From Actinotalea sp. JY-7876 (GTDB taxonomy: Bacteria > Actinomycetota > Actinomycetes > Actinomycetales > Cellulomonadaceae): a DNA stretch of 64,000 nt. Position numbers and translations under genes: made by a program. A model generated the notes under the pieces. That model was not told the DNA's origin. It was given only the letters and a program-made list of their open reading frames with translations, and made no database searches. The stretch spans positions 2,294,001-2,358,000 of the forward strand of contig NZ_CP059493.1 of assembly GCF_014042015.1 (NCBI RefSeq). Reading direction: 5' to 3'. Below, in pieces: positions 1-64,000 of the stretch. Position 1 is the first letter of the stretch, and each line of letters opens with the position of its first letter.

Positions 1-696
1 CGTGCCCTGGACGTGCACGGCGCCGGCCCGGACCGCGGCGAGGGTGTTCGCGACCGCGCACCCCGAGTCGTTGTGCGCGTGCATCCCGAGGCGGCCGTCG
101 ACCTCGGCGCGGACCGCCGTGACGATCTCGTGGACGCCGTCGGGCAGCATGCCGCCGTTCGTGTCGCACAGGCACACGCACTCGGCGCCCCCCTCGAAGC
201 CCGCCCGCACCGCGGCGAGCGCGTAGCCGGCGTCGTACCGGTAGCCGTCGAAGAAGTGCTCGGCGTCGACCACGACCCGGCGTCCCTCGCCCACGAGGAA
301 CGCGACCGTGTCCCCGATCATCGCGAGGTTCTCCTCCGGCGTCGTGCGCAGCGCCCGCTCGACGTGACGGACGTCGTGCTTGGCCACGAGCGTCACGACG
401 GGCGCCTGCGAGTCGAGCAGCGCGCGCACCTGGGGGTCGTCGGCCGCCCGCGTGCCCGCCTTGCGGGTCGAGCCGAAGGCCGCCAGGACGGCGTTCTTGA
501 GCTCGAGCTCCGTGGTCGCGCGCCGGAAGAACTCGGTGTCCTTGGGGATGGCCCCCGGCCAGCCGCCCTCGATGTAGCCCACGCCGAGCTCGTCGAGCAG
601 CGGCGCGATGGCCAGCTTGTCGGCGACGGAGAGGTTCATCCCCTCCTGCTGCGCACCGTCGCGCAGGGTCGTGTCGTAGACGTCGAAGTTCTCCAC
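1..696 (-). CDS. cimA: (R)-citramalate synthase, N-terminal part (cut by window edge)
   Basis: The gene starts at a GTG (694-696) preceded by an AGAAGAG ribosome site and runs off the left edge, leaving 232 codons. The translation opens MENFDVYDTTLRDGAQQEG, the DRE-TIM metallolyase start with the catalytic RDG. It contains YIEGGWPGAIPKD, typical of the CimA/LeuA-like family TIGR00977, and the metal-binding HAHND motif near residue 208. CimA condenses pyruvate with acetyl-CoA to citramalate, giving a threonine-independent route to 2-oxobutyrate and isoleucine. It lies downstream of ilvE on the same strand, behind its own Leu/Ile leader peptide and terminator, which supports a branched-chain role. 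A homocitrate or isopropylmalate synthase relative is the alternative; the motif spacing favours CimA. Confidence 0.88.
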   Translation of the reverse strand, partial: MENFDVYDTTLRDGAQQEGMNLSVADKLAIAPLLDELGVGYIEGGWPGAIPKDTEFFRRATTELELKNAVLAAFGSTRKAGTRAADDPQVRALLDSQAPVVTLVAKHDVRHVERALRTTPEENLAMIGDTVAFLVGEGRRVVVDAEHFFDGYRYDAGYALAAVRAGFEGGAECVCLCDTNGGMLPDGVHEIVTAVRAEVDGRLGMHAHNDSGCAVANTLAAVRAGAVHVQGT

Positions 697-838
697 GGTG
701 GCTCTTCTCGTCGAGCGGTGCTGCGGGCGCAACGGGTGCTGGTGGGCGGCGTGACCGGCGGGCCGCCCTCCCGGCCGTGGATGGTGCCGGGGCTGGGGCG
801 GTTCGCGGGGCCGGGCGGTGGGTGGTGCCCGGACCAAC

Positions 839-894
839 AAAAAGACCCCCCGGGATACGGGAGGTCTGCGCGTTCGGCGGGTGGCCGAACGCGC
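839..894 (-). terminator. Attenuator hairpins upstream of cimA
   Basis: Read on the minus strand, a perfect 10-bp stem (885-894 with 868-877, 7-nt loop) overlaps the leader stop codon. A second hairpin abuts it directly (858-867 with 843-852, 10 pairs including one G-U, 5-nt loop), followed by a run of five T (843-839). The second has the form of an intrinsic terminator. Together with the leader peptide this is the layout of ribosome-mediated attenuation. I could not see an obvious alternative pairing that would disrupt the terminator, so the switching mechanism is inferred. Confidence 0.75.
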
Positions 895-923
895 TACGCA
901 ATGATGAGGGTGAGGCTGGTCAC
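894..923 (-). CDS. cimA leader peptide MTSLTLIIA
   Basis: A nine-codon reading frame, GTG to TAG, encodes MTSLTLIIA with two Leu and two consecutive Ile codons just before the stop. The stop codon lies at the foot of the first attenuator hairpin, so ribosome position would affect folding. There is no Shine-Dalgarno sequence. A CATCAT hexamer (930-935) ends 6 nt before the GTG, so the leader may be translated from a leaderless transcript, as known for actinobacterial amino-acid leaders. The Ile/Leu content matches the pathway of the downstream gene. Confidence 0.7.
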   Translation of the reverse strand: MTSLTLIIA

Positions 924-940
924 GCGCCGATGATGCCATA

Positions 941-956
941 CCTACGGCACCGTAGG
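941..956. promoter_or_regulatory. Perfect inverted repeat at the cimA leader promoter
   Basis: CCTACGG-CA-CCGTAGG is a perfect 7-bp dyad with a 2-nt centre, just upstream of the putative -10 of the cimA leader transcript. Its position suits an operator for a repressor acting in addition to attenuation. It could also be a weak terminator for ilvE, but there is no T-run. Confidence 0.45.
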
Positions 957-1026
957 AAGCGCGTGCCCACGCCGCGGCGCACGACGCGCGCGGCCGGGTC
1001 CTGGCCGCGCACGCCGTCGCCGGCGC

Positions 1027-2157
1027 TCAGATCAGCCGGTGCATCCAGCCGTGGCGGTCCTCGGCGCGGCCGTGCTGGATGTCCGTCAGCTGTGCGCGCA
1101 CCGACGCCGTGACCGGTCCGGTGCCGCCGTCGCCGACGGTGAGGTCGAAGTCGTCGCTCGCCAGCCGTCCGATCGGCGTCACCACCGCGGCGGTGCCACA
1201 CGCGAACACCTCCGCGATGCTGCCGTCCGCGAGCCCGTCCCGGACCTCTGCGAGCGGGAGGGAGCGCTCGGCGACGTCGTGCCCCGCCTCGGCGAGCAGC
1301 GTCAGGACGGACGAGCGCGTGACGCCCTCGAGGATCGAGCCGTTGAGGGGCGGCGTCGCGACCGACCCGTCGGCCTTGACCACGAACACGTTCATGCCGC
1401 CGAGCTCCTCGAGCTCGGTGTTCGTGACGGCGTCGAGGAAGCACACCTGCTCGCAGCCGTGCTCGTAGGCCTCCTGCTGCGGGAGCAGGCTCGCGGCGTA
1501 GTTGCCGCCGCACTTGGCGAAGCCCGTGCCGCCGGGACCGGCGCGGTGGTAGTCCCGGACGACCCAGATCGAGACCGGCTTCACGCCGCTCGAGAAGTAC
1601 GGCCCGACGGGTGACGCGATGACGACGTACTGGACCTCGCGCGAGGGGCGCACGCCGAGGAACGTCTCCGACGCGAACATGAAGGGCCGCAGGTAGAGGC
1701 TGGTCTCGCCGCCTGACGGCACCCACGCCGCGTCGGTGCGCACGAGCGCCTCGATCGAGCCGAGGAAGTCGGCCTCGGACAGCTCGGGCAGCGCCAGGCG
1801 GTGCGCCGACGCCGCCATGCGCGCGGCGTTGGCCCAGGGCCGGAAGGTCCAGACCGAGCCGTCGTCGTGCCGGTAGGCCTTGAGGCCCTCGAAGACCTCC
1901 TGGCCGTAGTGCAGGACGGCGGCCGCGGGGTCGAGCTGGAGCGGCCCGTGCTTCTCCACGCGCCGGTCGTGCCAGCCCTCGTCCACCGACCACGCGATGC
2001 GCGCCATGTGGTCCGTGAAGACGGTGCCGAAGACCGGGGCCGCCATGAGCGCCGCGCGCTCGGCGTCGGTGCGCGGGCTGTCGCTCGGGCGGACCTCGAA
2101 GGCGTCGGCCGCCGAGGTGTGCGAGGCGGTCCCCGAGGTGGGGGTGGTGGTGCTCAT
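1027..2157 (-). CDS. ilvE: Branched-chain amino acid aminotransferase
   Basis: This 376-residue PLP enzyme exchanges amino groups between glutamate and the 2-oxo acids of Leu, Ile and Val, the last step of their synthesis. Fold type IV/BCAT II features are clear: YGQEVFEGLKAYR near the N-terminus, LRPFMFASE, the PLP-lysine region GGTGFAKCGGNYAAS, and TNTELEELGGMNVFVV followed by the GSILEGVTR phosphate-binding segment. The length is usual for actinobacterial IlvE. The ATG at 2157 has an AAAGGA ribosome site 5 nt upstream. It lies 80 bp downstream of leuB and is probably cotranscribed with it. The gap contains a small GCCGTCC/GGACGGC dyad (2187-2201). Confidence 0.95.
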   Translation of the reverse strand: MSTTTPTSGTASHTSAADAFEVRPSDSPRTDAERAALMAAPVFGTVFTDHMARIAWSVDEGWHDRRVEKHGPLQLDPAAAVLHYGQEVFEGLKAYRHDDGSVWTFRPWANAARMAASAHRLALPELSEADFLGSIEALVRTDAAWVPSGGETSLYLRPFMFASETFLGVRPSREVQYVVIASPVGPYFSSGVKPVSIWVVRDYHRAGPGGTGFAKCGGNYAASLLPQQEAYEHGCEQVCFLDAVTNTELEELGGMNVFVVKADGSVATPPLNGSILEGVTRSSVLTLLAEAGHDVAERSLPLAEVRDGLADGSIAEVFACGTAAVVTPIGRLASDDFDLTVGDGGTGPVTASVRAQLTDIQHGRAEDRHGWMHRLI

Positions 2158-2237
2158 GTCGGTCCTTTCACCAGGGCGGTGACCGCGCCGTCCCGGACGG
2201 CTCGGTCTGACGGTACCGGTGGTGACGGCCGGAGGGA

Positions 2238-3281
2238 TCAGCCCGCGACCCGCGCCGCGAGGTCGGACCCGACCTCGGCCGTCGACCGTACTCGGTCGCC
2301 GCGCTCGGCCAGGTCGGCGGCGACGGCCGCCTCGACGCGCGCGGCGGCGTCGTCGAGCCCGAGGTGCGCGAGCAGCATGCTCACGCTGAGCACCGTGGCG
2401 GTCGGGTCCGCGATGCCCTGACCGGCGATGTCGGGGGCCGAGCCGTGCACGGGCTCGAACATCGACGGCGTCGTGCGGTCCGGGTTGATGTTGCCCGAGG
2501 CCGCCAGGCCGATGCCGCCCGTGATGGCGGCCGCCTGGTCGGTGAGGATGTCGCCGAACAGGTTGTCCGTGACGATCACGTCGAAGCGGGACGGCTTGGT
2601 GGTCATGAAGATCGTCGCCGCGTCGACGTGCAGGTAGTCCGTCGTGACGTCGGGGAACTCCGCGTTGACCGCCTCGACCGTGCGGCGCCACAGGTGCCCC
2701 GCGTGGACGAGGACGTTGTGCTTGTGCACGAGGGTGAGGTGCTTGCGGGGCCGGGCCTGCGCACGCGCGAAGGCGTCGCGCACGACGCGCTCCACGCCGA
2801 AGCGGGTGTTGACGCTCACCTCGTTGGCGACCTCGGCCGGCGTCCCGACGCGGATGGCGCCGCCGTTGCCGACGTACGGCCCCTCGGTCCCCTCGCGCAC
2901 GACGACGAAGTCGACGTCGCCCGGCTCGGCGAGCGGCGAGCGCACCCCGGGGAACAGACGCGCCGGCCGCAGGTTGACGTAGTGGTCGAGCTCGAACCGC
3001 AGGCGGAGCAGCAGCCCGCGCTCCAGCACACCGGAGGGCACGCCGGGGTCACCGATCGCGCCGAGGAGGATCGCGTCGTGCTCCCGGATCGTCGCGAGGT
3101 CCGCGTCCGTCAGGGTCTCCCCCGTGCGGTGCCAGCGCTGGGCTCCGAGGTCCAGTTCGGTCGTGGCGACGTCCACGTCCTGTCCCGCGAGCGCGGCGTC
3201 GAGGACCCGGAGCCCCTGCTCCACGACCTCGACCCCGATGCCGTCACCCGCGACGACGGCGAGCCGGATGTTGCGTCCCAT
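2238..3281 (-). CDS. leuB: 3-isopropylmalate dehydrogenase
   Basis: The 347-residue protein oxidises and decarboxylates 3-isopropylmalate to 2-oxoisocaproate with NAD in leucine synthesis. The start [19 protein letters not shown] carries the typical GDGIG. Later motifs are [18 protein letters not shown] (substrate arginines), [15 protein letters not shown], the active-site lysine region HKHNVL, and the metal/NAD segment [18 protein letters not shown] and [12 protein letters not shown]. The ATG is well placed. It shares its strand with ilvC upstream (266-bp gap with repeats) and ilvE downstream. No leader peptide of its own was seen. Confidence 0.95.
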
Positions 3282-3360
3282 GCGTGCGAACCTCTCTCCT
3301 CGCCCCGCTCCGCGGGACGTTCGTCAAACCTGTAGCCATCCACCGACCCGGACCGCACCG

Positions 3361-3416
3361 GACCGCCCACCCGGACCGGACCGGACCGGACCACCCCGCA
3401 CCGGACCACCCCACGA
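3361..3416. repeat. GGACC-rich tandem repeat between leuB and ilvC
   Basis: The stretch contains runs of CGGACCGGACC-type units, including four adjacent GGACC copies around 3373-3392. It is noncoding on the minus strand between ilvC and leuB. No T-run or clear terminator accompanies it, and its function is unknown. Confidence 0.6.
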
Positions 3417-3428
3417 GCGCGGAGCGCC

Positions 3429-3458
3429 GTGCCGCGACACGCCGGCGTGTCGCGGCAC
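3429..3458. repeat. 30-bp perfect palindrome in the ilvC-leuB gap
   Basis: Positions 3429-3443 (GTGCCGCGACACGCC) are the exact reverse complement of 3444-3458, with no spacer. As RNA it would fold to a strong GC hairpin, and it may end or stabilise the ilvBNC message. There is no U-tract, so it is not a canonical terminator. Confidence 0.7.
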
Positions 3459-3528
3459 GAGGCTCCGCGGTCACCGCACGACGCTCCGCGGGTGGGCACG
3501 ACGCTCCGCGGTGGGCACGGGGCTCCGC
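3456..3528. repeat. Four imperfect ~20-bp direct repeats (CACGACGCTCCGCGG)
   Basis: Copies start near 3456, 3477, 3497 and 3516 with spacing of about 20 bp. The shared core is CACGA(C/G)GCTCCGCGG, with the first and last copies degenerate. They lie directly beside the 30-bp palindrome and end about 20 bp from the ilvC stop codon. The regularity is visible in the sequence; any role is unknown. Confidence 0.6.
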
Positions 3529-3547
3529 TCTCGCGGTGCCGCGCGGG

Positions 3548-4624
<1,077 letters not shown>

Positions 4625-5149
4625 TCAGGCCGAGCGGCTGACGCGTTCCAGCGCTCGGTCGGTGATGGAGCGGGAGCCGCGGCCGATGGCGACGGTGCCC
4701 GACTGGACGATCTCGCGGATACCGAAGGGCTCCAGCGCCGCGAGGAGCGCCTCGAGCTTGCCCGGCCCGCCGGTGGCCTCGATGGTCACGGCGTCCGGCA
4801 CGACGTCGACGACGTGCGCGCGGAACAGCGTGACGACCTCCAGGACGTGCGAGCGCACCGCAGGCTCGGCCCTGACCTTGACGAGCAGCAGCTCGCGCTG
4901 GACGGACGCGTCGGCCTCGAGCTCGACGATCTTGATGACGTTGATCAGCTTGTTGAGCTGCTTCGTCACCTGCTCGAGCGGCAGCTCGGCGACGTCGACG
5001 ACGACGGTGATCCGCGAGATCTCCGGGTGCTCGGTGGGGCCCACCGCGAGCGAGTGGATGTTGAACGAGCGGCGGGCGAACAGGCCCGCGACTCGCGTCA
5101 GGACACCCGGCTTGTTCTCGACGAGCACGGAGAGGGTGTGCCGGCTCAT
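4625..5149 (-). CDS. ilvN: Acetolactate synthase small (regulatory) subunit
   Basis: The 174-residue subunit binds IlvB, activates it and mediates feedback inhibition by valine. The N-terminal ACT domain (about residues 4-78) begins HTLSVLVENKPGVLTRVAGLFARRSFNIHSL, including the glycine-containing loop that binds valine. A second ACT-like domain (about 85-160) includes RAHVVDVVPDAVTIEATG. The length is usual for IlvN/IlvH. Its ATG overlaps the stop codon of the racemase-like gene by 4 bp (ATGA), so translation is likely coupled. It is separated from ilvB by that inserted gene, which is unusual. Confidence 0.95.
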   Translation of the reverse strand: MSRHTLSVLVENKPGVLTRVAGLFARRSFNIHSLAVGPTEHPEISRITVVVDVAELPLEQVTKQLNKLINVIKIVELEADASVQRELLLVKVRAEPAVRSHVLEVVTLFRAHVVDVVPDAVTIEATGGPGKLEALLAALEPFGIREIVQSGTVAIGRGSRSITDRALERVSRSA

Positions 5150-5898
5150 GCTGCACCTTCTTCTTCGAGGACGGGTCGCGGCGCCAGGGCCGCGTCGAGC
5201 AAGGCTGTGACGTGCAGGGACGTGCTGTCGAGCAGCGGGACCGGCGCCGGCGTCGTGGCGTCCAGCAGCAGCGAGAGCTCGGTGCAGCCGAGGACGACGG
5301 CCTGCGCGCCGGCGTCCGCGAGGCGGGCGACGACGTCGAGGTAGGCACGCCGCGACTCCTCGCGGACCTGGCCCTGGACGAGCTCGTCGTAGATCACGCG
5401 GTTCACCAGGTCGGCGTCGTCCGGCCCGGGCACGACCACGTCGACGCCGACCACGGCCATCCGGTCCGGGTACAGGGCGCGCGAGGACATCGTGTAGCGC
5501 GTCCCCAGCAGGCCGACCCGCGTGGCACCGAGCGCGGTGGCGGCCGCAGCGACGGCGTCGACCACGTGGACCACGCGCACGTCCGGCCCGGCCCCGCGCA
5601 CCACGTCGTCGTGCACCAGGTGCATGGTGTTGGCGAGGATGCCGACCACCTCGGCGCCCGCGGCGGCGAGCGCCGACGCCTCGACCTGGTAGCGGCGCCC
5701 GAGCGCCGGCCAGTCCCCCGCGACCTGGAGCACCTCGACCTCGGCGAAGTCGACCGAGCGCAGCACGAGGTCGGCCGAGTGGGTGCCGCCCAGCCGCTCG
5801 CGCACCCCGCGGTTGAGGCCCGCGTAGTACGAGGCGGTCGACTCCCAGGACGTGCCGCCGATGAGGCCGATGCGGCGCATCGCGGCCCCCGCCGGCAT
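5146..5898 (-). CDS. Aspartate/glutamate racemase-family protein, one catalytic residue lost
   Basis: The protein is about 250 residues and resembles E. coli YgeA throughout. The segments MRRIGLIGGTSWESTASYY, RSVDFAEVEV, GLLGTRYTM and VVLGCTELSLLL are diagnostic. The second catalytic cysteine is present (Cys199 counted from MRRIG). The residue just before NTMH, Cys or Thr in active racemases, is Ala83. Racemase activity is therefore doubtful, and a binding or lyase-like role is possible. The longer ATG start (5896-5898) overlaps the ilvB stop (TGATG) and the gene end overlaps ilvN (ATGA), so it is translated within the acetolactate synthase operon. An internal ATG at 5880 is an alternative start. 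Function in branched-chain metabolism is unknown. Confidence 0.85.
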   Translation of the reverse strand: MPAGAAMRRIGLIGGTSWESTASYYAGLNRGVRERLGGTHSADLVLRSVDFAEVEVLQVAGDWPALGRRYQVEASALAAAGAEVVGILANTMHLVHDDVVRGAGPDVRVVHVVDAVAAAATALGATRVGLLGTRYTMSSRALYPDRMAVVGVDVVVPGPDDADLVNRVIYDELVQGQVREESRRAYLDVVARLADAGAQAVVLGCTELSLLLDATTPAPVPLLDSTSLHVTALLDAALAPRPVLEEEGAA

Positions 5899-7781
5899 CA
5901 CTCGCCCCGGTCCCACGCGGGGCTGATGCCGCGCGCGTACTGGATCTCGTCGTTGCTGACGCCGGCGGCGACCATCGGCCACACCATCGCGTCGCGCGAG
6001 ACCGTGAAGTCCACGACGACGGGCTGGTCGTCGATCTCCATCGCGCGCCGGATCGTGGCGTCGACGTCGGCCCGGGTCTCGCAGCGCAGGCCCACGCAGC
6101 CGTAGGCGTCCGCGAGCTTGACGAAGTCGGGGATGCGGCGCGTGCCGTGACCCGTGTGCAGGTCCGTGTTCGAGTACCGCGACTCGTAGAACAGCGTCTG
6201 CCACTGGCGGACCATGCCCAGCGACGAGTTGTTGATGACCGCGACCTTGATCGGGATGTCGTTGATCGCGCAGGTGGCGAGCTCCTGGTTGGTCATCTGG
6301 AAGCAGCCGTCGCCGTCGATCGACCACACGGTGCGCGACGGGTCGCCGACCTTGGCGCCCATGGCCGCCGGGACCGAGTAGCCCATGGTGCCCAGGCCCC
6401 CGGAGTTCAGCCACGCGTTCGGCCGCTCGTAGCGGATGAACTGCGCCGCCCACATCTGGTGCTGGCCCACGCCGGCCACGTAGACCGCCTCCGGTCCGGC
6501 GATCTCGCCGATCCGCTGGATGACGTGCTGCGGGGCGAGGTGGCCGTCGTCGGGCTCGGTGAAGCCGAGCGGGAACGTCTCGCGCCAGTCGTCGATCTGG
6601 TGCCACCACGCCTCGAGGTCCGGCTTGCCGTGCTGCGCGTGCTCGCGGGCGAGCTCGGGCAGCAGGTCGGCGATGACCTCCTTGAGGTCCCCGACGATCG
6701 GCACGTCGACGCGGCGGTTCTTGCCGATCTCCGCCGGGTCGATGTCCGCGTGCACCACCGTCGCGTTCGGCGCGAACGACGACAGCTTCCCGGTCACCCG
6801 GTCGTCGAAGCGGGCGCCGAGCGCGATGACGAGGTCGGCCTTCTGCAGCGCGGCGACGGCGGGCACGGTGCCGTGCATGCCGGGCATCCCGAGGTTCTGC
6901 GGGTGGGAGTCGGGCAGGGCGCCGCGCGCCATCAGCGTGGTCACGGCCGGGGCGCCGGACGCGTCGACGAGCGCGCGCAGCTCGGCGCTCGCCCCGGAGC
7001 GGATCGCGCCGCCGCCGACGTAGAGCACGGGCCGGCGCGCGGTCGCGAGCAGCCGGGCCGCCTCGCGGATCTGCTTCGCGTGGGGCTTGGTCACCGGGTG
7101 GTAGCCGGGCAGCTCCATCGCCGGGGGCCACGCGAAGGTGGTGCGCGCCTGCATCGCGGACTTCGCGATGTCGACGAGCACGGGACCGGGCCGCCCGGTC
7201 TGCGCGATGTGGAACGCCTCGGCGATGACGCGCGGGATCTCGTCCGGGTCGGTGACGAGGAAGTTGTGCTTGGTGATCGGCAGCGTGATGCCGACGATGT
7301 CGGCCTCCTGGAACGCGTCCGTGCCGATCATCGAGGCGCCGACCTGGCCGGTGATCGCCACGAGGGGGACCGAGTCCATGTTGGCGTCGGCGATCGGCGT
7401 CACGAGGTTCGTCGCACCCGGGCCCGACGTCGCCATGCAGACGCCGACCTTCCCGCTGGTGTACGCGTAGCCCGCCGCGGCGTGGCCGGCGCCCTGCTCG
7501 TGGCGCACGAGGATGTGCCGCATGACCTTGGAGTCCATCAGCGGGTCGTAGGTCGGCAGGATCGCGCCGCCCGGGATGCCGAAGACGACCTGCGTGCCGG
7601 CGGCCTCGAGCGAGCGCACGATCGACTCGGCGCCGGTCACCGACTGGGCCGGCGTGGCCTGCGCGGTCGCGGCCTGCGCGGTCGCGGCGCCGACCGGGCG
7701 GGCGACGGGGGGCTGCGGCGTGGGACGTCCGGTCGGGCGGGCGTCGGACGCCGGCGCCGCCGGGGTGGTGCCCTGGACCAT
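5898..7781 (-). CDS. ilvB: Acetolactate synthase large (catalytic) subunit
   Basis: The 627-residue ThDP enzyme joins two pyruvates to acetolactate, or pyruvate with 2-oxobutyrate, committing carbon to Val/Leu/Ile. After an Ala/Pro-rich N-terminal extension of about 45 residues come [14 protein letters not shown], the catalytic glutamate in [13 protein letters not shown], the SGPGATN loop, the FAD-binding central domain, and the ThDP motif [15 protein letters not shown]...NNSSLG. The [12 protein letters not shown] segment near the C-terminal active site is typical. The ATG at 7781 has GGGAG upstream; an upstream in-frame start at 7880 would run through the terminator and is rejected. It is preceded by a leader peptide and attenuator. 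Confidence 0.96.
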
Positions 7782-7861
7782 CGTGGTCTCCCTGCTTGCT
7801 GGTTCGTGCTGGTGAACGGCACTGGCGGAGCGCGCCGTCGTGGCGGCGCGGTCCTGGCATG

Positions 7862-7898
7862 AAAAAACCCCTCGGCCCACGGGGGGCTCGGCGAGGGG
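7862..7898 (-). terminator. Intrinsic terminator (attenuator) upstream of ilvB
   Basis: On the minus strand, CCCCTCG (7892-7898) pairs with CGAGGGG (7868-7874), with a shorter inner stem, and six T residues follow (7867-7862). It lies between the leader peptide and ilvB, 81 bp before the ilvB start, so it would abort transcription when the leader is fully translated. This is a textbook rho-independent terminator in a very GC-rich genome. Confidence 0.85.
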
Positions 7899-7939
7899 TG
7901 GGCGCGCGGACGGACCTTGCCTGGGCGGTCGACCGGCGC

Positions 7940-7969
7940 CTAGGTAAGTACTACGAGGATCGTCTGCAC
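7940..7969 (-). CDS. ilvB operon leader peptide MQTILVVLT
   Basis: From the GTG at 7967-7969 the frame reads MQTILVVLT and stops at TAG. It holds Ile, two Leu and two consecutive Val codons, the end-products of the operon. A TAGTGT -10 box ends exactly 7 nt before this GTG, so a leaderless start is the best model. A GTG at 7976-7978 in the same frame would give [12 protein letters not shown] but overlaps the -10 box. The following terminator makes this a ribosome-mediated attenuator. Confidence 0.82.
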
Positions 7970-7976
7970 GTCGAGC

Positions 7977-8005
7977 ACACTACGCCTGCGCCCGAGGGAT
8001 GTCAC
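7977..8005 (-). promoter_or_regulatory. Promoter of the ilvB leader and operon
   Basis: On the minus strand GTGACA (8000-8005) and TAGTGT (7977-7982) are separated by exactly 17 nt. This matches a housekeeping -35/-10 pair with 5 of 6 bases at -35 and the TAnnnT form at -10. The predicted transcript starts at or next to the leader GTG. Confidence 0.75.
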
Positions 8006-8025
8006 GCCACGGCCCGGCGTGTCCA

Positions 8026-8050
8026 CATCGTGGTTCACCGATCCACGATG
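8026..8050 (-). terminator. Hairpin downstream of the PPOX gene
   Basis: CATCGTGG (8026-8033) and CCACGATG (8043-8050) form a perfect 8-bp stem with a 9-nt loop, 33 bp past the stop codon of the upstream gene. There is no T-run, so it would be an inefficient terminator or a 3' end-stabilising structure. It also lies upstream of the ilvB promoter and could be an operator. Confidence 0.4.
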
Positions 8051-8083
8051 CGGGACGTCGTGGGGCGGCGGCGCACGCCACGC

Positions 8084-8632
8084 TCACCAGTCGACCGCGG
8101 GCAGCCCGTCCAGGCTCGTGCGGTTCTTCCGTGCGCGGTACGCGACGAGCTCGTCCCGGTCCTTGCGCCCGTTCGCCGCGTCGAGGATGTCGCGCTCCCC
8201 CGTGTACTCCATGAGCGGCACCGCGAACCCGCACGAGTCGGCGACCCGCTCGACGTCGACCACGATCACCGCGCGCACGCCGGGGTGCTCCGGGAACCGG
8301 GGCAGCCAGGCGTCGAGCTCCGGGTCCCCGAGCGCGACCACGCGACCACGACCGTGCAGCCGGACGATGTTCGGCCGTCCGGCGAACGCGCACACCATGA
8401 CCGTGATGCGGCCGTTCTCCCGCAGGTGGGCGATCGTCTCGGCGCCGGACGCCGTGAGGTCGAGGTACGCGACCGTCAGCGGGTCCACCACGACGAGGGT
8501 GCCCTTGCCGCCCTTCGGCGAGAGGTTGACGTGACCGTCCGCGGCGAGCGGCGCGGTCGCCACGAAGTAGACCGGCTGGTCCTCGATGAAGCTCGCGAGC
8601 CGCTCGGTGATCTCGGGGTGCACGGTTCCCAT
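8084..8632 (-). CDS. Pyridoxamine 5'-phosphate oxidase-family flavoprotein
   Basis: The 182-residue protein has the split-barrel flavin-binding fold: PVYFVATAPLAADGHVNLSPKGG near residues 20-42, a beta-strand core TLVVVDPLTVAYLDLTASGAET, and RITVMVCAFAGRPNIVRLHGRGRVV. This subgroup is usually annotated as a pyridoxamine-phosphate oxidase-related FMN or F420 protein of unknown substrate, not the PdxH of vitamin B6 synthesis. The ATG at 8632 precedes GTVHPEITERL; an upstream ATG at 8659 adds a nonconserved extension. It is monocistronic between the ilvB promoter and the Ole-like operon. Function beyond flavin chemistry is not inferred. Confidence 0.8.
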   Translation of the reverse strand: MGTVHPEITERLASFIEDQPVYFVATAPLAADGHVNLSPKGGKGTLVVVDPLTVAYLDLTASGAETIAHLRENGRITVMVCAFAGRPNIVRLHGRGRVVALGDPELDAWLPRFPEHPGVRAVIVVDVERVADSCGFAVPLMEYTGERDILDAANGRKDRDELVAYRARKNRTSLDGLPAVDW

Positions 8633-8716
8633 GGCCCATGGTCTACCGCAGTCCCGCACCCCGGCGCGTGCGCCGCGCGCTCGTCGTCCAGGTCCGCCGG
8701 TGGGCGGTCGCCGCGG

Positions 8717-9667
8717 TCACCAGCCGGCGGCACCCTCGAACGACGTCGGCCGCGGCGTCACACCCAGTCGCTCGTGCAGCGCGGTGAGGTCGTAGGTGCG
8801 CTCGTGCACGAGGTGGCTCAGGGCGTAGCGCGTCAGGCGCGGTGCCCGGCCCCCGGGCAGCCGGTGCAGCGCCTCCCCCGCGGTCGCGAGCGCCCACGCC
8901 GCGCGGGCCGGCACCGCCACGACGCGCGCGGGGGTGCCGCGCTCGGCGAGCAGGGCGGTCAGCGCCGCGCGGAGCTCGACGGGCTCGGCATCGGCGACGT
9001 TCGCGACGAGCGGCCCGTCGAGCGGGACGCTCGCCGCGGCGAGCACGGCGTCCGTGAGGGTCCGCACGTGCGTCAGGTGCTGGCGCACGCGGCCGCCCCC
9101 GGGCAGCGGCAGCCAGCGCCGGCGCCGGCCCCGCACGGTCGCGAGCACGCGCGGCAGCAGCGTGGTGTCGCCCGGTCCGTACACGGCGTGCGGCCGCAGC
9201 ACGACGACGTCGCGCGCGGTCGCCGACGCCAGCACCTCCCGCTCCGCGTCGGCCTTCGCCTCCGCGTACGGGTCGAGGTAGCGCGCCACGGGCGCCTCGC
9301 TCTCGCGGGCACCCACGCTGGGCCCCGTGGGGTCGTACACGCTCGCGGTCGAGACGTGCACGACCCGGGCGGTACCGCTGTGCCGCAGCACGGCGCGCGT
9401 GCCGTCGACCGTCACGGCCCGCACCCGCTCGCGCTCCCCGGCGTCGCCGACCCAGGCCGCGCAGTGCACGACGACGTCGGCCGAGGCGAGGAGCTCCAGC
9501 ACCCCGGCCGACGGCGGCGCGGTGAGGTCCCAGGCGGCGTGCGTCCCGGCCTCGACGCGGGCCGGGCGCCGCGACGTCGTCGCGACCTCCCAGCCGGCCT
9601 CGGCCGCGGCGGCCGCCACGGCGCCGCCCACGAACCCGGACGCGCCCGTCACCACCATCCGCGTCAT
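8717..9667 (-). CDS. OleD-like NAD(P)-dependent 3-beta-HSD/epimerase-family reductase
   Basis: The 316-residue extended short-chain dehydrogenase starts MTRMVVTGASGFVGGAV, with the TGxxGxxG nucleotide motif. It shows the catalytic serine in HVSTASVYD and the YAEAK form of YxxxK near residue 144. In olefin synthesis OleD reduces the 2-alkyl-3-oxoacid made by OleA to the beta-hydroxy acid. It is the last gene of a five-gene operon, overlapping the OleC-like gene by 4 bp. Fold and catalytic residues are seen; OleD function is inferred from neighbours. A nucleotide-sugar epimerase is less likely given this context. Confidence 0.78.
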   Translation of the reverse strand: MTRMVVTGASGFVGGAVAAAAAEAGWEVATTSRRPARVEAGTHAAWDLTAPPSAGVLELLASADVVVHCAAWVGDAGERERVRAVTVDGTRAVLRHSGTARVVHVSTASVYDPTGPSVGARESEAPVARYLDPYAEAKADAEREVLASATARDVVVLRPHAVYGPGDTTLLPRVLATVRGRRRRWLPLPGGGRVRQHLTHVRTLTDAVLAAASVPLDGPLVANVADAEPVELRAALTALLAERGTPARVVAVPARAAWALATAGEALHRLPGGRAPRLTRYALSHLVHERTYDLTALHERLGVTPRPTSFEGAAGW

Positions 9668-11271
9668 CGGGCCCCCGCCGTGAGCAGCGCGGCCGCCGCC
9701 GCGGCCAGGGCCGCGCGGTCCGGCTTGCGGCTGCGGCCGGACACCGGCACCCGGTCGGCGACGAGCACGTGGTCGGGCATGGCGCCGTGGTCCAGGACCT
9801 CCGGCAGCCGGCGGCGGACCTCAGCCACGAAGGCGTCGTCACCCGGGCCCAGCGCGGGCGGCCCGCCGTCGCTCGGCGGTGCGCCCTGCGGCACGACGAC
9901 GAGCACGACCTGCTCGTCACCGTCGGACGCCCGCGGCACGCCGACGAGGAAGGCCGCCCCGACGCCGGGCAGCCGGGCGAGGCGCGGCTCGTACAGGCCC
10001 GGGTAGATGTTCGTGGTGCCGCGGATGAGCATGTCCCGCGTCCGTCCCACGAGCACGAGGCGACCCGCGTCGTCCCACCGCGCGAGGTCGCCCGTGCGGT
10101 GCTCGGCGACCGCCTCGGTGCCGTCGCCGTCGAGGTAGCCGCGCATGAGGGACGACCCGCCGAGGACGAGCTCGCCGACGCCGTCCGGCGCGTCGGGGCC
10201 GACGGGCTCGAGGCGGGCGGTCACGCCCGCCAGCGGCCGCCCGACGAGGTCACCCGCACCGGTGACCGCCGCGTCGGCGACCTTCTCCGCGCCGTCGACC
10301 ACGGCCACCGGGAGGATCTCCGTCATCCCGTACACGCCGACCCACCGGGTGCCCGGGAGCACCCGCGCCGCGCGCTCGAGCAGCGCCGCCGTCACCGGGG
10401 CGCCGCCGACGAGCCCGGTGCGCGGCCCGCGCGCCGGCACCCGGCCGGCCACGACCGCGTCGAGGAGGGCGGTGACGTCGGCGGGCACGAGGAACGCCAC
10501 CGCGGCGTCCCCGAGGCCCGCGGCGAAGCCGACGACGTCGTCGGCCGGCGCGCGCGCGGGCAACGACCAGGTGCCGCCCGAGACGAGCGCCGGCAGGCCC
10601 AGCAGCATCTGGTCGGTCCGCACGACGTCGCCGGGTGCCACCGCGCACACCTGCCGCAGCAGGGCGGTGCCCGCGCCGAGCGAGCCGCGCGTGTGCACCA
10701 CGGCGCGCGGGGCCGCCGTCGTGCCCGACGTGAAGACGACGAGCGCCTCGAGGTCGGGGCGGGAGGCGACCTCGACGGCGGCGGTGCCGCGCGCCAGGGC
10801 GCGGGCGCGCCGCGAGCCCCGCGGGACGCCGGGGAGCCGGAGGCCGGCGTGGACGTGGCGCACGGGCAGCCGCGCGTAGTCCGGCAGCAGGATCCCGCGG
10901 CGCCGCGCGAGACCCGCGAGGCCCGGGCGCGAGAGCGCGTACAGCAGGGACTCGGTGGCCGCCCACGTCGGCGCCGCGGCCGCGACGCGCGCGGCGAAGA
11001 GCTCGGGCGTGGACCCGGGGTCGACGAGCACCAGCGAGCCGCCCGCGGCGACGACGCCGAGCGCGAGCACGAGCCCCTCGGTGCGCGGCCGGACCGAGAA
11101 CAGGACGCGGTCCGCGTCGCGGAGCCCGCCCGCCCGCAGCGCCGCGGCGGTCGCGCGCACGCGGCGCCCGAGCTCGCCGTAGGTCAGCTCCACCCGGCCC
11201 GCGCGCAGCGCGACGCGCGCGGGGTGCCGGTCGCACTGCACGAGGACCTCGTGCACGAGGTCGGGCGTCAT
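9664..11271 (-). CDS. OleC-like AMP-dependent ligase (possible beta-lactone synthetase)
   Basis: The 535-residue member of the ANL superfamily has the P-loop FTSGTTAAPRAVVHTRG, the adenylation motif YGMTEILPVA followed by GAGDLVGRPLAG, TGDLARWDDAGRLVLVGRTRDM, and the C-terminal lysine in SGRSRKPDRAAL. The TE-x-LP...GAG..VGRP pattern is the one I associate with OleC, which closes beta-hydroxy acids to beta-lactones using ATP. Ordinary acyl-CoA ligases of this length are the alternative. It overlaps the P450 upstream (ATGA) and the reductase downstream, so all are cotranslated. Product class is an inference from OleA/OleD partners. Confidence 0.75.
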   Translation of the reverse strand: MTPDLVHEVLVQCDRHPARVALRAGRVELTYGELGRRVRATAAALRAGGLRDADRVLFSVRPRTEGLVLALGVVAAGGSLVLVDPGSTPELFAARVAAAAPTWAATESLLYALSRPGLAGLARRRGILLPDYARLPVRHVHAGLRLPGVPRGSRRARALARGTAAVEVASRPDLEALVVFTSGTTAAPRAVVHTRGSLGAGTALLRQVCAVAPGDVVRTDQMLLGLPALVSGGTWSLPARAPADDVVGFAAGLGDAAVAFLVPADVTALLDAVVAGRVPARGPRTGLVGGAPVTAALLERAARVLPGTRWVGVYGMTEILPVAVVDGAEKVADAAVTGAGDLVGRPLAGVTARLEPVGPDAPDGVGELVLGGSSLMRGYLDGDGTEAVAEHRTGDLARWDDAGRLVLVGRTRDMLIRGTTNIYPGLYEPRLARLPGVGAAFLVGVPRASDGDEQVVLVVVPQGAPPSDGGPPALGPGDDAFVAEVRRRLPEVLDHGAMPDHVLVADRVPVSGRSRKPDRAALAAAAAALLTAGAR

Positions 11272-12500
11272 GCGGCGTCGGCCTCGCGGCGGGGTCCCGC
11301 CCCGACGGCCAGGTGCGCGTAGGCCGGGATGAGCACGCCGCGCGCGACCCGGCGCTCGACGACGCGCAGCGGCCCCGCCGAGCGCACGGCGGCGAGCAGG
11401 GCGTCGAGCACGGCGGTGGTCTGCACCATGGCGAGCGGCATGCCGAGGCAGAAGTGGGGTCCCGCCCCGAACCACAGCTGGCGCACGGCCGCCGGCTGCG
11501 GGACGTCGGGCGCGAAGGGCCCGGCCCCCCGGCACGCGAGCAGCGTCGCGATGACGACGCGGTCCCCGGCGGCGACACGCACGCCCCCGACGTCGCCCGC
11601 GGCCTCGACGCTGCGCAGCATCGCGGGTGTCGGCGCGGTGATCCGCAGCGCCTCGGACACGACCTTGCCGGCGAGCCCGGCGTCGTCCGCCGCCGCGAGG
11701 CGCGCGTCCCAGCCGGTGTCGGCGAGCAGCGCCGCGAGCCGCGGCACGAACGAGACGAGGGTCTCGGTGCCCGTGAGCACGAAGGCGCCGACGGCGCCGC
11801 GCGCCTCGGACTCGCTGAGCCCGAGCGCGCGCATCCGGCCGGGCACGGTCGCCTCGTCGCCCGCGCGGTACGCGGTCACCGCGTGCGCCGACAGCCTGCC
11901 CAGCACCTCGCGCGCCCGGCGCACCTGCGGCGGCGTGAGCGTGCGCCGGTGCAGGCGCACCATCCCGACGATCTCCTGCGCGTCACGGAACGCGGAGCGC
12001 ACGGCCGCGTCCGTCGCGGGCAGGCCCGTCATCCGGCAGATGACGGCCCCGGCCATGGCGCCGACGTGCGCGACGAGGTCCACGTGCGCCCCGGCCGCGA
12101 GCCGCTCGCCCAGCCGTTCCGTCGGCCCGGCCAGCACCGGGCCGGTCAGGTCGGCGACCGCGCGCGGCGTGAAGAGCGGCGCGAGGCGGCCGCGCAGGCG
12201 CGCGTGGTCGTCGCCCTCCATGTTGAGCAGCACCGCCGGCCCGAGGACCGGCGTCCAGAGGTCCGCCGGGGAGCCCGGGCCGGTCTTCGTGAAGCGCTCG
12301 GTGTCCAGCAGGACCTCGCGGGCGAGCGCGGCGTCGCTGACGACCACCCCGAGGCCGGGCACGCGCACCACCGGGCCCCGCGCGGCGACCCGGCGCAGGA
12401 ACGGGTAGACGACGGGGTGGGCGCCCCGCTGCACGCGCTCCTCCCAGGCCATGGCGTGCGCGAGCGGCGCGGTCCGCGCCGCGGCGTCGGGGCGGCTCAT
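11268..12500 (-). CDS. Cytochrome P450 in the Ole-like operon
   Basis: The 410-residue soluble bacterial P450 shows the heme-binding FGAGPHFCLGMPLA with Cys351, the K-helix ExxR as EALR (283-286), and the I-helix oxygen-activation motif TGTET (243-247). It has no membrane anchor, so it should use separate ferredoxin partners, and none is encoded nearby. It sits third in the operon between the glycosyltransferase and the OleC-like ligase, with 4-bp overlaps on both sides. That position implies oxidation of the cluster product or its precursor. The heme segment closely resembles that of the divergent P450 at 14.4-15.6 kb, suggesting duplication. Substrate unknown. Confidence 0.9.
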   Translation of the reverse strand: MSRPDAAARTAPLAHAMAWEERVQRGAHPVVYPFLRRVAARGPVVRVPGLGVVVSDAALAREVLLDTERFTKTGPGSPADLWTPVLGPAVLLNMEGDDHARLRGRLAPLFTPRAVADLTGPVLAGPTERLGERLAAGAHVDLVAHVGAMAGAVICRMTGLPATDAAVRSAFRDAQEIVGMVRLHRRTLTPPQVRRAREVLGRLSAHAVTAYRAGDEATVPGRMRALGLSESEARGAVGAFVLTGTETLVSFVPRLAALLADTGWDARLAAADDAGLAGKVVSEALRITAPTPAMLRSVEAAGDVGGVRVAAGDRVVIATLLACRGAGPFAPDVPQPAAVRQLWFGAGPHFCLGMPLAMVQTTAVLDALLAAVRSAGPLRVVERRVARGVLIPAYAHLAVGAGPRREADAA

Positions 12501-13252
12501 CGGATGTCCACCACGGCGGGGCGGTAGCGGTGGTCCGCGTACCACCCGAGCGTGCGGCGCAGGCCCCACGCGTGCACGCGCCGCACGGAGGCGCGCACGA
12601 CGACGTCGCGGCGGTAGCCGTAGCGCGGGGTCAGGCGCCGCACGGCGTTGACCAGCGCGCGGTCCTCGTGGAGGTCCTCGATGGCGGTACGCGGGAAGCC
12701 GCCCGCACGCTCGTACAGGTCCGCCGTGATGGCGAGGTTGCAGCCCGGGCACATGAGGTACGGGCCGAGGTAGGCCGGGTCCTGGTTGCCGGGCCGGATC
12801 TGGCCGAAGCGCGCCGCGACCGCGACGGCGGCCCGCAGCGCGCCGCGCCGCAGCGGTCCCACCGGGACGTCGTCCGAGCGCGGCAGCATCGGGCCCGTGA
12901 CGAGCTCGAGGCCGCCGTCGGTGAGCGCCGTCCGCACGGCGCGCGTCCAGCCGGGCGCGGGCAGGCAGTCGGCGTCCGTGCGCGCCAGGAGGGTCGCGCC
13001 GGCGGCGATCGCCGCGCGCATGCCGGTGTCGGCCGCCGCGCCGGTGCCCTTGAGCGGCTCGTGCAGCACGCGCCAGCGCGCGAGACCCCACCGCTCGACG
13101 AACGCGCGCACGACGTCGGGCGTGCCGTCCGTCGAGCCGTTGTCGACCACGACCACGTCGAAATCCGCGTCCCGCTGGTCGCGCAGCGCGGCGAGCGTCG
13201 CGCCGATGCCGGTGGCCTCCTGGAAGGCGGGGACGACGACGGCGAGGGTCAC
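12497..13252 (-). CDS. Family 2 glycosyltransferase
   Basis: The 251-residue GT-A enzyme starts with GTG (VTLAVVVPAFQEATGIGATLAAL), has VVVDNGSTDGTPDV for nucleotide-sugar binding, ARTDADCLPAPGW containing the DxD metal motif, and a late acceptor region ending IEDLHEDRALVNAVRR. No membrane segment is evident, so it is a soluble or peripheral enzyme. Its GTG overlaps the stop of the OleA-like gene by 4 bp, and its own stop overlaps the P450. A glycosyltransferase inside an OleA/C/D operon suggests that the hydrocarbon-like product is glycosylated, or that the enzyme acts on a linked polar head; donor and acceptor cannot be told. Confidence 0.88.
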   Translation of the reverse strand: MTLAVVVPAFQEATGIGATLAALRDQRDADFDVVVVDNGSTDGTPDVVRAFVERWGLARWRVLHEPLKGTGAAADTGMRAAIAAGATLLARTDADCLPAPGWTRAVRTALTDGGLELVTGPMLPRSDDVPVGPLRRGALRAAVAVAARFGQIRPGNQDPAYLGPYLMCPGCNLAITADLYERAGGFPRTAIEDLHEDRALVNAVRRLTPRYGYRRDVVVRASVRRVHAWGLRRTLGWYADHRYRPAVVDIR

Positions 13253-14289
13253 AGGCGGACGGCCATCGCGCCGATGCTGATGCCGCCCGCGAGGCCCACG
13301 AGGAGCACGACGTCGCCGGGCCCGACGCGCCCCTGCTCCCGCGCCCGCACGAGCTGCAGGGGCAGGGTGACCGACGCGAGGTTGCCGTGCTCGGCCACCG
13401 TGAGCAGCGTGCGGTCGGCGGGCAGGCCGAGCGCGTCGTGGACGTCGCCGAGGTAGGTGACGGCGACCTGGTGCACCGCGACCAGCGCGACGTCGTCCCA
13501 CGTCAGCCCGGCACGCGCGAGCACCTCGAGCACCGTGCCGGGGCCGAGCGCGAGGAAGGCCTCACGCAGGCGCGAGCCGTCGATGTCGAAGTACGTCCGG
13601 TCCAGGTCGCGCGGGTGCGCGGTACCGCCCCCGGGCAGCGTGCCGATGGTCCAGTGCTGCGACTGCGCCGCGAACCCGGACGCGAGGACGCCCACGGGCG
13701 CCGGCCCGGGGTCCGCCGGCGCCGCGCGCAGCAGGAGCGCCGCGCCGCCGTCGGACATCGTGTAGCCCGCCGCCGAGCGCAGGTAGGTCGCACGGTCGGG
13801 CACGTCCCAGCGCACCGCGCGCGACGGCGCCTCGCCGCTCGCCACGAGCACCGTGCGGTACCGCCCGGTGCGGATGAGCGCCTCGCCCACCTCGAGCGCG
13901 TTGAGCACCGAGTTGCACGCGTTCTTGACGTCCATCACCGGACAGCCGAGGCCGAGCTTCTGGGCCACGATGTGCGACGTCGCCGGCTCGACCATGTCCT
14001 GGCTCGCCGAGGCGAACAGGAGCAGGTCGACGTCCTCGAGCGCGAGACCCTGCGCGGCGAGCAGCTTGGCCGCCGCCGCCGTGGCCAGGTCGGACGCCTG
14101 CCAGTCGTCCGGCAGCACGTGCACGGCGCGCACGCCGGTCAGGCGCCCGACCATGCCCGCCGGCGGTGCGACACCGGGGTTGCGCGCGGCGAGCGCGCGC
14201 TCGGCGTCGAGCACGCGGACGGTGCGCTCGGGCAGGTGGACCTCGACCCCCGCGAGCACCGCAGCAGGGACCGCTCTGGGGGAGGGCAT
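13249..14289 (-). CDS. OleA-like thiolase / 3-oxoacyl-ACP synthase III-family protein
   Basis: The 346-residue thiolase-fold enzyme has catalytic Cys125 in KNACNS, His273 in VAVHQVAV and Asn303 in EHGNLAS, the FabH/OleA triad. Glu101 in SQDMVEPATS aligns by pattern with the intersubunit glutamate of OleA (YLEPSTA in Xanthomonas), which FabH lacks. OleA condenses two long acyl-CoAs without decarboxylation to a 2-alkyl-3-oxoacid. The residues are visible; the OleA assignment is inferred from that glutamate and from OleC/OleD-like neighbours. It is first in the operon, with a TAGGCT -10 box ending 7 nt before the ATG at 14289, so its mRNA is probably leaderless. Confidence 0.8.
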   Translation of the reverse strand: MPSPRAVPAAVLAGVEVHLPERTVRVLDAERALAARNPGVAPPAGMVGRLTGVRAVHVLPDDWQASDLATAAAAKLLAAQGLALEDVDLLLFASASQDMVEPATSHIVAQKLGLGCPVMDVKNACNSVLNALEVGEALIRTGRYRTVLVASGEAPSRAVRWDVPDRATYLRSAAGYTMSDGGAALLLRAAPADPGPAPVGVLASGFAAQSQHWTIGTLPGGGTAHPRDLDRTYFDIDGSRLREAFLALGPGTVLEVLARAGLTWDDVALVAVHQVAVTYLGDVHDALGLPADRTLLTVAEHGNLASVTLPLQLVRAREQGRVGPGDVVLLVGLAGGISIGAMAVRL

Positions 14290-14296
14290 GGGCGAG

Positions 14297-14302
14297 AGCC
14301 TA
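14297..14302 (-). promoter_or_regulatory. -10 box of the Ole-like operon
   Basis: TAGGCT on the minus strand lies 7 nt before the ATG of the OleA-like gene, in the 113-bp divergent gap shared with the plus-strand P450. No good -35 was seen, which may indicate activator dependence. On the plus strand a weak CACAGT lies 6 nt before the P450 ATG. Confidence 0.55.
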
Positions 14303-14402
14303 TCGACGGGGGCTCGGCCGGCCCCGGCGCCGACGGGGTGAACTGCCGACGCCGAGGCCGCGAGGCGCGGGACTGAGGCGCGGGACGTGGCACAGTGCGC
14401 GC

Positions 14403-15584
14403 ATGCTCGCCCACGCCCGCGACGTCGCCCTCGTCGTCGCCGCACGCCCCGCGGTGGCCGCGCTGCTGCTCGCCGGCCGCGCCGTCGCCGCCCGCCGCGT
14501 GGTCCGCGTCCCGCGCGTCGGCTGGGTGACCGCCTCCCCCGTGCTGGCCCGGCGGGCGCTCAACGACCACGGCGCGTTCTCGATGGTCGGCGAGGGCGGC
14601 GTCGGGCACCTGTGGGCCCAGGTGCTCGGCCCGTGGGTGACCGAGCTGTTCGACGGGCCCGGGCACCACGACCTGCGGTCGCGCTCGCGCGAGCTGTTCA
14701 CCGACGCGGCGGCGCGCGAGCAGGTGGCGCAGGTGTGGGGACCGCTGCTCGCGTCGGCACGGGCCCTGCTCGCGGCGGGGGGTGAGGTCGACGTCGCGGA
14801 CCTGTCGCGCGTCGCGGTGGGCCGCATGATGATCGCGTCGCTCGGCATCCCGGTGGCGGGCGACGAGGTGAGCGACGACGCCGCGCGGCTGGTCTTCGCC
14901 CGGGGCGAGCGCCTCGCGACGACGGCGGTGCGCGCGACGACCCAGCCGGTGCTCGACCCCGAGCTCGTGCAGGTCGCGCGCGACGTCGTCGCCGAGCTCA
15001 CGGCCGGGGTCCCGCACGCCTACCGCACCGCCCCGGGCTCGACGCTGCTCGGCCGCATGCGCGAGCTGGGCGTGACCGAGCGCGAGGCGACCGGGCTCGC
15101 GGCGCTGCTGCTCGTCGCGGGCACCGAGACGTCGGCTTCCGCGATGCAGCGCACCGTCGCGCTGCTCGTGGACACGGGCGAGCAGCACCGCCTGCTGCGC
15201 CGGCCGGAGCACCTCGACGACGCGGTGCGGGAAGGGCTGCGCGTGAGCACGCCCGCGGTCGTCATCGGGCGCTCGGTCGCGGCCGACGTCGAGCTGGGGG
15301 GCCGCGCGCTGCGCGCCGGGGACAGCCTGCTCGCGCTCGTGTGGTCGGCGAACACCGCCGTCGGGCGCTTCCGCCTCGACCGCCCGTACGCGGCGGAGAA
15401 CCGGCAGCTGTGGTTCGGCGCGGGCCGGCACCTGTGCCTGGGCGCGCCGCTCGCGCGGGCCGAGGTGCGCGGCCTCGTCGAGACCCTCTGGGCGGACGGC
15501 GCGCCGTTGCGCGTGGTGCGACGCAGCGCCCAGCGCGGCGTGCTCGTGCCGTCCTACCGCCGGCTGGTCGTCGCTCGCGCCTGA
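14403..15584 (+). CDS. Cytochrome P450, divergent from the Ole-like operon
   Basis: The 393-residue soluble P450 has heme-binding FGAGRHLCLGAPLA (Cys345), EGLR as ExxR (277-280) and AGTET in the I-helix (239-243). It is transcribed away from the Ole-like operon and shares its 113-bp control region, so co-regulation is likely. The segment QLWFGAG..xLCLG..LA is nearly the same as in the other P450, suggesting they arose by duplication. No ferredoxin gene is adjacent. The chosen ATG at 14403 is the first with a P450-like N-terminus; an upstream in-frame start gives only Arg/Gly-rich shadow sequence. Confidence 0.88.
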   Translation: MLAHARDVALVVAARPAVAALLLAGRAVAARRVVRVPRVGWVTASPVLARRALNDHGAFSMVGEGGVGHLWAQVLGPWVTELFDGPGHHDLRSRSRELFTDAAAREQVAQVWGPLLASARALLAAGGEVDVADLSRVAVGRMMIASLGIPVAGDEVSDDAARLVFARGERLATTAVRATTQPVLDPELVQVARDVVAELTAGVPHAYRTAPGSTLLGRMRELGVTEREATGLAALLLVAGTETSASAMQRTVALLVDTGEQHRLLRRPEHLDDAVREGLRVSTPAVVIGRSVAADVELGGRALRAGDSLLALVWSANTAVGRFRLDRPYAAENRQLWFGAGRHLCLGAPLARAEVRGLVETLWADGAPLRVVRRSAQRGVLVPSYRRLVVARA

Positions 15585-15585
15585 C

Positions 15586-15640
15586 GGCGGAACCTTCCGG
15601 GCGCCGGCGCTCGACCCCGCGGGTCCCGCGGGACGAGCAT
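15586..15640 (+). promoter_or_regulatory. WXG-gene promoter with shared GGCGGAACCTTCC element (copy C)
   Basis: GGCGGAACCTTCC lies at 15586-15598, directly after the P450 stop codon. A -10-like GAGCAT (15635-15640) follows exactly 40 nt after the GGAACC core, and the GTG start is 44 nt further on. Two other WXG-type genes at 31.9 and 32.3 kb have the same element at 40-41 nt from TAGCGT. The core GGAA-CC-TTCC is a small dyad. The spacing is too long for -35/-10, so it is probably an activator site. Confidence 0.65.
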
Positions 15641-15684
15641 CGACGCAGGCCCGGGAGCGACCCGGGACCACCGGAGGAGGGCCC

Positions 15685-16593
15685 GTGACCGTCGGCATCT
15701 CGCACGGCGCTGACGCCGAGGCGCTGCGCTCGCTCGCGGTCGCGCTCGCCGCGACCGCCGACCATCTCGAGCAGGTCGACCTGCGCACCGTCGACGGCGT
15801 CGACGGCCTCGGCTGGACGGGGCAGGACGCCCGCACCTTCCGCGCGACCTGGGACGAGACCCACGCGGTGACGCTGCACCTCACCGCGGCCCTGATGCGG
15901 CGCGGCGCCGCGCAGCTCCTGGAGGAGGCGGCCGACCAGGACGAGGCGAGCGGGGGCGCGTCCGGCTGGACCGCGCTGCGCGACCGGGTGCACGCCCGCG
16001 TCGACGCGCTGGGCGAGGTCTTCTCGCAGACCGTCGCCCAGCTCGGCATGCTCGGCACCGCGGTGAGCCTCGCCGAGCTCGGCGACCTGCGTCGCCGCGC
16101 CGGGCAGGCGATGGACGCGGCGGGGGCGTCCGGTGCGCTGGGCGGGTTCCTCGACCGGTCCATCGGCACGGGCACGGGCTCGGTCCTCGGGGTCCTGGGC
16201 GCCATCGGCACCGCGAACGACCTGCACGGCGCCTACCACGGGTACCGGGACGGCGACGGGTGGCAGGCCGTCAACGGCACCGTCTCCGGCGGCCTCGGCG
16301 TCGCGGGCATGGTGACCTCGAGCCCGTGGGTCGCCGGCCCCGCCGTCTCGTGGTCGGCCGGGTCCGCGATCGGGGACGACCTGCGCGAGCGCATGGAGGG
16401 CACGGCGTTCGGGGACCGCTTCACCGACCGCATGGACGCCGTCTTCGACGTGATGGGTCCGGCGGGCATGCTCGTCACGCCGGGCGCGCTGGCCGTGGCG
16501 GCCGGCGAGGCGGTCGTCGACGCGGTGAGCGAGGCCGTGCTGGACCTCACCGACGGTCCCGACGACCCGCTGCTCGGCGGCGGGGGTCGGTGA
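15685..16593 (+). CDS. WXG100-like N-terminus with hydrophobic C-terminal region; possible type VII substrate
   Basis: The 302-residue protein starts with GTG after a strong GGAGGAGGG site. Residues 1-100 look like a WXG100 helical hairpin: ADAEALRSLAVALAATADHLEQ, the turn GLGWTGQDARTFRATWDE with WTG in the WxG place, then a second helix. Residues about 150-285 are Gly/Ala-rich and hydrophobic (GTGTGSVLGVLGAIGTANDLHGAYHGY, VSGGLGVAGMV), reminiscent of the nontoxic middle parts of secreted effectors. I do not recognise a toxin domain. It carries the same upstream element as the WXG genes 16 kb away and is followed 115 bp later by a Ser/Thr kinase gene. Function unknown. Confidence 0.7.
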   Translation: MTVGISHGADAEALRSLAVALAATADHLEQVDLRTVDGVDGLGWTGQDARTFRATWDETHAVTLHLTAALMRRGAAQLLEEAADQDEASGGASGWTALRDRVHARVDALGEVFSQTVAQLGMLGTAVSLAELGDLRRRAGQAMDAAGASGALGGFLDRSIGTGTGSVLGVLGAIGTANDLHGAYHGYRDGDGWQAVNGTVSGGLGVAGMVTSSPWVAGPAVSWSAGSAIGDDLRERMEGTAFGDRFTDRMDAVFDVMGPAGMLVTPGALAVAAGEAVVDAVSEAVLDLTDGPDDPLLGGGGR

Positions 16594-16708
16594 GCAGCTC
16601 CGCCGACGCGCGGGCCGGGGCTGCCGCACGGGCGACGGGCCGGATACCCTCCCGACCACCAGGCGCTCGGCGAGCGTGCCGCCCCGACGACGTGTGAGGA
16701 GCCGGACG

Positions 16709-18439
16709 ATGCCTGAGCGGGTGGCGGACCCGTCCGACGGGCAGCCCGCGCGGCCGGCGCCGGACGACGCGCTCTGGGCACCCCCGCCCGCCACGCCGCG
16801 CCCCGCCGGCGGGGCGGTGGACCTCGGGCTCGCGGGCTACGAGGACGTCGTCGAGATCGCCCGCGGCGGGGACAGCGTCGTGTACCGCGCGCGCCAGACG
16901 GCGCTGCGGCGTGACGTCGCCATCAAGGTGATCGACGTCGCGGACCCGGCGACGCTCGCGCGCTTCCAGCGCGAGCTCGAGATCACCGTCACGCTCGGGC
17001 GCCAGCACCCGCACATCGTCACGGTCCTCGACACCGCGACGACGCCCGACGGACGTGCCTGCCTCGTCATGGACTTCCACGACCTCGGGTCGCTGCACGA
17101 GCGCGTGCGCGCGCACGGCCCGCTGCCGCCGTCGGAGGTGGTGGCCGCCGGGACCGCCGTCGCGGACGCGCTGGCCTTCGCGCACGCGCACGGGGTCCTG
17201 CACCGCGACGTCAAGCCGCAGAACGTGCTCGTGCTGCCGACCTCGTACGTCCTGACGGACTTCGGGATCGCACGCCGTGCCGACTCCGGGCGCACCGCCT
17301 CGCTCGAGCGGTTCAGCTACCGGCACGCGTCGCCGCAGGTCCTCGACGGGCTCGAGCCGACGGAGGCCGACGACATCTGGTCGCTCGGGTCCACCCTCAG
17401 CACCCTGGTCCACGGTCGCGCGCCGTTCGCGAGCGACGACGAGCACGAGGACACCGCGCTCGGCTACCTGCGCCGCGTCCGCACGGGTCAGATGCGCCCG
17501 CAGGGACGCGACGACGTGCCAGCCGAGCTCGTCGCCGTCATCGAACGGTGCCTGCGCCCGGCGCGCGAGGACCGCTTCCCCGACGCGGCCGCGGTCCGCG
17601 ACGCCCTCGCGGCGGTCCCCACCGAGTCCCGCTCGTGGGCACCGGCCTCCCCCTCGGGGACGGCCCGCGACGCGGCGGCCCCGCGCCCGGCCGCGGCGGC
17701 ACCGGAGCACGGTGGACGGGACGGCGGGGGCCCGCCCGTGGCCCGGGCGCTCGCCCCGAGCGCCCTCGCCGCGGTCGACGTGGCCGGCGGGGGCCGGGCG
17801 GGCGCCGCCGGGGCCGGTGCGGGTTCCGCGCCGCCCGACGCGGACGGCGCGCCGACCGGCATGCTCGACGCCGATGCGGGACCCTCTCGCCCCGCCACGT
17901 CCGCCGGCGACGACGCGCCCGGGGGCGCCGACGGGGCGGTGGACGCGCGGCGGCGCCGCTGGCCGGCGCTCGTCGGCTTCGCCGCGGGAGCGGTGCTGCT
18001 CGGCAGCGGGATCGGCGTCGGCGTCGTCCTGCTGACGGCGCGCGACGCGCCACCCGCCACGGCGCCCGCTCCCCCGCCGACCGCGGTGCCGATCGAGCCG
18101 GACGAGGGCGACGACCTCGCGGAGGTCGACGAGGACCCGCTCGACATCGACCTGTCCGACCCGGCCTACGCCCCGACCGACCTCGTCCTGGTCGACCAGG
18201 GCACGAGCATCCACGCGAGCTGGGCCGACCCGACCGACGGCGGGATCGTCGTCGCCGTGGTGGACGTCACCGACGCGGCCGCCCCCGTGCCCCTCGAGAG
18301 CCTGGGTGCGGGGGTCACGGAGCGCGTCGTCGAGGGCGTCGACCCGAACGCCCCCACGGTGTGCCTCCAGCTCATCGGCATCGACGCCGGCGACCCTCAG
18401 CGCTTCGGCGCCTCCGCGCCCGCCTGCGTCACGCGCTGA
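16709..18439 (+). CDS. Membrane-anchored eukaryotic-type Ser/Thr protein kinase
   Basis: The 576-residue protein has an N-terminal kinase domain (about residues 44-315) with a degenerate glycine loop ARGGDSVVYRAR, VAIK (Lys73), HRDVKPQN (Asp166, Lys168, Asn171) and DFG (Asp183). The usual APE is replaced by SPQ. A long Ala/Pro linker leads to one transmembrane segment near 417-443, and the outside part (about 480-576) looks like a single fibronectin III-type fold. ATG at 16709 follows GAGGAG. It stands beside the type VII-like locus, whose EccC and another protein carry FHA phosphothreonine-binding domains, so it may regulate secretion. Its 3' end overlaps the convergent transglutaminase gene by 43 bp. 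Confidence 0.9.
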   Translation: MPERVADPSDGQPARPAPDDALWAPPPATPRPAGGAVDLGLAGYEDVVEIARGGDSVVYRARQTALRRDVAIKVIDVADPATLARFQRELEITVTLGRQHPHIVTVLDTATTPDGRACLVMDFHDLGSLHERVRAHGPLPPSEVVAAGTAVADALAFAHAHGVLHRDVKPQNVLVLPTSYVLTDFGIARRADSGRTASLERFSYRHASPQVLDGLEPTEADDIWSLGSTLSTLVHGRAPFASDDEHEDTALGYLRRVRTGQMRPQGRDDVPAELVAVIERCLRPAREDRFPDAAAVRDALAAVPTESRSWAPASPSGTARDAAAPRPAAAAPEHGGRDGGGPPVARALAPSALAAVDVAGGGRAGAAGAGAGSAPPDADGAPTGMLDADAGPSRPATSAGDDAPGGADGAVDARRRRWPALVGFAAGAVLLGSGIGVGVVLLTARDAPPATAPAPPPTAVPIEPDEGDDLAEVDEDPLDIDLSDPAYAPTDLVLVDQGTSIHASWADPTDGGIVVAVVDVTDAAAPVPLESLGAGVTERVVEGVDPNAPTVCLQLIGIDAGDPQRFGASAPACVTR

Positions 18440-20694
18440 CCCGGCGCCCCGGCGCGGACCACCACCCGGCCGCGGGCTCCCCCGCGCCGCCGCAGCGGCC
18501 CCGGGTGCCACGTCCAGGCCGCGCGCGTCCGCCACGACGCCCGCCGGCGCACCGCGCGCTCGACCACGCGCGCGAGGCTCCACGCGTCGACCGCGTCGCG
18601 GTGGTCGGGGGCGGGCACCGCCTGCTCGGCGAACGCGGCGTGCTCGGCGAGCACCGCGAGCCGCGCCGCCGCCGAGCCCGGCTCGCCCTCACCGACGCGT
18701 GCCGCCACCTGCCGCGCGTCCGCGCCCGGCGGCAGCGCGACCCCGGCGAGCACGAGCACGTCCTCGACGTGCTGCCACGCACCCACGGCGCCGTGCCGGC
18801 GCAGCCGCCGCAGCCGGCGCGCCCGCAGGACCGCGGACACACCCGCGAGCACCACGACCGACGCGAGCACCGCGACCACCGCCATCGTGACGAGGAGCGC
18901 CGCACGCGGCCCCGGGACCGCGTCGGGCGGGCCGGGGACGGGCTCGGCGTCACCGGACTCCTCCGGCGCGGGGACCGCCGCGGGATCGGGGGGTTCGAGC
19001 TCCCCGTCGGTCGCGAGGTCGAGCGCGTCGGTCGCACGGTCGGCCGCCGTGCCGCTCGCCGCGGGGCTCGGGTCGAACGCGACCCACCCGGCCCCCGCGA
19101 GGTACACCTCGGGCCACACGTGCGCGTCCTCGCCCCGCACCACGACGGAGCCGTCCGTCGCAGGCTCCGGGAGCACGAACCCGAGCACGAGACGCGACGG
19201 CAGGCCGGCGGCCCGCGCGAGCACCGCGAACGAGCTCGCGAACTGCTCCGCCGTGCCGACCTGACCGCCCTGCTCGGGCTCCGCGAAGAGGAACTCGCGC
19301 ACGCGTGCGTACGACGAGCCGGACACGGCGTCGGGCGCGAGCTCACGGTCGGCGCGCACGGTCTCCTCGATGAGGCGCGCCTGCACGAGGCGCGACGGCG
19401 CGTGCTGCGTCACGGTGCGCGCGTACGCGAGCACGTCGGCCGGGATGCGCGGGAGCTCGAGGTAGCGCGCGACCTCCGCGCCGCTCGGGACGCCCGCCGT
19501 CGCGAGGGTCGCAGCGGCCGGCTGGTCGACGTCGGCCGTCACCCGGTAGACGGACCCGGCGGCGAGCCCCTCGGGCGCCACGAGCGATCCCGTCTCGACG
19601 TCCCACAGCGCGCCCGGGACGGTGACCGAGACCGGCCGGCCGGCCGTGGGCAGCCAGGTCCCCGTCCCGAGGGCGGGACTCGCGAGCCCCGTGAGCTCCA
19701 GCGTCGCGTCCATCCGCCCGACCTCGGCCCCCGGGGGGAGCGAGGGTGACGCGACCGCGCCGACGGGGCGCAGGCTGGAGCCGGACCGCCAGGTCGCCCC
19801 GTCGAAGTCGGGGAGCACGACGAGCGACAGGCGCGGCGGCAGGGCACCGGTCGCGACCAGGAGCTCGCGATCGGGCTCGGCCGCCCAGACGGCGAGCTGC
19901 GGCAGCGGGTGCGTCGCGTCCACGCGCACCACGGGCGGCGTCACGTGCTCGCGCGGCTCGAAGGGCTCGCCGCGCGTGAGGGCGCCGCCCGCCGCCGTCG
20001 CGGACGCGGCCACGAGCACGGCGGCGAGGGCCGCCGGCGTCGCGGGCCGCCAGCGTCGTCGGGCGCGGCCCTCGGCCCTGCCGAGCGAGGCCGGGTCGCG
20101 ACGCAGGTCCGGCGCGCCGTGCCCGTCGAGCAGCACCCACCCGGCAGCCGCGACGACGACGAGGAGGCCCGCGACGACGCCGTGCGGGTCCGCTCCCCCG
20201 GCGGTGAGCAGGAGCGCTGCCGCGTACAGCACGGCGCCGCCGACGAGCGGGCCGGCGCCGGGGGTCGCCCTCCGCGTCGCGGCCAGGGCGACGGCGAGCG
20301 AGACCAGCGCGACGAGCACGAGCACGGGCGCGACGTGGACGGGGGTCGGCTCCGCCGGGCGCGGCGCCGTGAGCAGGCGCGCGACCGCGTCCGCGAGCGG
20401 GCCGAGCGCCTCTCCGAGGGCGCTCGCCCGCCAGCCGCCGACGGCCGGGCCCGGGTCGCCGGCCACCCCGCGCACCGAGGTGACGGCGGCGACCAGCACG
20501 AGGGCGGTCGTCGCAGCGGCCACGGCCCACGCCGGCACGCTCAGCCGCGCCCCCAGGGCCACCGCCCCGAAGGGGAGGACGACGGCGGCCAGCAGGAGGA
20601 GGACGAGCACCGGCCCCGCCGTGAAGGCGGTCACGAGGGTCGTCGCCGCGACCGCGGGGACCAGTGCCGCCCAGGCGACGCGCGCGGCCCTCAT
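18397..20694 (-). CDS. TgpA-like membrane protein with transglutaminase-like domain lacking the catalytic Cys
   Basis: The 765-residue protein begins with about six transmembrane segments (residues 5-230, DUF3488-like), then a periplasm-side transglutaminase-like domain, another membrane segment near 610 and a cytoplasmic DUF4129-like tail (about 660-740). The core GTAEQFASSFAVLARAAGLPSR has Ala482 where the catalytic Cys normally stands, while the His (DAHVWPEV) and Asp (WVAFDPSPA) remain. It is therefore likely a non-enzymatic member. It is last in the EccC, MoxR, DUF58 operon, overlapping DUF58 by 4 bp. MoxR-DUF58-TgpA triads are common but poorly understood. Confidence 0.85.
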   Translation of the reverse strand: MRAARVAWAALVPAVAATTLVTAFTAGPVLVLLLLAAVVLPFGAVALGARLSVPAWAVAAATTALVLVAAVTSVRGVAGDPGPAVGGWRASALGEALGPLADAVARLLTAPRPAEPTPVHVAPVLVLVALVSLAVALAATRRATPGAGPLVGGAVLYAAALLLTAGGADPHGVVAGLLVVVAAAGWVLLDGHGAPDLRRDPASLGRAEGRARRRWRPATPAALAAVLVAASATAAGGALTRGEPFEPREHVTPPVVRVDATHPLPQLAVWAAEPDRELLVATGALPPRLSLVVLPDFDGATWRSGSSLRPVGAVASPSLPPGAEVGRMDATLELTGLASPALGTGTWLPTAGRPVSVTVPGALWDVETGSLVAPEGLAAGSVYRVTADVDQPAAATLATAGVPSGAEVARYLELPRIPADVLAYARTVTQHAPSRLVQARLIEETVRADRELAPDAVSGSSYARVREFLFAEPEQGGQVGTAEQFASSFAVLARAAGLPSRLVLGFVLPEPATDGSVVVRGEDAHVWPEVYLAGAGWVAFDPSPAASGTAADRATDALDLATDGELEPPDPAAVPAPEESGDAEPVPGPPDAVPGPRAALLVTMAVVAVLASVVVLAGVSAVLRARRLRRLRRHGAVGAWQHVEDVLVLAGVALPPGADARQVAARVGEGEPGSAAARLAVLAEHAAFAEQAVPAPDHRDAVDAWSLARVVERAVRRRASWRTRAAWTWHPGPLRRRGGARGRVVVRAGAPGQRVTQAGAEAPKR

Positions 20695-21860
20695 CGGACC
20701 ACCGCGAGCGACCACGCGGCCGTGACGTCCTCCGCGCGCGGGCCGCGCACCACCGTGGTGCCGCCGACGACGTCGACGACGCGGTCGGGCGCCGGGTCCA
20801 CGACGAGCAGGGAGCCGTGCGGGGCGGCGTGCGCCCGCAGCGACAGGTCGCGCAGGTCGCTGCCGGCGCCGCACACGACCGCGAGCACGTCCGGGGCCGG
20901 GACCCCGACGGACGCGGCCACCGCGGCGGCCCGCCCTGTCGACGGGTCCAGCAGCGCGCAGGCCGTGAGCACCTCCTCGACCAGCGCGCCGGGTGCCCCC
21001 GACCCAGGCGGCCCCGCGGGCACGTCGTGCGTGAGGCGGCCGCTGGTGGTCAGGAGCCGCACCGGGCTGCCGGACGCGACGGCCCCGGCGACGAGCGACG
21101 CGGCGACGTCGACAGCCTCCTCGAACCCGTCGCCCGCGTACGCGGCGGCGTCGTCGTCCAGGAGCACCGTCAGGTGCGGCTGCGAGGGGTCCGCGTCCTC
21201 GCGGACCATGAGCGTGCCGACGCGCGCGCTGGTCGCCCAGTGCAGGCGCCGCAGGTCGTCCCCCGGCACGTACTCGCGGATCCCGACGAGGTCCGTCCCA
21301 CCGTGCTCGACGCGCTCGTCGGCCCCGACGTGCCCGCGGCGCACGCCGGGCGGCGGCGCCTCGACGGGCAGGAGGCGCGGCAGCACCGTGACGGTGCGCT
21401 GCGCGCCGTGCGTCCTGCGGGAGCGCGCGAGCCCGGCGACGCCGCGGCGGTCGAGCACGAGCGGTCCGACGGACAGGACCCCCCGCCGCTGCGTGGGCAC
21501 GTCCGAGCGCACCTCGACCGAGGCGCCCGGACGCAGCTGCGGGACGCGGACCGGCACCCTCGTGCCGCCGACCCGGTCCCACCCGGTGAGGCCGAGCGGC
21601 CACCAGGCGGAGGCGTTCGTCACGTGCGCGACGGCCGCTCCGGCACCCAGCCGTGGCACCCGCTCCGGCTCGACGCTGCGCTCGATCGCGAGGGGCGCGG
21701 GCAGCAGGACGGAGACGACGGCGACCGCCACCAGGAGCAGGAGGGCGAGCCCGAGGCCGACGAGCCCGCCGTACCCGGCGGCGAGCCCACCCCCGAGGCT
21801 CGCCGCACCGAGGCCGAGCACGACGAGGCCCCGGGCCGTGGGGCGGGCGCCGTCACGCAC
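20691..21860 (-). CDS. DUF58 domain-containing membrane protein
   Basis: The 389-residue protein starts with GTG immediately after the MoxR stop codon. Two hydrophobic segments (about 14-55) are followed by a cytoplasmic part with VGIREYVPGDDLRRLHWATSAR, the DUF58 signature, and a von Willebrand A-like fold including LTVLLDDDAAAY. DUF58 proteins are partners of MoxR AAA+ ATPases in membrane-linked complexes of unclear output. The stop overlaps the TgpA-like start by 4 bp. The first MIDAS aspartate region is altered to LLDDDA, so metal binding is uncertain. Confidence 0.88.
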   Translation of the reverse strand: MRDGARPTARGLVVLGLGAASLGGGLAAGYGGLVGLGLALLLLVAVAVVSVLLPAPLAIERSVEPERVPRLGAGAAVAHVTNASAWWPLGLTGWDRVGGTRVPVRVPQLRPGASVEVRSDVPTQRRGVLSVGPLVLDRRGVAGLARSRRTHGAQRTVTVLPRLLPVEAPPPGVRRGHVGADERVEHGGTDLVGIREYVPGDDLRRLHWATSARVGTLMVREDADPSQPHLTVLLDDDAAAYAGDGFEEAVDVAASLVAGAVASGSPVRLLTTSGRLTHDVPAGPPGSGAPGALVEEVLTACALLDPSTGRAAAVAASVGVPAPDVLAVVCGAGSDLRDLSLRAHAAPHGSLLVVDPAPDRVVDVVGGTTVVRGPRAEDVTAAWSLAVVR

Positions 21861-22853
21861 TCAGACCGCCGCGGGCCGGGGCGCGTCGACGCGTGCGACG
21901 ACGTCGTCGAGGAGCTCGGCCGTGGTCGTGCCCGCGAGGACGGCCTCACGTGTCAGGACGAGCCGGTGCGACAGGACGGGCCGGACGAGCCGCTGGACGT
22001 CGCTCGGCACGACGAAGTGCCGCCCCTGGGCGGCCGCGTGCACCTGCGCGGCCGCCACGAGGGACCGGAGCGCGCGCGTGCTCGCACCGAGGCGCAGCCG
22101 GTGGTCGTCCCGGGTCGCGGCGCCGAGCTCGCGCACGTAGCGCAGGATCGGCTCGGCGACGTGCAGCCGGCGCAGCGCGCTGGTGAGCGCGGCGACCTCG
22201 TCCGGGGACGTCACCGTCGCGACGTCCTGCACCCGGCCCGCGGAGCTGCCGGGGCGCAGGATCTCGAGCTCGTGCTCGACGTCCGGGTACCCGATCGCGA
22301 TCCGCAGCAGGAACCGGTCGAGCTGCGCCTCCGGGAGGCGGTAGGTGCCGTCGAGGTCGATGGGGTTCTGCGTCGCCACCACGAGGAACGGGTCCGGCAC
22401 CACGTGCCCCACGCCGTCGACCGTCACCGTGCGCTCCGCCATGACCTCCAGCAGGGCGGACTGCGTCTTGGCCGCGGCACGGTTGATCTCGTCGGCGAGC
22501 AGGACGTTGCTGAAGACGGGGCCCGGGCGGAAGCGCACCTCGCCCGTCCCGGGCTCGAAGACGGACGTGCCGGTGACGTCGGTGGGCAGCAGGTCGGGGG
22601 TGAACTGGATGCGCCGCGACGAGCCGCCCAGGGCCGCCGCGAGCGCCCGCGCCAGCGTCGTCTTGCCCGTCCCGGGCACGTCCTCGAGCAGGACGTGCCC
22701 GGACGCGAAGAGCGCCACCGCGACGAGCTCGACGACGGCACGCTTGCCGTGCAGCGCGGACTCGACGGCGTCGACGACCTTCCCGTGCACGACGCGGAAC
22801 CGCGCGATCGCCTGCTCGTCGAGCGGCTGGGGGGCGAGGGGCTCGGGCGTCAT
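21861..22853 (-). CDS. MoxR-family AAA+ ATPase
   Basis: The 330-residue ATPase has Walker A GHVLLEDVPGTGKTTLARALA (Lys64), Walker B VLLADEINRAAAKTQSALLEVMAE, sensor 1 VVATQNPIDLDGTYRLPEAQLDRF, and sensor 2 in the C-terminal lid. These are hallmarks of MoxR/RavA-type chaperone ATPases. The ATG overlaps the stop of the fibronectin-type gene (ATGA), and the stop is directly followed by the DUF58 start. It likely remodels or loads its DUF58/TgpA partners. Its position behind an EccC-type translocase suggests use in the type VII-like system, which is an inference. Confidence 0.93.
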   Translation of the reverse strand: MTPEPLAPQPLDEQAIARFRVVHGKVVDAVESALHGKRAVVELVAVALFASGHVLLEDVPGTGKTTLARALAAALGGSSRRIQFTPDLLPTDVTGTSVFEPGTGEVRFRPGPVFSNVLLADEINRAAAKTQSALLEVMAERTVTVDGVGHVVPDPFLVVATQNPIDLDGTYRLPEAQLDRFLLRIAIGYPDVEHELEILRPGSSAGRVQDVATVTSPDEVAALTSALRRLHVAEPILRYVRELGAATRDDHRLRLGASTRALRSLVAAAQVHAAAQGRHFVVPSDVQRLVRPVLSHRLVLTREAVLAGTTTAELLDDVVARVDAPRPAAV

Positions 22854-25800
22854 GGGCGGGTCTCCTCGATCGTGGGGCTGGTCGGGTGTGACGGTGGGAC
22901 GACGACCGGGGCGACGTCGCAGCCGTCGGCCCGGTCGGAGGCGAGACCGCTCTGCACGCGCTCGCGCAGGCGCGCGGCCCGCAGCGCGCCCGCGGCGCCC
23001 AGCAGCACGACGCCCGCGGCGAGGAAGGGGCCGGGCTCGGGGCCGCCGGGCAGGCCCGGCACCGGCGTCCACGGCAGGGGCACGATCGTCGCGGTCCCAG
23101 CGTCGGGGTCGGTCGGCAGGCCCACGGGCTGGGTGCAGATGCCCGTGTTCGGGTCGCAGTAGGCCCAGCTGTTGCGCAGGGGGACCTCGCCCGGGACCGC
23201 CGCGGACGTCACGTCCAGACCCAGCGCGCGCACGCTCACGGTGACCGTCGACCCGCCCGGGAACTGCCCCAGCCACACCTCGCCGGAGGTCGCGCAGGGG
23301 ATCGACCGCGACGACCCGCTCCCGGCGGTGCTCGTGACGACGAGCTCGCAGCCGCCCGTGTGCGCCGCCCAGCCGGCCGGCGGGGCGAGCCCGGCGCGCA
23401 TCGGGATCTCCTGGTCGTACTGGCCCGGCGCCGCGAAGGTCACCCACGAGACCACGCCGTCGCCCGCACGCGGCGCGGGCGGCGGGGGCGGCGCGACCGC
23501 GGCGGTCGCCGTCGCGACGGGACCGGCGCCGGCGCCGTTGTGCGCGGTGACGCTCACCTGCAGCGCACCGCCGCTGGTGCACAGGGCCTGCCCCGCGCAC
23601 GAGAACGTCAGCGTCGTGCCGCCGGCCGCCGGGAGGTCCCGCGCGCCGGAGGCGCCGCCGCCCGACCACTGCACGGCGTAGCGGGTCACGGGCGAGCCGT
23701 TGTCGGCGGCCGCGCCGAAGCCGACAGCGACCGTGAGGGTGTCGCCGCTGCGGCCCGTGACCTCCGCCGACACACCGGGCGGCGCCCCGGGTGGCCCGGC
23801 GACCGTGACGGCGTTGCTGGGCGCCGACGTCGCGGCCGCGCCGCCGAGCCAGGTCTGCACCACGAACCGCACGCCGGCGCCGGGCGCGACGTCCGTCAGC
23901 CGCACGGACGTCGCGGTGCCGACGTCGGTCCCCGCGTGGCCCTCCGGCGAGACGACGTAGCGGTCGGCGCCCGAGCTGGCGGCGGTCCAGGAGACGGTGA
24001 CGCTGCCGTCGCCCGCCGCGGTCGCCACGACGCCGGTGGCCGCGGTGGGCGGCGACGGGGCGGCCGGGCACGCCTGCATGACGACGGGGCTGCTGCCGCC
24101 CGAGCGTGCGGTCGCACCGTCGAGCACGGCCTCGACCGTGAACGTCACGCGCGCCTCGCACTCGAGCCCGGTGACGGTGGCCTCGGTCGAGGACCCGTCG
24201 ACCTCGACCGCGGGCACGGCCGCGCCGCCGCTCGCACGCACGACGAACGTGTCGGCCTGCGGCCCCTGCGGGCGCCACGTCACCTGCGCGGTGCCGTCCG
24301 CGGTCCGTGACGCGCGCACCTGGCCCGGGGCGAGCGGGGCCTGCGGCCCCGCGGTGGGCGGTGCCGTGGGTGGTGCCGTCGGCGACCCGGTGGGCTGCGG
24401 CGTCGTCGGCGGACCGGTCGGCGCGCCCGTGGGCGGGGCGGTCGGCGGGCCGGTGGGTGGCCCGGTGGGCAGGCCCGTGGGCGGGGCGGTCGGCGGGAGG
24501 GTCGAGGGGACCGTCGGGTCGTCGGCCCCCGGGCCGCCGGTCGGCGGGGTCGTCGGCTGCTCCCCCGGGACGGTGCCGCCGGCGTCCGGCAGCTCGGCGG
24601 CGTCGGGCGTGCCCGGCGAGGGCGGCAGCGACGGTTGGGGGCTGCTCGGTTGGGTGCTGCTCGGCTGGGTGCTGCTCGGCGGGGCCGTCACGGGCGGCGC
24701 GGCGACCGGGGGGCGGCTCGGGTCCTGCACCGGGGTGCGCCCGGGGCCGGTCTCGATCTCGCGCGTCGACCCGTCGGCCTCGACGACGACGGCGGCGGTC
24801 GCGGACTCGGAGTAGGCGACCAGACGGCCGTCGTCGACCACGAGCCGGGGGTTGAGCCCGCCGGGGACGATGATGTCGCGCGCCGCGCGCCGGCCGTCCG
24901 GCCCGAGCACGAGGACGTGCCCCGTGCCGTCGCAGGGCACGTAGACGCGGGACGCGAACACCGCGGGATTCGAGGGCCGGTGGCAGCCGAGCGCACCGAC
25001 GTCCACGGCGAGCAGGGCACCCCCCGAGACCATGACCACCTCGGCGGCCGACGGCGCGGCCACCGGTGCCAGCGTCGACGGTGACGTCTCGGCGGGCAGC
25101 ACCGCCCCGCTCAGGCCCGGGGCGGCCACGATGAGGTCGCGTCCCGCGCCGACCTGCGCCACCGTGCCGCCGTCCGGCGAGAACACCGTCACGCCGTCGG
25201 CGTGCGGCACCATGCGGCTCTGCGACCCCGCGCCGCGCAGCGGGCGGTCGCGCTCGACCGTGAAGCGGGCGGACGACGCCGACCACCGGAGCTCCTCGAT
25301 CTCACCGTCGGTCGTGACGAGCCAGACGGTGCCCGCGTCGTCGACCACGGCGTCCGCGAGCGCGTCGGTGCGGTGCGGTGCCCCGAGGTCGCGCAGCGTG
25401 AGCGGGTCGACCGCGCGCACCGTGCCGGCCAGGTCGACGAGGAAGACGTTCCCGCCCCCGACGAGCACCGTGGTCCGGGTGGCGCCGGTCCCCCGCTGCC
25501 CGCCCGCGAGGAGCGTCGCGAGGTCGATGGTCGTGATGACGCCCGTGGCGTCGTCGTCCACCACGAGCATGCCGTCGCGCTGCGTGATCAGCAGCGACGC
25601 GCCGGAGCCGGCGACCTGGAGGCGGCGCTCGACCTCGCCGGTGGCGGGGTTGACCTGCAGCACCTGCCCGCTCGAGTCGTCCGGGAGCCACGTCGCCCCG
25701 TCGGACATGGTGACCGCGGTGCTCGCGACGCCGCTGCCGACCGCCGCGCCCAGGACGAGCGCGAGCCCCGTCACCGCGACGCCCGCCTCGACGAACCCGC

Positions 25801-25900
25801 CCTGACCGCCGCGCCGCCCCGCGCGACCCGCCCCGCGGCCGGCACGGCGCGCCAGGCGGCGCAGCACGCCGCCGGCGGGGCTCGTCAGGTTCCGCGTCAT
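22850..25900 (-). CDS. Large exported fibronectin III/beta-propeller-like membrane protein of the type VII-like locus
   Basis: The 1016-residue protein has a basic Arg/Gly N-terminus, a membrane or signal segment near 35-60 (EAGVAVTGLALVLGAAV), a repetitive beta-strand region about 65-385 (DGATWLPDDSSGQVLQVNPATGEVERR, propeller-like), then a Pro/Thr-rich stalk (about 387-530). At least two to three fibronectin III-like modules follow (about 535-830), then an Ig-like region and a C-terminal membrane helix (about 965-985, PFLAAGVVLLGAAGAL). It overlaps EccC upstream and MoxR downstream (ATGA). The architecture fits a surface or periplasm-side component; no enzymatic motif is seen. Similar genes occur beside actinobacterial WXG100/EccC loci, but their role is unknown to me. 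Confidence 0.8.
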   Translation of the reverse strand: MTRNLTSPAGGVLRRLARRAGRGAGRAGRRGGQGGFVEAGVAVTGLALVLGAAVGSGVASTAVTMSDGATWLPDDSSGQVLQVNPATGEVERRLQVAGSGASLLITQRDGMLVVDDDATGVITTIDLATLLAGGQRGTGATRTTVLVGGGNVFLVDLAGTVRAVDPLTLRDLGAPHRTDALADAVVDDAGTVWLVTTDGEIEELRWSASSARFTVERDRPLRGAGSQSRMVPHADGVTVFSPDGGTVAQVGAGRDLIVAAPGLSGAVLPAETSPSTLAPVAAPSAAEVVMVSGGALLAVDVGALGCHRPSNPAVFASRVYVPCDGTGHVLVLGPDGRRAARDIIVPGGLNPRLVVDDGRLVAYSESATAAVVVEADGSTREIETGPGRTPVQDPSRPPVAAPPVTAPPSSTQPSSTQPSSPQPSLPPSPGTPDAAELPDAGGTVPGEQPTTPPTGGPGADDPTVPSTLPPTAPPTGLPTGPPTGPPTAPPTGAPTGPPTTPQPTGSPTAPPTAPPTAGPQAPLAPGQVRASRTADGTAQVTWRPQGPQADTFVVRASGGAAVPAVEVDGSSTEATVTGLECEARVTFTVEAVLDGATARSGGSSPVVMQACPAAPSPPTAATGVVATAAGDGSVTVSWTAASSGADRYVVSPEGHAGTDVGTATSVRLTDVAPGAGVRFVVQTWLGGAAATSAPSNAVTVAGPPGAPPGVSAEVTGRSGDTLTVAVGFGAAADNGSPVTRYAVQWSGGGASGARDLPAAGGTTLTFSCAGQALCTSGGALQVSVTAHNGAGAGPVATATAAVAPPPPPAPRAGDGVVSWVTFAAPGQYDQEIPMRAGLAPPAGWAAHTGGCELVVTSTAGSGSSRSIPCATSGEVWLGQFPGGSTVTVSVRALGLDVTSAAVPGEVPLRNSWAYCDPNTGICTQPVGLPTDPDAGTATIVPLPWTPVPGLPGGPEPGPFLAAGVVLLGAAGALRAARLRERVQSGLASDRADGCDVAPVVVPPSHPTSPTIEETRP
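24633..24677. repeat. Three 15-bp tandem repeats inside the Pro/Thr stalk
   Basis: Three adjacent copies of GG(T/C)TGGG(T/G)GCTGCTC encode SSxQP units (SSTQPSSTQPSSPQP) on the minus strand. They mark a low-complexity stalk that can change length by slippage. Confidence 0.75.
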
Positions 25901-28900
25901 CGGACACCTTCCCGTTCGCTCGAGGGGGATAGTACGTGGACCACGCGCACCGCTCCCGCCGTGATCAGCAGGCCCCGCCCGGGTCCGGTCAGGGGCTCGT
26001 GAGTGTGCAGGGGAACGGACGCGGCCACCAGCCCCCCGTCGGCCATCTCGGGCGCCAGCAGGACGGCGCGCCGGCTCCGCCGGGCGGCCGCGACCGGACC
26101 GGCGACGTGCTGGCGCGCGCGGGCGTCGTCGGGGTCCGTCGCGACGACGACGGCGATCCCGAGCCCCCGGGCGGCGTCGACGAGGCGGGCGAGCGCCTCG
26201 GCGGCCGCGCGGCGCGCGTCGCCCGACTCCCAGCCCCGCTCCCACTCGTGGCAGTCGTCCAGCAGGACGAGCGACCACGTCCCTGCCGGGGAGGCCGCGA
26301 GGAGCTCGTCGACCCACGCGGCGACGGCGGCCGGGTCGTCGAGCACGAGGTCGACGTCGCGGGCGTCGGCCGCGCCCGCACGCGGACCGACGAGCACCGT
26401 GCGCACGGGCGGCCGCGAGGACCGGCGCGCGAGCTCGGCGAGGCCGAGCAGGAACGAGGTCCGGCCGCTGCCGCCGCGGCCCGTGACCAGCAGGGGCCCC
26501 TCGGCGAGGCGCAGGGTGACCGCCGACGCGAACTCGGCGTCGACGCCCAGGCACATCTCGTCGGCGACGGGCGCGGGCACGAGCCGGGCGGGCATGCGGG
26601 TCGGCATCGCGGGCACGACGACGGCCGGCGAGGCCGCGTAGCGCTGCCCGCACCGCTCCGCGAGCTCGGCGACGAGCCCGGCCTGCGCGGGCGTCCCCGC
26701 TCCGCCGATGCTCGCGACCTGGATCTCGTGGCGCCCGAGGAGGCCGCGACCCGGCGCCGAGTCGGCGTCGAGCACGCCGTCGGGCACGCCCAGCATCTGG
26801 TAGTCGTCGGGCGTCGTCATGCGGAGCACGAGGCGCTCGCCGAACGCCGCCTGCATCGCGCTCGGCACGCCCGTGCGGCGCGGCGTCGTCGCGGTGACGT
26901 GCACGCCGCAGCGACGCCCCTCCTGGAGCACCGTCACGAGCTGGTCGACGTGCGCGCGCCGCAGCGCGCCGCCCCCCTCGAGCTGCTCGAGCAGCGCAGG
27001 CAGGTTGTCCACGAGCAGGTGCACGCGCGGGATCAGCACGCCCTGGGCCTGGAGCGCCCCGAGGTCGGCCGCGCCCCGGGCCGCGAGCAGGCCGTTCCGC
27101 TCGACGACCGTGCGGTGCAGCATCCGGATGAGCCGCTGCACGCGCTCGGCGGCCTGCTCGACGACGACGGAGCCCACCGACGGCAGGGCGTCGAGCACGC
27201 TCAGCCCGCCGCCCCCGGCGTCGATCGCGTAGACGAGTGCGGGAGCCGCCTCCTCGCACACGGTCGCGGCGACGGCGACCGTGCGCAGGAGCTCCGTCTT
27301 GCCGCTGCCGGACGCGCCGAAGACCAGGACGTGGCCGGTGCGCGCGTAGTCGAGCACGAACGGCTCCTGCTGCTGGCGGGACGGGACGTCGACGAGCCCG
27401 ACGACGAGGCGGCCCGGGGCCGGCTCGAAGGTCACCGCGTCGGGCGTGCTCCCCGGGACCGCCGCCTCGTCCCCGGCGTCGGGACCGACGACGACGCGGC
27501 CGTCCGGGCCGGCGGCGAGGGTGAGCTCGGTCGGCAGCGGCGGCAGCCACGGCCTGCGGGGCGCGGGGCGGCCCGAGCGGCGGTGCGCCGCACCGACCGT
27601 GCGCACGAGGCGCCCGAGGTCGGCCTCGGCGTGGACGCGCGCGGGCGCACCCGGGGCGCGGCCGTCGTCGTGCGCGTCGAAGGGCCCCAGGTCCCGCGCC
27701 GCGAACGGACGCACGTCCACGCGCGCGGCGGCGTCGCGCACCGGCTCGTGCGCCCCGACCCAGGCGACCTGGACGAGCTCGCGCGTGCCGTGGCCCGTGC
27801 GGCGCAGCCACGCACGCCCGGGCGTGCGCCGGGACAGGCGCACGGCGTCAGCGGTGTCGATGACGTCGGTCGAGTCCTCGGGCGACGCCATCCGCAGCGC
27901 GATCCGCAGGTCGGTGTTCGCCTTGATCTGCGGCGTCACGACGCCCGCGGGGCGCTGCGTCGCGAGCAGCAGGTGCATCCCGAGCGAGCGCCCCCGCTGC
28001 GCGATGCTGACCATCCCATCGACGAACTCGGGCACCTCGGCCAGGAGGGCGGCGAACTCGTCGACGCAGATGAGCATGCTCGGCGGCGCGGCCTCGGGGT
28101 GGTCCCGCTCCATGGCCAGCAGGTCCTTGGCCCCGTAGGCGGCCAGCAGGTGCTCGCGCGTCGTGAGCTCCGCCTGGAGCGAGACGAGCGCGCGCTGCAC
28201 GAGCGCGGGCGTGAGGTCGGTGATGTAGCCGACGGTGTGCGGCAGGTCCGCGCACTCCCGGAACGCGGCGCCGCCCTTGTAGTCGACGAGGAGGAAGGTC
28301 ATCCGGCTCGGCGGGTTGTTGAGCGCGAGCGAGCACAGCAGCGTCTGCAGCAGCTCGCTCTTGCCCGAGCCGGTGGTCCCCGCGACGAGCCCGTGCGGCC
28401 CGTCCTCACGCAGGTCGATCGTCACGACGCCGTCGGCGCCGGCCCCGATCTGCGCGCGCAGGCCGCGCGCGGCGGCCCAGCGGTCCAGCACCGCGCCGAC
28501 GTCGTCGGGGTCGGCCAGGTCGGCACCGAGGTCGGGCAGCCGGACCTGCTCCGGGACCGCGCTGTCCGCCGGCACGACGGCGGCGTCGTCCTGGTACGCC
28601 GTCATGGTCCGGGCCGTGCGCCACGCGTCGACCAGGGGCAGCGCATCGGCCTGCCGGACCTCCTCGACGCCCCCGCGGTCGCGGCGCAGGAGGCGCCCGG
28701 CCGCCAGGTCGAGGACCACGCCCGTCGCCGCCGGCACCGTCGCGGGGTCGGGGCCGAGCCAGACGAGGTGCAGGCCACGCTCGGTGCCCTGCGCCGCGGC
28801 GGCCTCGAGCACGCGACGCGGGACGCCCGCCGCGTCGTCGACGAGGCAGACGGTGCGGGCGCGTCCCCGCTCCTCCGAGACCAGCAGGTCGAGCAGGTGC

Positions 28901-30294
28901 TGGCCCGGGCCGGCGCCCACGGCCACCGGCTCCGCGCCGCCCGCGCGCCGTCCGGTGTGGGGCAGCCAGCGCAGCCACGTCTCCACGTGCGTGCGGTCGA
29001 CGCCGAGCACAGCGGCGAAGGTGAGGTCCGTCGGCGAGTGCTGGGCCGCGAGCCGCAGGACCAGGGCGCGCACGGTGGCGTCGACGTCGTCCCGCGGGCC
29101 CGTGACGGCCACGAGGCCGTGGTCCCCCAGGGGCACGGGCACCGGGAGGTCCGCGAGCGTCGCGCGCCCGCCCACCTCGCGCAGCGCGAGCTCGCGCTGC
29201 GTGCGGTCGCCGCCGCGGGCGACGCTCGCGGTGACCACCGCGGGCCGCGGGCCCCGGCCGCCCCCGACGCGCAGGAAGTCGGGGTCGTCCACCTGGCGCG
29301 CCCACAGGCTCGGGTGCCGCTCCCGGACGCGGGCGCGCAGGACGTCCAGGCGCGGCTCGTCCTCGTCCGCGTGGCTGCGCTGGAGCTCGGCCGCAGCGTC
29401 GAGCGCGACGAGCACCTCGTCGACCTCCGTGCGCCACACGCGCAGCTCCGCGGCGTGGTCGGCCCTCTGCCGTCGCCGCTGGACCAGGTGGGTGGCGAGC
29501 ATCATGACCGGGAACCCGATCATGAACAGGAGCGAGAACGGGCTCCGCGACATCGCGAACATCCCGCCGCCGAGCAGGACGGGCATGAGCATCATCGGCC
29601 ACGGCAGCGGCTGCGGCTCGGGCGCCGCCGGTGGTGCGGGGACCTCGACCTCGTCCGCGACCAGCGGCTCGCCGAAGCGCGGCGGGCGCAGGACCGACAC
29701 GGCCGGGCCACCGGGCGCCGACGAGTCGGCGGGCTCGAGGACGACCACGCTCTCGCCGAGCACGATCCGCTCCCCCCACGCCGCCGGCTGAGGGCGGGAG
29801 ACCTCGACGTCGCCCACCCGGGTGCCGTGGGCCGAGCCCTCGTCGACGACCACCGGGCGTCCGACGAGCAGCACCCGGGCGTGCACGCGCGAGACGGCGG
29901 GGTCCGTGAGGACGAGCGTGCAGGTCGGCGCCCGTCCGATGGTCAGGGCGTCCCCCTCGACGCGCACCTGCCGGCCCGCGTCCGGACCCGCGACGACCCG
30001 GGCGACCGCGCGCGCCCGGCGCCGGTGGGCGGGGCGCGTGAGCCACTCGCGCGTGACGACGGCGACCTCGACCATGTCGCCGGTGCGCAGGTCGCTCTCC
30101 GTCAGCAGCAGGTCGGCACCCCACGGGGCGCCGTCCGTCACGGGGGCGAGGAGCGTCCCCGACGTCGGACCCGCGAGGTGCTCGCCGAGCGCCGCGGCGA
30201 GGTCGGCCACGCGCGCGTCGGGCCGCGCGTCGACGACGACGTCGACGGGCCGCAGGCCGCTCTCGCGCGAGGGCCGGACGCTGATCCGCCACAT
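25897..30294 (-). CDS. EccC/EssC-type FtsK/SpoIIIE translocase ATPase with FHA domain
   Basis: The 1465-residue motor of a type VII-like system starts with a beta-rich segment (about 1-85) and an FHA domain (about 105-175; GR at 120-121, SRVH at 135-138, GSAHGT at 153-158). Two transmembrane helices follow (about 235-275, MMLMPVLLGGGMF and LLFMIGFPVMM), then three P-loop domains. The first (GTTGSGKSE, Lys645) and second (GASGSGKTE, Lys999) have intact Walker A; the third reads GRGGSGRTS with Arg1278 replacing Lys. VDYKGGAAF and ATQRPAGVVTPQIKANTD are typical. The FHA-EccC fusion follows the Firmicutes EssC pattern rather than split mycobacterial EccCa/Cb. It overlaps the next gene by 4 bp; a strong hairpin and a tandem repeat separate it from the WXG100 gene. 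Confidence 0.93.
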   Translation of the reverse strand: MWRISVRPSRESGLRPVDVVVDARPDARVADLAAALGEHLAGPTSGTLLAPVTDGAPWGADLLLTESDLRTGDMVEVAVVTREWLTRPAHRRRARAVARVVAGPDAGRQVRVEGDALTIGRAPTCTLVLTDPAVSRVHARVLLVGRPVVVDEGSAHGTRVGDVEVSRPQPAAWGERIVLGESVVVLEPADSSAPGGPAVSVLRPPRFGEPLVADEVEVPAPPAAPEPQPLPWPMMLMPVLLGGGMFAMSRSPFSLLFMIGFPVMMLATHLVQRRRQRADHAAELRVWRTEVDEVLVALDAAAELQRSHADEDEPRLDVLRARVRERHPSLWARQVDDPDFLRVGGGRGPRPAVVTASVARGGDRTQRELALREVGGRATLADLPVPVPLGDHGLVAVTGPRDDVDATVRALVLRLAAQHSPTDLTFAAVLGVDRTHVETWLRWLPHTGRRAGGAEPVAVGAGPGQHLLDLLVSEERGRARTVCLVDDAAGVPRRVLEAAAAQGTERGLHLVWLGPDPATVPAATGVVLDLAAGRLLRRDRGGVEEVRQADALPLVDAWRTARTMTAYQDDAAVVPADSAVPEQVRLPDLGADLADPDDVGAVLDRWAAARGLRAQIGAGADGVVTIDLREDGPHGLVAGTTGSGKSELLQTLLCSLALNNPPSRMTFLLVDYKGGAAFRECADLPHTVGYITDLTPALVQRALVSLQAELTTREHLLAAYGAKDLLAMERDHPEAAPPSMLICVDEFAALLAEVPEFVDGMVSIAQRGRSLGMHLLLATQRPAGVVTPQIKANTDLRIALRMASPEDSTDVIDTADAVRLSRRTPGRAWLRRTGHGTRELVQVAWVGAHEPVRDAAARVDVRPFAARDLGPFDAHDDGRAPGAPARVHAEADLGRLVRTVGAAHRRSGRPAPRRPWLPPLPTELTLAAGPDGRVVVGPDAGDEAAVPGSTPDAVTFEPAPGRLVVGLVDVPSRQQQEPFVLDYARTGHVLVFGASGSGKTELLRTVAVAATVCEEAAPALVYAIDAGGGGLSVLDALPSVGSVVVEQAAERVQRLIRMLHRTVVERNGLLAARGAADLGALQAQGVLIPRVHLLVDNLPALLEQLEGGGALRRAHVDQLVTVLQEGRRCGVHVTATTPRRTGVPSAMQAAFGERLVLRMTTPDDYQMLGVPDGVLDADSAPGRGLLGRHEIQVASIGGAGTPAQAGLVAELAERCGQRYAASPAVVVPAMPTRMPARLVPAPVADEMCLGVDAEFASAVTLRLAEGPLLVTGRGGSGRTSFLLGLAELARRSSRPPVRTVLVGPRAGAADARDVDLVLDDPAAVAAWVDELLAASPAGTWSLVLLDDCHEWERGWESGDARRAAAEALARLVDAARGLGIAVVVATDPDDARARQHVAGPVAAARRSRRAVLLAPEMADGGLVAASVPLHTHEPLTGPGRGLLITAGAVRVVHVLSPSSEREGVR

Positions 30295-30310
30295 GAGGTG
30301 CTCCGCTCGG

Positions 30311-30366
30311 GTGCTGGGGCTGGTGCGTGGTGCTGGTGCGTGGTGCTGGGGCTGGTGCGTGGTGCT
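30311..30366. repeat. Tandem GTGCTGGGGCTGGTGCGTG repeats upstream of EccC
   Basis: A 19-bp unit occurs at 30311-30329 and again at 30343-30361 around a shorter 13-bp version, with a truncated unit to 30366. It lies in the 128-bp gap between the WXG100 gene and EccC, close to the EccC ribosome site. It resembles a slippage-prone spacer; function unknown. Confidence 0.6.
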
Positions 30367-30382
30367 CGACGGGACGCGGTGT

Positions 30383-30415
30383 GCCGAGGCCGCCGGACGG
30401 ACCGGCGGCCTCGGC
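30383..30415 (-). terminator. 14-bp perfect hairpin right after the WXG100 stop codon
   Basis: GCCGAGGCCGCCGG (30383-30396) and its exact complement (30402-30415) surround a 5-nt loop. The stem starts 7 nt past the WXG100 stop. There is no T-run, so it is probably a partial terminator or an mRNA 3' stabiliser that keeps WXG100 levels above EccC. Confidence 0.6.
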
Positions 30416-30422
30416 GCGGGCG

Positions 30423-30689
30423 TCAGCTGGAGGCGCGCTCCTGGTCGTCGGCCTGGGCGGAGAGCGTCGCCGCGTTCTCCTGCAGGGCCTGGACCACGCG
30501 CTGGAGCGCGGGCACGTACTGGCCCTGCCAGTCACTCGTGAAGCGCTGCGCGTCCGGGCCGTACCAGGGCGTCGCCTCGAGCTGCTGCGTCAGGCGCGCC
30601 GTGATCTGCGTGATGCTGTCCGCGTCGACGTTCATGATCCGGACGAGGTCGCGGGCGGCGGTGATGTCCATGCCGAGGACGTTGCTCAT
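30423..30689 (-). CDS. WXG100-family protein (EsxB-like)
   Basis: The 88-residue protein has a helix, the turn PWYGPDAQRF with WYG in the WxG position (Trp42), and a second helix ending QENAATLSAQADDQERASS. Length and motif fit the WXG100 family, small helical-hairpin substrates of EccC-type systems that form dimers. The start has AAGGAGA upstream. It lies directly before EccC, separated by a hairpin that may raise its dose. There is no C-terminal YxxxD/E signal of mycobacterial type; the tail is ADDQERASS. Confidence 0.92.
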   Translation of the reverse strand: MSNVLGMDITAARDLVRIMNVDADSITQITARLTQQLEATPWYGPDAQRFTSDWQGQYVPALQRVVQALQENAATLSAQADDQERASS

Positions 30690-30751
30690 GGTCTGTCTCC
30701 TTGTTCGGTGAAGGTCCCGCCGGAGGCTCCGGCTGTCGTGGGGTCGTGCAC

Positions 30752-30775
30752 CGCGCGGGCCGGGCGGCCCGCGCG
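30752..30775 (-). terminator. 10-bp perfect hairpin after the 374-aa gene
   Basis: CGCGCGGGCC (30752-30761) pairs exactly with GGCCCGCGCG (30766-30775) across a 4-nt loop, 7 nt beyond the stop codon of the upstream gene. No T-run is present. Its distance from the stop is the same as for the hairpin behind the WXG100 gene. Confidence 0.5.
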
Positions 30776-30782
30776 ACCGGCC

Positions 30783-31907
30783 TCAGCGGGCCGTGGCCTG
30801 CCCCGGGGTGCCCCCGGGACGGACGTGCGTGGTCGGGCGGTCGAGACCGCCGCCCGTGGCGAGGGCGGTGTCGGCCTGCGTCGCGGTGCCGTCGGGGGCG
30901 TCGTCGGCGTCGGCGCCCGGACCGCGCGCCGCGCGCAGCGCGCCGAGGGTCGCGGCACCGAGCCCCGCGAGGCCGAGCGGTGCCGCCGCGAGCGCCGGGC
31001 TCACGCCCGAGCCGGCGTCCTGGGGTGCCATCAGGCCGGCGCTCGTGCCGGTGCCCGGGTCGGCGCCGGCGGCCGCGACGGCGTCGAGGCCGCCCCGCGT
31101 GCCGAGCGCGCTGGCGCTGACGGGCGGGTCGCCCGCGGCGATCACCGGACCACCGGACGCGCCGTCGAGGCTGCCCGGGCCCGGGCCGACCGGTGCCACC
31201 GCGGCACCGCCCGAGCTCCCGGTGCCGCCGACGCTCCCGGCGCCGTCCGTCCACCCCGGGCCTGCGAGACCCGCCGGGACACCTCCGCCGGCGGAGGTCC
31301 CGCCGGCGCCGAGCCCACCGCCGGCGAGCGCTCCGCCGCCCACGGCCCCGCCGCCCAGCGCCCCGCCCGGGACGGGCGCCGCCGACGCGGCGCTCCCCGC
31401 CGGGACCGGCGCGCTCACCTGCGAACCACCGCCGACCGCTCCGCCGCCGGTCGCCCCCGCCGTCGGCATCCCGATCCCCTGCGGCGCGGTGATCGTCACC
31501 TGCACCCCGCTCGCGCCGCCACCGGCGCCCTGGGCGCTGATGGCGGCCGACGGCGCCACCAGGCGCGGCGCGACGACGGCCGACTGCGTCGGGTAGACCG
31601 TCGGCGTCCACGACCCGGCGGGCAGCGCGACGCGCACGACGTCGCCGCTGACCTCCTTCTGCTGCTTCGAGGCCAGCGCGAGGACCTGGGCGAACGTGCG
31701 CAGGTACTTCCCGGTCGTCTGCACCCACGGGATGACGACACCCTTGAGGTAGGCGGCGAAGGCCGCGGCCCACCCGGTCCACGACATGGCCTCGAGGGCC
31801 GCGACCACGATCTTCAGCGCGACGACGACGTCGTCCGCGAAGTCGGCCGCCTCGTTCGTGCGCCGCGCGAGCGTGTCGAGCCCGTCGACGTCTGCTCCCT
31901 GGAACAT
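30783..31907 (-). CDS. WXG-like helical N-terminus with long Gly/Ala-rich tail
   Basis: The 374-residue protein has a helical N-terminus of about 95 residues: TLARRTNEAADFADDVVVALKIVVAALEAMSWTGWAAAFAAYL with WTG at the turn, then a second helix to SKQQKEVSGDVV. Residues about 115-320 are Gly/Ala/Pro-rich low complexity. A short hydrophobic segment (ALAAAPLGLAGLGAATLGALRAA, about 318-340) may insert in the membrane. The layout resembles PPE/WXG proteins with a linker, and its context between two WXG100 genes suggests a substrate or accessory of the EccC machine. No further domain is recognised. GGAGGT precedes the ATG. Its promoter carries copy A of the shared element. Confidence 0.72.
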   Translation of the reverse strand: MFQGADVDGLDTLARRTNEAADFADDVVVALKIVVAALEAMSWTGWAAAFAAYLKGVVIPWVQTTGKYLRTFAQVLALASKQQKEVSGDVVRVALPAGSWTPTVYPTQSAVVAPRLVAPSAAISAQGAGGGASGVQVTITAPQGIGMPTAGATGGGAVGGGSQVSAPVPAGSAASAAPVPGGALGGGAVGGGALAGGGLGAGGTSAGGGVPAGLAGPGWTDGAGSVGGTGSSGGAAVAPVGPGPGSLDGASGGPVIAAGDPPVSASALGTRGGLDAVAAAGADPGTGTSAGLMAPQDAGSGVSPALAAAPLGLAGLGAATLGALRAARGPGADADDAPDGTATQADTALATGGGLDRPTTHVRPGGTPGQATAR

Positions 31908-31949
31908 CGCGCCTACCTCCGGTCGGTCGTGCCGCTGCTGCTGACGAGG

Positions 31950-32004
31950 ACGCTAGGGACGCGGGACGCGCAGGCCCAGGGCCCGGCGGGTGGAAGGTTC
32001 CGCC
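31950..32004 (-). promoter_or_regulatory. WXG-gene promoter with shared element (copy A)
   Basis: On the minus strand GGCGGAACCTTCC (31992-32004) lies 31 bp past the upstream WXG100 stop codon. The -10 box TAGCGT (31950-31955) is 40 nt after the GGAACC core, and the ATG lies 42 nt further. Copy B shares 17 bp (GGCGGAACCTTCCACCC) and CCTAGCGTCC at the -10. There is no recognisable -35, fitting activator dependence. Confidence 0.68.
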
Positions 32005-32034
32005 TCGTCGGCGCGGGCCGCGTGCCCCGGGAGG

Positions 32035-32310
32035 TCACCGGCTGGCCTCGTCCTGCAGGTCGGCACGCCGCTTGAGCTCGGCGGCGTTCTCCCGCAGGTT
32101 GTCGGTCGCCGCGGCGAGCTCGGGACGCAGGGACCCCTCCCACTCGCCGGCGAAGCGCTGTGCATCCGCGCCCACCCACGTGACCTGCGCGAGCATCGCG
32201 CTGACCTGGCCCACCATGGACTTCAGGCTCGCCGCGCCGTCGTCCATCCGGCGCGAGGCCTCACGGCTGTACTCGGGGTCGATGCCGTAGAACTGCGACT
32301 TGTCGTACAT
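32035..32310 (-). CDS. WXG100-family protein (EsxA-like)
   Basis: The 91-residue protein starts MYDKSQFYGIDPEYSREASRRM. It has WVG (Trp45) at the helix turn in VTWVGADAQRFAGEWEG and a second helix ending ELKRRADLQDEASR. It is similar in length and layout to the other WXG100 protein 1.3 kb downstream, so the two could form a heterodimer. The ATG follows CAGGAGGA. The promoter has copy B of the GGCGGAACCTTCC element just after the FHA gene stop. Confidence 0.92.
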   Translation of the reverse strand: MYDKSQFYGIDPEYSREASRRMDDGAASLKSMVGQVSAMLAQVTWVGADAQRFAGEWEGSLRPELAAATDNLRENAAELKRRADLQDEASR

Positions 32311-32353
32311 GGCGTCCTCCTGAGGTCCGGGAGCCCGGGGCGGGCTGGTCCGG

Positions 32354-32409
32354 ACGCTAGGCAGGACGCGCGGGCGCGAGCCAGGCTCGCGGGGGTGGAA
32401 GGTTCCGCC
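32354..32409 (-). promoter_or_regulatory. WXG-gene promoter with shared element (copy B)
   Basis: The element GGCGGAACCTTCC (32397-32409) sits 3 bp past the stop codon of the FHA-like gene. TAGCGT (32354-32359) follows 41 nt after GGAACC, and the ATG is 43 nt further. Spacing and sequence agree with copies A and C. Confidence 0.7.
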
Positions 32410-32412
32410 GCG

Positions 32413-33282
32413 TCAGGCGCGGTCGGCGCCCTCGACGGGCCGATCGGGCTGCAGGCCGTCGCCGCGTGCTCGTGCCTGCTCGACGAGCGCGAGGTCGGCG
32501 GCCGTGACGAGGCGCACCTCGGCCGCCCGGCGCCCGACGGCGAAGCGCACGTTCTGCACGCGCCCCGCGGTCTGGGTGAAGGGGTCGTCGTCCGGCCCGA
32601 AGGCCATGCGCGCGACGGACCGGATCGCGTCGTCGACGCGCTGCGCGCGCTCGAGGTTCCAGGCGTGCCCGCGCCAGTGCAGGATGCGCTCGAAGATCTC
32701 GCGGTTGGACGCCGGACGCGGGTAGTCGTCGGCGCCGACCAGCCACGGCTCCGCGAGCGCCAGGGCGACGTACCACTCGCGGGACCAGCGTTCCAGGTGC
32801 GGCGCGGGGGCGGTGGCCGCACCGTCCGGGTCGGGCTCGGCGACGCCCGGCAGCGGCACCACGGCCGCCGGCTCGGGGATGCTCACGTCGACGACGAGCA
32901 CGAGGTCCGTGTACCTGTCGGGCGCCGTCTGCCGGCCACGGAGCAGCAGGACGTGGTTCTCGCCCTCGTCCAGGAGCGCCGCCATCCCGTCCGCCAGGGC
33001 GACGCGCCGCGCACCGCCCGGGGCGTCGAAGAGGCTCGAGAGCTGGGCCTCCGTGGAGCCGTGCCAGCGCAGTCGCACGACCTCCTCGCCGACGACGATC
33101 TCCCCGACCACGCGGGAGACGTGCGGCGCGACGCGCGGAAGGGCCAGCGCGGTGCGCCGCAGCTCGGCGTCGGGGTCCTCGTCCGGCAGCGCCCCGTGCG
33201 GCGCCCGGCCCACGAGCAGGCTCTCGCCGGAGCCGAGCACCACCGTCGGCACCCCTACCCCGCGCAACGTCACCCTGAGCAC
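32413..33282 (-). CDS. FHA-like protein with C-terminal helical domain
   Basis: The 289-residue protein starts with GTG after AGGGGGA. Residues 1-125 look like a divergent FHA domain: GSGESLLVGRAPHG, then PHVSRVVGEIVV and RLRWHGSTEAQL, giving the GR...S/R...H-x-x pattern. The middle (about 150-170) is Pro-rich. The C-terminal part (about 175-255, REWYVALALAEPWLVGADDYPRPASNREIFERILHW) is helical and may be a winged-helix fold. It opens the type VII-like locus. Paired with a membrane Ser/Thr kinase and a second FHA in EccC, it may sense phosphothreonine. DNA binding by the tail is only a guess, but it is a candidate regulator of the shared WXG promoters. Confidence 0.65.
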   Translation of the reverse strand: MLRVTLRGVGVPTVVLGSGESLLVGRAPHGALPDEDPDAELRRTALALPRVAPHVSRVVGEIVVGEEVVRLRWHGSTEAQLSSLFDAPGGARRVALADGMAALLDEGENHVLLLRGRQTAPDRYTDLVLVVDVSIPEPAAVVPLPGVAEPDPDGAATAPAPHLERWSREWYVALALAEPWLVGADDYPRPASNREIFERILHWRGHAWNLERAQRVDDAIRSVARMAFGPDDDPFTQTAGRVQNVRFAVGRRAAEVRLVTAADLALVEQARARGDGLQPDRPVEGADRA

Positions 33283-33485
33283 GTTCCCCCTCGCCCTGCG
33301 GTCCGGTACCCCGCCCCGGCGACGGGACGAGCCGGTCCACCGTGCCACGTCACGGCGGCGACGGCGCGGGCCGTCCGGGTGGTCGGCGCGTCGCGCGGCC
33401 GGCGGGGACGCACGGGCCCGCTCCGCAGGACCTGCGAACTCGCTCGCCGGGCGGCCGCACCCGTTGCGAGGATGCGCGCCATGCT

Positions 33486-33833
33486 CACACCGGCTCCTGG
33501 CTCGGCGTGGCCCACCAGGGCGTCGGCACCGGGACGCTGATGCGCCGGCTCGTGGTCGGCCTCGCGTTCGACGAGCTCGGCGCACTGGCGTGCGAGTCGG
33601 GGTACGTCGTCGGCAACCACGCCTCGGCGGCGGTCAGCCGCAAGGTCGGGTACGTGGAGAACGGCCGCCGGCGCACCGTGCAGCACACCGGGAACGGCAC
33701 GGTCGGCGTCGAGGAGCAGCACGTCGTGGTGAGGCCGGAGACCTACGTGCGCCCGGACGGGCCGGTCACGGTCGCCGGCGCCCAGGCGCTGCGGCGCTTC
33801 CTGGGCATCGAGCGGTCGTCGCCCGTCAGATGA
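33486..33833 (+). pseudogene. GNAT acetyltransferase fragment (C-terminal half)
   Basis: From about residue 50 of the open frame the translation GSWLGVAHQGVGTGTLMRRL, SGYVVGNHASAAVSRKVGYVENG and the tail to [10 protein letters not shown] match the C-terminal half of RimJ/RimL-type GNAT acetyltransferases, including the acetyl-CoA loop. The preceding 48 residues are Arg/Gly-rich and unrelated. No N-terminal half is found upstream, so this is a decayed gene. Its end overlaps the convergent ilvD stop by a few bases. A rearrangement at the type VII-like locus border could have removed the front. Confidence 0.7.
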
Positions 33834-35535
33834 GGACGGCGCCCTTCGAGGCGGACTGCACGAGCTTGGCGTACTTGGCCAGCACGCCGCGCGTGTAGGT
33901 GGGCGCCAGCGGCGCCCAGCCGACCGCGCGCTCGGCCAGCTCCGCCTCGTCGACCAGCACGTCGAGGGTGCCGTTCGCGACGTCGAGGCGGATCCGGTCA
34001 CCGTCCCGCACGAAGGCGATCGGGCCGGCGTCGACCGCCTCGGGCGCGACGTGACCGACGCACAGGCCCGTCGTGCCGCCCGAGAACCGGCCGTCGGTCA
34101 GCAGGAGGACGTCCTTGCCCAGGCCCGCACCCTTGATGGCACCGGTGATGGCGAGCATCTCGCGCATGCCCGGGCCACCCTTGGGGCCCTCGTAGCGGAT
34201 CACGACGACGTCGCCGGCGACGATGGTGCCGTCCTCGAGGGCGTCCATGGCGGCGCGCTCGCGCTCGAAGACGCGCGCGGTGCCCTCGAACACGTCGGAG
34301 TCGAAGCCGGCGCTCTTGACGACCGCGCCCTCCGGGGCGAGCGAGCCGTGCAGGATCGTGATGCCGCCGGTGCGGTGGATCGGGTTGTCCAGCGCGCGCA
34401 GGATCTTGCCGTCGGGGTCCGGCGGGGCCACGTCGGCGAGGTTCTCGGCCACGGTCTTGCCGGTCACCGTGAGGCAGTCACCGTGCAGCAGGTCGGCGTC
34501 GAGCAGCGCCTTCATGATCACCGGCACGCCACCGATGCGGTCCACGTCGTTCATGACGTACCGGCCGAACGGCTTGAGATCACCCAGGTGCGGGACCCGC
34601 GCCGCGACCCGCTGGAAGTCGCCGAGCGTGAGGTCGACCTCGGCCTCGTGCGCGATGGCGAGCAGGTGGAGCACCGCGTTGGTCGAGCCACCGAAGGCCA
34701 TGACGACGGCGATGGCGTTCTCGAACGCCTCCTTGGTCATGATCTGGCGCGCGGTGATGCCCCGGCGCAGCAGCTCCACGACCGCCTCGCCCGAGCGCTG
34801 GGCGAACATGTCGCGCCGGCGGTCGGCGGACGGCGGCGCGGCCGAGCCCGGCAGGGACATGCCCATCGCCTCGGCGACCGAGGCCATCGTGTTCGCGGTG
34901 TACATGCCGCCGCACGCACCCTCACCCGGGCAGATCGCGCGCTCGATGCGGTCGACGTCGTCGCGGCTCATCAGGCCGCGCGCGCACGCACCGACGGCCT
35001 CGAAGGCGTCGATGATCGTCACGTCCTTCTCGGTGCCGTCCGAGAGCTTGACCCAGCCCGGCGCGATGGAGCCGGCGTAGAGGAACACCGACGCCAGGTC
35101 CAGGCGCGCCGCGGCCATGAGCATGCCCGGCAGGGACTTGTCGCAGCCCGCCAGCAGCACGGAGCCGTCGAGCCGCTCGGCCTGCATGACGGTCTCGACG
35201 GAGTCGGCGATGATGTCGCGGCTCACGAGCGAGAAGTGCATGCCCTCGTGGCCCATGGAGATGCCGTCGGAGACGGAGATCGTGCCGAACTCCAGCGGGT
35301 AGCCGCCGCCGGCGTGCACGCCGTTCTTCACGGCCTTCGCGAGGCGGTCGAGCGACAGGTTGCAGGGCGTGATCTCGTTCCACGAGCTCGCGACGCCGAT
35401 CTGCGGCTTGACCCAGTCGTCGTCGCCCATGCCGACGGCCCGCAGCATCCCGCGGGAGGCGGTGGCCTCGAGCCCGTCGGTGACCTGACGACTGCGGGGC
35501 TTGATGTCGGCGCCGGGCGCGGGGGTCTGACTCAT
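33826..35535 (-). CDS. ilvD: Dihydroxy-acid dehydratase
   Basis: The 569-residue iron-sulphur enzyme dehydrates dihydroxy-isovalerate and dihydroxy-methylvalerate, the third step to Val and Ile. The cluster cysteines occur in [21 protein letters not shown] and [32 protein letters not shown] and [15 protein letters not shown] are further family signatures. The length is normal. A TAGAAT -10 box (35543-35548) ends 7 nt before the ATG, so the mRNA is probably leaderless and monocistronic. It is about 26 kb from the other ilv genes in this window, with the Ole-like and type VII-like loci between. Confidence 0.97.
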
Positions 35536-35627
35536 GCTGCGGATTCTAGGCCCGCCCGGTTCGTGGTCCGGCGTCGGGTCGAGGGGCGGACCACCGCGTC
35601 AGCGGGCCGCGCTCGCCTGCGCCGCCG

Positions 35628-36293
35628 TCAGCCGCGCGCCTGCCACGTGCACACGCAGACCTCGTTGCCCTCGGGGTCCGCGAGGACCCACCAGGCGGGC
35701 GCCCGGTCGTCGCTCACGAGGCGTCCGCCCGCGGCGAGCGTCGCGGCGACCCGAGCCTCCGCCTCGTCGTGCGGCACCGTGACGTCGAGGTGGATCCGGT
35801 TGCGCTGGGGGCGCGGCGCCTCCATCTGCTGGAACCACACGGACGGTCCGACGCCGCGCGGGTCCACGAGCGCGGGCGAGGGGTCCTCCGCCTCGAGCCG
35901 CTCGTTCTCGTACCCCATGACCGCGCGCCAGAACGGCGCGACGGCCGCGATGTCGAGCGCGTCCACAGCGATCTCGGTCGCCTGCGGCGCGCGCGTGTCG
36001 GCGTCGAGCCCGAGCTCGTCGACGACCGCCGAGATCGCGTGCGCGAGGCGCACGTCTCGGTCCGTGAGGGCGCCGACGTCGTGCGACCACGTGCTCACGG
36101 CCACGCTCGGGTACCGGAGCACGACGTCGGGGTGGTGCCCGAGCTCCTCGGCGACCGCGGCGAGGCGCTGGACCAGCTCGGCACCGCGCACGAACGAACC
36201 GGTGCGGACGGTCGTGTGGAGCCGGCCCAGGACGACCCGCCAGTGGCGCTCGTCCACCTGCTGGGTCACGGCCATGTCGGTGAGCGTCGTCAT
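35628..36293 (-). CDS. Pterin-4a-carbinolamine dehydratase fused to a VOC/glyoxalase domain
   Basis: Of 221 residues, the first about 95 match 4a-hydroxytetrahydrobiopterin dehydratase: VQRLAAVAEELGHHPDVVLRYPSVAVSTWSHDVGALTDRD with the HHP triad region. Residues about 105-221 form a glyoxalase/bleomycin-resistance (VOC) domain: VDALDIAAVAPFWRAVMGYE, NRIHLDVTVPHDEAEARV, ADPEGNEVCVCTW. Such fusions occur in actinobacteria. The catalytic histidines of the dehydratase are present, but no aromatic amino-acid hydroxylase is nearby, so the true substrate is open. It is monocistronic between ilvD and the GH43 gene. Confidence 0.85.
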   Translation of the reverse strand: MTTLTDMAVTQQVDERHWRVVLGRLHTTVRTGSFVRGAELVQRLAAVAEELGHHPDVVLRYPSVAVSTWSHDVGALTDRDVRLAHAISAVVDELGLDADTRAPQATEIAVDALDIAAVAPFWRAVMGYENERLEAEDPSPALVDPRGVGPSVWFQQMEAPRPQRNRIHLDVTVPHDEAEARVAATLAAGGRLVSDDRAPAWWVLADPEGNEVCVCTWQARG

Positions 36294-36355
36294 CCCGCCA
36301 TCGTGGCACCGCGGGGCGGGCCGATCGAGCCCCGGCCCGTGCCGCGCAGCCTCGA

Positions 36356-37915
36356 TCAGGCGATCGGGAGGTACTCCACCCGCTCGACGCGCGCGACCGT
36401 GGAGCTCGCGCGGCCGTTGCCGGACGCGTTCACCCCGATCCACACGCCGAGGAAGCCGCCCGTCGCCACGCTGTCGAGCGTGCGACCGTCCGCGACGGCG
36501 ACCGTGACGGTCTCCGCGCCCGGACCCTCGACGACCAGGGCGTACTCCTGGTCGCGCACCTGCACCGCGAGCGCGAGCGGGGCCGTCACCGGTCCGTCGA
36601 CGACGACCTCGCCGAGCGTGGTCGCCTCGCCGCCACGGACGTGCACGGCGCGCGCGCGGCGCGTGCCGTCCTCGACCGTCACCGCCAGCCGGACGTGGTC
36701 CTGCTCGGACTGGCGCACGGCCAGCCCGACCTCCTCGCCCGGTGCCAGGTCCGCCACGAGCACCGCGCGCACGTCGACGGCACGGTGCTGCTGGCGCAGC
36801 CCGAGGAAGGCGGGGACCTCGACGTCGGCGAGCGTCGCGGCCCGCAGGGGCAGGTCCCACCCCTCACCGCGCGGCGTCGCCACCTCGGTCGGCAGCGCAC
36901 GGACCGAGGTCCAGCGCAGGTCGTCCGGCGTCACGGTGCCCGACGCCGTGCCCTGGGCGGCGCCGAGGACCGGCCGCGTGGCGAACGGCACCTCGACCTC
37001 CAGGGGCACGCGTCCGACGCCCGGGGCCACCACGGGCCACCCGTCCTGCCACTCGACGGGGACCAGGAAGGTCTCGCGCCCGAGGTTGTAGTGGTAGCCG
37101 CCGTAGGGCCGCATGCCCAGGAGCACCGCCCACCAGGACCCGTCCGACGCCTGCGTCAGGTCCGCGTGGCCGACGCCGACGACGTCGGTCCCTCGGCCGA
37201 GGTGGCGGTGCGTGAGGACCGGGTTGCCGCGGTAGCCCTCGTAGGGGCCCGTGACGTGCTCGGCGCGCGCGACGCAGACGGCGTGGTGGAACTCCGTGCC
37301 GCCCTCCGCCGCGAGCAGGTAGTAGGAGCCGTCGACCCGGTACAGGTGGGGCCCTTCGGCCCAGACGGCGCCGCGCACGGCGCCCGTCCACACGACGTGC
37401 TCCGGGCCGACGAGCTCCTTGCGCTCCACGTCGAGCTCGCGGATCCAGACCTCGGTCTGGTCGAACCACTCCGGGTCCTGCGCGAGCCGGGTCCCGTGGA
37501 CCCACGCGCGCCCGTCGTCGTCGAAGAAGATCGAGGGGTCGATCCCGTCGACGCCGAGCCAGGTCGGCTCGGACCACGGCCCCGCGGGGTCCGCGGCCGT
37601 CATCACGAAGTTGCCGCCCGGCACGCCCTCCTGGCGCGTGACCAGGGTGCAGACGAGCCAGAAGAGCCCGTCGTGGTGACGCAGCGTGGGCGCGTACAGC
37701 CCGCCCGACGACGGGATCCCGGCGTAGTCCAGCATGCCCGGCCGGTCGACGACGTGGCCGATCTGCTCCCACGAGACCAGGTCGTGGCTCCGGAAGACCG
37801 GCAGCCCCGGCAGGTACTCGAACGTCGAGGTGACCAGGTAGTACGTGTCCCCCACCCGGCAGATCGACGGGTCCGGGTAGCAGCCGGGCAGGACGGGGTT
37901 GGCGACCAGCGTCAC
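36356..37915 (-). CDS. Glycoside hydrolase family 43 (beta-xylosidase / arabinofuranosidase type)
   Basis: The 519-residue enzyme starts with GTG overlapping the GH3 stop (GTGA). The N-terminal five-bladed propeller (about 1-310) shows NPVLPGCYPDPSICRVGDTYYLVTS, with the catalytic base in the YPDPS motif, DPSIFFDDDGRAWVHG, and the catalytic acid Glu in WAEGPHLYRVDGSYYL. The C-terminal half (about 320-519) is a beta-sandwich as in GH43 xylosidases. There is no signal peptide, so it acts in the cytoplasm on imported oligosaccharides. It is the last gene of the sugar operon. Xylan-derived substrate is inferred from the GH3 partner and gene order. Confidence 0.92.
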   Translation of the reverse strand: MTLVANPVLPGCYPDPSICRVGDTYYLVTSTFEYLPGLPVFRSHDLVSWEQIGHVVDRPGMLDYAGIPSSGGLYAPTLRHHDGLFWLVCTLVTRQEGVPGGNFVMTAADPAGPWSEPTWLGVDGIDPSIFFDDDGRAWVHGTRLAQDPEWFDQTEVWIRELDVERKELVGPEHVVWTGAVRGAVWAEGPHLYRVDGSYYLLAAEGGTEFHHAVCVARAEHVTGPYEGYRGNPVLTHRHLGRGTDVVGVGHADLTQASDGSWWAVLLGMRPYGGYHYNLGRETFLVPVEWQDGWPVVAPGVGRVPLEVEVPFATRPVLGAAQGTASGTVTPDDLRWTSVRALPTEVATPRGEGWDLPLRAATLADVEVPAFLGLRQQHRAVDVRAVLVADLAPGEEVGLAVRQSEQDHVRLAVTVEDGTRRARAVHVRGGEATTLGEVVVDGPVTAPLALAVQVRDQEYALVVEGPGAETVTVAVADGRTLDSVATGGFLGVWIGVNASGNGRASSTVARVERVEYLPIA

Positions 37916-40347
37916 GCGGTGACCTCGCTCGCCGCGCGCGCCACGGCGACCTCCACCCAGCGCGCGTCGTCGAGGCGGACCTCGTGGACCTGGCCCGTCA
38001 CGGCCAGCACGGCGCGCGGGGTCGCCGCGCCCGCGACGACGTCCGGACGCGCGCGCGTCCCGGCGGGGATGGCACCGCCCGTGTGGTTCTTGGCCGCGTC
38101 GGCGTCGGACGCCGCGGCGTGCGCACCGACCCAGACCTCGACGTCCCCGGGCTCCACGACCCGCACCATGCGCCGGTCGGAGAACGCCAGCCGCGTGGTC
38201 GGGACGGTGAAGGTCACCCGCGCCGACTCCCCCGCCTCCAGCGTGGTCCGCGCGTAGCCCAGGAGCTGGGTCACGGGACGCGTCACGCTCGCCCGGACGT
38301 CGCTCCCGTAGAGCTGGACGACGTCGGTGCCGGCGACCGTCCCGGTGTTCGTCACGGTGACCGAGGCGGTGAAGGCCCCGGACGACGGGACGGACGCGTC
38401 GACCTCGAGGTCGTCGTACGCGAACGAGGTGTAGGTCAGGCCGAACCCGAACGGCCGCAGGGGCGTCGGGTCGGCGGAGGTCACGTCGGAGGGACCACCG
38501 AGGACCGGCTGCAGGTAGCTGTAGGGCACGGCGCCCGTGGCCCGCGGCACGGAGACGGGCAGGCGACCCGACGGGCTGCGTCGGCCCGTGAGGACGTCCG
38601 CGAGCGCCAGTCCCCCGCCCTCGCCGGGGAAGAACGCCTGGAGCACGGCGCCCGGACGCGGTCCGGGGCCCTCGAGCGCCCACGCGATGGCGTAGGGCCG
38701 GCCCGTCAGGAGCACCATGACCACCGGGGTGCCGGTCGCCACCAGCGCCTCGACCAGCTCGCGCTGGACGCCGGGCAGCTCGAGCGACTCGGCGTCGTTG
38801 CCCTCCCCCACGGTGCCGCGGCCGAAGAGCCCGGCCTGGTCCCCCACGACCACGACGGCGACGTCCGCACCCGCGACCGCGGCGACGGCGTCGGCGAAGC
38901 CCGAGGTGTCGTCCCCCTCGACCGCGCAGCCCTGGGCGTGCACGAGCTCGGGCTGCGGCATGCCGGCCGCGGTGAACGCCTCGCCGAGGGCCTGCGCCAC
39001 CGACGGGATCTCGAAGCCGAGCTCGACGCCAGGGTGGTGGGCGAGCACGTGGTTCGCGAACGAGTAGCACCCCATGAGGGCCTCGGCGCGATCGGCGTTG
39101 GGGCCGACCACAGCGACGCGGGCGGGCGGCGCGTCCCACGCGCCGAGCGGCAGCACGCCGTCGTTCTCCAGCAGCACCACGGACTCCTCCGCCAGGCGCC
39201 GGGCGAGCTCGCGGTGGCGCGGCGTGTCGAGGTCGACCACCGCCGGCGGCTCGTCCTCGAACGCGCCGGCGTCGAGCAGGCCCAGGGCCTCCTTCTGCGC
39301 CAGGACCCGCAGCACCGCGCGGTCGACGTAGGCCTCGTCCAGGTCACCGGCGCGCACGCGCTCCGCCAGCGGCTCGAGGTAGGCATCCCCGTTGGGCAGC
39401 TCGACGTCGATGCCGGCCTGCAGCGCGAGACCCGCCGCCTCGCCGCGGTCGGCGGCGATGCGGTGCATGACCTCGAGGAACGCGATGGCGAAGTAGTCCG
39501 CCACCACGACGCCGTCGAAGCCCCAGCGCTCGCGCAGGAGGTCGGTGAGCAGCTCGGGGTTCGAGGCGACGGGGACGCCGTCGATCTCGGAGTAGGAGTT
39601 CATGACGGAGCGGGCGCCGCCGTCGAGGACCGCCATCTCGAACGGCGGGAGGAAGACGTCGGCGATCTCGCGCGGTCCGGCGGAGACCGGACCGTGGTTG
39701 CGGCCGCCGCGCGAGCCCGAGTACCCGACGAAGTGCTTGAGCGTCGCGTGGACGCCGACGTCCTGCATGCCGAGCACGTACGACGTGCCGACCGTACCGA
39801 CCAGGTAGGGGTCCTCACCGATGCACTCGTCCACGCGGCCCCAGCGCGGGTCGCGCACCACGTCGAGCACGGGCGCCAGGCCCTGGTGCACGCCGAGCAG
39901 GCGCATGGAGTCGCCGATCGCCCGGCCGACCTCGCGCACCAGCTCGGGGTCGAACGAGGCGCCCCACGCGAGCGGCGTCGGGAAGGTCGCGGCGCGCCAC
40001 GCGGCGAGCCCGGTGAGGCACTCCTCGTGGACCAGCGCGGGGATGCCCAGGCGCGTCTCGCGCTTGAGGCGGCGCTGCTCGGCCCACAGCCAGGCGGCAC
40101 GCTCGGCCGGCTCGACCGGGCGGGTGCCGTAGACGCGCGTGTAGTGGCCGATCCCGTGCCGGGTGATCTCTCCCAGCCGCGACGGGTCGCCCTTCCCGGC
40201 CGCCATCTCCGACTGCATCGGCGCGACGGTGCCGTTCTGGTCGATCCAGTAGCCGACCAGCTGGGCCAGCTTCTCCTCGAGCGTCATGCGGGAGTGCAGG
40301 GCGCTGACGCGCTCCGAGACCTCGGGCATGGCAGGGACGTGCGTCAC
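37912..40347 (-). CDS. Glycoside hydrolase family 3 (probable beta-xylosidase/beta-glucosidase)
   Basis: The 811-residue enzyme has the GH3 N-domain (VHEECLTG, APVLDVVRDPRWGRVDECIGEDPYL, ATLKHFVGYSGSRGGRNHGP) with the nucleophile Asp in GVVVADYFAI. The C-domain (AEESVVLLENDGVLPL, VVVVGDQAGLFGRG, FPGEGGGLALADVLTG) and a terminal fibronectin III-like domain (FGFGLTYTSFAYDDLEV) follow. The GTG at 40347 has AAAGGA nearby; an ATG seven codons on is possible. No signal peptide, so it is intracellular. It overlaps GH43. Gene order resembles the Streptomyces bxlEFGA xylobiose locus, but a glucosidase cannot be excluded. Confidence 0.93.
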   Translation of the reverse strand: MTHVPAMPEVSERVSALHSRMTLEEKLAQLVGYWIDQNGTVAPMQSEMAAGKGDPSRLGEITRHGIGHYTRVYGTRPVEPAERAAWLWAEQRRLKRETRLGIPALVHEECLTGLAAWRAATFPTPLAWGASFDPELVREVGRAIGDSMRLLGVHQGLAPVLDVVRDPRWGRVDECIGEDPYLVGTVGTSYVLGMQDVGVHATLKHFVGYSGSRGGRNHGPVSAGPREIADVFLPPFEMAVLDGGARSVMNSYSEIDGVPVASNPELLTDLLRERWGFDGVVVADYFAIAFLEVMHRIAADRGEAAGLALQAGIDVELPNGDAYLEPLAERVRAGDLDEAYVDRAVLRVLAQKEALGLLDAGAFEDEPPAVVDLDTPRHRELARRLAEESVVLLENDGVLPLGAWDAPPARVAVVGPNADRAEALMGCYSFANHVLAHHPGVELGFEIPSVAQALGEAFTAAGMPQPELVHAQGCAVEGDDTSGFADAVAAVAGADVAVVVVGDQAGLFGRGTVGEGNDAESLELPGVQRELVEALVATGTPVVMVLLTGRPYAIAWALEGPGPRPGAVLQAFFPGEGGGLALADVLTGRRSPSGRLPVSVPRATGAVPYSYLQPVLGGPSDVTSADPTPLRPFGFGLTYTSFAYDDLEVDASVPSSGAFTASVTVTNTGTVAGTDVVQLYGSDVRASVTRPVTQLLGYARTTLEAGESARVTFTVPTTRLAFSDRRMVRVVEPGDVEVWVGAHAAASDADAAKNHTGGAIPAGTRARPDVVAGAATPRAVLAVTGQVHEVRLDDARWVEVAVARAASEVTA

Positions 40348-40471
40348 CGGTTCCTTCTTTCTTCGCGACGCGGCGGTGATACGCCCGCACGCGGCGTGCA
40401 CGCGGCGGGGCGCCTGCCTCGTGCGGCAGGGCATGACGAGGGGACGAGCAGGGGGCCGACGGGCGCCCGCC

Positions 40472-40499
40472 CCGGCGGCGGCACGGGTGCCGCCGCCGG
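40472..40499 (-). terminator. 13-bp GC hairpin between the permease and GH3
   Basis: CCGGCGGCGGCAC (40472-40484) pairs with GTGCCGCCGCCGG (40487-40499), beginning 9 nt past the stop codon of the second permease. Only 2 nt separate the perfect arms, so the inner pairs would open as a loop. No T-run. It may reduce read-through into the hydrolase genes. The rest of the 161-bp gap shows no clear promoter. Confidence 0.5.
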
Positions 40500-40508
40500 A
40501 ACCGGGGA

Positions 40509-41399
40509 TCAGCCCTTGACGGCGCCGGTGAGACCGCCGACGATCCTCCGCTCGAAGAGCGAGAAGAAGATCAGCGCCGGGATCATCGACAGCGACGTGA
40601 ACGCCAGGACGCGCGCCGTGTCGACGGAGTACTGCGCCGCGAACGCCTGCACGCCGAGCGGCAGGGTGTAGGAGTTCTCGTCGTTGAGGATGAACAGCGG
40701 GAGCATGTAGCTGTTCCAGCTCGCGATGAACGCGAGGATCCCCGTGGTGATGACACCGGGCAGGGACAACGGGACGACCATGCGGAAGAAGAACCCGAGC
40801 CGGCTGGCACCGTCGATGGCGGCAGCCTCCTCGAGCTCCTTGGGGATCGCCCGCAGGAACGGCACGAGGATGATGATCGTCGTCGGCAGCGCGAAGGCGA
40901 TCTGCGGGAGGATGATGCCGGCCAGGCTGTTCATCAGGCCGAGCTCGCGGACCAGGATGTACAGCGGCGTGATGGCCACCGTCATCGGGAACATGAGCCC
41001 CGCGGCGAACAGCGAGTACAGCGCCGTCCGGCCCTTGAACTCGTACCGCGCGAGCACGTAGCTCGCCGAGACACCCAGCACCACGACGCCCAGGGTGGTG
41101 GCGAGCGCGCTGATCGCCGAGTTGCCCATCTGGCGCCAGAAGATCTCGCTCTGGAGGACCCCGAGGTAGTTGCCGAGCTCCCACGGGTTCGGCAGCCCGG
41201 CGGGGTCGCGGATGATCTGCGAGTTGTCCCGGAAGCCGCCGACCACGATGTAGGCGACCGGGGCGATGCACAGGCCGACGAAGAAGAACGCGATCACGTA
41301 CGTCATCGGTCCGCTGCGCCCGAGGCGCCCCCCGCCCCGCTTGCGCTTGGTCGGCCGGTCCGCGGGCAGCGGCGGCGCGGCGAGCACACTGGCGCTCAT
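40509..41399 (-). CDS. Sugar ABC transporter permease (MalG type)
   Basis: The 296-residue protein has six predicted membrane helices (first about 32-54, YVIAFFFVGLCIAPVAYIVVGG) and the EAA loop that contacts the ATPase, EEAAAIDGASRLGFFFRMVVPLSLP (near 187-211). It is the second inner-membrane subunit of a CUT1 oligosaccharide importer. The ATG overlaps the stop of the first permease by 4 bp. No ATPase gene lies in the locus; actinobacterial CUT1 importers usually share a global MsiK-type ATPase encoded elsewhere. Confidence 0.94.
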   Translation of the reverse strand: MSASVLAAPPLPADRPTKRKRGGGRLGRSGPMTYVIAFFFVGLCIAPVAYIVVGGFRDNSQIIRDPAGLPNPWELGNYLGVLQSEIFWRQMGNSAISALATTLGVVVLGVSASYVLARYEFKGRTALYSLFAAGLMFPMTVAITPLYILVRELGLMNSLAGIILPQIAFALPTTIIILVPFLRAIPKELEEAAAIDGASRLGFFFRMVVPLSLPGVITTGILAFIASWNSYMLPLFILNDENSYTLPLGVQAFAAQYSVDTARVLAFTSLSMIPALIFFSLFERRIVGGLTGAVKG

Positions 41400-42415
41400 C
41401 GCTTCTTCCCTTCCGTGAGCGCGCCCTCGGTGTCGCGGCGCAGCACGTAGCGCTGGTAGACGAGGGCGATGACCAGCGAGATGACGAACAGGACCACGGC
41501 GACCGCGTTGCCGAAGCCGTAGTTCCCGGCGTTGCGGCCGTTGACGACCATGTACGTCGCCATCGTCGACGTGCCCACGGTCGAGGCCACGTACTGGCCC
41601 CAGACGATGTACACGAGGTCGAACAGCTGGAGTGAGCCGATGATCGACAGGAACGCCCAGATGCGGATGGTGGGGCCCAGCAGCGGCAGCGTGATGCGGC
41701 GCTGGATCTGCCAGTAGGACGCACCGTCGATGGCCGCCGCCTCGAAGAGCTCCTCGGGGATGCTCTGGAGGCCGGCGAGGAAGAGGATCACCGCGAACCC
41801 GATGTACTTCCAGGTGATGATCAGCATCAGGGTCCAGATGGCGACATCCGGGTCACCGAGCCAGTCCACCGACAGCCAGCTGAGGCCGATCGAGTCGAGC
41901 ACGTCGTTGATGGCGCCGCCGGTGCGGAGCATCATGCTCCAGCCCGTGCCGACGATGACCTCGGAGATCACGTACGGCACGAAGATCAGCACACGGACGA
42001 GCGACCGGCCGCGCATCCGCTGGTTGAGCAGGAGCGCGAGCGCCACGGCCGCGGGGCCCTGGAGGACCAGGGACATCACGACGATGAAGCCGTTGTGCAG
42101 CAGCGCGTCGTGGAACGTGGTGTCCCGGAAGATCGCGAGGTAGTTGTCGAGTCCCACGAAGTCGGTGGGCGGGCCGAAGCCCTTCCACCGGTAGAACCCG
42201 TAGTAGGCCGCCATGACGACGGGGAAGATGACGAACGCGAGGAAGATCACGACGGCGGGGCCCGTGAGGAGCGCGATCTCGCCGCGCTTGGCCCAGTCGG
42301 CGCCGGGGCGCCGCCGGCGGACCGGGGACGGTGCCGTGGTGGCACCGCCCCCGCTCCGGGAGCGACCCTCAGGCGACGTCGTCGTGAGCGTGTTATCGCC
42401 CAGGGAGTCACTCAT
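41396..42415 (-). CDS. Sugar ABC transporter permease (MalF type)
   Basis: The 339-residue membrane protein has a Ser/Thr/Arg-rich cytoplasmic N-terminus, then six helices starting with IALLTGPAVVIFLAFVIFPVVMAAYYGFY (about 47-75). The EAA loop reads EELFEAAAIDGASYWQIQRRITLPLL. It is the partner of the downstream MalG-type permease in a CUT1 importer. It follows the binding-protein gene by 8 bp in one operon under the LacI-type regulator. Confidence 0.94.
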   Translation of the reverse strand: MSDSLGDNTLTTTSPEGRSRSGGGATTAPSPVRRRRPGADWAKRGEIALLTGPAVVIFLAFVIFPVVMAAYYGFYRWKGFGPPTDFVGLDNYLAIFRDTTFHDALLHNGFIVVMSLVLQGPAAVALALLLNQRMRGRSLVRVLIFVPYVISEVIVGTGWSMMLRTGGAINDVLDSIGLSWLSVDWLGDPDVAIWTLMLIITWKYIGFAVILFLAGLQSIPEELFEAAAIDGASYWQIQRRITLPLLGPTIRIWAFLSIIGSLQLFDLVYIVWGQYVASTVGTSTMATYMVVNGRNAGNYGFGNAVAVVLFVISLVIALVYQRYVLRRDTEGALTEGKKR

Positions 42416-42423
42416 GGGTCCGA

Positions 42424-43725
42424 CTACTCCTTGGCGGCCGCGTCGTTGACGGCGGCGACGATGCCCTCAGGCGTGTCCTGGCCGGAGAGCATGTTGACGA
42501 CACCCTGGTTGAGGGCGTTGCCGACGTTCTGGCCGAACAGCGTGTCGAGCCAGACCTGGACGTACGCCGCGTCGTTGTACGCCGCGAGCACGTCGAGCAG
42601 GGCCGGGTCCGTCACGACGCCCTGGGCCTCCTGGCTGGCGGGCAGGGTCACGAACGCCTCGGCGTACGCCTCCTGGCGCTCCTGCGACATGAAGAAGTTG
42701 AGGAATGCCGCGCACTCCTCAGCGGGAGAGTCGGCGTGGCAGGAGTAGCCGTCGACGCCACCCATCATGGCGGTCGGGTCGCCCGCGCCGCCGTCGATGG
42801 CCGGGAAGGGGAACCAGCCGAGGTCGGCCTTCGGCTTCTGGTCCGGCGTGAGGTCGGCGATGACGCCCGGGTTCCAGGCGCCCATGAGCTCCATGGCGGC
42901 CAGGTCGTTGGCGATCAGGCCGGCCGACGAGGACGCGCTGCCCTGGGCCTCGGTGCTGAGGTAGCCCTCCTGGAACGGCTGCGTCTCGTTGAAGGCCTCG
43001 AGCTCCTCGGCCGCCTCCAGCCAGCACGGGTCGTCGAACGACATCGTGTCGGCGGCCTCCTGCATGACCTCCTGCGAGCAGCTGCGCAGCGCGTAGAAGT
43101 AGTACCAGTGGGCCGCCGGCCACGCCGCCTTGCCGCCGAGCGCGACGGGCGCGATGTCGATCGCCTTGAGCTTGGCGACGGCGTCGTCGAGCTCGGCCAT
43201 CGTCGTGGGCGTGCCCTCGATGCCGGCCTGCTCGAACATCGTCTTGTTGTAGTAGATGCCGCCCGGGAGCACCGAGGTCGGCATGCCGTAGACCTTGCCG
43301 TCGATGGTGAACGCGTTGAGCGTCCCGCTGACGGCCGACTCCACGTCGTCGGCGATCAGGTCGGTGAGGTCGAGCGCCTGCCCGGCCTCGACCATGTCGG
43401 CGAGCTTGCCGCCGCCGCGCGCCATGAAGATGTCGGGCGCGTCGCCCGAGTTGAGGGCGGTCTGCAGCTTGCCGTCCATGTCCTCGTTCTGGATGGACTG
43501 GATCTCGATCTTGACGCCCGGGTTCTCCTCCTCGAAGAGCGCGGCCGTCTCGTCCCAGTACTCCTTGCCGGGGCCCGTGGTCGAGTTGTGCCAGAAGGTC
43601 AGCGTCACGTCGCCGTCCTCGCCACCGCCGCCACCGCCACCCCCGGTGTCGCCGCCGCCACAGGCGGCGAGGAGGGCGGTCGCCATCAGCAGCGCTGTCG
43701 GCGCCAGGAACTTCCGTGTGTTCAT
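42424..43725 (-). CDS. Sugar-binding lipoprotein of the ABC importer
   Basis: The 433-residue protein starts with a lipoprotein signal (KFLAPTALLMATALLAACGGG; lipobox LAAC, Cys22), then a glycine-run linker of about 15 residues. The solute-binding fold includes LTFWHNSTTGPGKEYWDETAALFEEENPGVKIEI, VYGMPTSVLPGGIYYNKTMFEQAG and PAIDGGAGDPTAMMGGVDGY. It belongs to the family 1 oligosaccharide-binding proteins, anchored outside the membrane. GAGGACC precedes the ATG. It is the first gene of the operon, with a promoter 219 bp upstream next to the LacI-type operator. Exact sugar cannot be told. Confidence 0.94.
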   Translation of the reverse strand: MNTRKFLAPTALLMATALLAACGGGDTGGGGGGGGEDGDVTLTFWHNSTTGPGKEYWDETAALFEEENPGVKIEIQSIQNEDMDGKLQTALNSGDAPDIFMARGGGKLADMVEAGQALDLTDLIADDVESAVSGTLNAFTIDGKVYGMPTSVLPGGIYYNKTMFEQAGIEGTPTTMAELDDAVAKLKAIDIAPVALGGKAAWPAAHWYYFYALRSCSQEVMQEAADTMSFDDPCWLEAAEELEAFNETQPFQEGYLSTEAQGSASSSAGLIANDLAAMELMGAWNPGVIADLTPDQKPKADLGWFPFPAIDGGAGDPTAMMGGVDGYSCHADSPAEECAAFLNFFMSQERQEAYAEAFVTLPASQEAQGVVTDPALLDVLAAYNDAAYVQVWLDTLFGQNVGNALNQGVVNMLSGQDTPEGIVAAVNDAAAKE

Positions 43726-43943
43726 CAGTGGTCCTCTTCGTTGAGTAGCGGTGTGGTACAGCGTGTCCCCGGCGAGCGCCGTGGTGGGACACGCGGGGTG
43801 TCAGCGGGGTCGGACCGCACAGGGGGTGTCCGGGGTCTGGGCATCTGTGCCTGTTCCGCGCGGCCGCACGGCCGCCGTTCCGGTAGGGCTCGTCTTCGTC
43901 CGCACCGGATGCTCCTCTCACCGTCGACAGGGCTTGCGCGCCG

Positions 43944-43973
43944 AGCATCGCAAGTCCAAACCCGTCGTGTCAA
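43944..43973 (-). promoter_or_regulatory. Promoter of the sugar transport operon
   Basis: On the minus strand TTGACA (43968-43973) is a perfect -35 and GATGCT (43944-43949) a fair -10, 18 nt apart. The -35 lies 4 bp from the palindromic operator, so a bound repressor would block it. The resulting 5' untranslated region is about 210 nt and GC-rich; I see no riboswitch in it. Confidence 0.65.
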
Positions 43974-43977
43974 ACGA

Positions 43978-43997
43978 TTTCGATACCGTTATCGAAA
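43978..43997. promoter_or_regulatory. LacI-family operator between regulator and sugar operon
   Basis: TTTCGATA-CCGT-TATCGAAA is a perfect 8-bp inverted repeat with a 4-bp centre, AT-rich against its surroundings. It overlaps the -35 region of the regulator promoter (-10 TATGCT at 44001-44006) and adjoins the -35 of the transport operon. One dimer could thus repress both directions. The CG-containing halves are typical of LacI/GalR sites. Confidence 0.8.
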
Positions 43998-44013
43998 CGC
44001 TATGCTCGGCGCC

Positions 44014-45018
44014 ATGCAGCAACGCAGCCGCGTGACGATCAACGACGTCGCCCGGACGGCCGGGGTCTCCGTCGCGACGGTCTCCAAGGTCCTCAACGGG
44101 CGGTACGGCGTCGCGGTCGATACCTCGGCCCGGGTCAAGAAGGTCGTCGACGAGCTCGGGTACGAGTCCAGCCTCGTCGCGCGCAGCCTGCGCAGTCAGC
44201 GCACCAACGTCATCGGCATCCTCGTCGCCGAGTTCGAGCCGTTCAGCACGGAGCTGCTCAAGGGCACGAGCCAGGCCATCGCCGACACGGGCTACGAGCT
44301 CCTCGCCTACTCCGGCGGGGGGCGCGCGGGCGGCGACGTCGGCTGGGAGCGCCGCTACCTCTCGCGCCTCAGCGGGACCCTCATCGACGGCGCGGTCCTG
44401 GTGACGCCGACCGTGGTGGACGCGAGCAACGGGGTGCCGGTCGTGGCCGTCGACCCCCACACCGGCCCGTCCGGCATGCCGACGGTCGACTCTGACAGCC
44501 TTCGCGGGGCCGTCCTGGCCACCCAGCACCTCCTGGCCCTGGGACACCGGCGGATCGGCTTCCTCGGAGGGCGTCCCGACCTGGAGTCGGCCCGCCTGCG
44601 CGAGGAGGGGTACCGCACCGCGCTGCTCGAGGCGGGCATCGCCCCCGACCCGATGCTCATGCGCGTCGGTGGCTACCGCCCCGAGACGGCCGACCAGCCG
44701 GCGCACGAGCTGCTGACCCTGGCGGCGCGCCCGACGGCGATCTTCGCGGCGAACGACCTCTCCGCCATCCGCACGATGGAGGTCGCGCGCGGCCTCGGCC
44801 TGCGCGTGCCCGACGACCTCTCGGTCATCGGCTTCGACAACGTTCCGGAGTCGGCGATGACCGTCCCCGGGCTCACCACGATCAACCAGCCGATCCGGCG
44901 CATGGGGTCCGAGGCCATCCGGCTGCTGGTGGGTCTGATCGCCGGCGTCGCGGGCACCTCGACGCACCTCACGCTCCCGACGGAGCTCGTCGAGCGGGGC
45001 TCCTGCCGCGCGCTCTGA
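44014..45018 (+). CDS. LacI-family transcriptional regulator of the sugar locus
   Basis: The 334-residue repressor has an N-terminal helix-turn-helix (TINDVARTAGVSVATVSKVLNGRYGVA) and hinge helix (SSLVARSLRS), then a periplasmic-binding-protein-like effector domain (NVIGILVAEF, RRIGFLGGRPDLESARLR, PTAIFAANDLSAI, DDLSVIGFDNVPES). The ATG at 44014 is preceded by TATGCT exactly 7 nt upstream, so a leaderless start is favoured over the in-frame ATG at 44002. It is divergent from the importer genes and probably represses them and itself through the palindrome at 43978-43997, released by an imported oligosaccharide. Confidence 0.93.
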   Translation: MQQRSRVTINDVARTAGVSVATVSKVLNGRYGVAVDTSARVKKVVDELGYESSLVARSLRSQRTNVIGILVAEFEPFSTELLKGTSQAIADTGYELLAYSGGGRAGGDVGWERRYLSRLSGTLIDGAVLVTPTVVDASNGVPVVAVDPHTGPSGMPTVDSDSLRGAVLATQHLLALGHRRIGFLGGRPDLESARLREEGYRTALLEAGIAPDPMLMRVGGYRPETADQPAHELLTLAARPTAIFAANDLSAIRTMEVARGLGLRVPDDLSVIGFDNVPESAMTVPGLTTINQPIRRMGSEAIRLLVGLIAGVAGTSTHLTLPTELVERGSCRAL

Positions 45019-45055
45019 CGACACTCGGCCAGCGCCTGACACCACAGCACCTCCC

Positions 45056-46582
<1,527 letters not shown>

Positions 46583-46626
46583 CGTCCACCCGCGACGCCC
46601 CGAGCGTGCAACCGAGAAGGTTCGGC

Positions 46627-46657
46627 GTGACCGGCCTCACCCTGTGAGGCTGGTCAC
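46627..46657. promoter_or_regulatory. 13-bp inverted repeat between the POT transporter and the kinase-like gene
   Basis: GTGACCGGCCTCA (46627-46639) and TGAGGCTGGTCAC (46645-46657) are inverted repeats with one mismatch and a 5-bp centre. They sit 45 bp upstream of the transporter start and 77 bp from the kinase-like start. Position fits an operator for both genes. Confidence 0.5.
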
Positions 46658-46733
46658 GGGGCCGTGGGGGTGCGATCGTGCTCGGTGCCCGCGGGCACGC
46701 CGACGGGCCGGCTCGAGGGACACGGGAGCGGCG

Positions 46734-47615
46734 ATGACCGATACGCCGGCCCTGCTGCTGCGGCGGTTGCGCGCGGCGGGCGTCGGCGACGTCGTCGCGA
46801 TCGAGCCGGCCCCGGGCGGGCTCGCCGCCGTCGCCGGGATCGCCCGCCGGGGCGACGGGACGTCGGTCTTCGTCAAGGCGTTCACCGAGCCGCCGCCGTC
46901 GGACGACGTGTTCGCGACCGAGGCGGCGGGCCTGGACGCGCTGCGCGCGCTGGGCGGCGTCGCGGTGCCCGAGGTGCTCGTCGTCAGCCGCGACCTGCTC
47001 GTGCTGTCCGTGCTGCGGCCGCGACCCCGCTCGGCGGCCTTCTGGGAGGACCTTGCACACGTCGTCGCGCAGCTCCACACGACCACCCACCCGCGGTTCG
47101 GCTGGCACCGCGACGGGTGGCTGGGACGGCGGCGGCAGGTCAACACGTGGGAGGACGACGGGTTCACCTTCTTCGCGCGGCACCGGCTGCTGCGGTGGCT
47201 CGACGAACCCCGGGTCCGGGCCGCCCTGGACGAGGCCGACAGGTCCGCGTTGGAGCGGCTGTGCGCCCGGCTGCCCGAGCTGCTCCCGGACCGTCCGGCC
47301 TGCCTCACGCACGGCGACCTGTGGACGCAGAACGTGCTCGCCACGCCCGGCGGCGCGCCGGCGCTCATCGACCCCGCCGTCTCCTACACCTGGGCGGAGG
47401 TCGACCTCGCCCACCTGTGGACCACGGCGCCGCCGCCCGAGGCCGAGGCGTTCTTCGGCCGCTACGCGGAGCTGACGTCGCTCGACCCGGGCTGGCGGGC
47501 ACGCATGCCGATCCTGCAGCTGCGCCAGCACCTGGCCGTGGTCGCGCAGCTCGACCCCGACTGGGGGGCCGCCGACCAGGTCCGCGCGACCCTGGCCCCC
47601 TTCCGCCGCCGGTGA
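46734..47615 (+). CDS. Fructosamine kinase-family protein
   Basis: The 293-residue member of the APH/choline kinase fold has a glycine-containing N-lobe (IEPAPGGLAAVAGIARRGDGTSVFVKAF, with the ATP lysine), then AQLHTTTHPRFGWHRDGWLGRRRQVNTWEDDGFTFFARHRL, the fructosamine-3-kinase region. The catalytic loop is LTHGDLWTQNVL and the metal site LIDPAVSYTWAEVDLAHL. Family members phosphorylate ketosamines on glycated proteins, peptides or free sugars. GGGAGCGGCG precedes the ATG. The adjacent divergent peptide transporter suggests glycated peptides as a source, which is an inference. Confidence 0.85.
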   Translation: MTDTPALLLRRLRAAGVGDVVAIEPAPGGLAAVAGIARRGDGTSVFVKAFTEPPPSDDVFATEAAGLDALRALGGVAVPEVLVVSRDLLVLSVLRPRPRSAAFWEDLAHVVAQLHTTTHPRFGWHRDGWLGRRRQVNTWEDDGFTFFARHRLLRWLDEPRVRAALDEADRSALERLCARLPELLPDRPACLTHGDLWTQNVLATPGGAPALIDPAVSYTWAEVDLAHLWTTAPPPEAEAFFGRYAELTSLDPGWRARMPILQLRQHLAVVAQLDPDWGAADQVRATLAPFRRR

Positions 47616-47662
47616 CCCGCCGGCCCACCCCGGCCAGCCCCTCGCCCACCCGCCGAGTTCGC

Positions 47663-47712
47663 CCGTTCCACGCCAGCACGTCCGCTGGGCAGGACGTGGT
47701 GGCGTGGAACGG
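47663..47712. terminator. Bidirectional 21-bp hairpin between convergent genes
   Basis: The arms 47663-47683 and 47692-47712 are complementary over 21 bp with one mismatch, around an 8-nt loop. It lies between the 3' ends of the plus-strand kinase-like gene and the minus-strand dehydrogenase. No strong T-run, but the length and position support a two-way terminator. Confidence 0.65.
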
Positions 47713-47747
47713 ACGTGCTCGGGGGCGACGGGACGGGAGCCGGGGGC

Positions 47748-48677
47748 TCAGGTGCGGGCGACGACGTTCTCCGGCTCGTCGCCAGCGGTGAGCCGGACGA
47801 GCTGGCGGCGCAGGAGGCGGACGAGTCGCGGGGTGGTGGCGTCCGTGTGGCCGCCGAGGTGCGGCGTGACGATCGCGCCCGGCGCGGACCACAGCGGGTG
47901 GCCGGCCGGCAGCGGCTCCGGGTCCGTGACGTCGAGCGCCGCGCGCAGGCGCCCGCGCTGGAGCTCGGCGACCAGCGCGTCGGTGTCCACCACCTTGCCG
48001 CGACCCACGTTGACCAGCAGCGCACCGTCGGGCATGCGCGCGAGGAACTCGGCGTCGACCAGGCCCTCGGTCTCCGGCGTCAGCGGCGTGACCAGCACGA
48101 CGATGTCGACGTCCGGCAGCAGGTCGTGGACGTCGGCGATCGCGTGCACCTGGACCCCGTCGTCGACGCGGGCCGAGCGGGCGACCATGACGACGTCGGT
48201 CTCGAAGGCCTCGAGGCGCCGGCGCACCGCGGAGCCGATGGCCCCGGCACCGACGACCATGACGCGGCGGTCGGCGAGCGACGAGCGGCGCCGCGGCGCC
48301 CACTCCTCGCGGCCCATGGCGCGCACCGCGTCGTCGATCCCGCGCTGCGAGGCGAGCACCAGCCCCAGGGCGAGCTCGGCGGTCCCGTCGTCGTGGATGC
48401 CGCGGCCGTTGCACAGCAGCACGCCCGGCGGCATCTGCGGCAGCGCGTGCTCGTAGCCGGCGCTCGCGAGCTGGACCACGCGGACCTTCGGCAGCGCCCG
48501 CACGCGCGCGAAGCCCTCGTCGTCGATCGAGCTGTTGGGCAGCACGACGAGGTCGACCTCACCCGCCTCGGGCAGGTCCGCCCGCAGGTCCCACGCGAGC
48601 ACCCGGACGCCGTCGGGCAGGTCACCGCCCGTGAGGCGGTCGCGGACGTCGGTGCTGGGGACGGTGACGGTCAGCAT
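47748..48677 (-). CDS. D-isomer-specific 2-hydroxyacid dehydrogenase
   Basis: The 309-residue NAD(P) enzyme has the nucleotide motif MVVGAGAIGSAVRRRLEAFE (about 140-160), the substrate arginine in LLVNVGRGKVVDTDAL, the catalytic Glu in DVTDPEPLPAGHPLW, and the acid/base His in VTPHLGGHTD. The family includes glyoxylate/hydroxypyruvate and phosphoglycerate dehydrogenases, and the exact substrate cannot be assigned. It lacks an ACT domain, so it is not a full SerA. AGGAGC lies upstream of the ATG. Single gene. Confidence 0.9.
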   Translation of the reverse strand: MLTVTVPSTDVRDRLTGGDLPDGVRVLAWDLRADLPEAGEVDLVVLPNSSIDDEGFARVRALPKVRVVQLASAGYEHALPQMPPGVLLCNGRGIHDDGTAELALGLVLASQRGIDDAVRAMGREEWAPRRRSSLADRRVMVVGAGAIGSAVRRRLEAFETDVVMVARSARVDDGVQVHAIADVHDLLPDVDIVVLVTPLTPETEGLVDAEFLARMPDGALLVNVGRGKVVDTDALVAELQRGRLRAALDVTDPEPLPAGHPLWSAPGAIVTPHLGGHTDATTPRLVRLLRRQLVRLTAGDEPENVVART

Positions 48678-48777
48678 GGGGCGGAGGGCTCCTTCGATCG
48701 GCGGGGACGGCCGCGCCGCGGCGCGGGCCTGCCCCATCCTCCCTGGTCCCGGACGCCCCCGCGTCACGGGCGACCCG

Positions 48778-49416
48778 TCAGCGGTCGTCCCCGCGCAGCG
48801 CCCGCCGCTCGGCCTCGGCGGCGAGCCGCGCGCGCTCGTCGGCCGCGAGCACCGCCGCCTGCGCGTCCCGCCAGGCGCGGTGCTCCTCGTCGAGGATCCC
48901 CATGACGATCGCGTCGCACCAGCGGTCGCCGTCCCGGTGCGCATCGCGCAGCCGGCCCTCGACGACGAAGCCGAGGGACTCGTACAGCATCCGGGCGCGC
49001 GGGTTGATGCTCAGGACCTCGAGCGAGACGCGGTGCAGGCCGAGCCCCTCCGGCGCCTCGGCGAAGGCGTGGCGCAGGACGAGCTCGATCGCCTCGCCGC
49101 CGAAGCCGCGCCCCCGCTGACCCGGCCGCATGGACAGCCGCAGGTTGGCGTTCGCGGAGTGGGCGTCGACGTCGGTCAGGACGATCTCGCCGAGGAACTC
49201 GTCGGAGCCGTGCGTGACGGCCCAGTCGAGCCGGCCCTCGCGGTCGGCGACCGTCGCGCACCACTCCTCCACCTGCGCACGCGTGAACGACGTCGTCGTC
49301 CCGGTCATCCGCAGGCCCTCGAGGTCCTCGAGCATCTCCCAGACGTGGTCGGCGTCCTGCGGCCCGATGGGCCGCAGGCGCACCAGCTCGCCGTCGATGA
49401 CCGGGACCGTCGTCAC
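48778..49416 (-). CDS. GNAT-family N-acetyltransferase (RimJ/RimL type)
   Basis: The 212-residue protein starts with GTG 4 bp after the gatB stop. The acetyl-CoA motif is RPGQRGRGFGGEAIELVLRHAFAE, followed by GLHRVSLEVLSINPRARMLYESLGFVVEGRLRDAHR, the RimJ/RimL-type C-terminal half. It could acetylate a protein N-terminus or a small molecule. It is probably cotranscribed with gatCAB, but a link to tRNA amidation is not evident. Confidence 0.88.
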   Translation of the reverse strand: MTTVPVIDGELVRLRPIGPQDADHVWEMLEDLEGLRMTGTTTSFTRAQVEEWCATVADREGRLDWAVTHGSDEFLGEIVLTDVDAHSANANLRLSMRPGQRGRGFGGEAIELVLRHAFAEAPEGLGLHRVSLEVLSINPRARMLYESLGFVVEGRLRDAHRDGDRWCDAIVMGILDEEHRAWRDAQAAVLAADERARLAAEAERRALRGDDR

Positions 49417-49420
49417 GGCC

Positions 49421-50932
49421 TCAGCCCTGCCCGACGCGCTCGAGCACCAGCTCCCGGACGCGAGCGGCGTCCGCCTGCCCGCGCGTGGCCTTCATGACGG
49501 CCCCGATGATCGCCCCGACCGGGCCCAGGTTCCCGCCCCGGACCTTCTCGGCGATGTCCGGCTGGGCGGCGAGCGCCTCGTCGACGGCCGCGATCAGGGC
49601 GCCGTCGTCGGAGACGACCTCGAGCCCGCGCGCGACGACGACCTCCTCGGGCGAGCCCTCCCCCGCGAGCACGCCGGCGAGCACCTGGCGCGCGAGCTTG
49701 TCGTTGATCCGCCCGGAGTCGACCAGGCCCTGGAGCTGGCCGATCTGCTCGGGCGTGACGGGAAGGCTCGCGAGCTCGACGCCGTCGGTCTTGGCGGTGC
49801 GGGCGAGCTCGCCCATCCACCACTTGCGCGCGGCGGCGGGTGCCGCGCCCGCGGCGACGGTCGCCTCGATGAGCTCGACCGCGCCCGCGTTGACGACGTC
49901 GCGCATCTCGGCGTCGGCGTAGCCCCACTCGGCCTGGAGCCGACGACGCCGCACGGTGGGCGCCTCGGGCAGCGTCGCGCGGATCTGCTCGACCCACTCC
50001 CGGCTCGGGGCGACCGGGACCAGGTCCGGCTCGGGGAAGTAGCGGTAGTCCTCGGCGTCGGACTTGATGCGGCCCGACGTCGTCACGCCCGTGTCCTCGT
50101 GCCAGTGCCGGGTCTCCTGGACCACGGTGCCGCCGGCGTCGAGCACGCCGGCCTGGCGCGAGACCTCGTAGCGCACCGCGCGCTCCACCGACCGGAAGCT
50201 GTTGACGTTCTTGGTCTCGGTGCGGGTGCCCAGGGGGGACTCGGGCGTCGGCCGCAGCGAGACGTTGACGTCGGCGCGGACGTTGCCGCGCTCCATGCGC
50301 GCCTCGGAGACCTCGAGCCCGCGGAAGATGTCGCGCAGGGTCTGCACGTAGGCGCGCGCGACCTCGGGCGCCCGGGCACCGACGCCCGTGATGGGCCGCG
50401 TGACGATCTCCACGAGCGGGATCCCGGCCCGGTTGTAGTCGACGAGCGAGTACTCGGCGCCGTGGATGCGCCCGGTGGCTCCGCCGACGTGCGTGTTCTT
50501 GCCCGCGTCCTCCTCCATGTGCGCGCGCTCGATCTCGACGCGCACGACGGTGCCGTCCTCGAGCTCGACGTCCAGGTAGCCGTCGAACGCGATCGGCTCG
50601 TCGTACTGGGAGGTCTGGAAGTTCTTCGGCACGTCCGGGTAGAAGTAGTTCTTCCGCGCGAACCGGCACAGCTCGGCGATCTGGCAGTTGAGCGCCAGAC
50701 CGATCTTGATCGCGGACTCGACAGCCTTGCCGTTGAGCGACGGCAGGGCGCCCGGGAGGCCGAGCGAGACCGGCGTGACCTGCGTGTTGGGCTCCGCGCC
50801 GAACACGGTCGGCGCGGCGTCGAACATCTTGGTCGCGGTGCCGAGCTCGACGTGGACCTCGATGCCGATGACCGGGTCGTACCGGTCCACGGCGTCGTCG
50901 TAGTCGACGAGGTCGGTGGTCTGGGCGCTCAT
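49421..50932 (-). CDS. gatB: Asp/Glu-tRNA amidotransferase subunit B
   Basis: The 503-residue subunit carries the tRNA-binding and kinase-like part of GatCAB, which phosphorylates and amidates Glu-tRNA(Gln) and Asp-tRNA(Asn). [74 protein letters not shown] and [14 protein letters not shown] are clear family blocks. The C-terminal YqeY-like tail (about 360-503) is complete. Its ATG overlaps the gatA stop by 4 bp. Confidence 0.97.
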
Positions 50933-52587
50933 CGGACGCTCCCCTCTGCCGGCACGTCGGCCGGGACGGTCGGCACGGAGGTGGGCACCTCGGGGGCCTG
51001 CGCGAGCAGCGGGCCGCCCCAGCGCGCCTCGAGGAGTGCCTCGAGCGCCGCGCCGACGCGGTACAGCCGGTCGTCGGCGCGCGCGGGGGCCAGGATCTGG
51101 AAGCCGGCCGGCAGGCCGTCGTCGGACAGCCCGCTGGGCAGCGACATGCCGGGCACCCCGGCGAGGTTCGCCGGGATGGTGGCGACGTCGTTGAGGTACA
51201 TCGCGAGCGGGTCGTCGAGCTTCTCCCCCAGCCGGAACGCCGTCGTGGGCGCCGTCGGCGAGACCAGGACGTCGGCCTGCTCGAACGCGGCCGCGAAGTC
51301 GCGCTGGATGAGCGTGCGGACCTTCTGCGCGCTGCCGTAGTACGCGTCGTAGTACCCGGACGACAGGGCGTAGGTGCCGAGGATGATGCGGCGCTTGACC
51401 TCGTCGCCGAAGCCGGCCCCGCGGGTCGCCCCCATGACGCGCTCGGCGGTGACCGGACCCTCGGTGGGCTCGACGCGCAGGCCGAAGCGCATGCCGTCGA
51501 ACTTCGCCAGGTTGCTCGACGCCTCGCTCGGCAGGATGAGGTAGTACGCCGCGAGCGCGTACCCGAAGTGCGGGCACGAGACCTCGACGACCTCGGCGCC
51601 GGCGCCGCGCAGCAGCTCGAGGGACTCCTCGAACCGGGCACGCACGCCGGGCTGGTAGCCCTCGCCGTCGAGCTCTCGCACGACGCCGACGCGCACGCCG
51701 GTCAGGTCGCCCGAGCGTCCCTGCAGCGCGGCGTCGACCAGCGAGGGCAGCGGCTCGGGCAGCGACGTCGAGTCGCGCGGGTCGTGCCCGCCGATGACCT
51801 CGTGCAGCAGCGCGGCGTCGAGCACCGAGCGCGTCACCGGGCCCGCCTGGTCGAGGCTCGAGGCGAGGGCGATGAGGCCGTAGCGCGAGACCCCGCCGTA
51901 CGTCGGCTTGACGCCCACCGTGCCGGTGACGGCGGCGGGCTGGCGGATCGAGCCGCCGGTGTCCGTGCCGATGGCCAGCGGTGCCTCGTAGCCGGCGACG
52001 GCCGCGGCGCTGCCGCCGCCCGAGCCGCCGGGGATGCGGTCGAGGTCCCACGGGTTGTGGGTCGCGCCGTACGCGGAGTGCTCCGTCGAGGAGCCCATCG
52101 CGAACTCGTCCATGTTGGTCTTGCCGAGGATCGGCAGGCCGGCCGCGCGCAGGCGCTCGACGAGCGTCGCGTCGTAGGGCGGGACCCAGCCCTGCAGGAT
52201 CCGCGAGCCCGCCGTCGTCGGCATGCCCTTGGTCACCATGACGTCCTTGACGGCGACCGGGACACCCGCGAGCGGGTGGAGCGTCTCGCCGGCGGCGCGG
52301 CGCGCGTCGACGTCCCGCGCGGTGGCGAGCGCCTCCTCGTGCGCGACGTGCAGGAAGGAGTGCAGCGCGCCGTCGACGGCGTCGATGCGGTCCAGGTGCG
52401 CCTGCGTGACCTGGACGCTGGTGACCGTCCCGGCGCGCAGGAGCTGGGCGAGCGCCGCGGCGCTCAGCCTCGTGAGGTCGCTCGTGGCGCCGACCTCGGC
52501 GCCCTCCAGCGCGGCCTCCTGCGTGGCGGCGGCGTCAGCCGCGGTCCCCGTGGCGCCCTCGGCACCGGCGGCGTGGCGTCCGGGCAT
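50929..52587 (-). CDS. gatA: Asp/Glu-tRNA amidotransferase subunit A
   Basis: The 552-residue amidase frees ammonia from glutamine or asparagine for GatB. The Ser-cisSer-Lys triad is visible: Lys in [25 protein letters not shown], and the nucleophile Ser in [12 protein letters not shown]. An Ala/Gly-rich N-terminal extension of about 35 residues precedes the usual start ([14 protein letters not shown]), and a 30-residue Pro-rich tail follows. Its ATG overlaps the gatC stop by one base (TGATG); the order gatC-gatA-gatB is normal for actinobacteria. Confidence 0.97.
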
Positions 52588-52883
52588 CAGTCCTCCTCCA
52601 GGATCTGCGGGACGGCGAAGCGTCCCCCCTCGGCCGCGGGTGCCCCGGCGAGGGCGTCGGCCACGGGCAGCGGCTCCTCGGGCACGTCGTCGCGGAAGAC
52701 GTTCGTCAGGGGAAGCGGGTGGCTCGTCGCGGGGACGTCCGGGGTGGCGATCTCGCTGACCCGGGCGACCGACTCGACGATGACGTCGAGCTCGCCCGCG
52801 AGGCGGGTCACCTCGGCGTCCGTCAGGTCGATCCGGGCGAGCGCCGCCAGGCGCGCGACCTCGTCGCGGTTGATGGTGGACAT
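52587..52883 (-). CDS. gatC: Asp/Glu-tRNA amidotransferase subunit C
   Basis: The 98-residue small subunit starts [25 protein letters not shown] and has the core [28 protein letters not shown], typical of GatC, which stabilises the A-B complex. A TAGACT -10 box (52891-52896) ends 7 nt before the ATG, so the operon transcript is probably leaderless. Confidence 0.95.
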
Positions 52884-53000
52884 GGCGGCGAGTCTAGTGG
52901 GGAGCCCCGCAGCCCGGTCCGCAGGGTGGGGCTGGCCCTACCCTGGGTCCGCCGGCTCGCAGGATCGCGGCCCGCACCCGCGCTCGTGAGGATCGAGGGC

Positions 53001-54377
53001 ATGACGAACCACGCCGAGCCGCTCCCCGTCCCGCCCGCCGCGGCCGCCCCGGCCGCCGCGCCGGCCCGGCCGCACGCCGAGGGCACGTCGGTCGTCCGTC
53101 AGGCGCTGCGCGACACCTGGTACCTGCTCGCCGGCCTGCCCGTCGCGCTCGTGGCCTTCACGGTCGCGGTGGTCGGGCTGTCGCTGGCCGCCGGGCTGCT
53201 CGTCACGGTCGTCGGGATCTTCGTGGCGGTCGGGACCCTCTACGCCACGACGGCGTTCGGACACCTCGAGCGCGTGCGCCTCGCGGCGCGCGGCACCGAG
53301 CTGGCACCGATCGTCTTCCAGCAGGCCTCGGGACGGGGCCTGCGTCGCGCCCTGGTGCCGCTGCGCGACCCGCGGCGCTGGGCGACGCTCCTGCACGCCC
53401 TCGGCGCGCTGCCCCTGGCGAGCGCGACGTGGTCGGTCGCGCTCACGTGGTGGGCCGGGGCGCTGGGCGGCCTCACCTACTGGTTCTGGGAGCGCTGGCT
53501 CCCCGACGCCGACTCGAGCACGACGCTGGCGGAGCTCCTCGAGCTGCCGGTCAGTGAGTCGGTGCTCAACCTCGTCCTCGGCCTCCTGCTCGCCCTCACG
53601 CTCCCGGCGGTGCTGCGCGCCTGCGCCGCGGTGCACGCCGGCTGGGCCCGGCTGCTCCTCACCGGGGCGTCGCGCGCCGCGCTCGAGGCCGAGGTGCAGG
53701 ACCTCACCGACCGCCGCTCCTCGGCGGCGGCCGCCGAGGCCCACTCGCTGCGCCGCCTCGAGCGCGACCTGCACGACGGGCCGCAGCAGCGCCTCGTGCG
53801 CCTCGCGATGGACCTCTCGGTGGCGGAGCGCCGCCTCACCGAGGACCCCGACGCGGCACGCGCGCTGCTGGGGTCCGCGCGGGAGCAGGCGGCCGAGACG
53901 CTCGCCGAGATCCGGGCGCTCTCGCGCGGCATCGCGCCGCCCGTCCTCGCCGACCGCGGGCTCGCCGCCGCCGTCAGCGCGGTCGCGGCCCGGTCCACCG
54001 TCCACGTGACGGTCGACGTGGCACTGCCGGACGGGTCCCGCCCCTCGCCGTCGACCGAGAACGCCGCGTACTTCGTCGTCACCGAGGCCCTGGCCAACGT
54101 CGCCAAGCACGCCCGGGCGAGCCGGGCGGAGGTGCGGGTGCGGCTCGCCTCGTCCGACCGGGCGCCTGGCGACGACGACGGCGGCGCGACGCCCGACGCG
54201 GCCGCGCGCCGGGTCGTGGTCGAGGTGCACGACGACGGCGTCGGCGGCGCCGCGCTCGCGAAGGGGCACGGCCTCGCCGGGCTGGCCGACCGGGTCCAGG
54301 GGCTCGGCGGCACGCTGGCCGTCACGAGCCCGGACGGCGGCCCGACGGTCGTGACCGCGACCCTGCCGTGGGCCTGA
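53001..54377 (+). CDS. Sensor histidine kinase (NarL-family partner)
   Basis: The 458-residue kinase has an N-terminal Ala/Pro-rich stretch, then a putative sensor domain with four membrane helices (about 38-205; WYLLAGLPVALVAFTVAVVGLSLAAGLLVTVVGIF), a dimerisation helix with the phospho-His in LERDLHDGPQQRLVRLAMDL (HisKA_3), and an HATPase domain (VVTEALANVAKHARAS, DDGVGGAAL, GLAGLADRVQGLGG). It is followed 38 bp later by its response regulator. The signal is unknown; such kinases often respond to cell-envelope stress. Confidence 0.92.
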   Translation: MTNHAEPLPVPPAAAAPAAAPARPHAEGTSVVRQALRDTWYLLAGLPVALVAFTVAVVGLSLAAGLLVTVVGIFVAVGTLYATTAFGHLERVRLAARGTELAPIVFQQASGRGLRRALVPLRDPRRWATLLHALGALPLASATWSVALTWWAGALGGLTYWFWERWLPDADSSTTLAELLELPVSESVLNLVLGLLLALTLPAVLRACAAVHAGWARLLLTGASRAALEAEVQDLTDRRSSAAAAEAHSLRRLERDLHDGPQQRLVRLAMDLSVAERRLTEDPDAARALLGSAREQAAETLAEIRALSRGIAPPVLADRGLAAAVSAVAARSTVHVTVDVALPDGSRPSPSTENAAYFVVTEALANVAKHARASRAEVRVRLASSDRAPGDDDGGATPDAAARRVVVEVHDDGVGGAALAKGHGLAGLADRVQGLGGTLAVTSPDGGPTVVTATLPWA

Positions 54378-54415
54378 GCGGGGACAGGTCGGCGCAGCAC
54401 GGCACACTGGCCCGC

Positions 54416-55069
54416 ATGCGCATCCTGCTCGCCGAGGACTCCGTGCTGCTGCGCGAGGGCCTTGTCCGGCTGCTCGAGGAGGCGGGGCACACGGTGGTCG
54501 CCGCCGTGGACCACGCCGACGCCGTCGTGCCGGGCGTGACGGAGCACCGGCCCGACGTCGCGGTGCTCGACGTGCGGATGCCACCGACCTTCACCGACGA
54601 CGGGCTGCGCGCGGCGGTCGCGGCACGGGCGGCGGTCCCCGGGCTGGGCGTCCTCGTGCTCTCGCAGTACGTCGAGGAGTCCTACGCGCGGGACCTGCTC
54701 GCCGACGGCCGCGGCGGCGTCGGCTACCTGCTCAAGGACCGCGTGCAGGACCTCGACGCGCTCGAGGACGCCCTCGCGCGCGTCGCGGCGGGCGGCACCG
54801 TGCTGGACCCGGACGTCGTCGCGCAGCTGCTCGTCCAGTGCCGGCCCGCCGACCCGGTCGACACCCTGACCCCGCGCGAGCGCGAGGTGCTCGCGCTCAT
54901 GGCCGAGGGCCGCTCGAACGGCGCGATCGCGCAACGGCTGGTGGTCAGCGGCGGCGCCGTCGAGAAGCACGTGGCCAACGTGCTCGCCAAGCTCGGCCTC
55001 GAGCCGGCGGCAGAGGACAACCGCCGCGTGCTCGCGGTCCTGGCCTGGATGCGCGGGGCGCGGGCCTGA
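54416..55069 (+). CDS. LuxR/NarL-type response regulator
   Basis: The 217-residue regulator has a receiver domain (MRILLAEDSVLLREGLVRLLEEAG, phospho-acceptor Asp in VAVLDVRMPP, Lys in YLLKDRV) and a C-terminal LuxR helix-turn-helix (LTPREREVLALMAEGRSNGAIAQRLVVSGGAVEKHVANVLAKLGL). It pairs with the preceding kinase. An ATG at 54416 is used; an upstream frame start overlaps the kinase end and is less likely. Targets cannot be read from the window. Confidence 0.93.
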   Translation: MRILLAEDSVLLREGLVRLLEEAGHTVVAAVDHADAVVPGVTEHRPDVAVLDVRMPPTFTDDGLRAAVAARAAVPGLGVLVLSQYVEESYARDLLADGRGGVGYLLKDRVQDLDALEDALARVAAGGTVLDPDVVAQLLVQCRPADPVDTLTPREREVLALMAEGRSNGAIAQRLVVSGGAVEKHVANVLAKLGLEPAAEDNRRVLAVLAWMRGARA

Positions 55070-55106
55070 GGACCGCCCGGCCCTGCGAGCGCCCGGTGGC
55101 CGATCC

Positions 55107-56501
55107 CTAGCCGGCGAGCGCGGCGGGAGGCGGCGCAGCCGGCATGCCCGCGGGCACGGCGGGCGTGCGGGCCGCGCCGTAGGTGAGCCGCCGCAGGAGC
55201 GCCTCGAACGGGCCCCGCACGCCGCGGGCCGCCATGAGCGTCGCCGCGGCGAGCGTGAGGAGCCACGCGGCCGCCGCGAGGCCGAAGGACGCGAGGGGGT
55301 GCAGGCCCTCGCCGAGCCCCAGGCCCCACGGCGAGAGCAGCGGCGCGAGCAGGAACGACTGGCCGAGGTAGCCCGTCAGCGACCGCTCCCCCAGCGCCGC
55401 GAGGGCGCCGGTGGCGCCGCGGTGGCCGCGCCCCTGCCGGCGGTGGGCCAGCAGGGCGAAGCCGCACACGTAGCCGATGCCCGCGTACATCCCGCCGAGC
55501 AGGGTCGCGTACGAGGCGGCGAACATCCCGCCGGGCCCCGGCTGCCACACCCCGAGCGCGATGAGGGCCACGGGCAGCGCGCTGACGACGTTGACCGCCA
55601 TGCCGGACCGGAAGACGCGCCGCAGCCCCGGCAGGTGCTGGCCCGGCGCCGTGAGCCACCCCGCCCGCTGGAGCATGACGCCGACGACGACGAGCGGCAC
55701 GAAGCCCAGCAGCACCAGCACCATCGCGATGCCGCCGACCTCCGCGACGAGCCCGGTGACCATGCTCTGCGCGTAGGTGCGCCCCATCAGCGGCGCGCCG
55801 GCCGCCGTGGCGTCGTCCGTCAGCAGCGTCGCGGCGGCGAGGAACGTGGTCATCCCGACGGCGACGTAGGCCAGGCTGCCCCACAGCCACCGCCGCAGCG
55901 CGCGGTCCGAGGCCTGCACGAGGGCGAGCGCGACGAACCCGGTGGCGCCGTAGGCGGCGATGATGTCCCCCGCGAACAGCAGCACGCCGTGCAGCACGCC
56001 GAGCACCACCAGCCACGTGCTGCGCCGGGCCAGGACGGCACGGACCGCGCCGGCCGTCGCGCCGCGGCTGCGCATGCGGGAGGCCATCATGGCGAGGCCG
56101 AAGCCGTAGAGGACGGCGAACATCGGGCGCGAGCGCTCGGCGACGAGCAGCTGCTCGACGAACATCGCGACACGGTCGGCGGCCGAGGCGTCCACGGGGT
56201 TCTGGTACGGGTCCAGTGCCGTGCCGTACCGGTAGAAGCCGACGTTCGCGAGCGCGATGAGCAGCAGCATCGCGCCGCGCGCGACGTCCGGGGCGAGCGA
56301 CCGCTCGGGGCGGGTGATCGGCGCGGGCGGCTCCGCGGCCGCCAGGGGCGCCGGGGGTGGCGCAGCCACGGGCGGCGGCCATGCCACCGCGGGCGGCGGG
56401 GGTGCGAACGGCGGGCGCGGCGGCCCGGGCGCAAACGCCGGCGGCGGAGGCGGCGGCGGAGTGGGCGGCGGAGGCGGCGGCGCGGCACCCGGGGTCGCCA
56501 T
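55107..56501 (-). CDS. DUF418-domain membrane protein with poly-Pro N-terminus
   Basis: The 464-residue protein begins with about 60 residues of Pro/Ala (runs of six to seven Pro), then a DUF418-type membrane domain: RSLAPDVARGAMLLLIALANVGFY, RSRPMFAVLYGFGLAMMASRM, GVLHGVLLFAGDIIAAYG, and the terminal ALAALGERSLTGYLGQSFLLAPL...WGLGLGEGL. There are about nine to ten helices. DUF418 proteins are related to acyltransferase-like YeiB; their activity is not known. A TAGCGT -10 box ends 8 nt before the ATG. Confidence 0.85.
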   Translation of the reverse strand: MATPGAAPPPPPPTPPPPPPPAFAPGPPRPPFAPPPPAVAWPPPVAAPPPAPLAAAEPPAPITRPERSLAPDVARGAMLLLIALANVGFYRYGTALDPYQNPVDASAADRVAMFVEQLLVAERSRPMFAVLYGFGLAMMASRMRSRGATAGAVRAVLARRSTWLVVLGVLHGVLLFAGDIIAAYGATGFVALALVQASDRALRRWLWGSLAYVAVGMTTFLAAATLLTDDATAAGAPLMGRTYAQSMVTGLVAEVGGIAMVLVLLGFVPLVVVGVMLQRAGWLTAPGQHLPGLRRVFRSGMAVNVVSALPVALIALGVWQPGPGGMFAASYATLLGGMYAGIGYVCGFALLAHRRQGRGHRGATGALAALGERSLTGYLGQSFLLAPLLSPWGLGLGEGLHPLASFGLAAAAWLLTLAAATLMAARGVRGPFEALLRRLTYGAARTPAVPAGMPAAPPPAALAG

Positions 56502-56512
56502 GGCGCGGGACG

Positions 56513-56935
56513 CTACCGGTCGGCGTCGGCGAGCGCGAGCACCACGAGGGCGAGGAGCGCCTCGCCGTACGCGTCGGCGGCGGTCGCGGCCGTGAACCGT
56601 GCCTCCTCGCCGGAGGCGGACCGGGTCGTGACCTGCCACGCGTCGTCCGCCCGGGCGAGCGAGACGAAGGTCGAACCGAGCAGGTCGCGCAGCTGGTCCT
56701 CGCGGGGCATCCAGAGCGCGTCCTCCTGGGCGACCGAGTCCAGGGCCCACTCCGTCGTGCCGTTGAACCCGAGGATGGTGCCGGTCGGGTACTCGCGCGC
56801 CTCGATGGTCATCTCGCTGAGGGTGAAGAGCTCGTCCTCGAGACCGTCCTGCGGGATGACGAAGCGGTCGCCGGCGGCGGGCCTCCACCGCAGTCCGGCG
56901 TCACGCAGGGCGGCGGCGAGATGCTGGGAGATCAT
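56513..56935 (-). CDS. Conserved hypothetical protein (140 aa)
   Basis: The 140-residue soluble protein (SQHLAAALRDAGLRWRPAAG, FVIPQDGLEDELFTLSEMTIE, GTILGFNGTTEWALDSV, AYGEALLALVVLAL) has an alpha/beta pattern with no motif I recognise. It overlaps the GNAT gene upstream by 4 bp (ATGA) and so is likely cotranslated with it. It lies close to the DUF418 gene start. No signal or membrane segment. Confidence 0.75.
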   Translation of the reverse strand: MISQHLAAALRDAGLRWRPAAGDRFVIPQDGLEDELFTLSEMTIEAREYPTGTILGFNGTTEWALDSVAQEDALWMPREDQLRDLLGSTFVSLARADDAWQVTTRSASGEEARFTAATAADAYGEALLALVVLALADADR

Positions 56936-57752
56936 GCGCCCAGTGTCTCCCGCGCGGGGCGCGACGGCAGGTCCACCGGGCGCTCGCGGTAGTGGTAACG
57001 GTCCGAGACCTCGAACCGGAGCCCCTCGTACAGCGCCCGGGCAGCCGCGTTGCCCTCCTCGACCTGGAGGAACGCCCACCCGGCGCCCAGCGTGCGGGCG
57101 TGGTCCAGGGCCGCGAGCGTCAGGAGCCGGCCGACCCCGGTCCGTCGCGCCGCGGGCGCGACGGCCAGGCAGGAGAGCCCGACCCAGCCGTCGGCGACGG
57201 CGGCACGGATCACGCCGAGGTCGCCGTCCTCGCGCCGGTCGGCGCGCAGGGTGAGGTACGCGGCGGGCGCGCCGCGCAGGAGGCGCTCCGCGAGGGCCAG
57301 GTCGACCTCGCGCTGCGCGGCCTTGACGCCCAGCCACCCGTGCAGCCACGCGGCGGTGGGCCGGTCCGCGATCTCCAGCCCGGGCGGGAGATCGCCGGGG
57401 CCCGGAGGACTCGCCAGGTCACGGACCATGACCGACGTCGGCGCCGCGACCGCGTAGCCGCGCCGCGCCAGCCGGGCGTCGAGGTCGTCCGGGGCCGAGT
57501 CGCGGCAGACCCGCACCACGGCCGGCAGCCCGCGCGCCGCGCACAGGTCCTCGGTCCGGTCGAGGGCCGCCTCGACGTCGCCCGGCGCGCGGAGGGCGGC
57601 CACGCTGTTGCCGCGTCGCGTGAATCCCTCCGAGAACCCCACGCGCCACCCGTCGACGTCGACCGCCTCGACCGGCGGCCACGTCGCGACCTCGGTGGCC
57701 AGACCGGGACGGCGGGCAGCGGCCGTGGCCGTGGCCGTGGGTGCGGGCGTCG

Positions 57753-57756
<4 letters not shown>
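56932..57756 (-). CDS. GNAT acetyltransferase with degenerate N-terminal half
   Basis: The 274-residue protein has a divergent N-terminal half (about 1-125) like a decayed GNAT domain, and a full C-terminal GNAT domain with LSCLAVAPAARRTGVGRLLTLAALDHAR (acetyl-CoA loop) and FLQVEEGNAAARALYEGLRF. Its GTG overlaps the next GNAT stop (GTGA). It is one of three acetyltransferases around ligA; the acceptor is unknown. Confidence 0.85.
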
Positions 57757-61882
<4,126 letters not shown>

Positions 61883-62977
61883 TCACCGGGCGGTCGAGGC
61901 GACGGTCGCCTCGGCCAGCACGCGCGTGCCGTCGTAGAGCACCGCCGACTGGCCCGGGGCCAGGCCGCGCAGCCCGTCGACCAGCTCGACCTCGATGCCG
62001 TGCGCGGCCGGCCCCACCAGCGCGCGGGCCCGCGCGGCGGCGGGTGCGCCGTGGGCCCGCACCTGCACCTCGCAGTCGAACCAGCCGCCGTCGGTGCGGT
62101 CCTCGAACCACACCGGGTCCGTCCCGCGAAGGCGCGTCACCGTGAGCAGCTCCGCGGCGCCCACCACCACCGTGTTCGAGGCCGGCTGGACCTCCAGGAC
62201 GTAGCGGGGTCGCCCGTCGGGCGCCGGCCGACCGAGCGCGAGCCCCTTGCGCTGCCCGACGGTGTAGGCGTAGGCGCCGTCGTGCCGGCCGAGGACCGTG
62301 CCGTCGACGTCGACGACGTCGCCCGGGCGCGAGCCGAGCCGCTCGCGCAGGAAGCCCTGGGTGTCGCCGTCGGCCACGAAGCAGATGTCGTAGGAGTCCG
62401 GCTTGGCGGAGACGCCGAGGCCCCGCGCCGCCGCCTCGGCCCGCACCTCGTCCTTCGAGGCGACGTCGCCGAGCGGGAACATCGCGCGTGCCAGGCGCTC
62501 GGGCCCCATGACCGCGAGCACGTAGGACTGGTCCTTGGCGGCGTCGCGCGCGCGGTGCAGCGCACGCCCGCCGTCGTCCGCGATCTCGACGCGCGCGTAG
62601 TGACCGGTGCACACGGCGTCGAAGCCGAGCGCGACCGCCTTGTCCAGCAGCGCCTCGAACTTGATGTGCTCGTTGCAGCGCACGCACGGGTTGGGCGTCC
62701 GCCCGGCCTCGTACTCGGCGACGAAGTCCGCCACGACCGTGCGCTCGAACGTCTCGGACAGGTCCCAGACGTAGTACGGGACGCCCAGCACGTCCGCCGC
62801 CCGCCGCGCGTCGCCGGCGTCCTCGATCGAGCAGCAGCCGCGCGAGCCCGTGCGGTACTCGTCGCGGTTGCGCGACAGCGCCATGTGGACCGCGACGACG
62901 TCGTGCCCGGCGTCGACCGCGCGGGCCGCGGCGACGGCGGAGTCGACACCACCGGAGAGGGCTGCCAGGACACGCAT
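61883..62977 (-). CDS. mnmA: tRNA-specific 2-thiouridylase
   Basis: The 364-residue enzyme puts sulphur on U34 of Lys, Glu and Gln tRNAs. The PP-loop [11 protein letters not shown] is at the N-terminus, the catalytic cysteines lie in [12 protein letters not shown] and [10 protein letters not shown], and [11 protein letters not shown] with the C-terminal beta-barrel follows. A TACCCT -10 box ends 6 nt before the ATG, so the mRNA is probably leaderless. The upstream ATG frame beyond 62977 is rejected because it lacks homology. Confidence 0.96.
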
Positions 62978-63041
62978 GCGGCCAGGGTACGTGCGCGCCC
63001 GGCCCCGAGGCGTCGGCGACGGCGGTGCGTGCCCGGGCGGA

Positions 63042-63509
63042 TCAGCGCAGGTCGACCCGGTAGACGTTGGTCTCCCGCGCGACGAAGCCGACCCGGCGGT
63101 AGAGCCGGTTCGCGGCCTCCCGCGACGGGCGCGAGGTGAGATCCACGGTCCGGGCACCGAGCTCGGCCGCGCGCGCGACGGCCGCCCGGAGCAGCGCCTC
63201 GCCGACCCCGCGCCCGCGCGCGGAGCCGTCGACGACGACGTCCTCGACCCACGCGCGGCGCCCCGTGGGCAACGGGAACTCCACCAGCGTGAGCGACCCG
63301 ACGACGTCTCCCCCGACCCGGGCCACGAGCATCGAGACGGCCGGGGAGTCGACGATCTCCGCCAGCGCCGCGGCCGTCACCGGCGCCGCGGACGACGACA
63401 GCTGCGGCAGCAGGCCCTCCCACGCCGCCACGAGCTCGGGCGTCACCGCCGTGACGACCTCGACGACGACGTCATCCGGACCGGACCGCTGGGTCACGCG
63501 CTGCTCCAT
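63042..63509 (-). CDS. GNAT-family N-acetyltransferase
   Basis: The 155-residue GNAT enzyme shows [32 protein letters not shown] (acetyl-CoA loop) and [36 protein letters not shown] (63516-63521) ends 6 nt before the ATG, indicating a leaderless mRNA, and lies back-to-back with the -10 of the divergent hydrolase. Substrate unknown. Confidence 0.88.
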
Positions 63510-63541
63510 CCGGCGAGCGTAGGGCTCGCTACGGTGGCGGG

Positions 63542-64000
63542 ATGGCAACGGAGCAGCGGGTCGGCGAGCACGACGTGCGCACGAGCGACGGGCGCACCCT
63601 GCGCGCCTACGACGCACGACCGGACCGCGCGGACGCGCCGGTCGTGGTGTGGCACCACGGCTCCCCCCACTCCGGGCGGCTCCTGGCGCCGCTCCTGGAG
63701 CCCGCCGTCGAGCGCGGCATCCACCTGGTCACCTACGCGCGCCCGGCGTACGGCGGCTCGACCCCGCGGCCCGGCCGCGACGTCGCCTCGGCCGCCGACG
63801 ACGTCGCCCACGTCGCCGACGCGCTCGGCCTGGGCCGCTTCGCCGTGCTGGGACACTCCGGCGGCGGCCCGCACGCGCTCGCGTGCGCCGCCCTCCTCGC
63901 CGACCGCGTGACCGCGGCCGCCTCGCTGTCGGGCCCGGCGCCCTGGGACGGCGACGAGGCGTGGTTCGCCGGCATGCGCTCCGACGCCGCGCTGCGGGCG
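63542..64000 (+). CDS. Alpha/beta hydrolase, N-terminal part (cut by window edge)
   Basis: The first 153 residues show the oxyanion-hole region WHHGSPHSGRLLAPLL and the nucleophile elbow GHSGGGPHAL (Ser), the alpha/beta hydrolase hallmarks; the Asp and His of the triad lie beyond the edge. TACGGT (63530-63535) ends 6 nt before the ATG, so a leaderless start is likely. Substrate class unknown. It is not an OleB by its motifs. Confidence 0.85.
   Translation, partial: MATEQRVGEHDVRTSDGRTLRAYDARPDRADAPVVVWHHGSPHSGRLLAPLLEPAVERGIHLVTYARPAYGGSTPRPGRDVASAADDVAHVADALGLGRFAVLGHSGGGPHALACAALLADRVTAAASLSGPAPWDGDEAWFAGMRSDAALRA

Follow-up and report, generated by a model that had tools for sequence, protein, structure and literature searches.

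A short inverted repeat upstream of the WXG-type genes of Actinotalea sp. JY-7876 belongs to a real, conserved promoter element and regulon of a type VII-like secretion locus. In the window, that is, the whole stretch of 64,000 nucleotides that was analyzed, the 13-mer GGCGGAACCTTCC is found in exact copies at 15586-15598 (+), 31992-32004 (-), and 32397-32409 (-), termed copies C, A, and B. The complete 3.55-Mb single-contig genome holds just these three, each upstream of a WXG/type VII-like gene. The first-pass annotation had placed the identical 13-mer before the genes at 15685 (+), 31907 (-), and 32310 (-), and it was indeed found at all three. With a probability of roughly three in four, and judging from sequence comparison, we take the element to be the operator of an activator that would control type VII genes as one regulon, acting on primary-sigma promoters.

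The 13-mer is a portion of an imperfect 7-2-7 dyad with the consensus GGYGGAA-NN-TTCCRCC, in extended form GGYGGAA-NN-TTCCRCC(CC). The majority arms GGCGGAA and, reversed, GGTGGAA are symmetric at six of seven positions; the inner four arm positions were the selection criterion for dyads. The dyad centre varies (CC, GT, CG, GG, GC, AC, AT, CT, TG). Conservation reaches beyond the selected arms to a C at -1 (36/40) and CCC at +12 to +14 (37-38/40). If the putative -10 hexamer is counted as -12 to -7, the centre lies at approximately -53.5/-54.5. The earlier description gave a core GGAA-CC-TTCC at about -50; the repeat is wider than that core. The hexamers GAGCAT, TAGCGT, and TAGCGT are present, and the three genes start 44, 42, and 43 nt away from them, just as had been reported. 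The distance between 13-mer and hexamer, given previously as 40, 40, and 41 nt, had to be corrected to 36, 36, and 37 nt by direct count, which leaves the relation among the copies (C equal to A, B one nucleotide longer) intact.

The features of the locus are collected in Table 1. The 302-aa protein gave no NCBIfam match and a weak, sub-threshold match to Pfam DUF6066; it is likely a type VII substrate or partner. The kinase gene behind it is possibly cotranscribed and, speculatively, could link the regulon to phosphorylation. As in EccC/EssC-type type VII loci, an ATPase bearing FHA and FtsK domains accompanies WXG100-like proteins, whereas the type VII profile scores all remain below the curated cut-offs and the locus forms a subtype of its own. 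For the ATPase, TIGR03928 (E 6.5e-138), TIGR03924 (1.2e-103), and TIGR03925 (4.9e-83) matched without reaching their cut-offs, and the same applies to the WXG100 proteins (Pfam WXG100 E 8.7e-5; NCBIfam 5.8e-6 and 3.1e-6). Both were counted as features of a type VII locus at these sub-cut-off scores. Directly before copy C, window positions 8717-15584 hold AMP-binding, two P450-like, KAS III-like, and (by eye) sugar-epimerase-like genes, which looks like a small biosynthetic cluster; the P450 frame stops 2 nt upstream of the copy C 13-mer. Behind the ATPase gene, at 18397-25879 (-), genes with fn3, MoxR-type AAA, DUF58, and transglutaminase/TgpA domains follow, a linked set that is partly retained in relatives.

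Table 1. Genes of the type VII-like locus and parts of the three promoter copies (window positions; promoter boxes are putative, offsets counted from the start of GGAA to the first base of the -10).
Feature	Position	Strand	Remark
302-aa protein	15685..16593	+	WXG-like N-terminal part (W-x-G)
Ser/Thr protein kinase	16709..18439	+	3' of the 302-aa gene; start codon by inspection
EccC/EssC-like secretion ATPase	25897..30294	-	FHA and FtsK/SpoIIIE domains; sub-cut-off scores with type VII profiles
WXG100-like 88-aa protein	30423..30689	-	without a dyad of its own
374-aa protein	30783..31907	-	WXG-like N-terminal part, Gly-rich tail
WXG100-like 91-aa protein	32035..32310	-	Pfam and NCBIfam matches under curated cut-offs
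Conserved 289-aa protein	32413..33282	-	candidate dyad binder; C-terminal helical domain
Copy C dyad	15586..15601	+	GGCGGAA-CC-TTCCGGG; right outer arm diverged
Copy C -35 place	15610..15615	+	CTCGAC; same in 5/13 counterparts
Copy C -10-like	15635..15640	+	GAGCAT; offset 47
Copy A dyad	31989..32004	-	GGCGGAA-CC-TTCCACC
Copy A -35 place	31974..31979	-	CTGGGC
Copy A -10	31950..31955	-	TAGCGT; offset 47
Copy B dyad	32394..32409	-	GGCGGAA-CC-TTCCACC
Copy B -35 place	32379..32384	-	CTGGCT
Copy B -10	32354..32359	-	TAGCGT; offset 48

Already within the window, the element is more frequent than expected. The pattern GGAANNTTCC occurs three times, each time as one of the 13-mer copies, against 0.09 expected. 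With up to two mismatches to the 13-mer, seven matches were obtained versus 2.26 +/- 1.53 expected, a number reached in one of 100 shuffles; the four matches besides the exact copies carry two mismatches each. With up to one mismatch, seven sites were counted genome-wide compared to two for the reversed control pattern. The check proposed in the first-pass annotation, namely whether the motif precedes WXG genes instead of being spread at random through the genome, thus came out in favour of its proposal.

The distance between dyad and -10 box is nearly invariant. For an unselected test, every GGAANNTTCC in the window and in the 11 loci of relatives described below was read both ways (36 sites, 72 readings). 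TANNNT appeared 14 times at offset 47 and 15 times at offset 48, at most once at each other offset from 12 to 79, and 28 of the 36 sites carried it at 47 or 48. In a hand-picked set of 42 sites with a dyad and a type VII-like gene downstream, TANNNT was present at 47/48 in 33 and nowhere else from 12 to 79, and the relaxed form NANNNT at 47/48 in all 42. The -10 box varies among sites (TAGCTT, TAACTT, TACCTT, CAGACT, GACGAT) and retains its A and T, and the -35 place (CTGG in 18, CTGT in 5, and CTCG in 5 of the 42) is not near TTGACA. Further sites kept the geometry rule except in L070; at L121, the dyad is imperfect and TAGCGT lies at 48. Nine dyads were omitted from the 42-site set, among them L167, L168, L024 9847, L125 1442, and L023 8212. 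L125 1442 stands upstream of a WXG-like gene with GACACT at 48. L167 and L168 head type VII-like operons with TANNNT at 37/38; their TAGCGT is positioned 10 bp, that is, one helical turn, closer to the dyad, which fits a protein touching RNA polymerase.

A scan of 200 family genomes for the core followed by a -10 after 36-44 nt matched nine, including our own, compared to one of 200 for the reversed control. Outside our own genome, nine matches were obtained, seven of them upstream of a homologue of the 374-aa gene; those at L015 and L018 were set aside for lack of a type VII gene downstream. Eleven loci retrieved from named genomes encode relatives of the 374-aa protein (four Cellulomonas, two each of Phytoactinopolyspora and Pseudactinotalea, and one each of Actinotalea, Nakamurella, and Janibacter), and all of them have GGAANNTTCC upstream of type VII-like genes, namely those for WXG100 proteins, the 374-aa homologue, and in some also the ATPase or the 302-aa homologue. 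Together, the window and these loci hold 36 such dyads against 0.74 expected. A profile (R1) built from 27 promoters of relatives, own sequences excluded, recovered copy B with 46.2 bits (E 1.8e-11) and copy A with 46.0 bits (E 2.1e-11) in a genome-wide search, while the best unrelated place in our own genome scored 15.4 bits (E 0.085). Profile matches to the promoter were present in all 15 sampled genomes that have the 289-aa gene beside the cluster, and in none of the 65 with only a distant EccC. Among the profile matches dismissed, L063, L066, and L078, all in genomes without the 289-aa gene, have no dyad nearby with up to one mismatch allowed; L065 and L079, in genomes likewise without that gene, read into an open frame and precede a lipoprotein-like gene, respectively; and L089 has no dyad.

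Copy C is the weakest of the three promoters. Under profile R1, it received 12.0 bits (E 0.99, rank 15 of 47) and would fail on a whole-promoter score alone. However, five family genomes have a third profile match (L087, L088, L090, L091, L092) upstream of 303-316-aa homologues of the 302-aa protein, on the opposite strand and 16-20 kb from the main cluster. A dyad precedes the counterpart of the 302-aa gene in all 14 genomes in which one was identified (our own; the five just named; L116 and L118 of the family; L173, L174, and L175 of another family; and L025, L026, and L028). Searched at E 0.05, the profile misses three of the 14 (our own, G382, and G408), and as L025, L026, and L028 are among its source sequences, it is no independent test of these. 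For the 302-aa protein, only partial matches turned up in the four remaining sampled genomes that carry the 289-aa gene. Eleven of the 14 have a -10 without the first T that keeps A and T at 47/48, and CTCGAC occupies the -35 place in six, copy C included. GAGCAT fits this pattern, which makes copy C a diverged member of the group. Conservation in relatives thus lends strong support to the proposal of the first-pass annotation that the 302-aa gene belongs to a type VII-like regulon.

From the arrangement of the promoters, we infer binding and activation as follows. The operator would be an imperfect 7-2-7 dyad at one fixed distance upstream of primary-sigma-type promoters that combine a good or tolerable -10 (TANNNT or NANNNT) with a poor -35 (CTGG or CTCGAC). 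Most likely, a dimeric protein occupies the dyad and aids RNA polymerase. The WXG genes, the 302-aa gene, and the secretion operon with the EccC-type ATPase would thereby be switched on together; in relatives, unlinked effector-like operons may join the same co-activation. The upstream place, a spacing that is constant to within 1 bp or displaced by one turn, the poor -35, and the primary-sigma-like -10 suit an activator contacting RNA polymerase. A repressor operator is an unlikely alternative reading, even though a palindrome upstream of a promoter is compatible with it and the nearest precedent, EspM, represses whiB6 (PMC7002343): the dyad is situated 5' of the -35 place without overlapping the promoter, its distance is constant to within 1 bp or displaced by 10 bp, and the -35 bears little resemblance to TTGACA. 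That an alternative (ECF) sigma factor would read GGAAC and TAGCGTC as its promoter is very improbable. GGAAC and CGTC resemble ECF promoter boxes, but they are some 45 nt apart instead of about 16-17, the -10 varies yet keeps A and T like sigma70 boxes, and the arms are palindromic around a free centre. As for chance repeats, to which we assign next to no probability, copy C by itself is unconvincing as a whole promoter. This reading is nevertheless excluded by conservation in 11 of 11 named relatives and 15 sampled genomes and by the control counts, with the reversed pattern in one of 200 genomes versus nine for the real one, as the first-pass annotation had anticipated in calling the copies unlikely by chance.

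Under the preferred reading of an activator operator, the likeliest binder of the dyad is the product of 32413-33282, a candidacy to which we give a little less than an even chance, as its gene neighbours the element and is passed on together with it. Among the genes conserved in 11 of 11 relatives, which include the WXG, ATPase, and further cluster genes, it is the only possible regulator. Its C-terminal domain came closest, weakly, to NarL/LuxR helix-turn-helix domains among the chains compared, so that a DNA-binding fold is only weakly supported. Profile searches found no recognized DNA-binding family; in Pfam, none of the 12 family members has a GerE/LuxR HTH or receiver domain, and one of the 12 matched VMAP-M19 (E 0.014). 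Foldseek returned no significant match with either the whole model (pLDDT 52.9) or the C-terminal domain, and no PDB sequence was matched below E 0.16 in profile searches. The best of six weak matches of a C-terminal profile (L105, E 7.6e-4) was rejected, as it falls in a repeat-like protein to which the full profile gives no match. An FHA domain was dropped after Pfam gave none in the 12 members at E up to 1 and a profile comparison with the EccC FHA domain reached 2.4% probability over only 26 columns around a GR motif, in shallow alignments; a degenerate FHA fold is still conceivable. It is also quite conceivable, at odds we put below even, that an activator encoded elsewhere, e.g., a NarL/LuxR-type response regulator, binds the dyad and that the 289-aa protein is a co-travelling secretion component. 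Of 296 class genomes, only eight have the EccC subtype with a score above 520 bits, and exactly these eight also have the promoter and the 289-aa gene; linkage is therefore no proof of regulation; the lack of a recognized DNA-binding family points in the same direction. Against this stand its position as the sole regulator-like gene conserved in all 11 relatives and the weak NarL/LuxR-likeness of its C-terminal domain.

Two known systems offer comparison. EspM is a transcription factor encoded beside mycobacterial ESX-1 and controls it (PMC7002343, PMC11005418); it is a two-part protein with a C-terminal DNA-binding half. The candidate is likewise encoded beside a type VII locus and would resemble EspM in its two-part build, with a putative DNA-binding half at the C-terminus. 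Unlike EspM with its N-terminal FHA and its repression of whiB6, the 289-aa protein has no demonstrable FHA and was thus not filed as EspM; moreover, the site described here is a dyad in the promoters of WXG and ATPase genes. NarL operators, as described in PMC7419079, are 7-2-7 inverted repeats upstream of the -35 which activate primary-sigma promoters from more than one position. Our dyad shares the two inverted 7-base arms, the 2 bp between them, and the place upstream of the -35, but differs in sequence and in its centre near -53.5/-54.5 versus -44.5, -67.5, and -77.5, and the candidate has neither a receiver nor a GerE-type profile match. A literature search yielded no report of this element among the matches listed, which does not establish its absence from print, nor any paper on type VII control for this group among those matches; the accessible part of PMC12691689 mentions Cellulomonas merely in passing. 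The findings point to one common control protein, as yet unproven, for the promoters of the type VII system and of its likely exported proteins in a group of actinobacteria. A tight promoter signature ties scattered substrates to one system without protein similarity, names a candidate regulator, and leads one to expect effector-like operons at other places in the genome; its chief interest is what it lets one find, namely a route to further exported proteins. To our knowledge, type VII secretion control outside mycobacteria and Firmicutes is little studied. Tentatively, and with somewhat less than even confidence, we propose a new family of DNA-binding activators, founded by the 289-aa protein and defining a type VII regulon across six or more genera of Actinobacteria, with the 7-2-7 dyad as a genome-readable signature of unlinked effectors. 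If so, WXG-headed effectors with cell-wall-enzyme-like or hydrolase-like tails could be read from genomes.

Unlinked WXG-headed, enzyme-tailed genes also carry the promoter. L165, approximately 0.9 Mb from the cluster, precedes a gene for a 335-aa protein whose head looks WXG-like on reading and whose C-terminal domain is VgrG3-like (PF21277, E 2.4e-56). The operons at L167 and L168 encode a 175- or 164-aa protein together with a 451- or 447-aa protein, and this larger protein joins a WXG-like head to a tail of PGAP1/hydrolase-like sequence (E 3.1e-7 and 3e-5). At L167 (-) 2776 and L168 (+) 284, GGAA begins about 48 nt before the start codon, and the transcripts are therefore possibly leaderless. 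In the 15 sampled genomes that carry the 289-aa gene, there were 53 WXG/302-like matches, of which 23 were paired with a profile match (E <=0.05, -20 to 300 nt upstream, same strand) and 30 were not; many of the strongest unpaired matches lie upstream of the 374-aa gene, which is outside that protein set. The match L018 (G189 C1:2270933), with the core and TAGCGT at the right distance, is located upstream of a 319-aa secreted-looking protein that is not WXG-like; it may be one more target or a coincidence. Upstream of the 374-aa homologue, dyads in tandem with a spacing of exactly 25 bp were observed at L024 9847/9872, where 9847 is the outer dyad of the pair, and at L061 1483/1508. Finally, L175 9991-10024 (equal to L023 8188-8221) has a pair of dyads spaced by 24 bp, flanked by a large XRE-like gene and by one for an 87-aa secreted-looking protein, and L023 8212 has TANNNT at 47 with no recognized type VII gene downstream.
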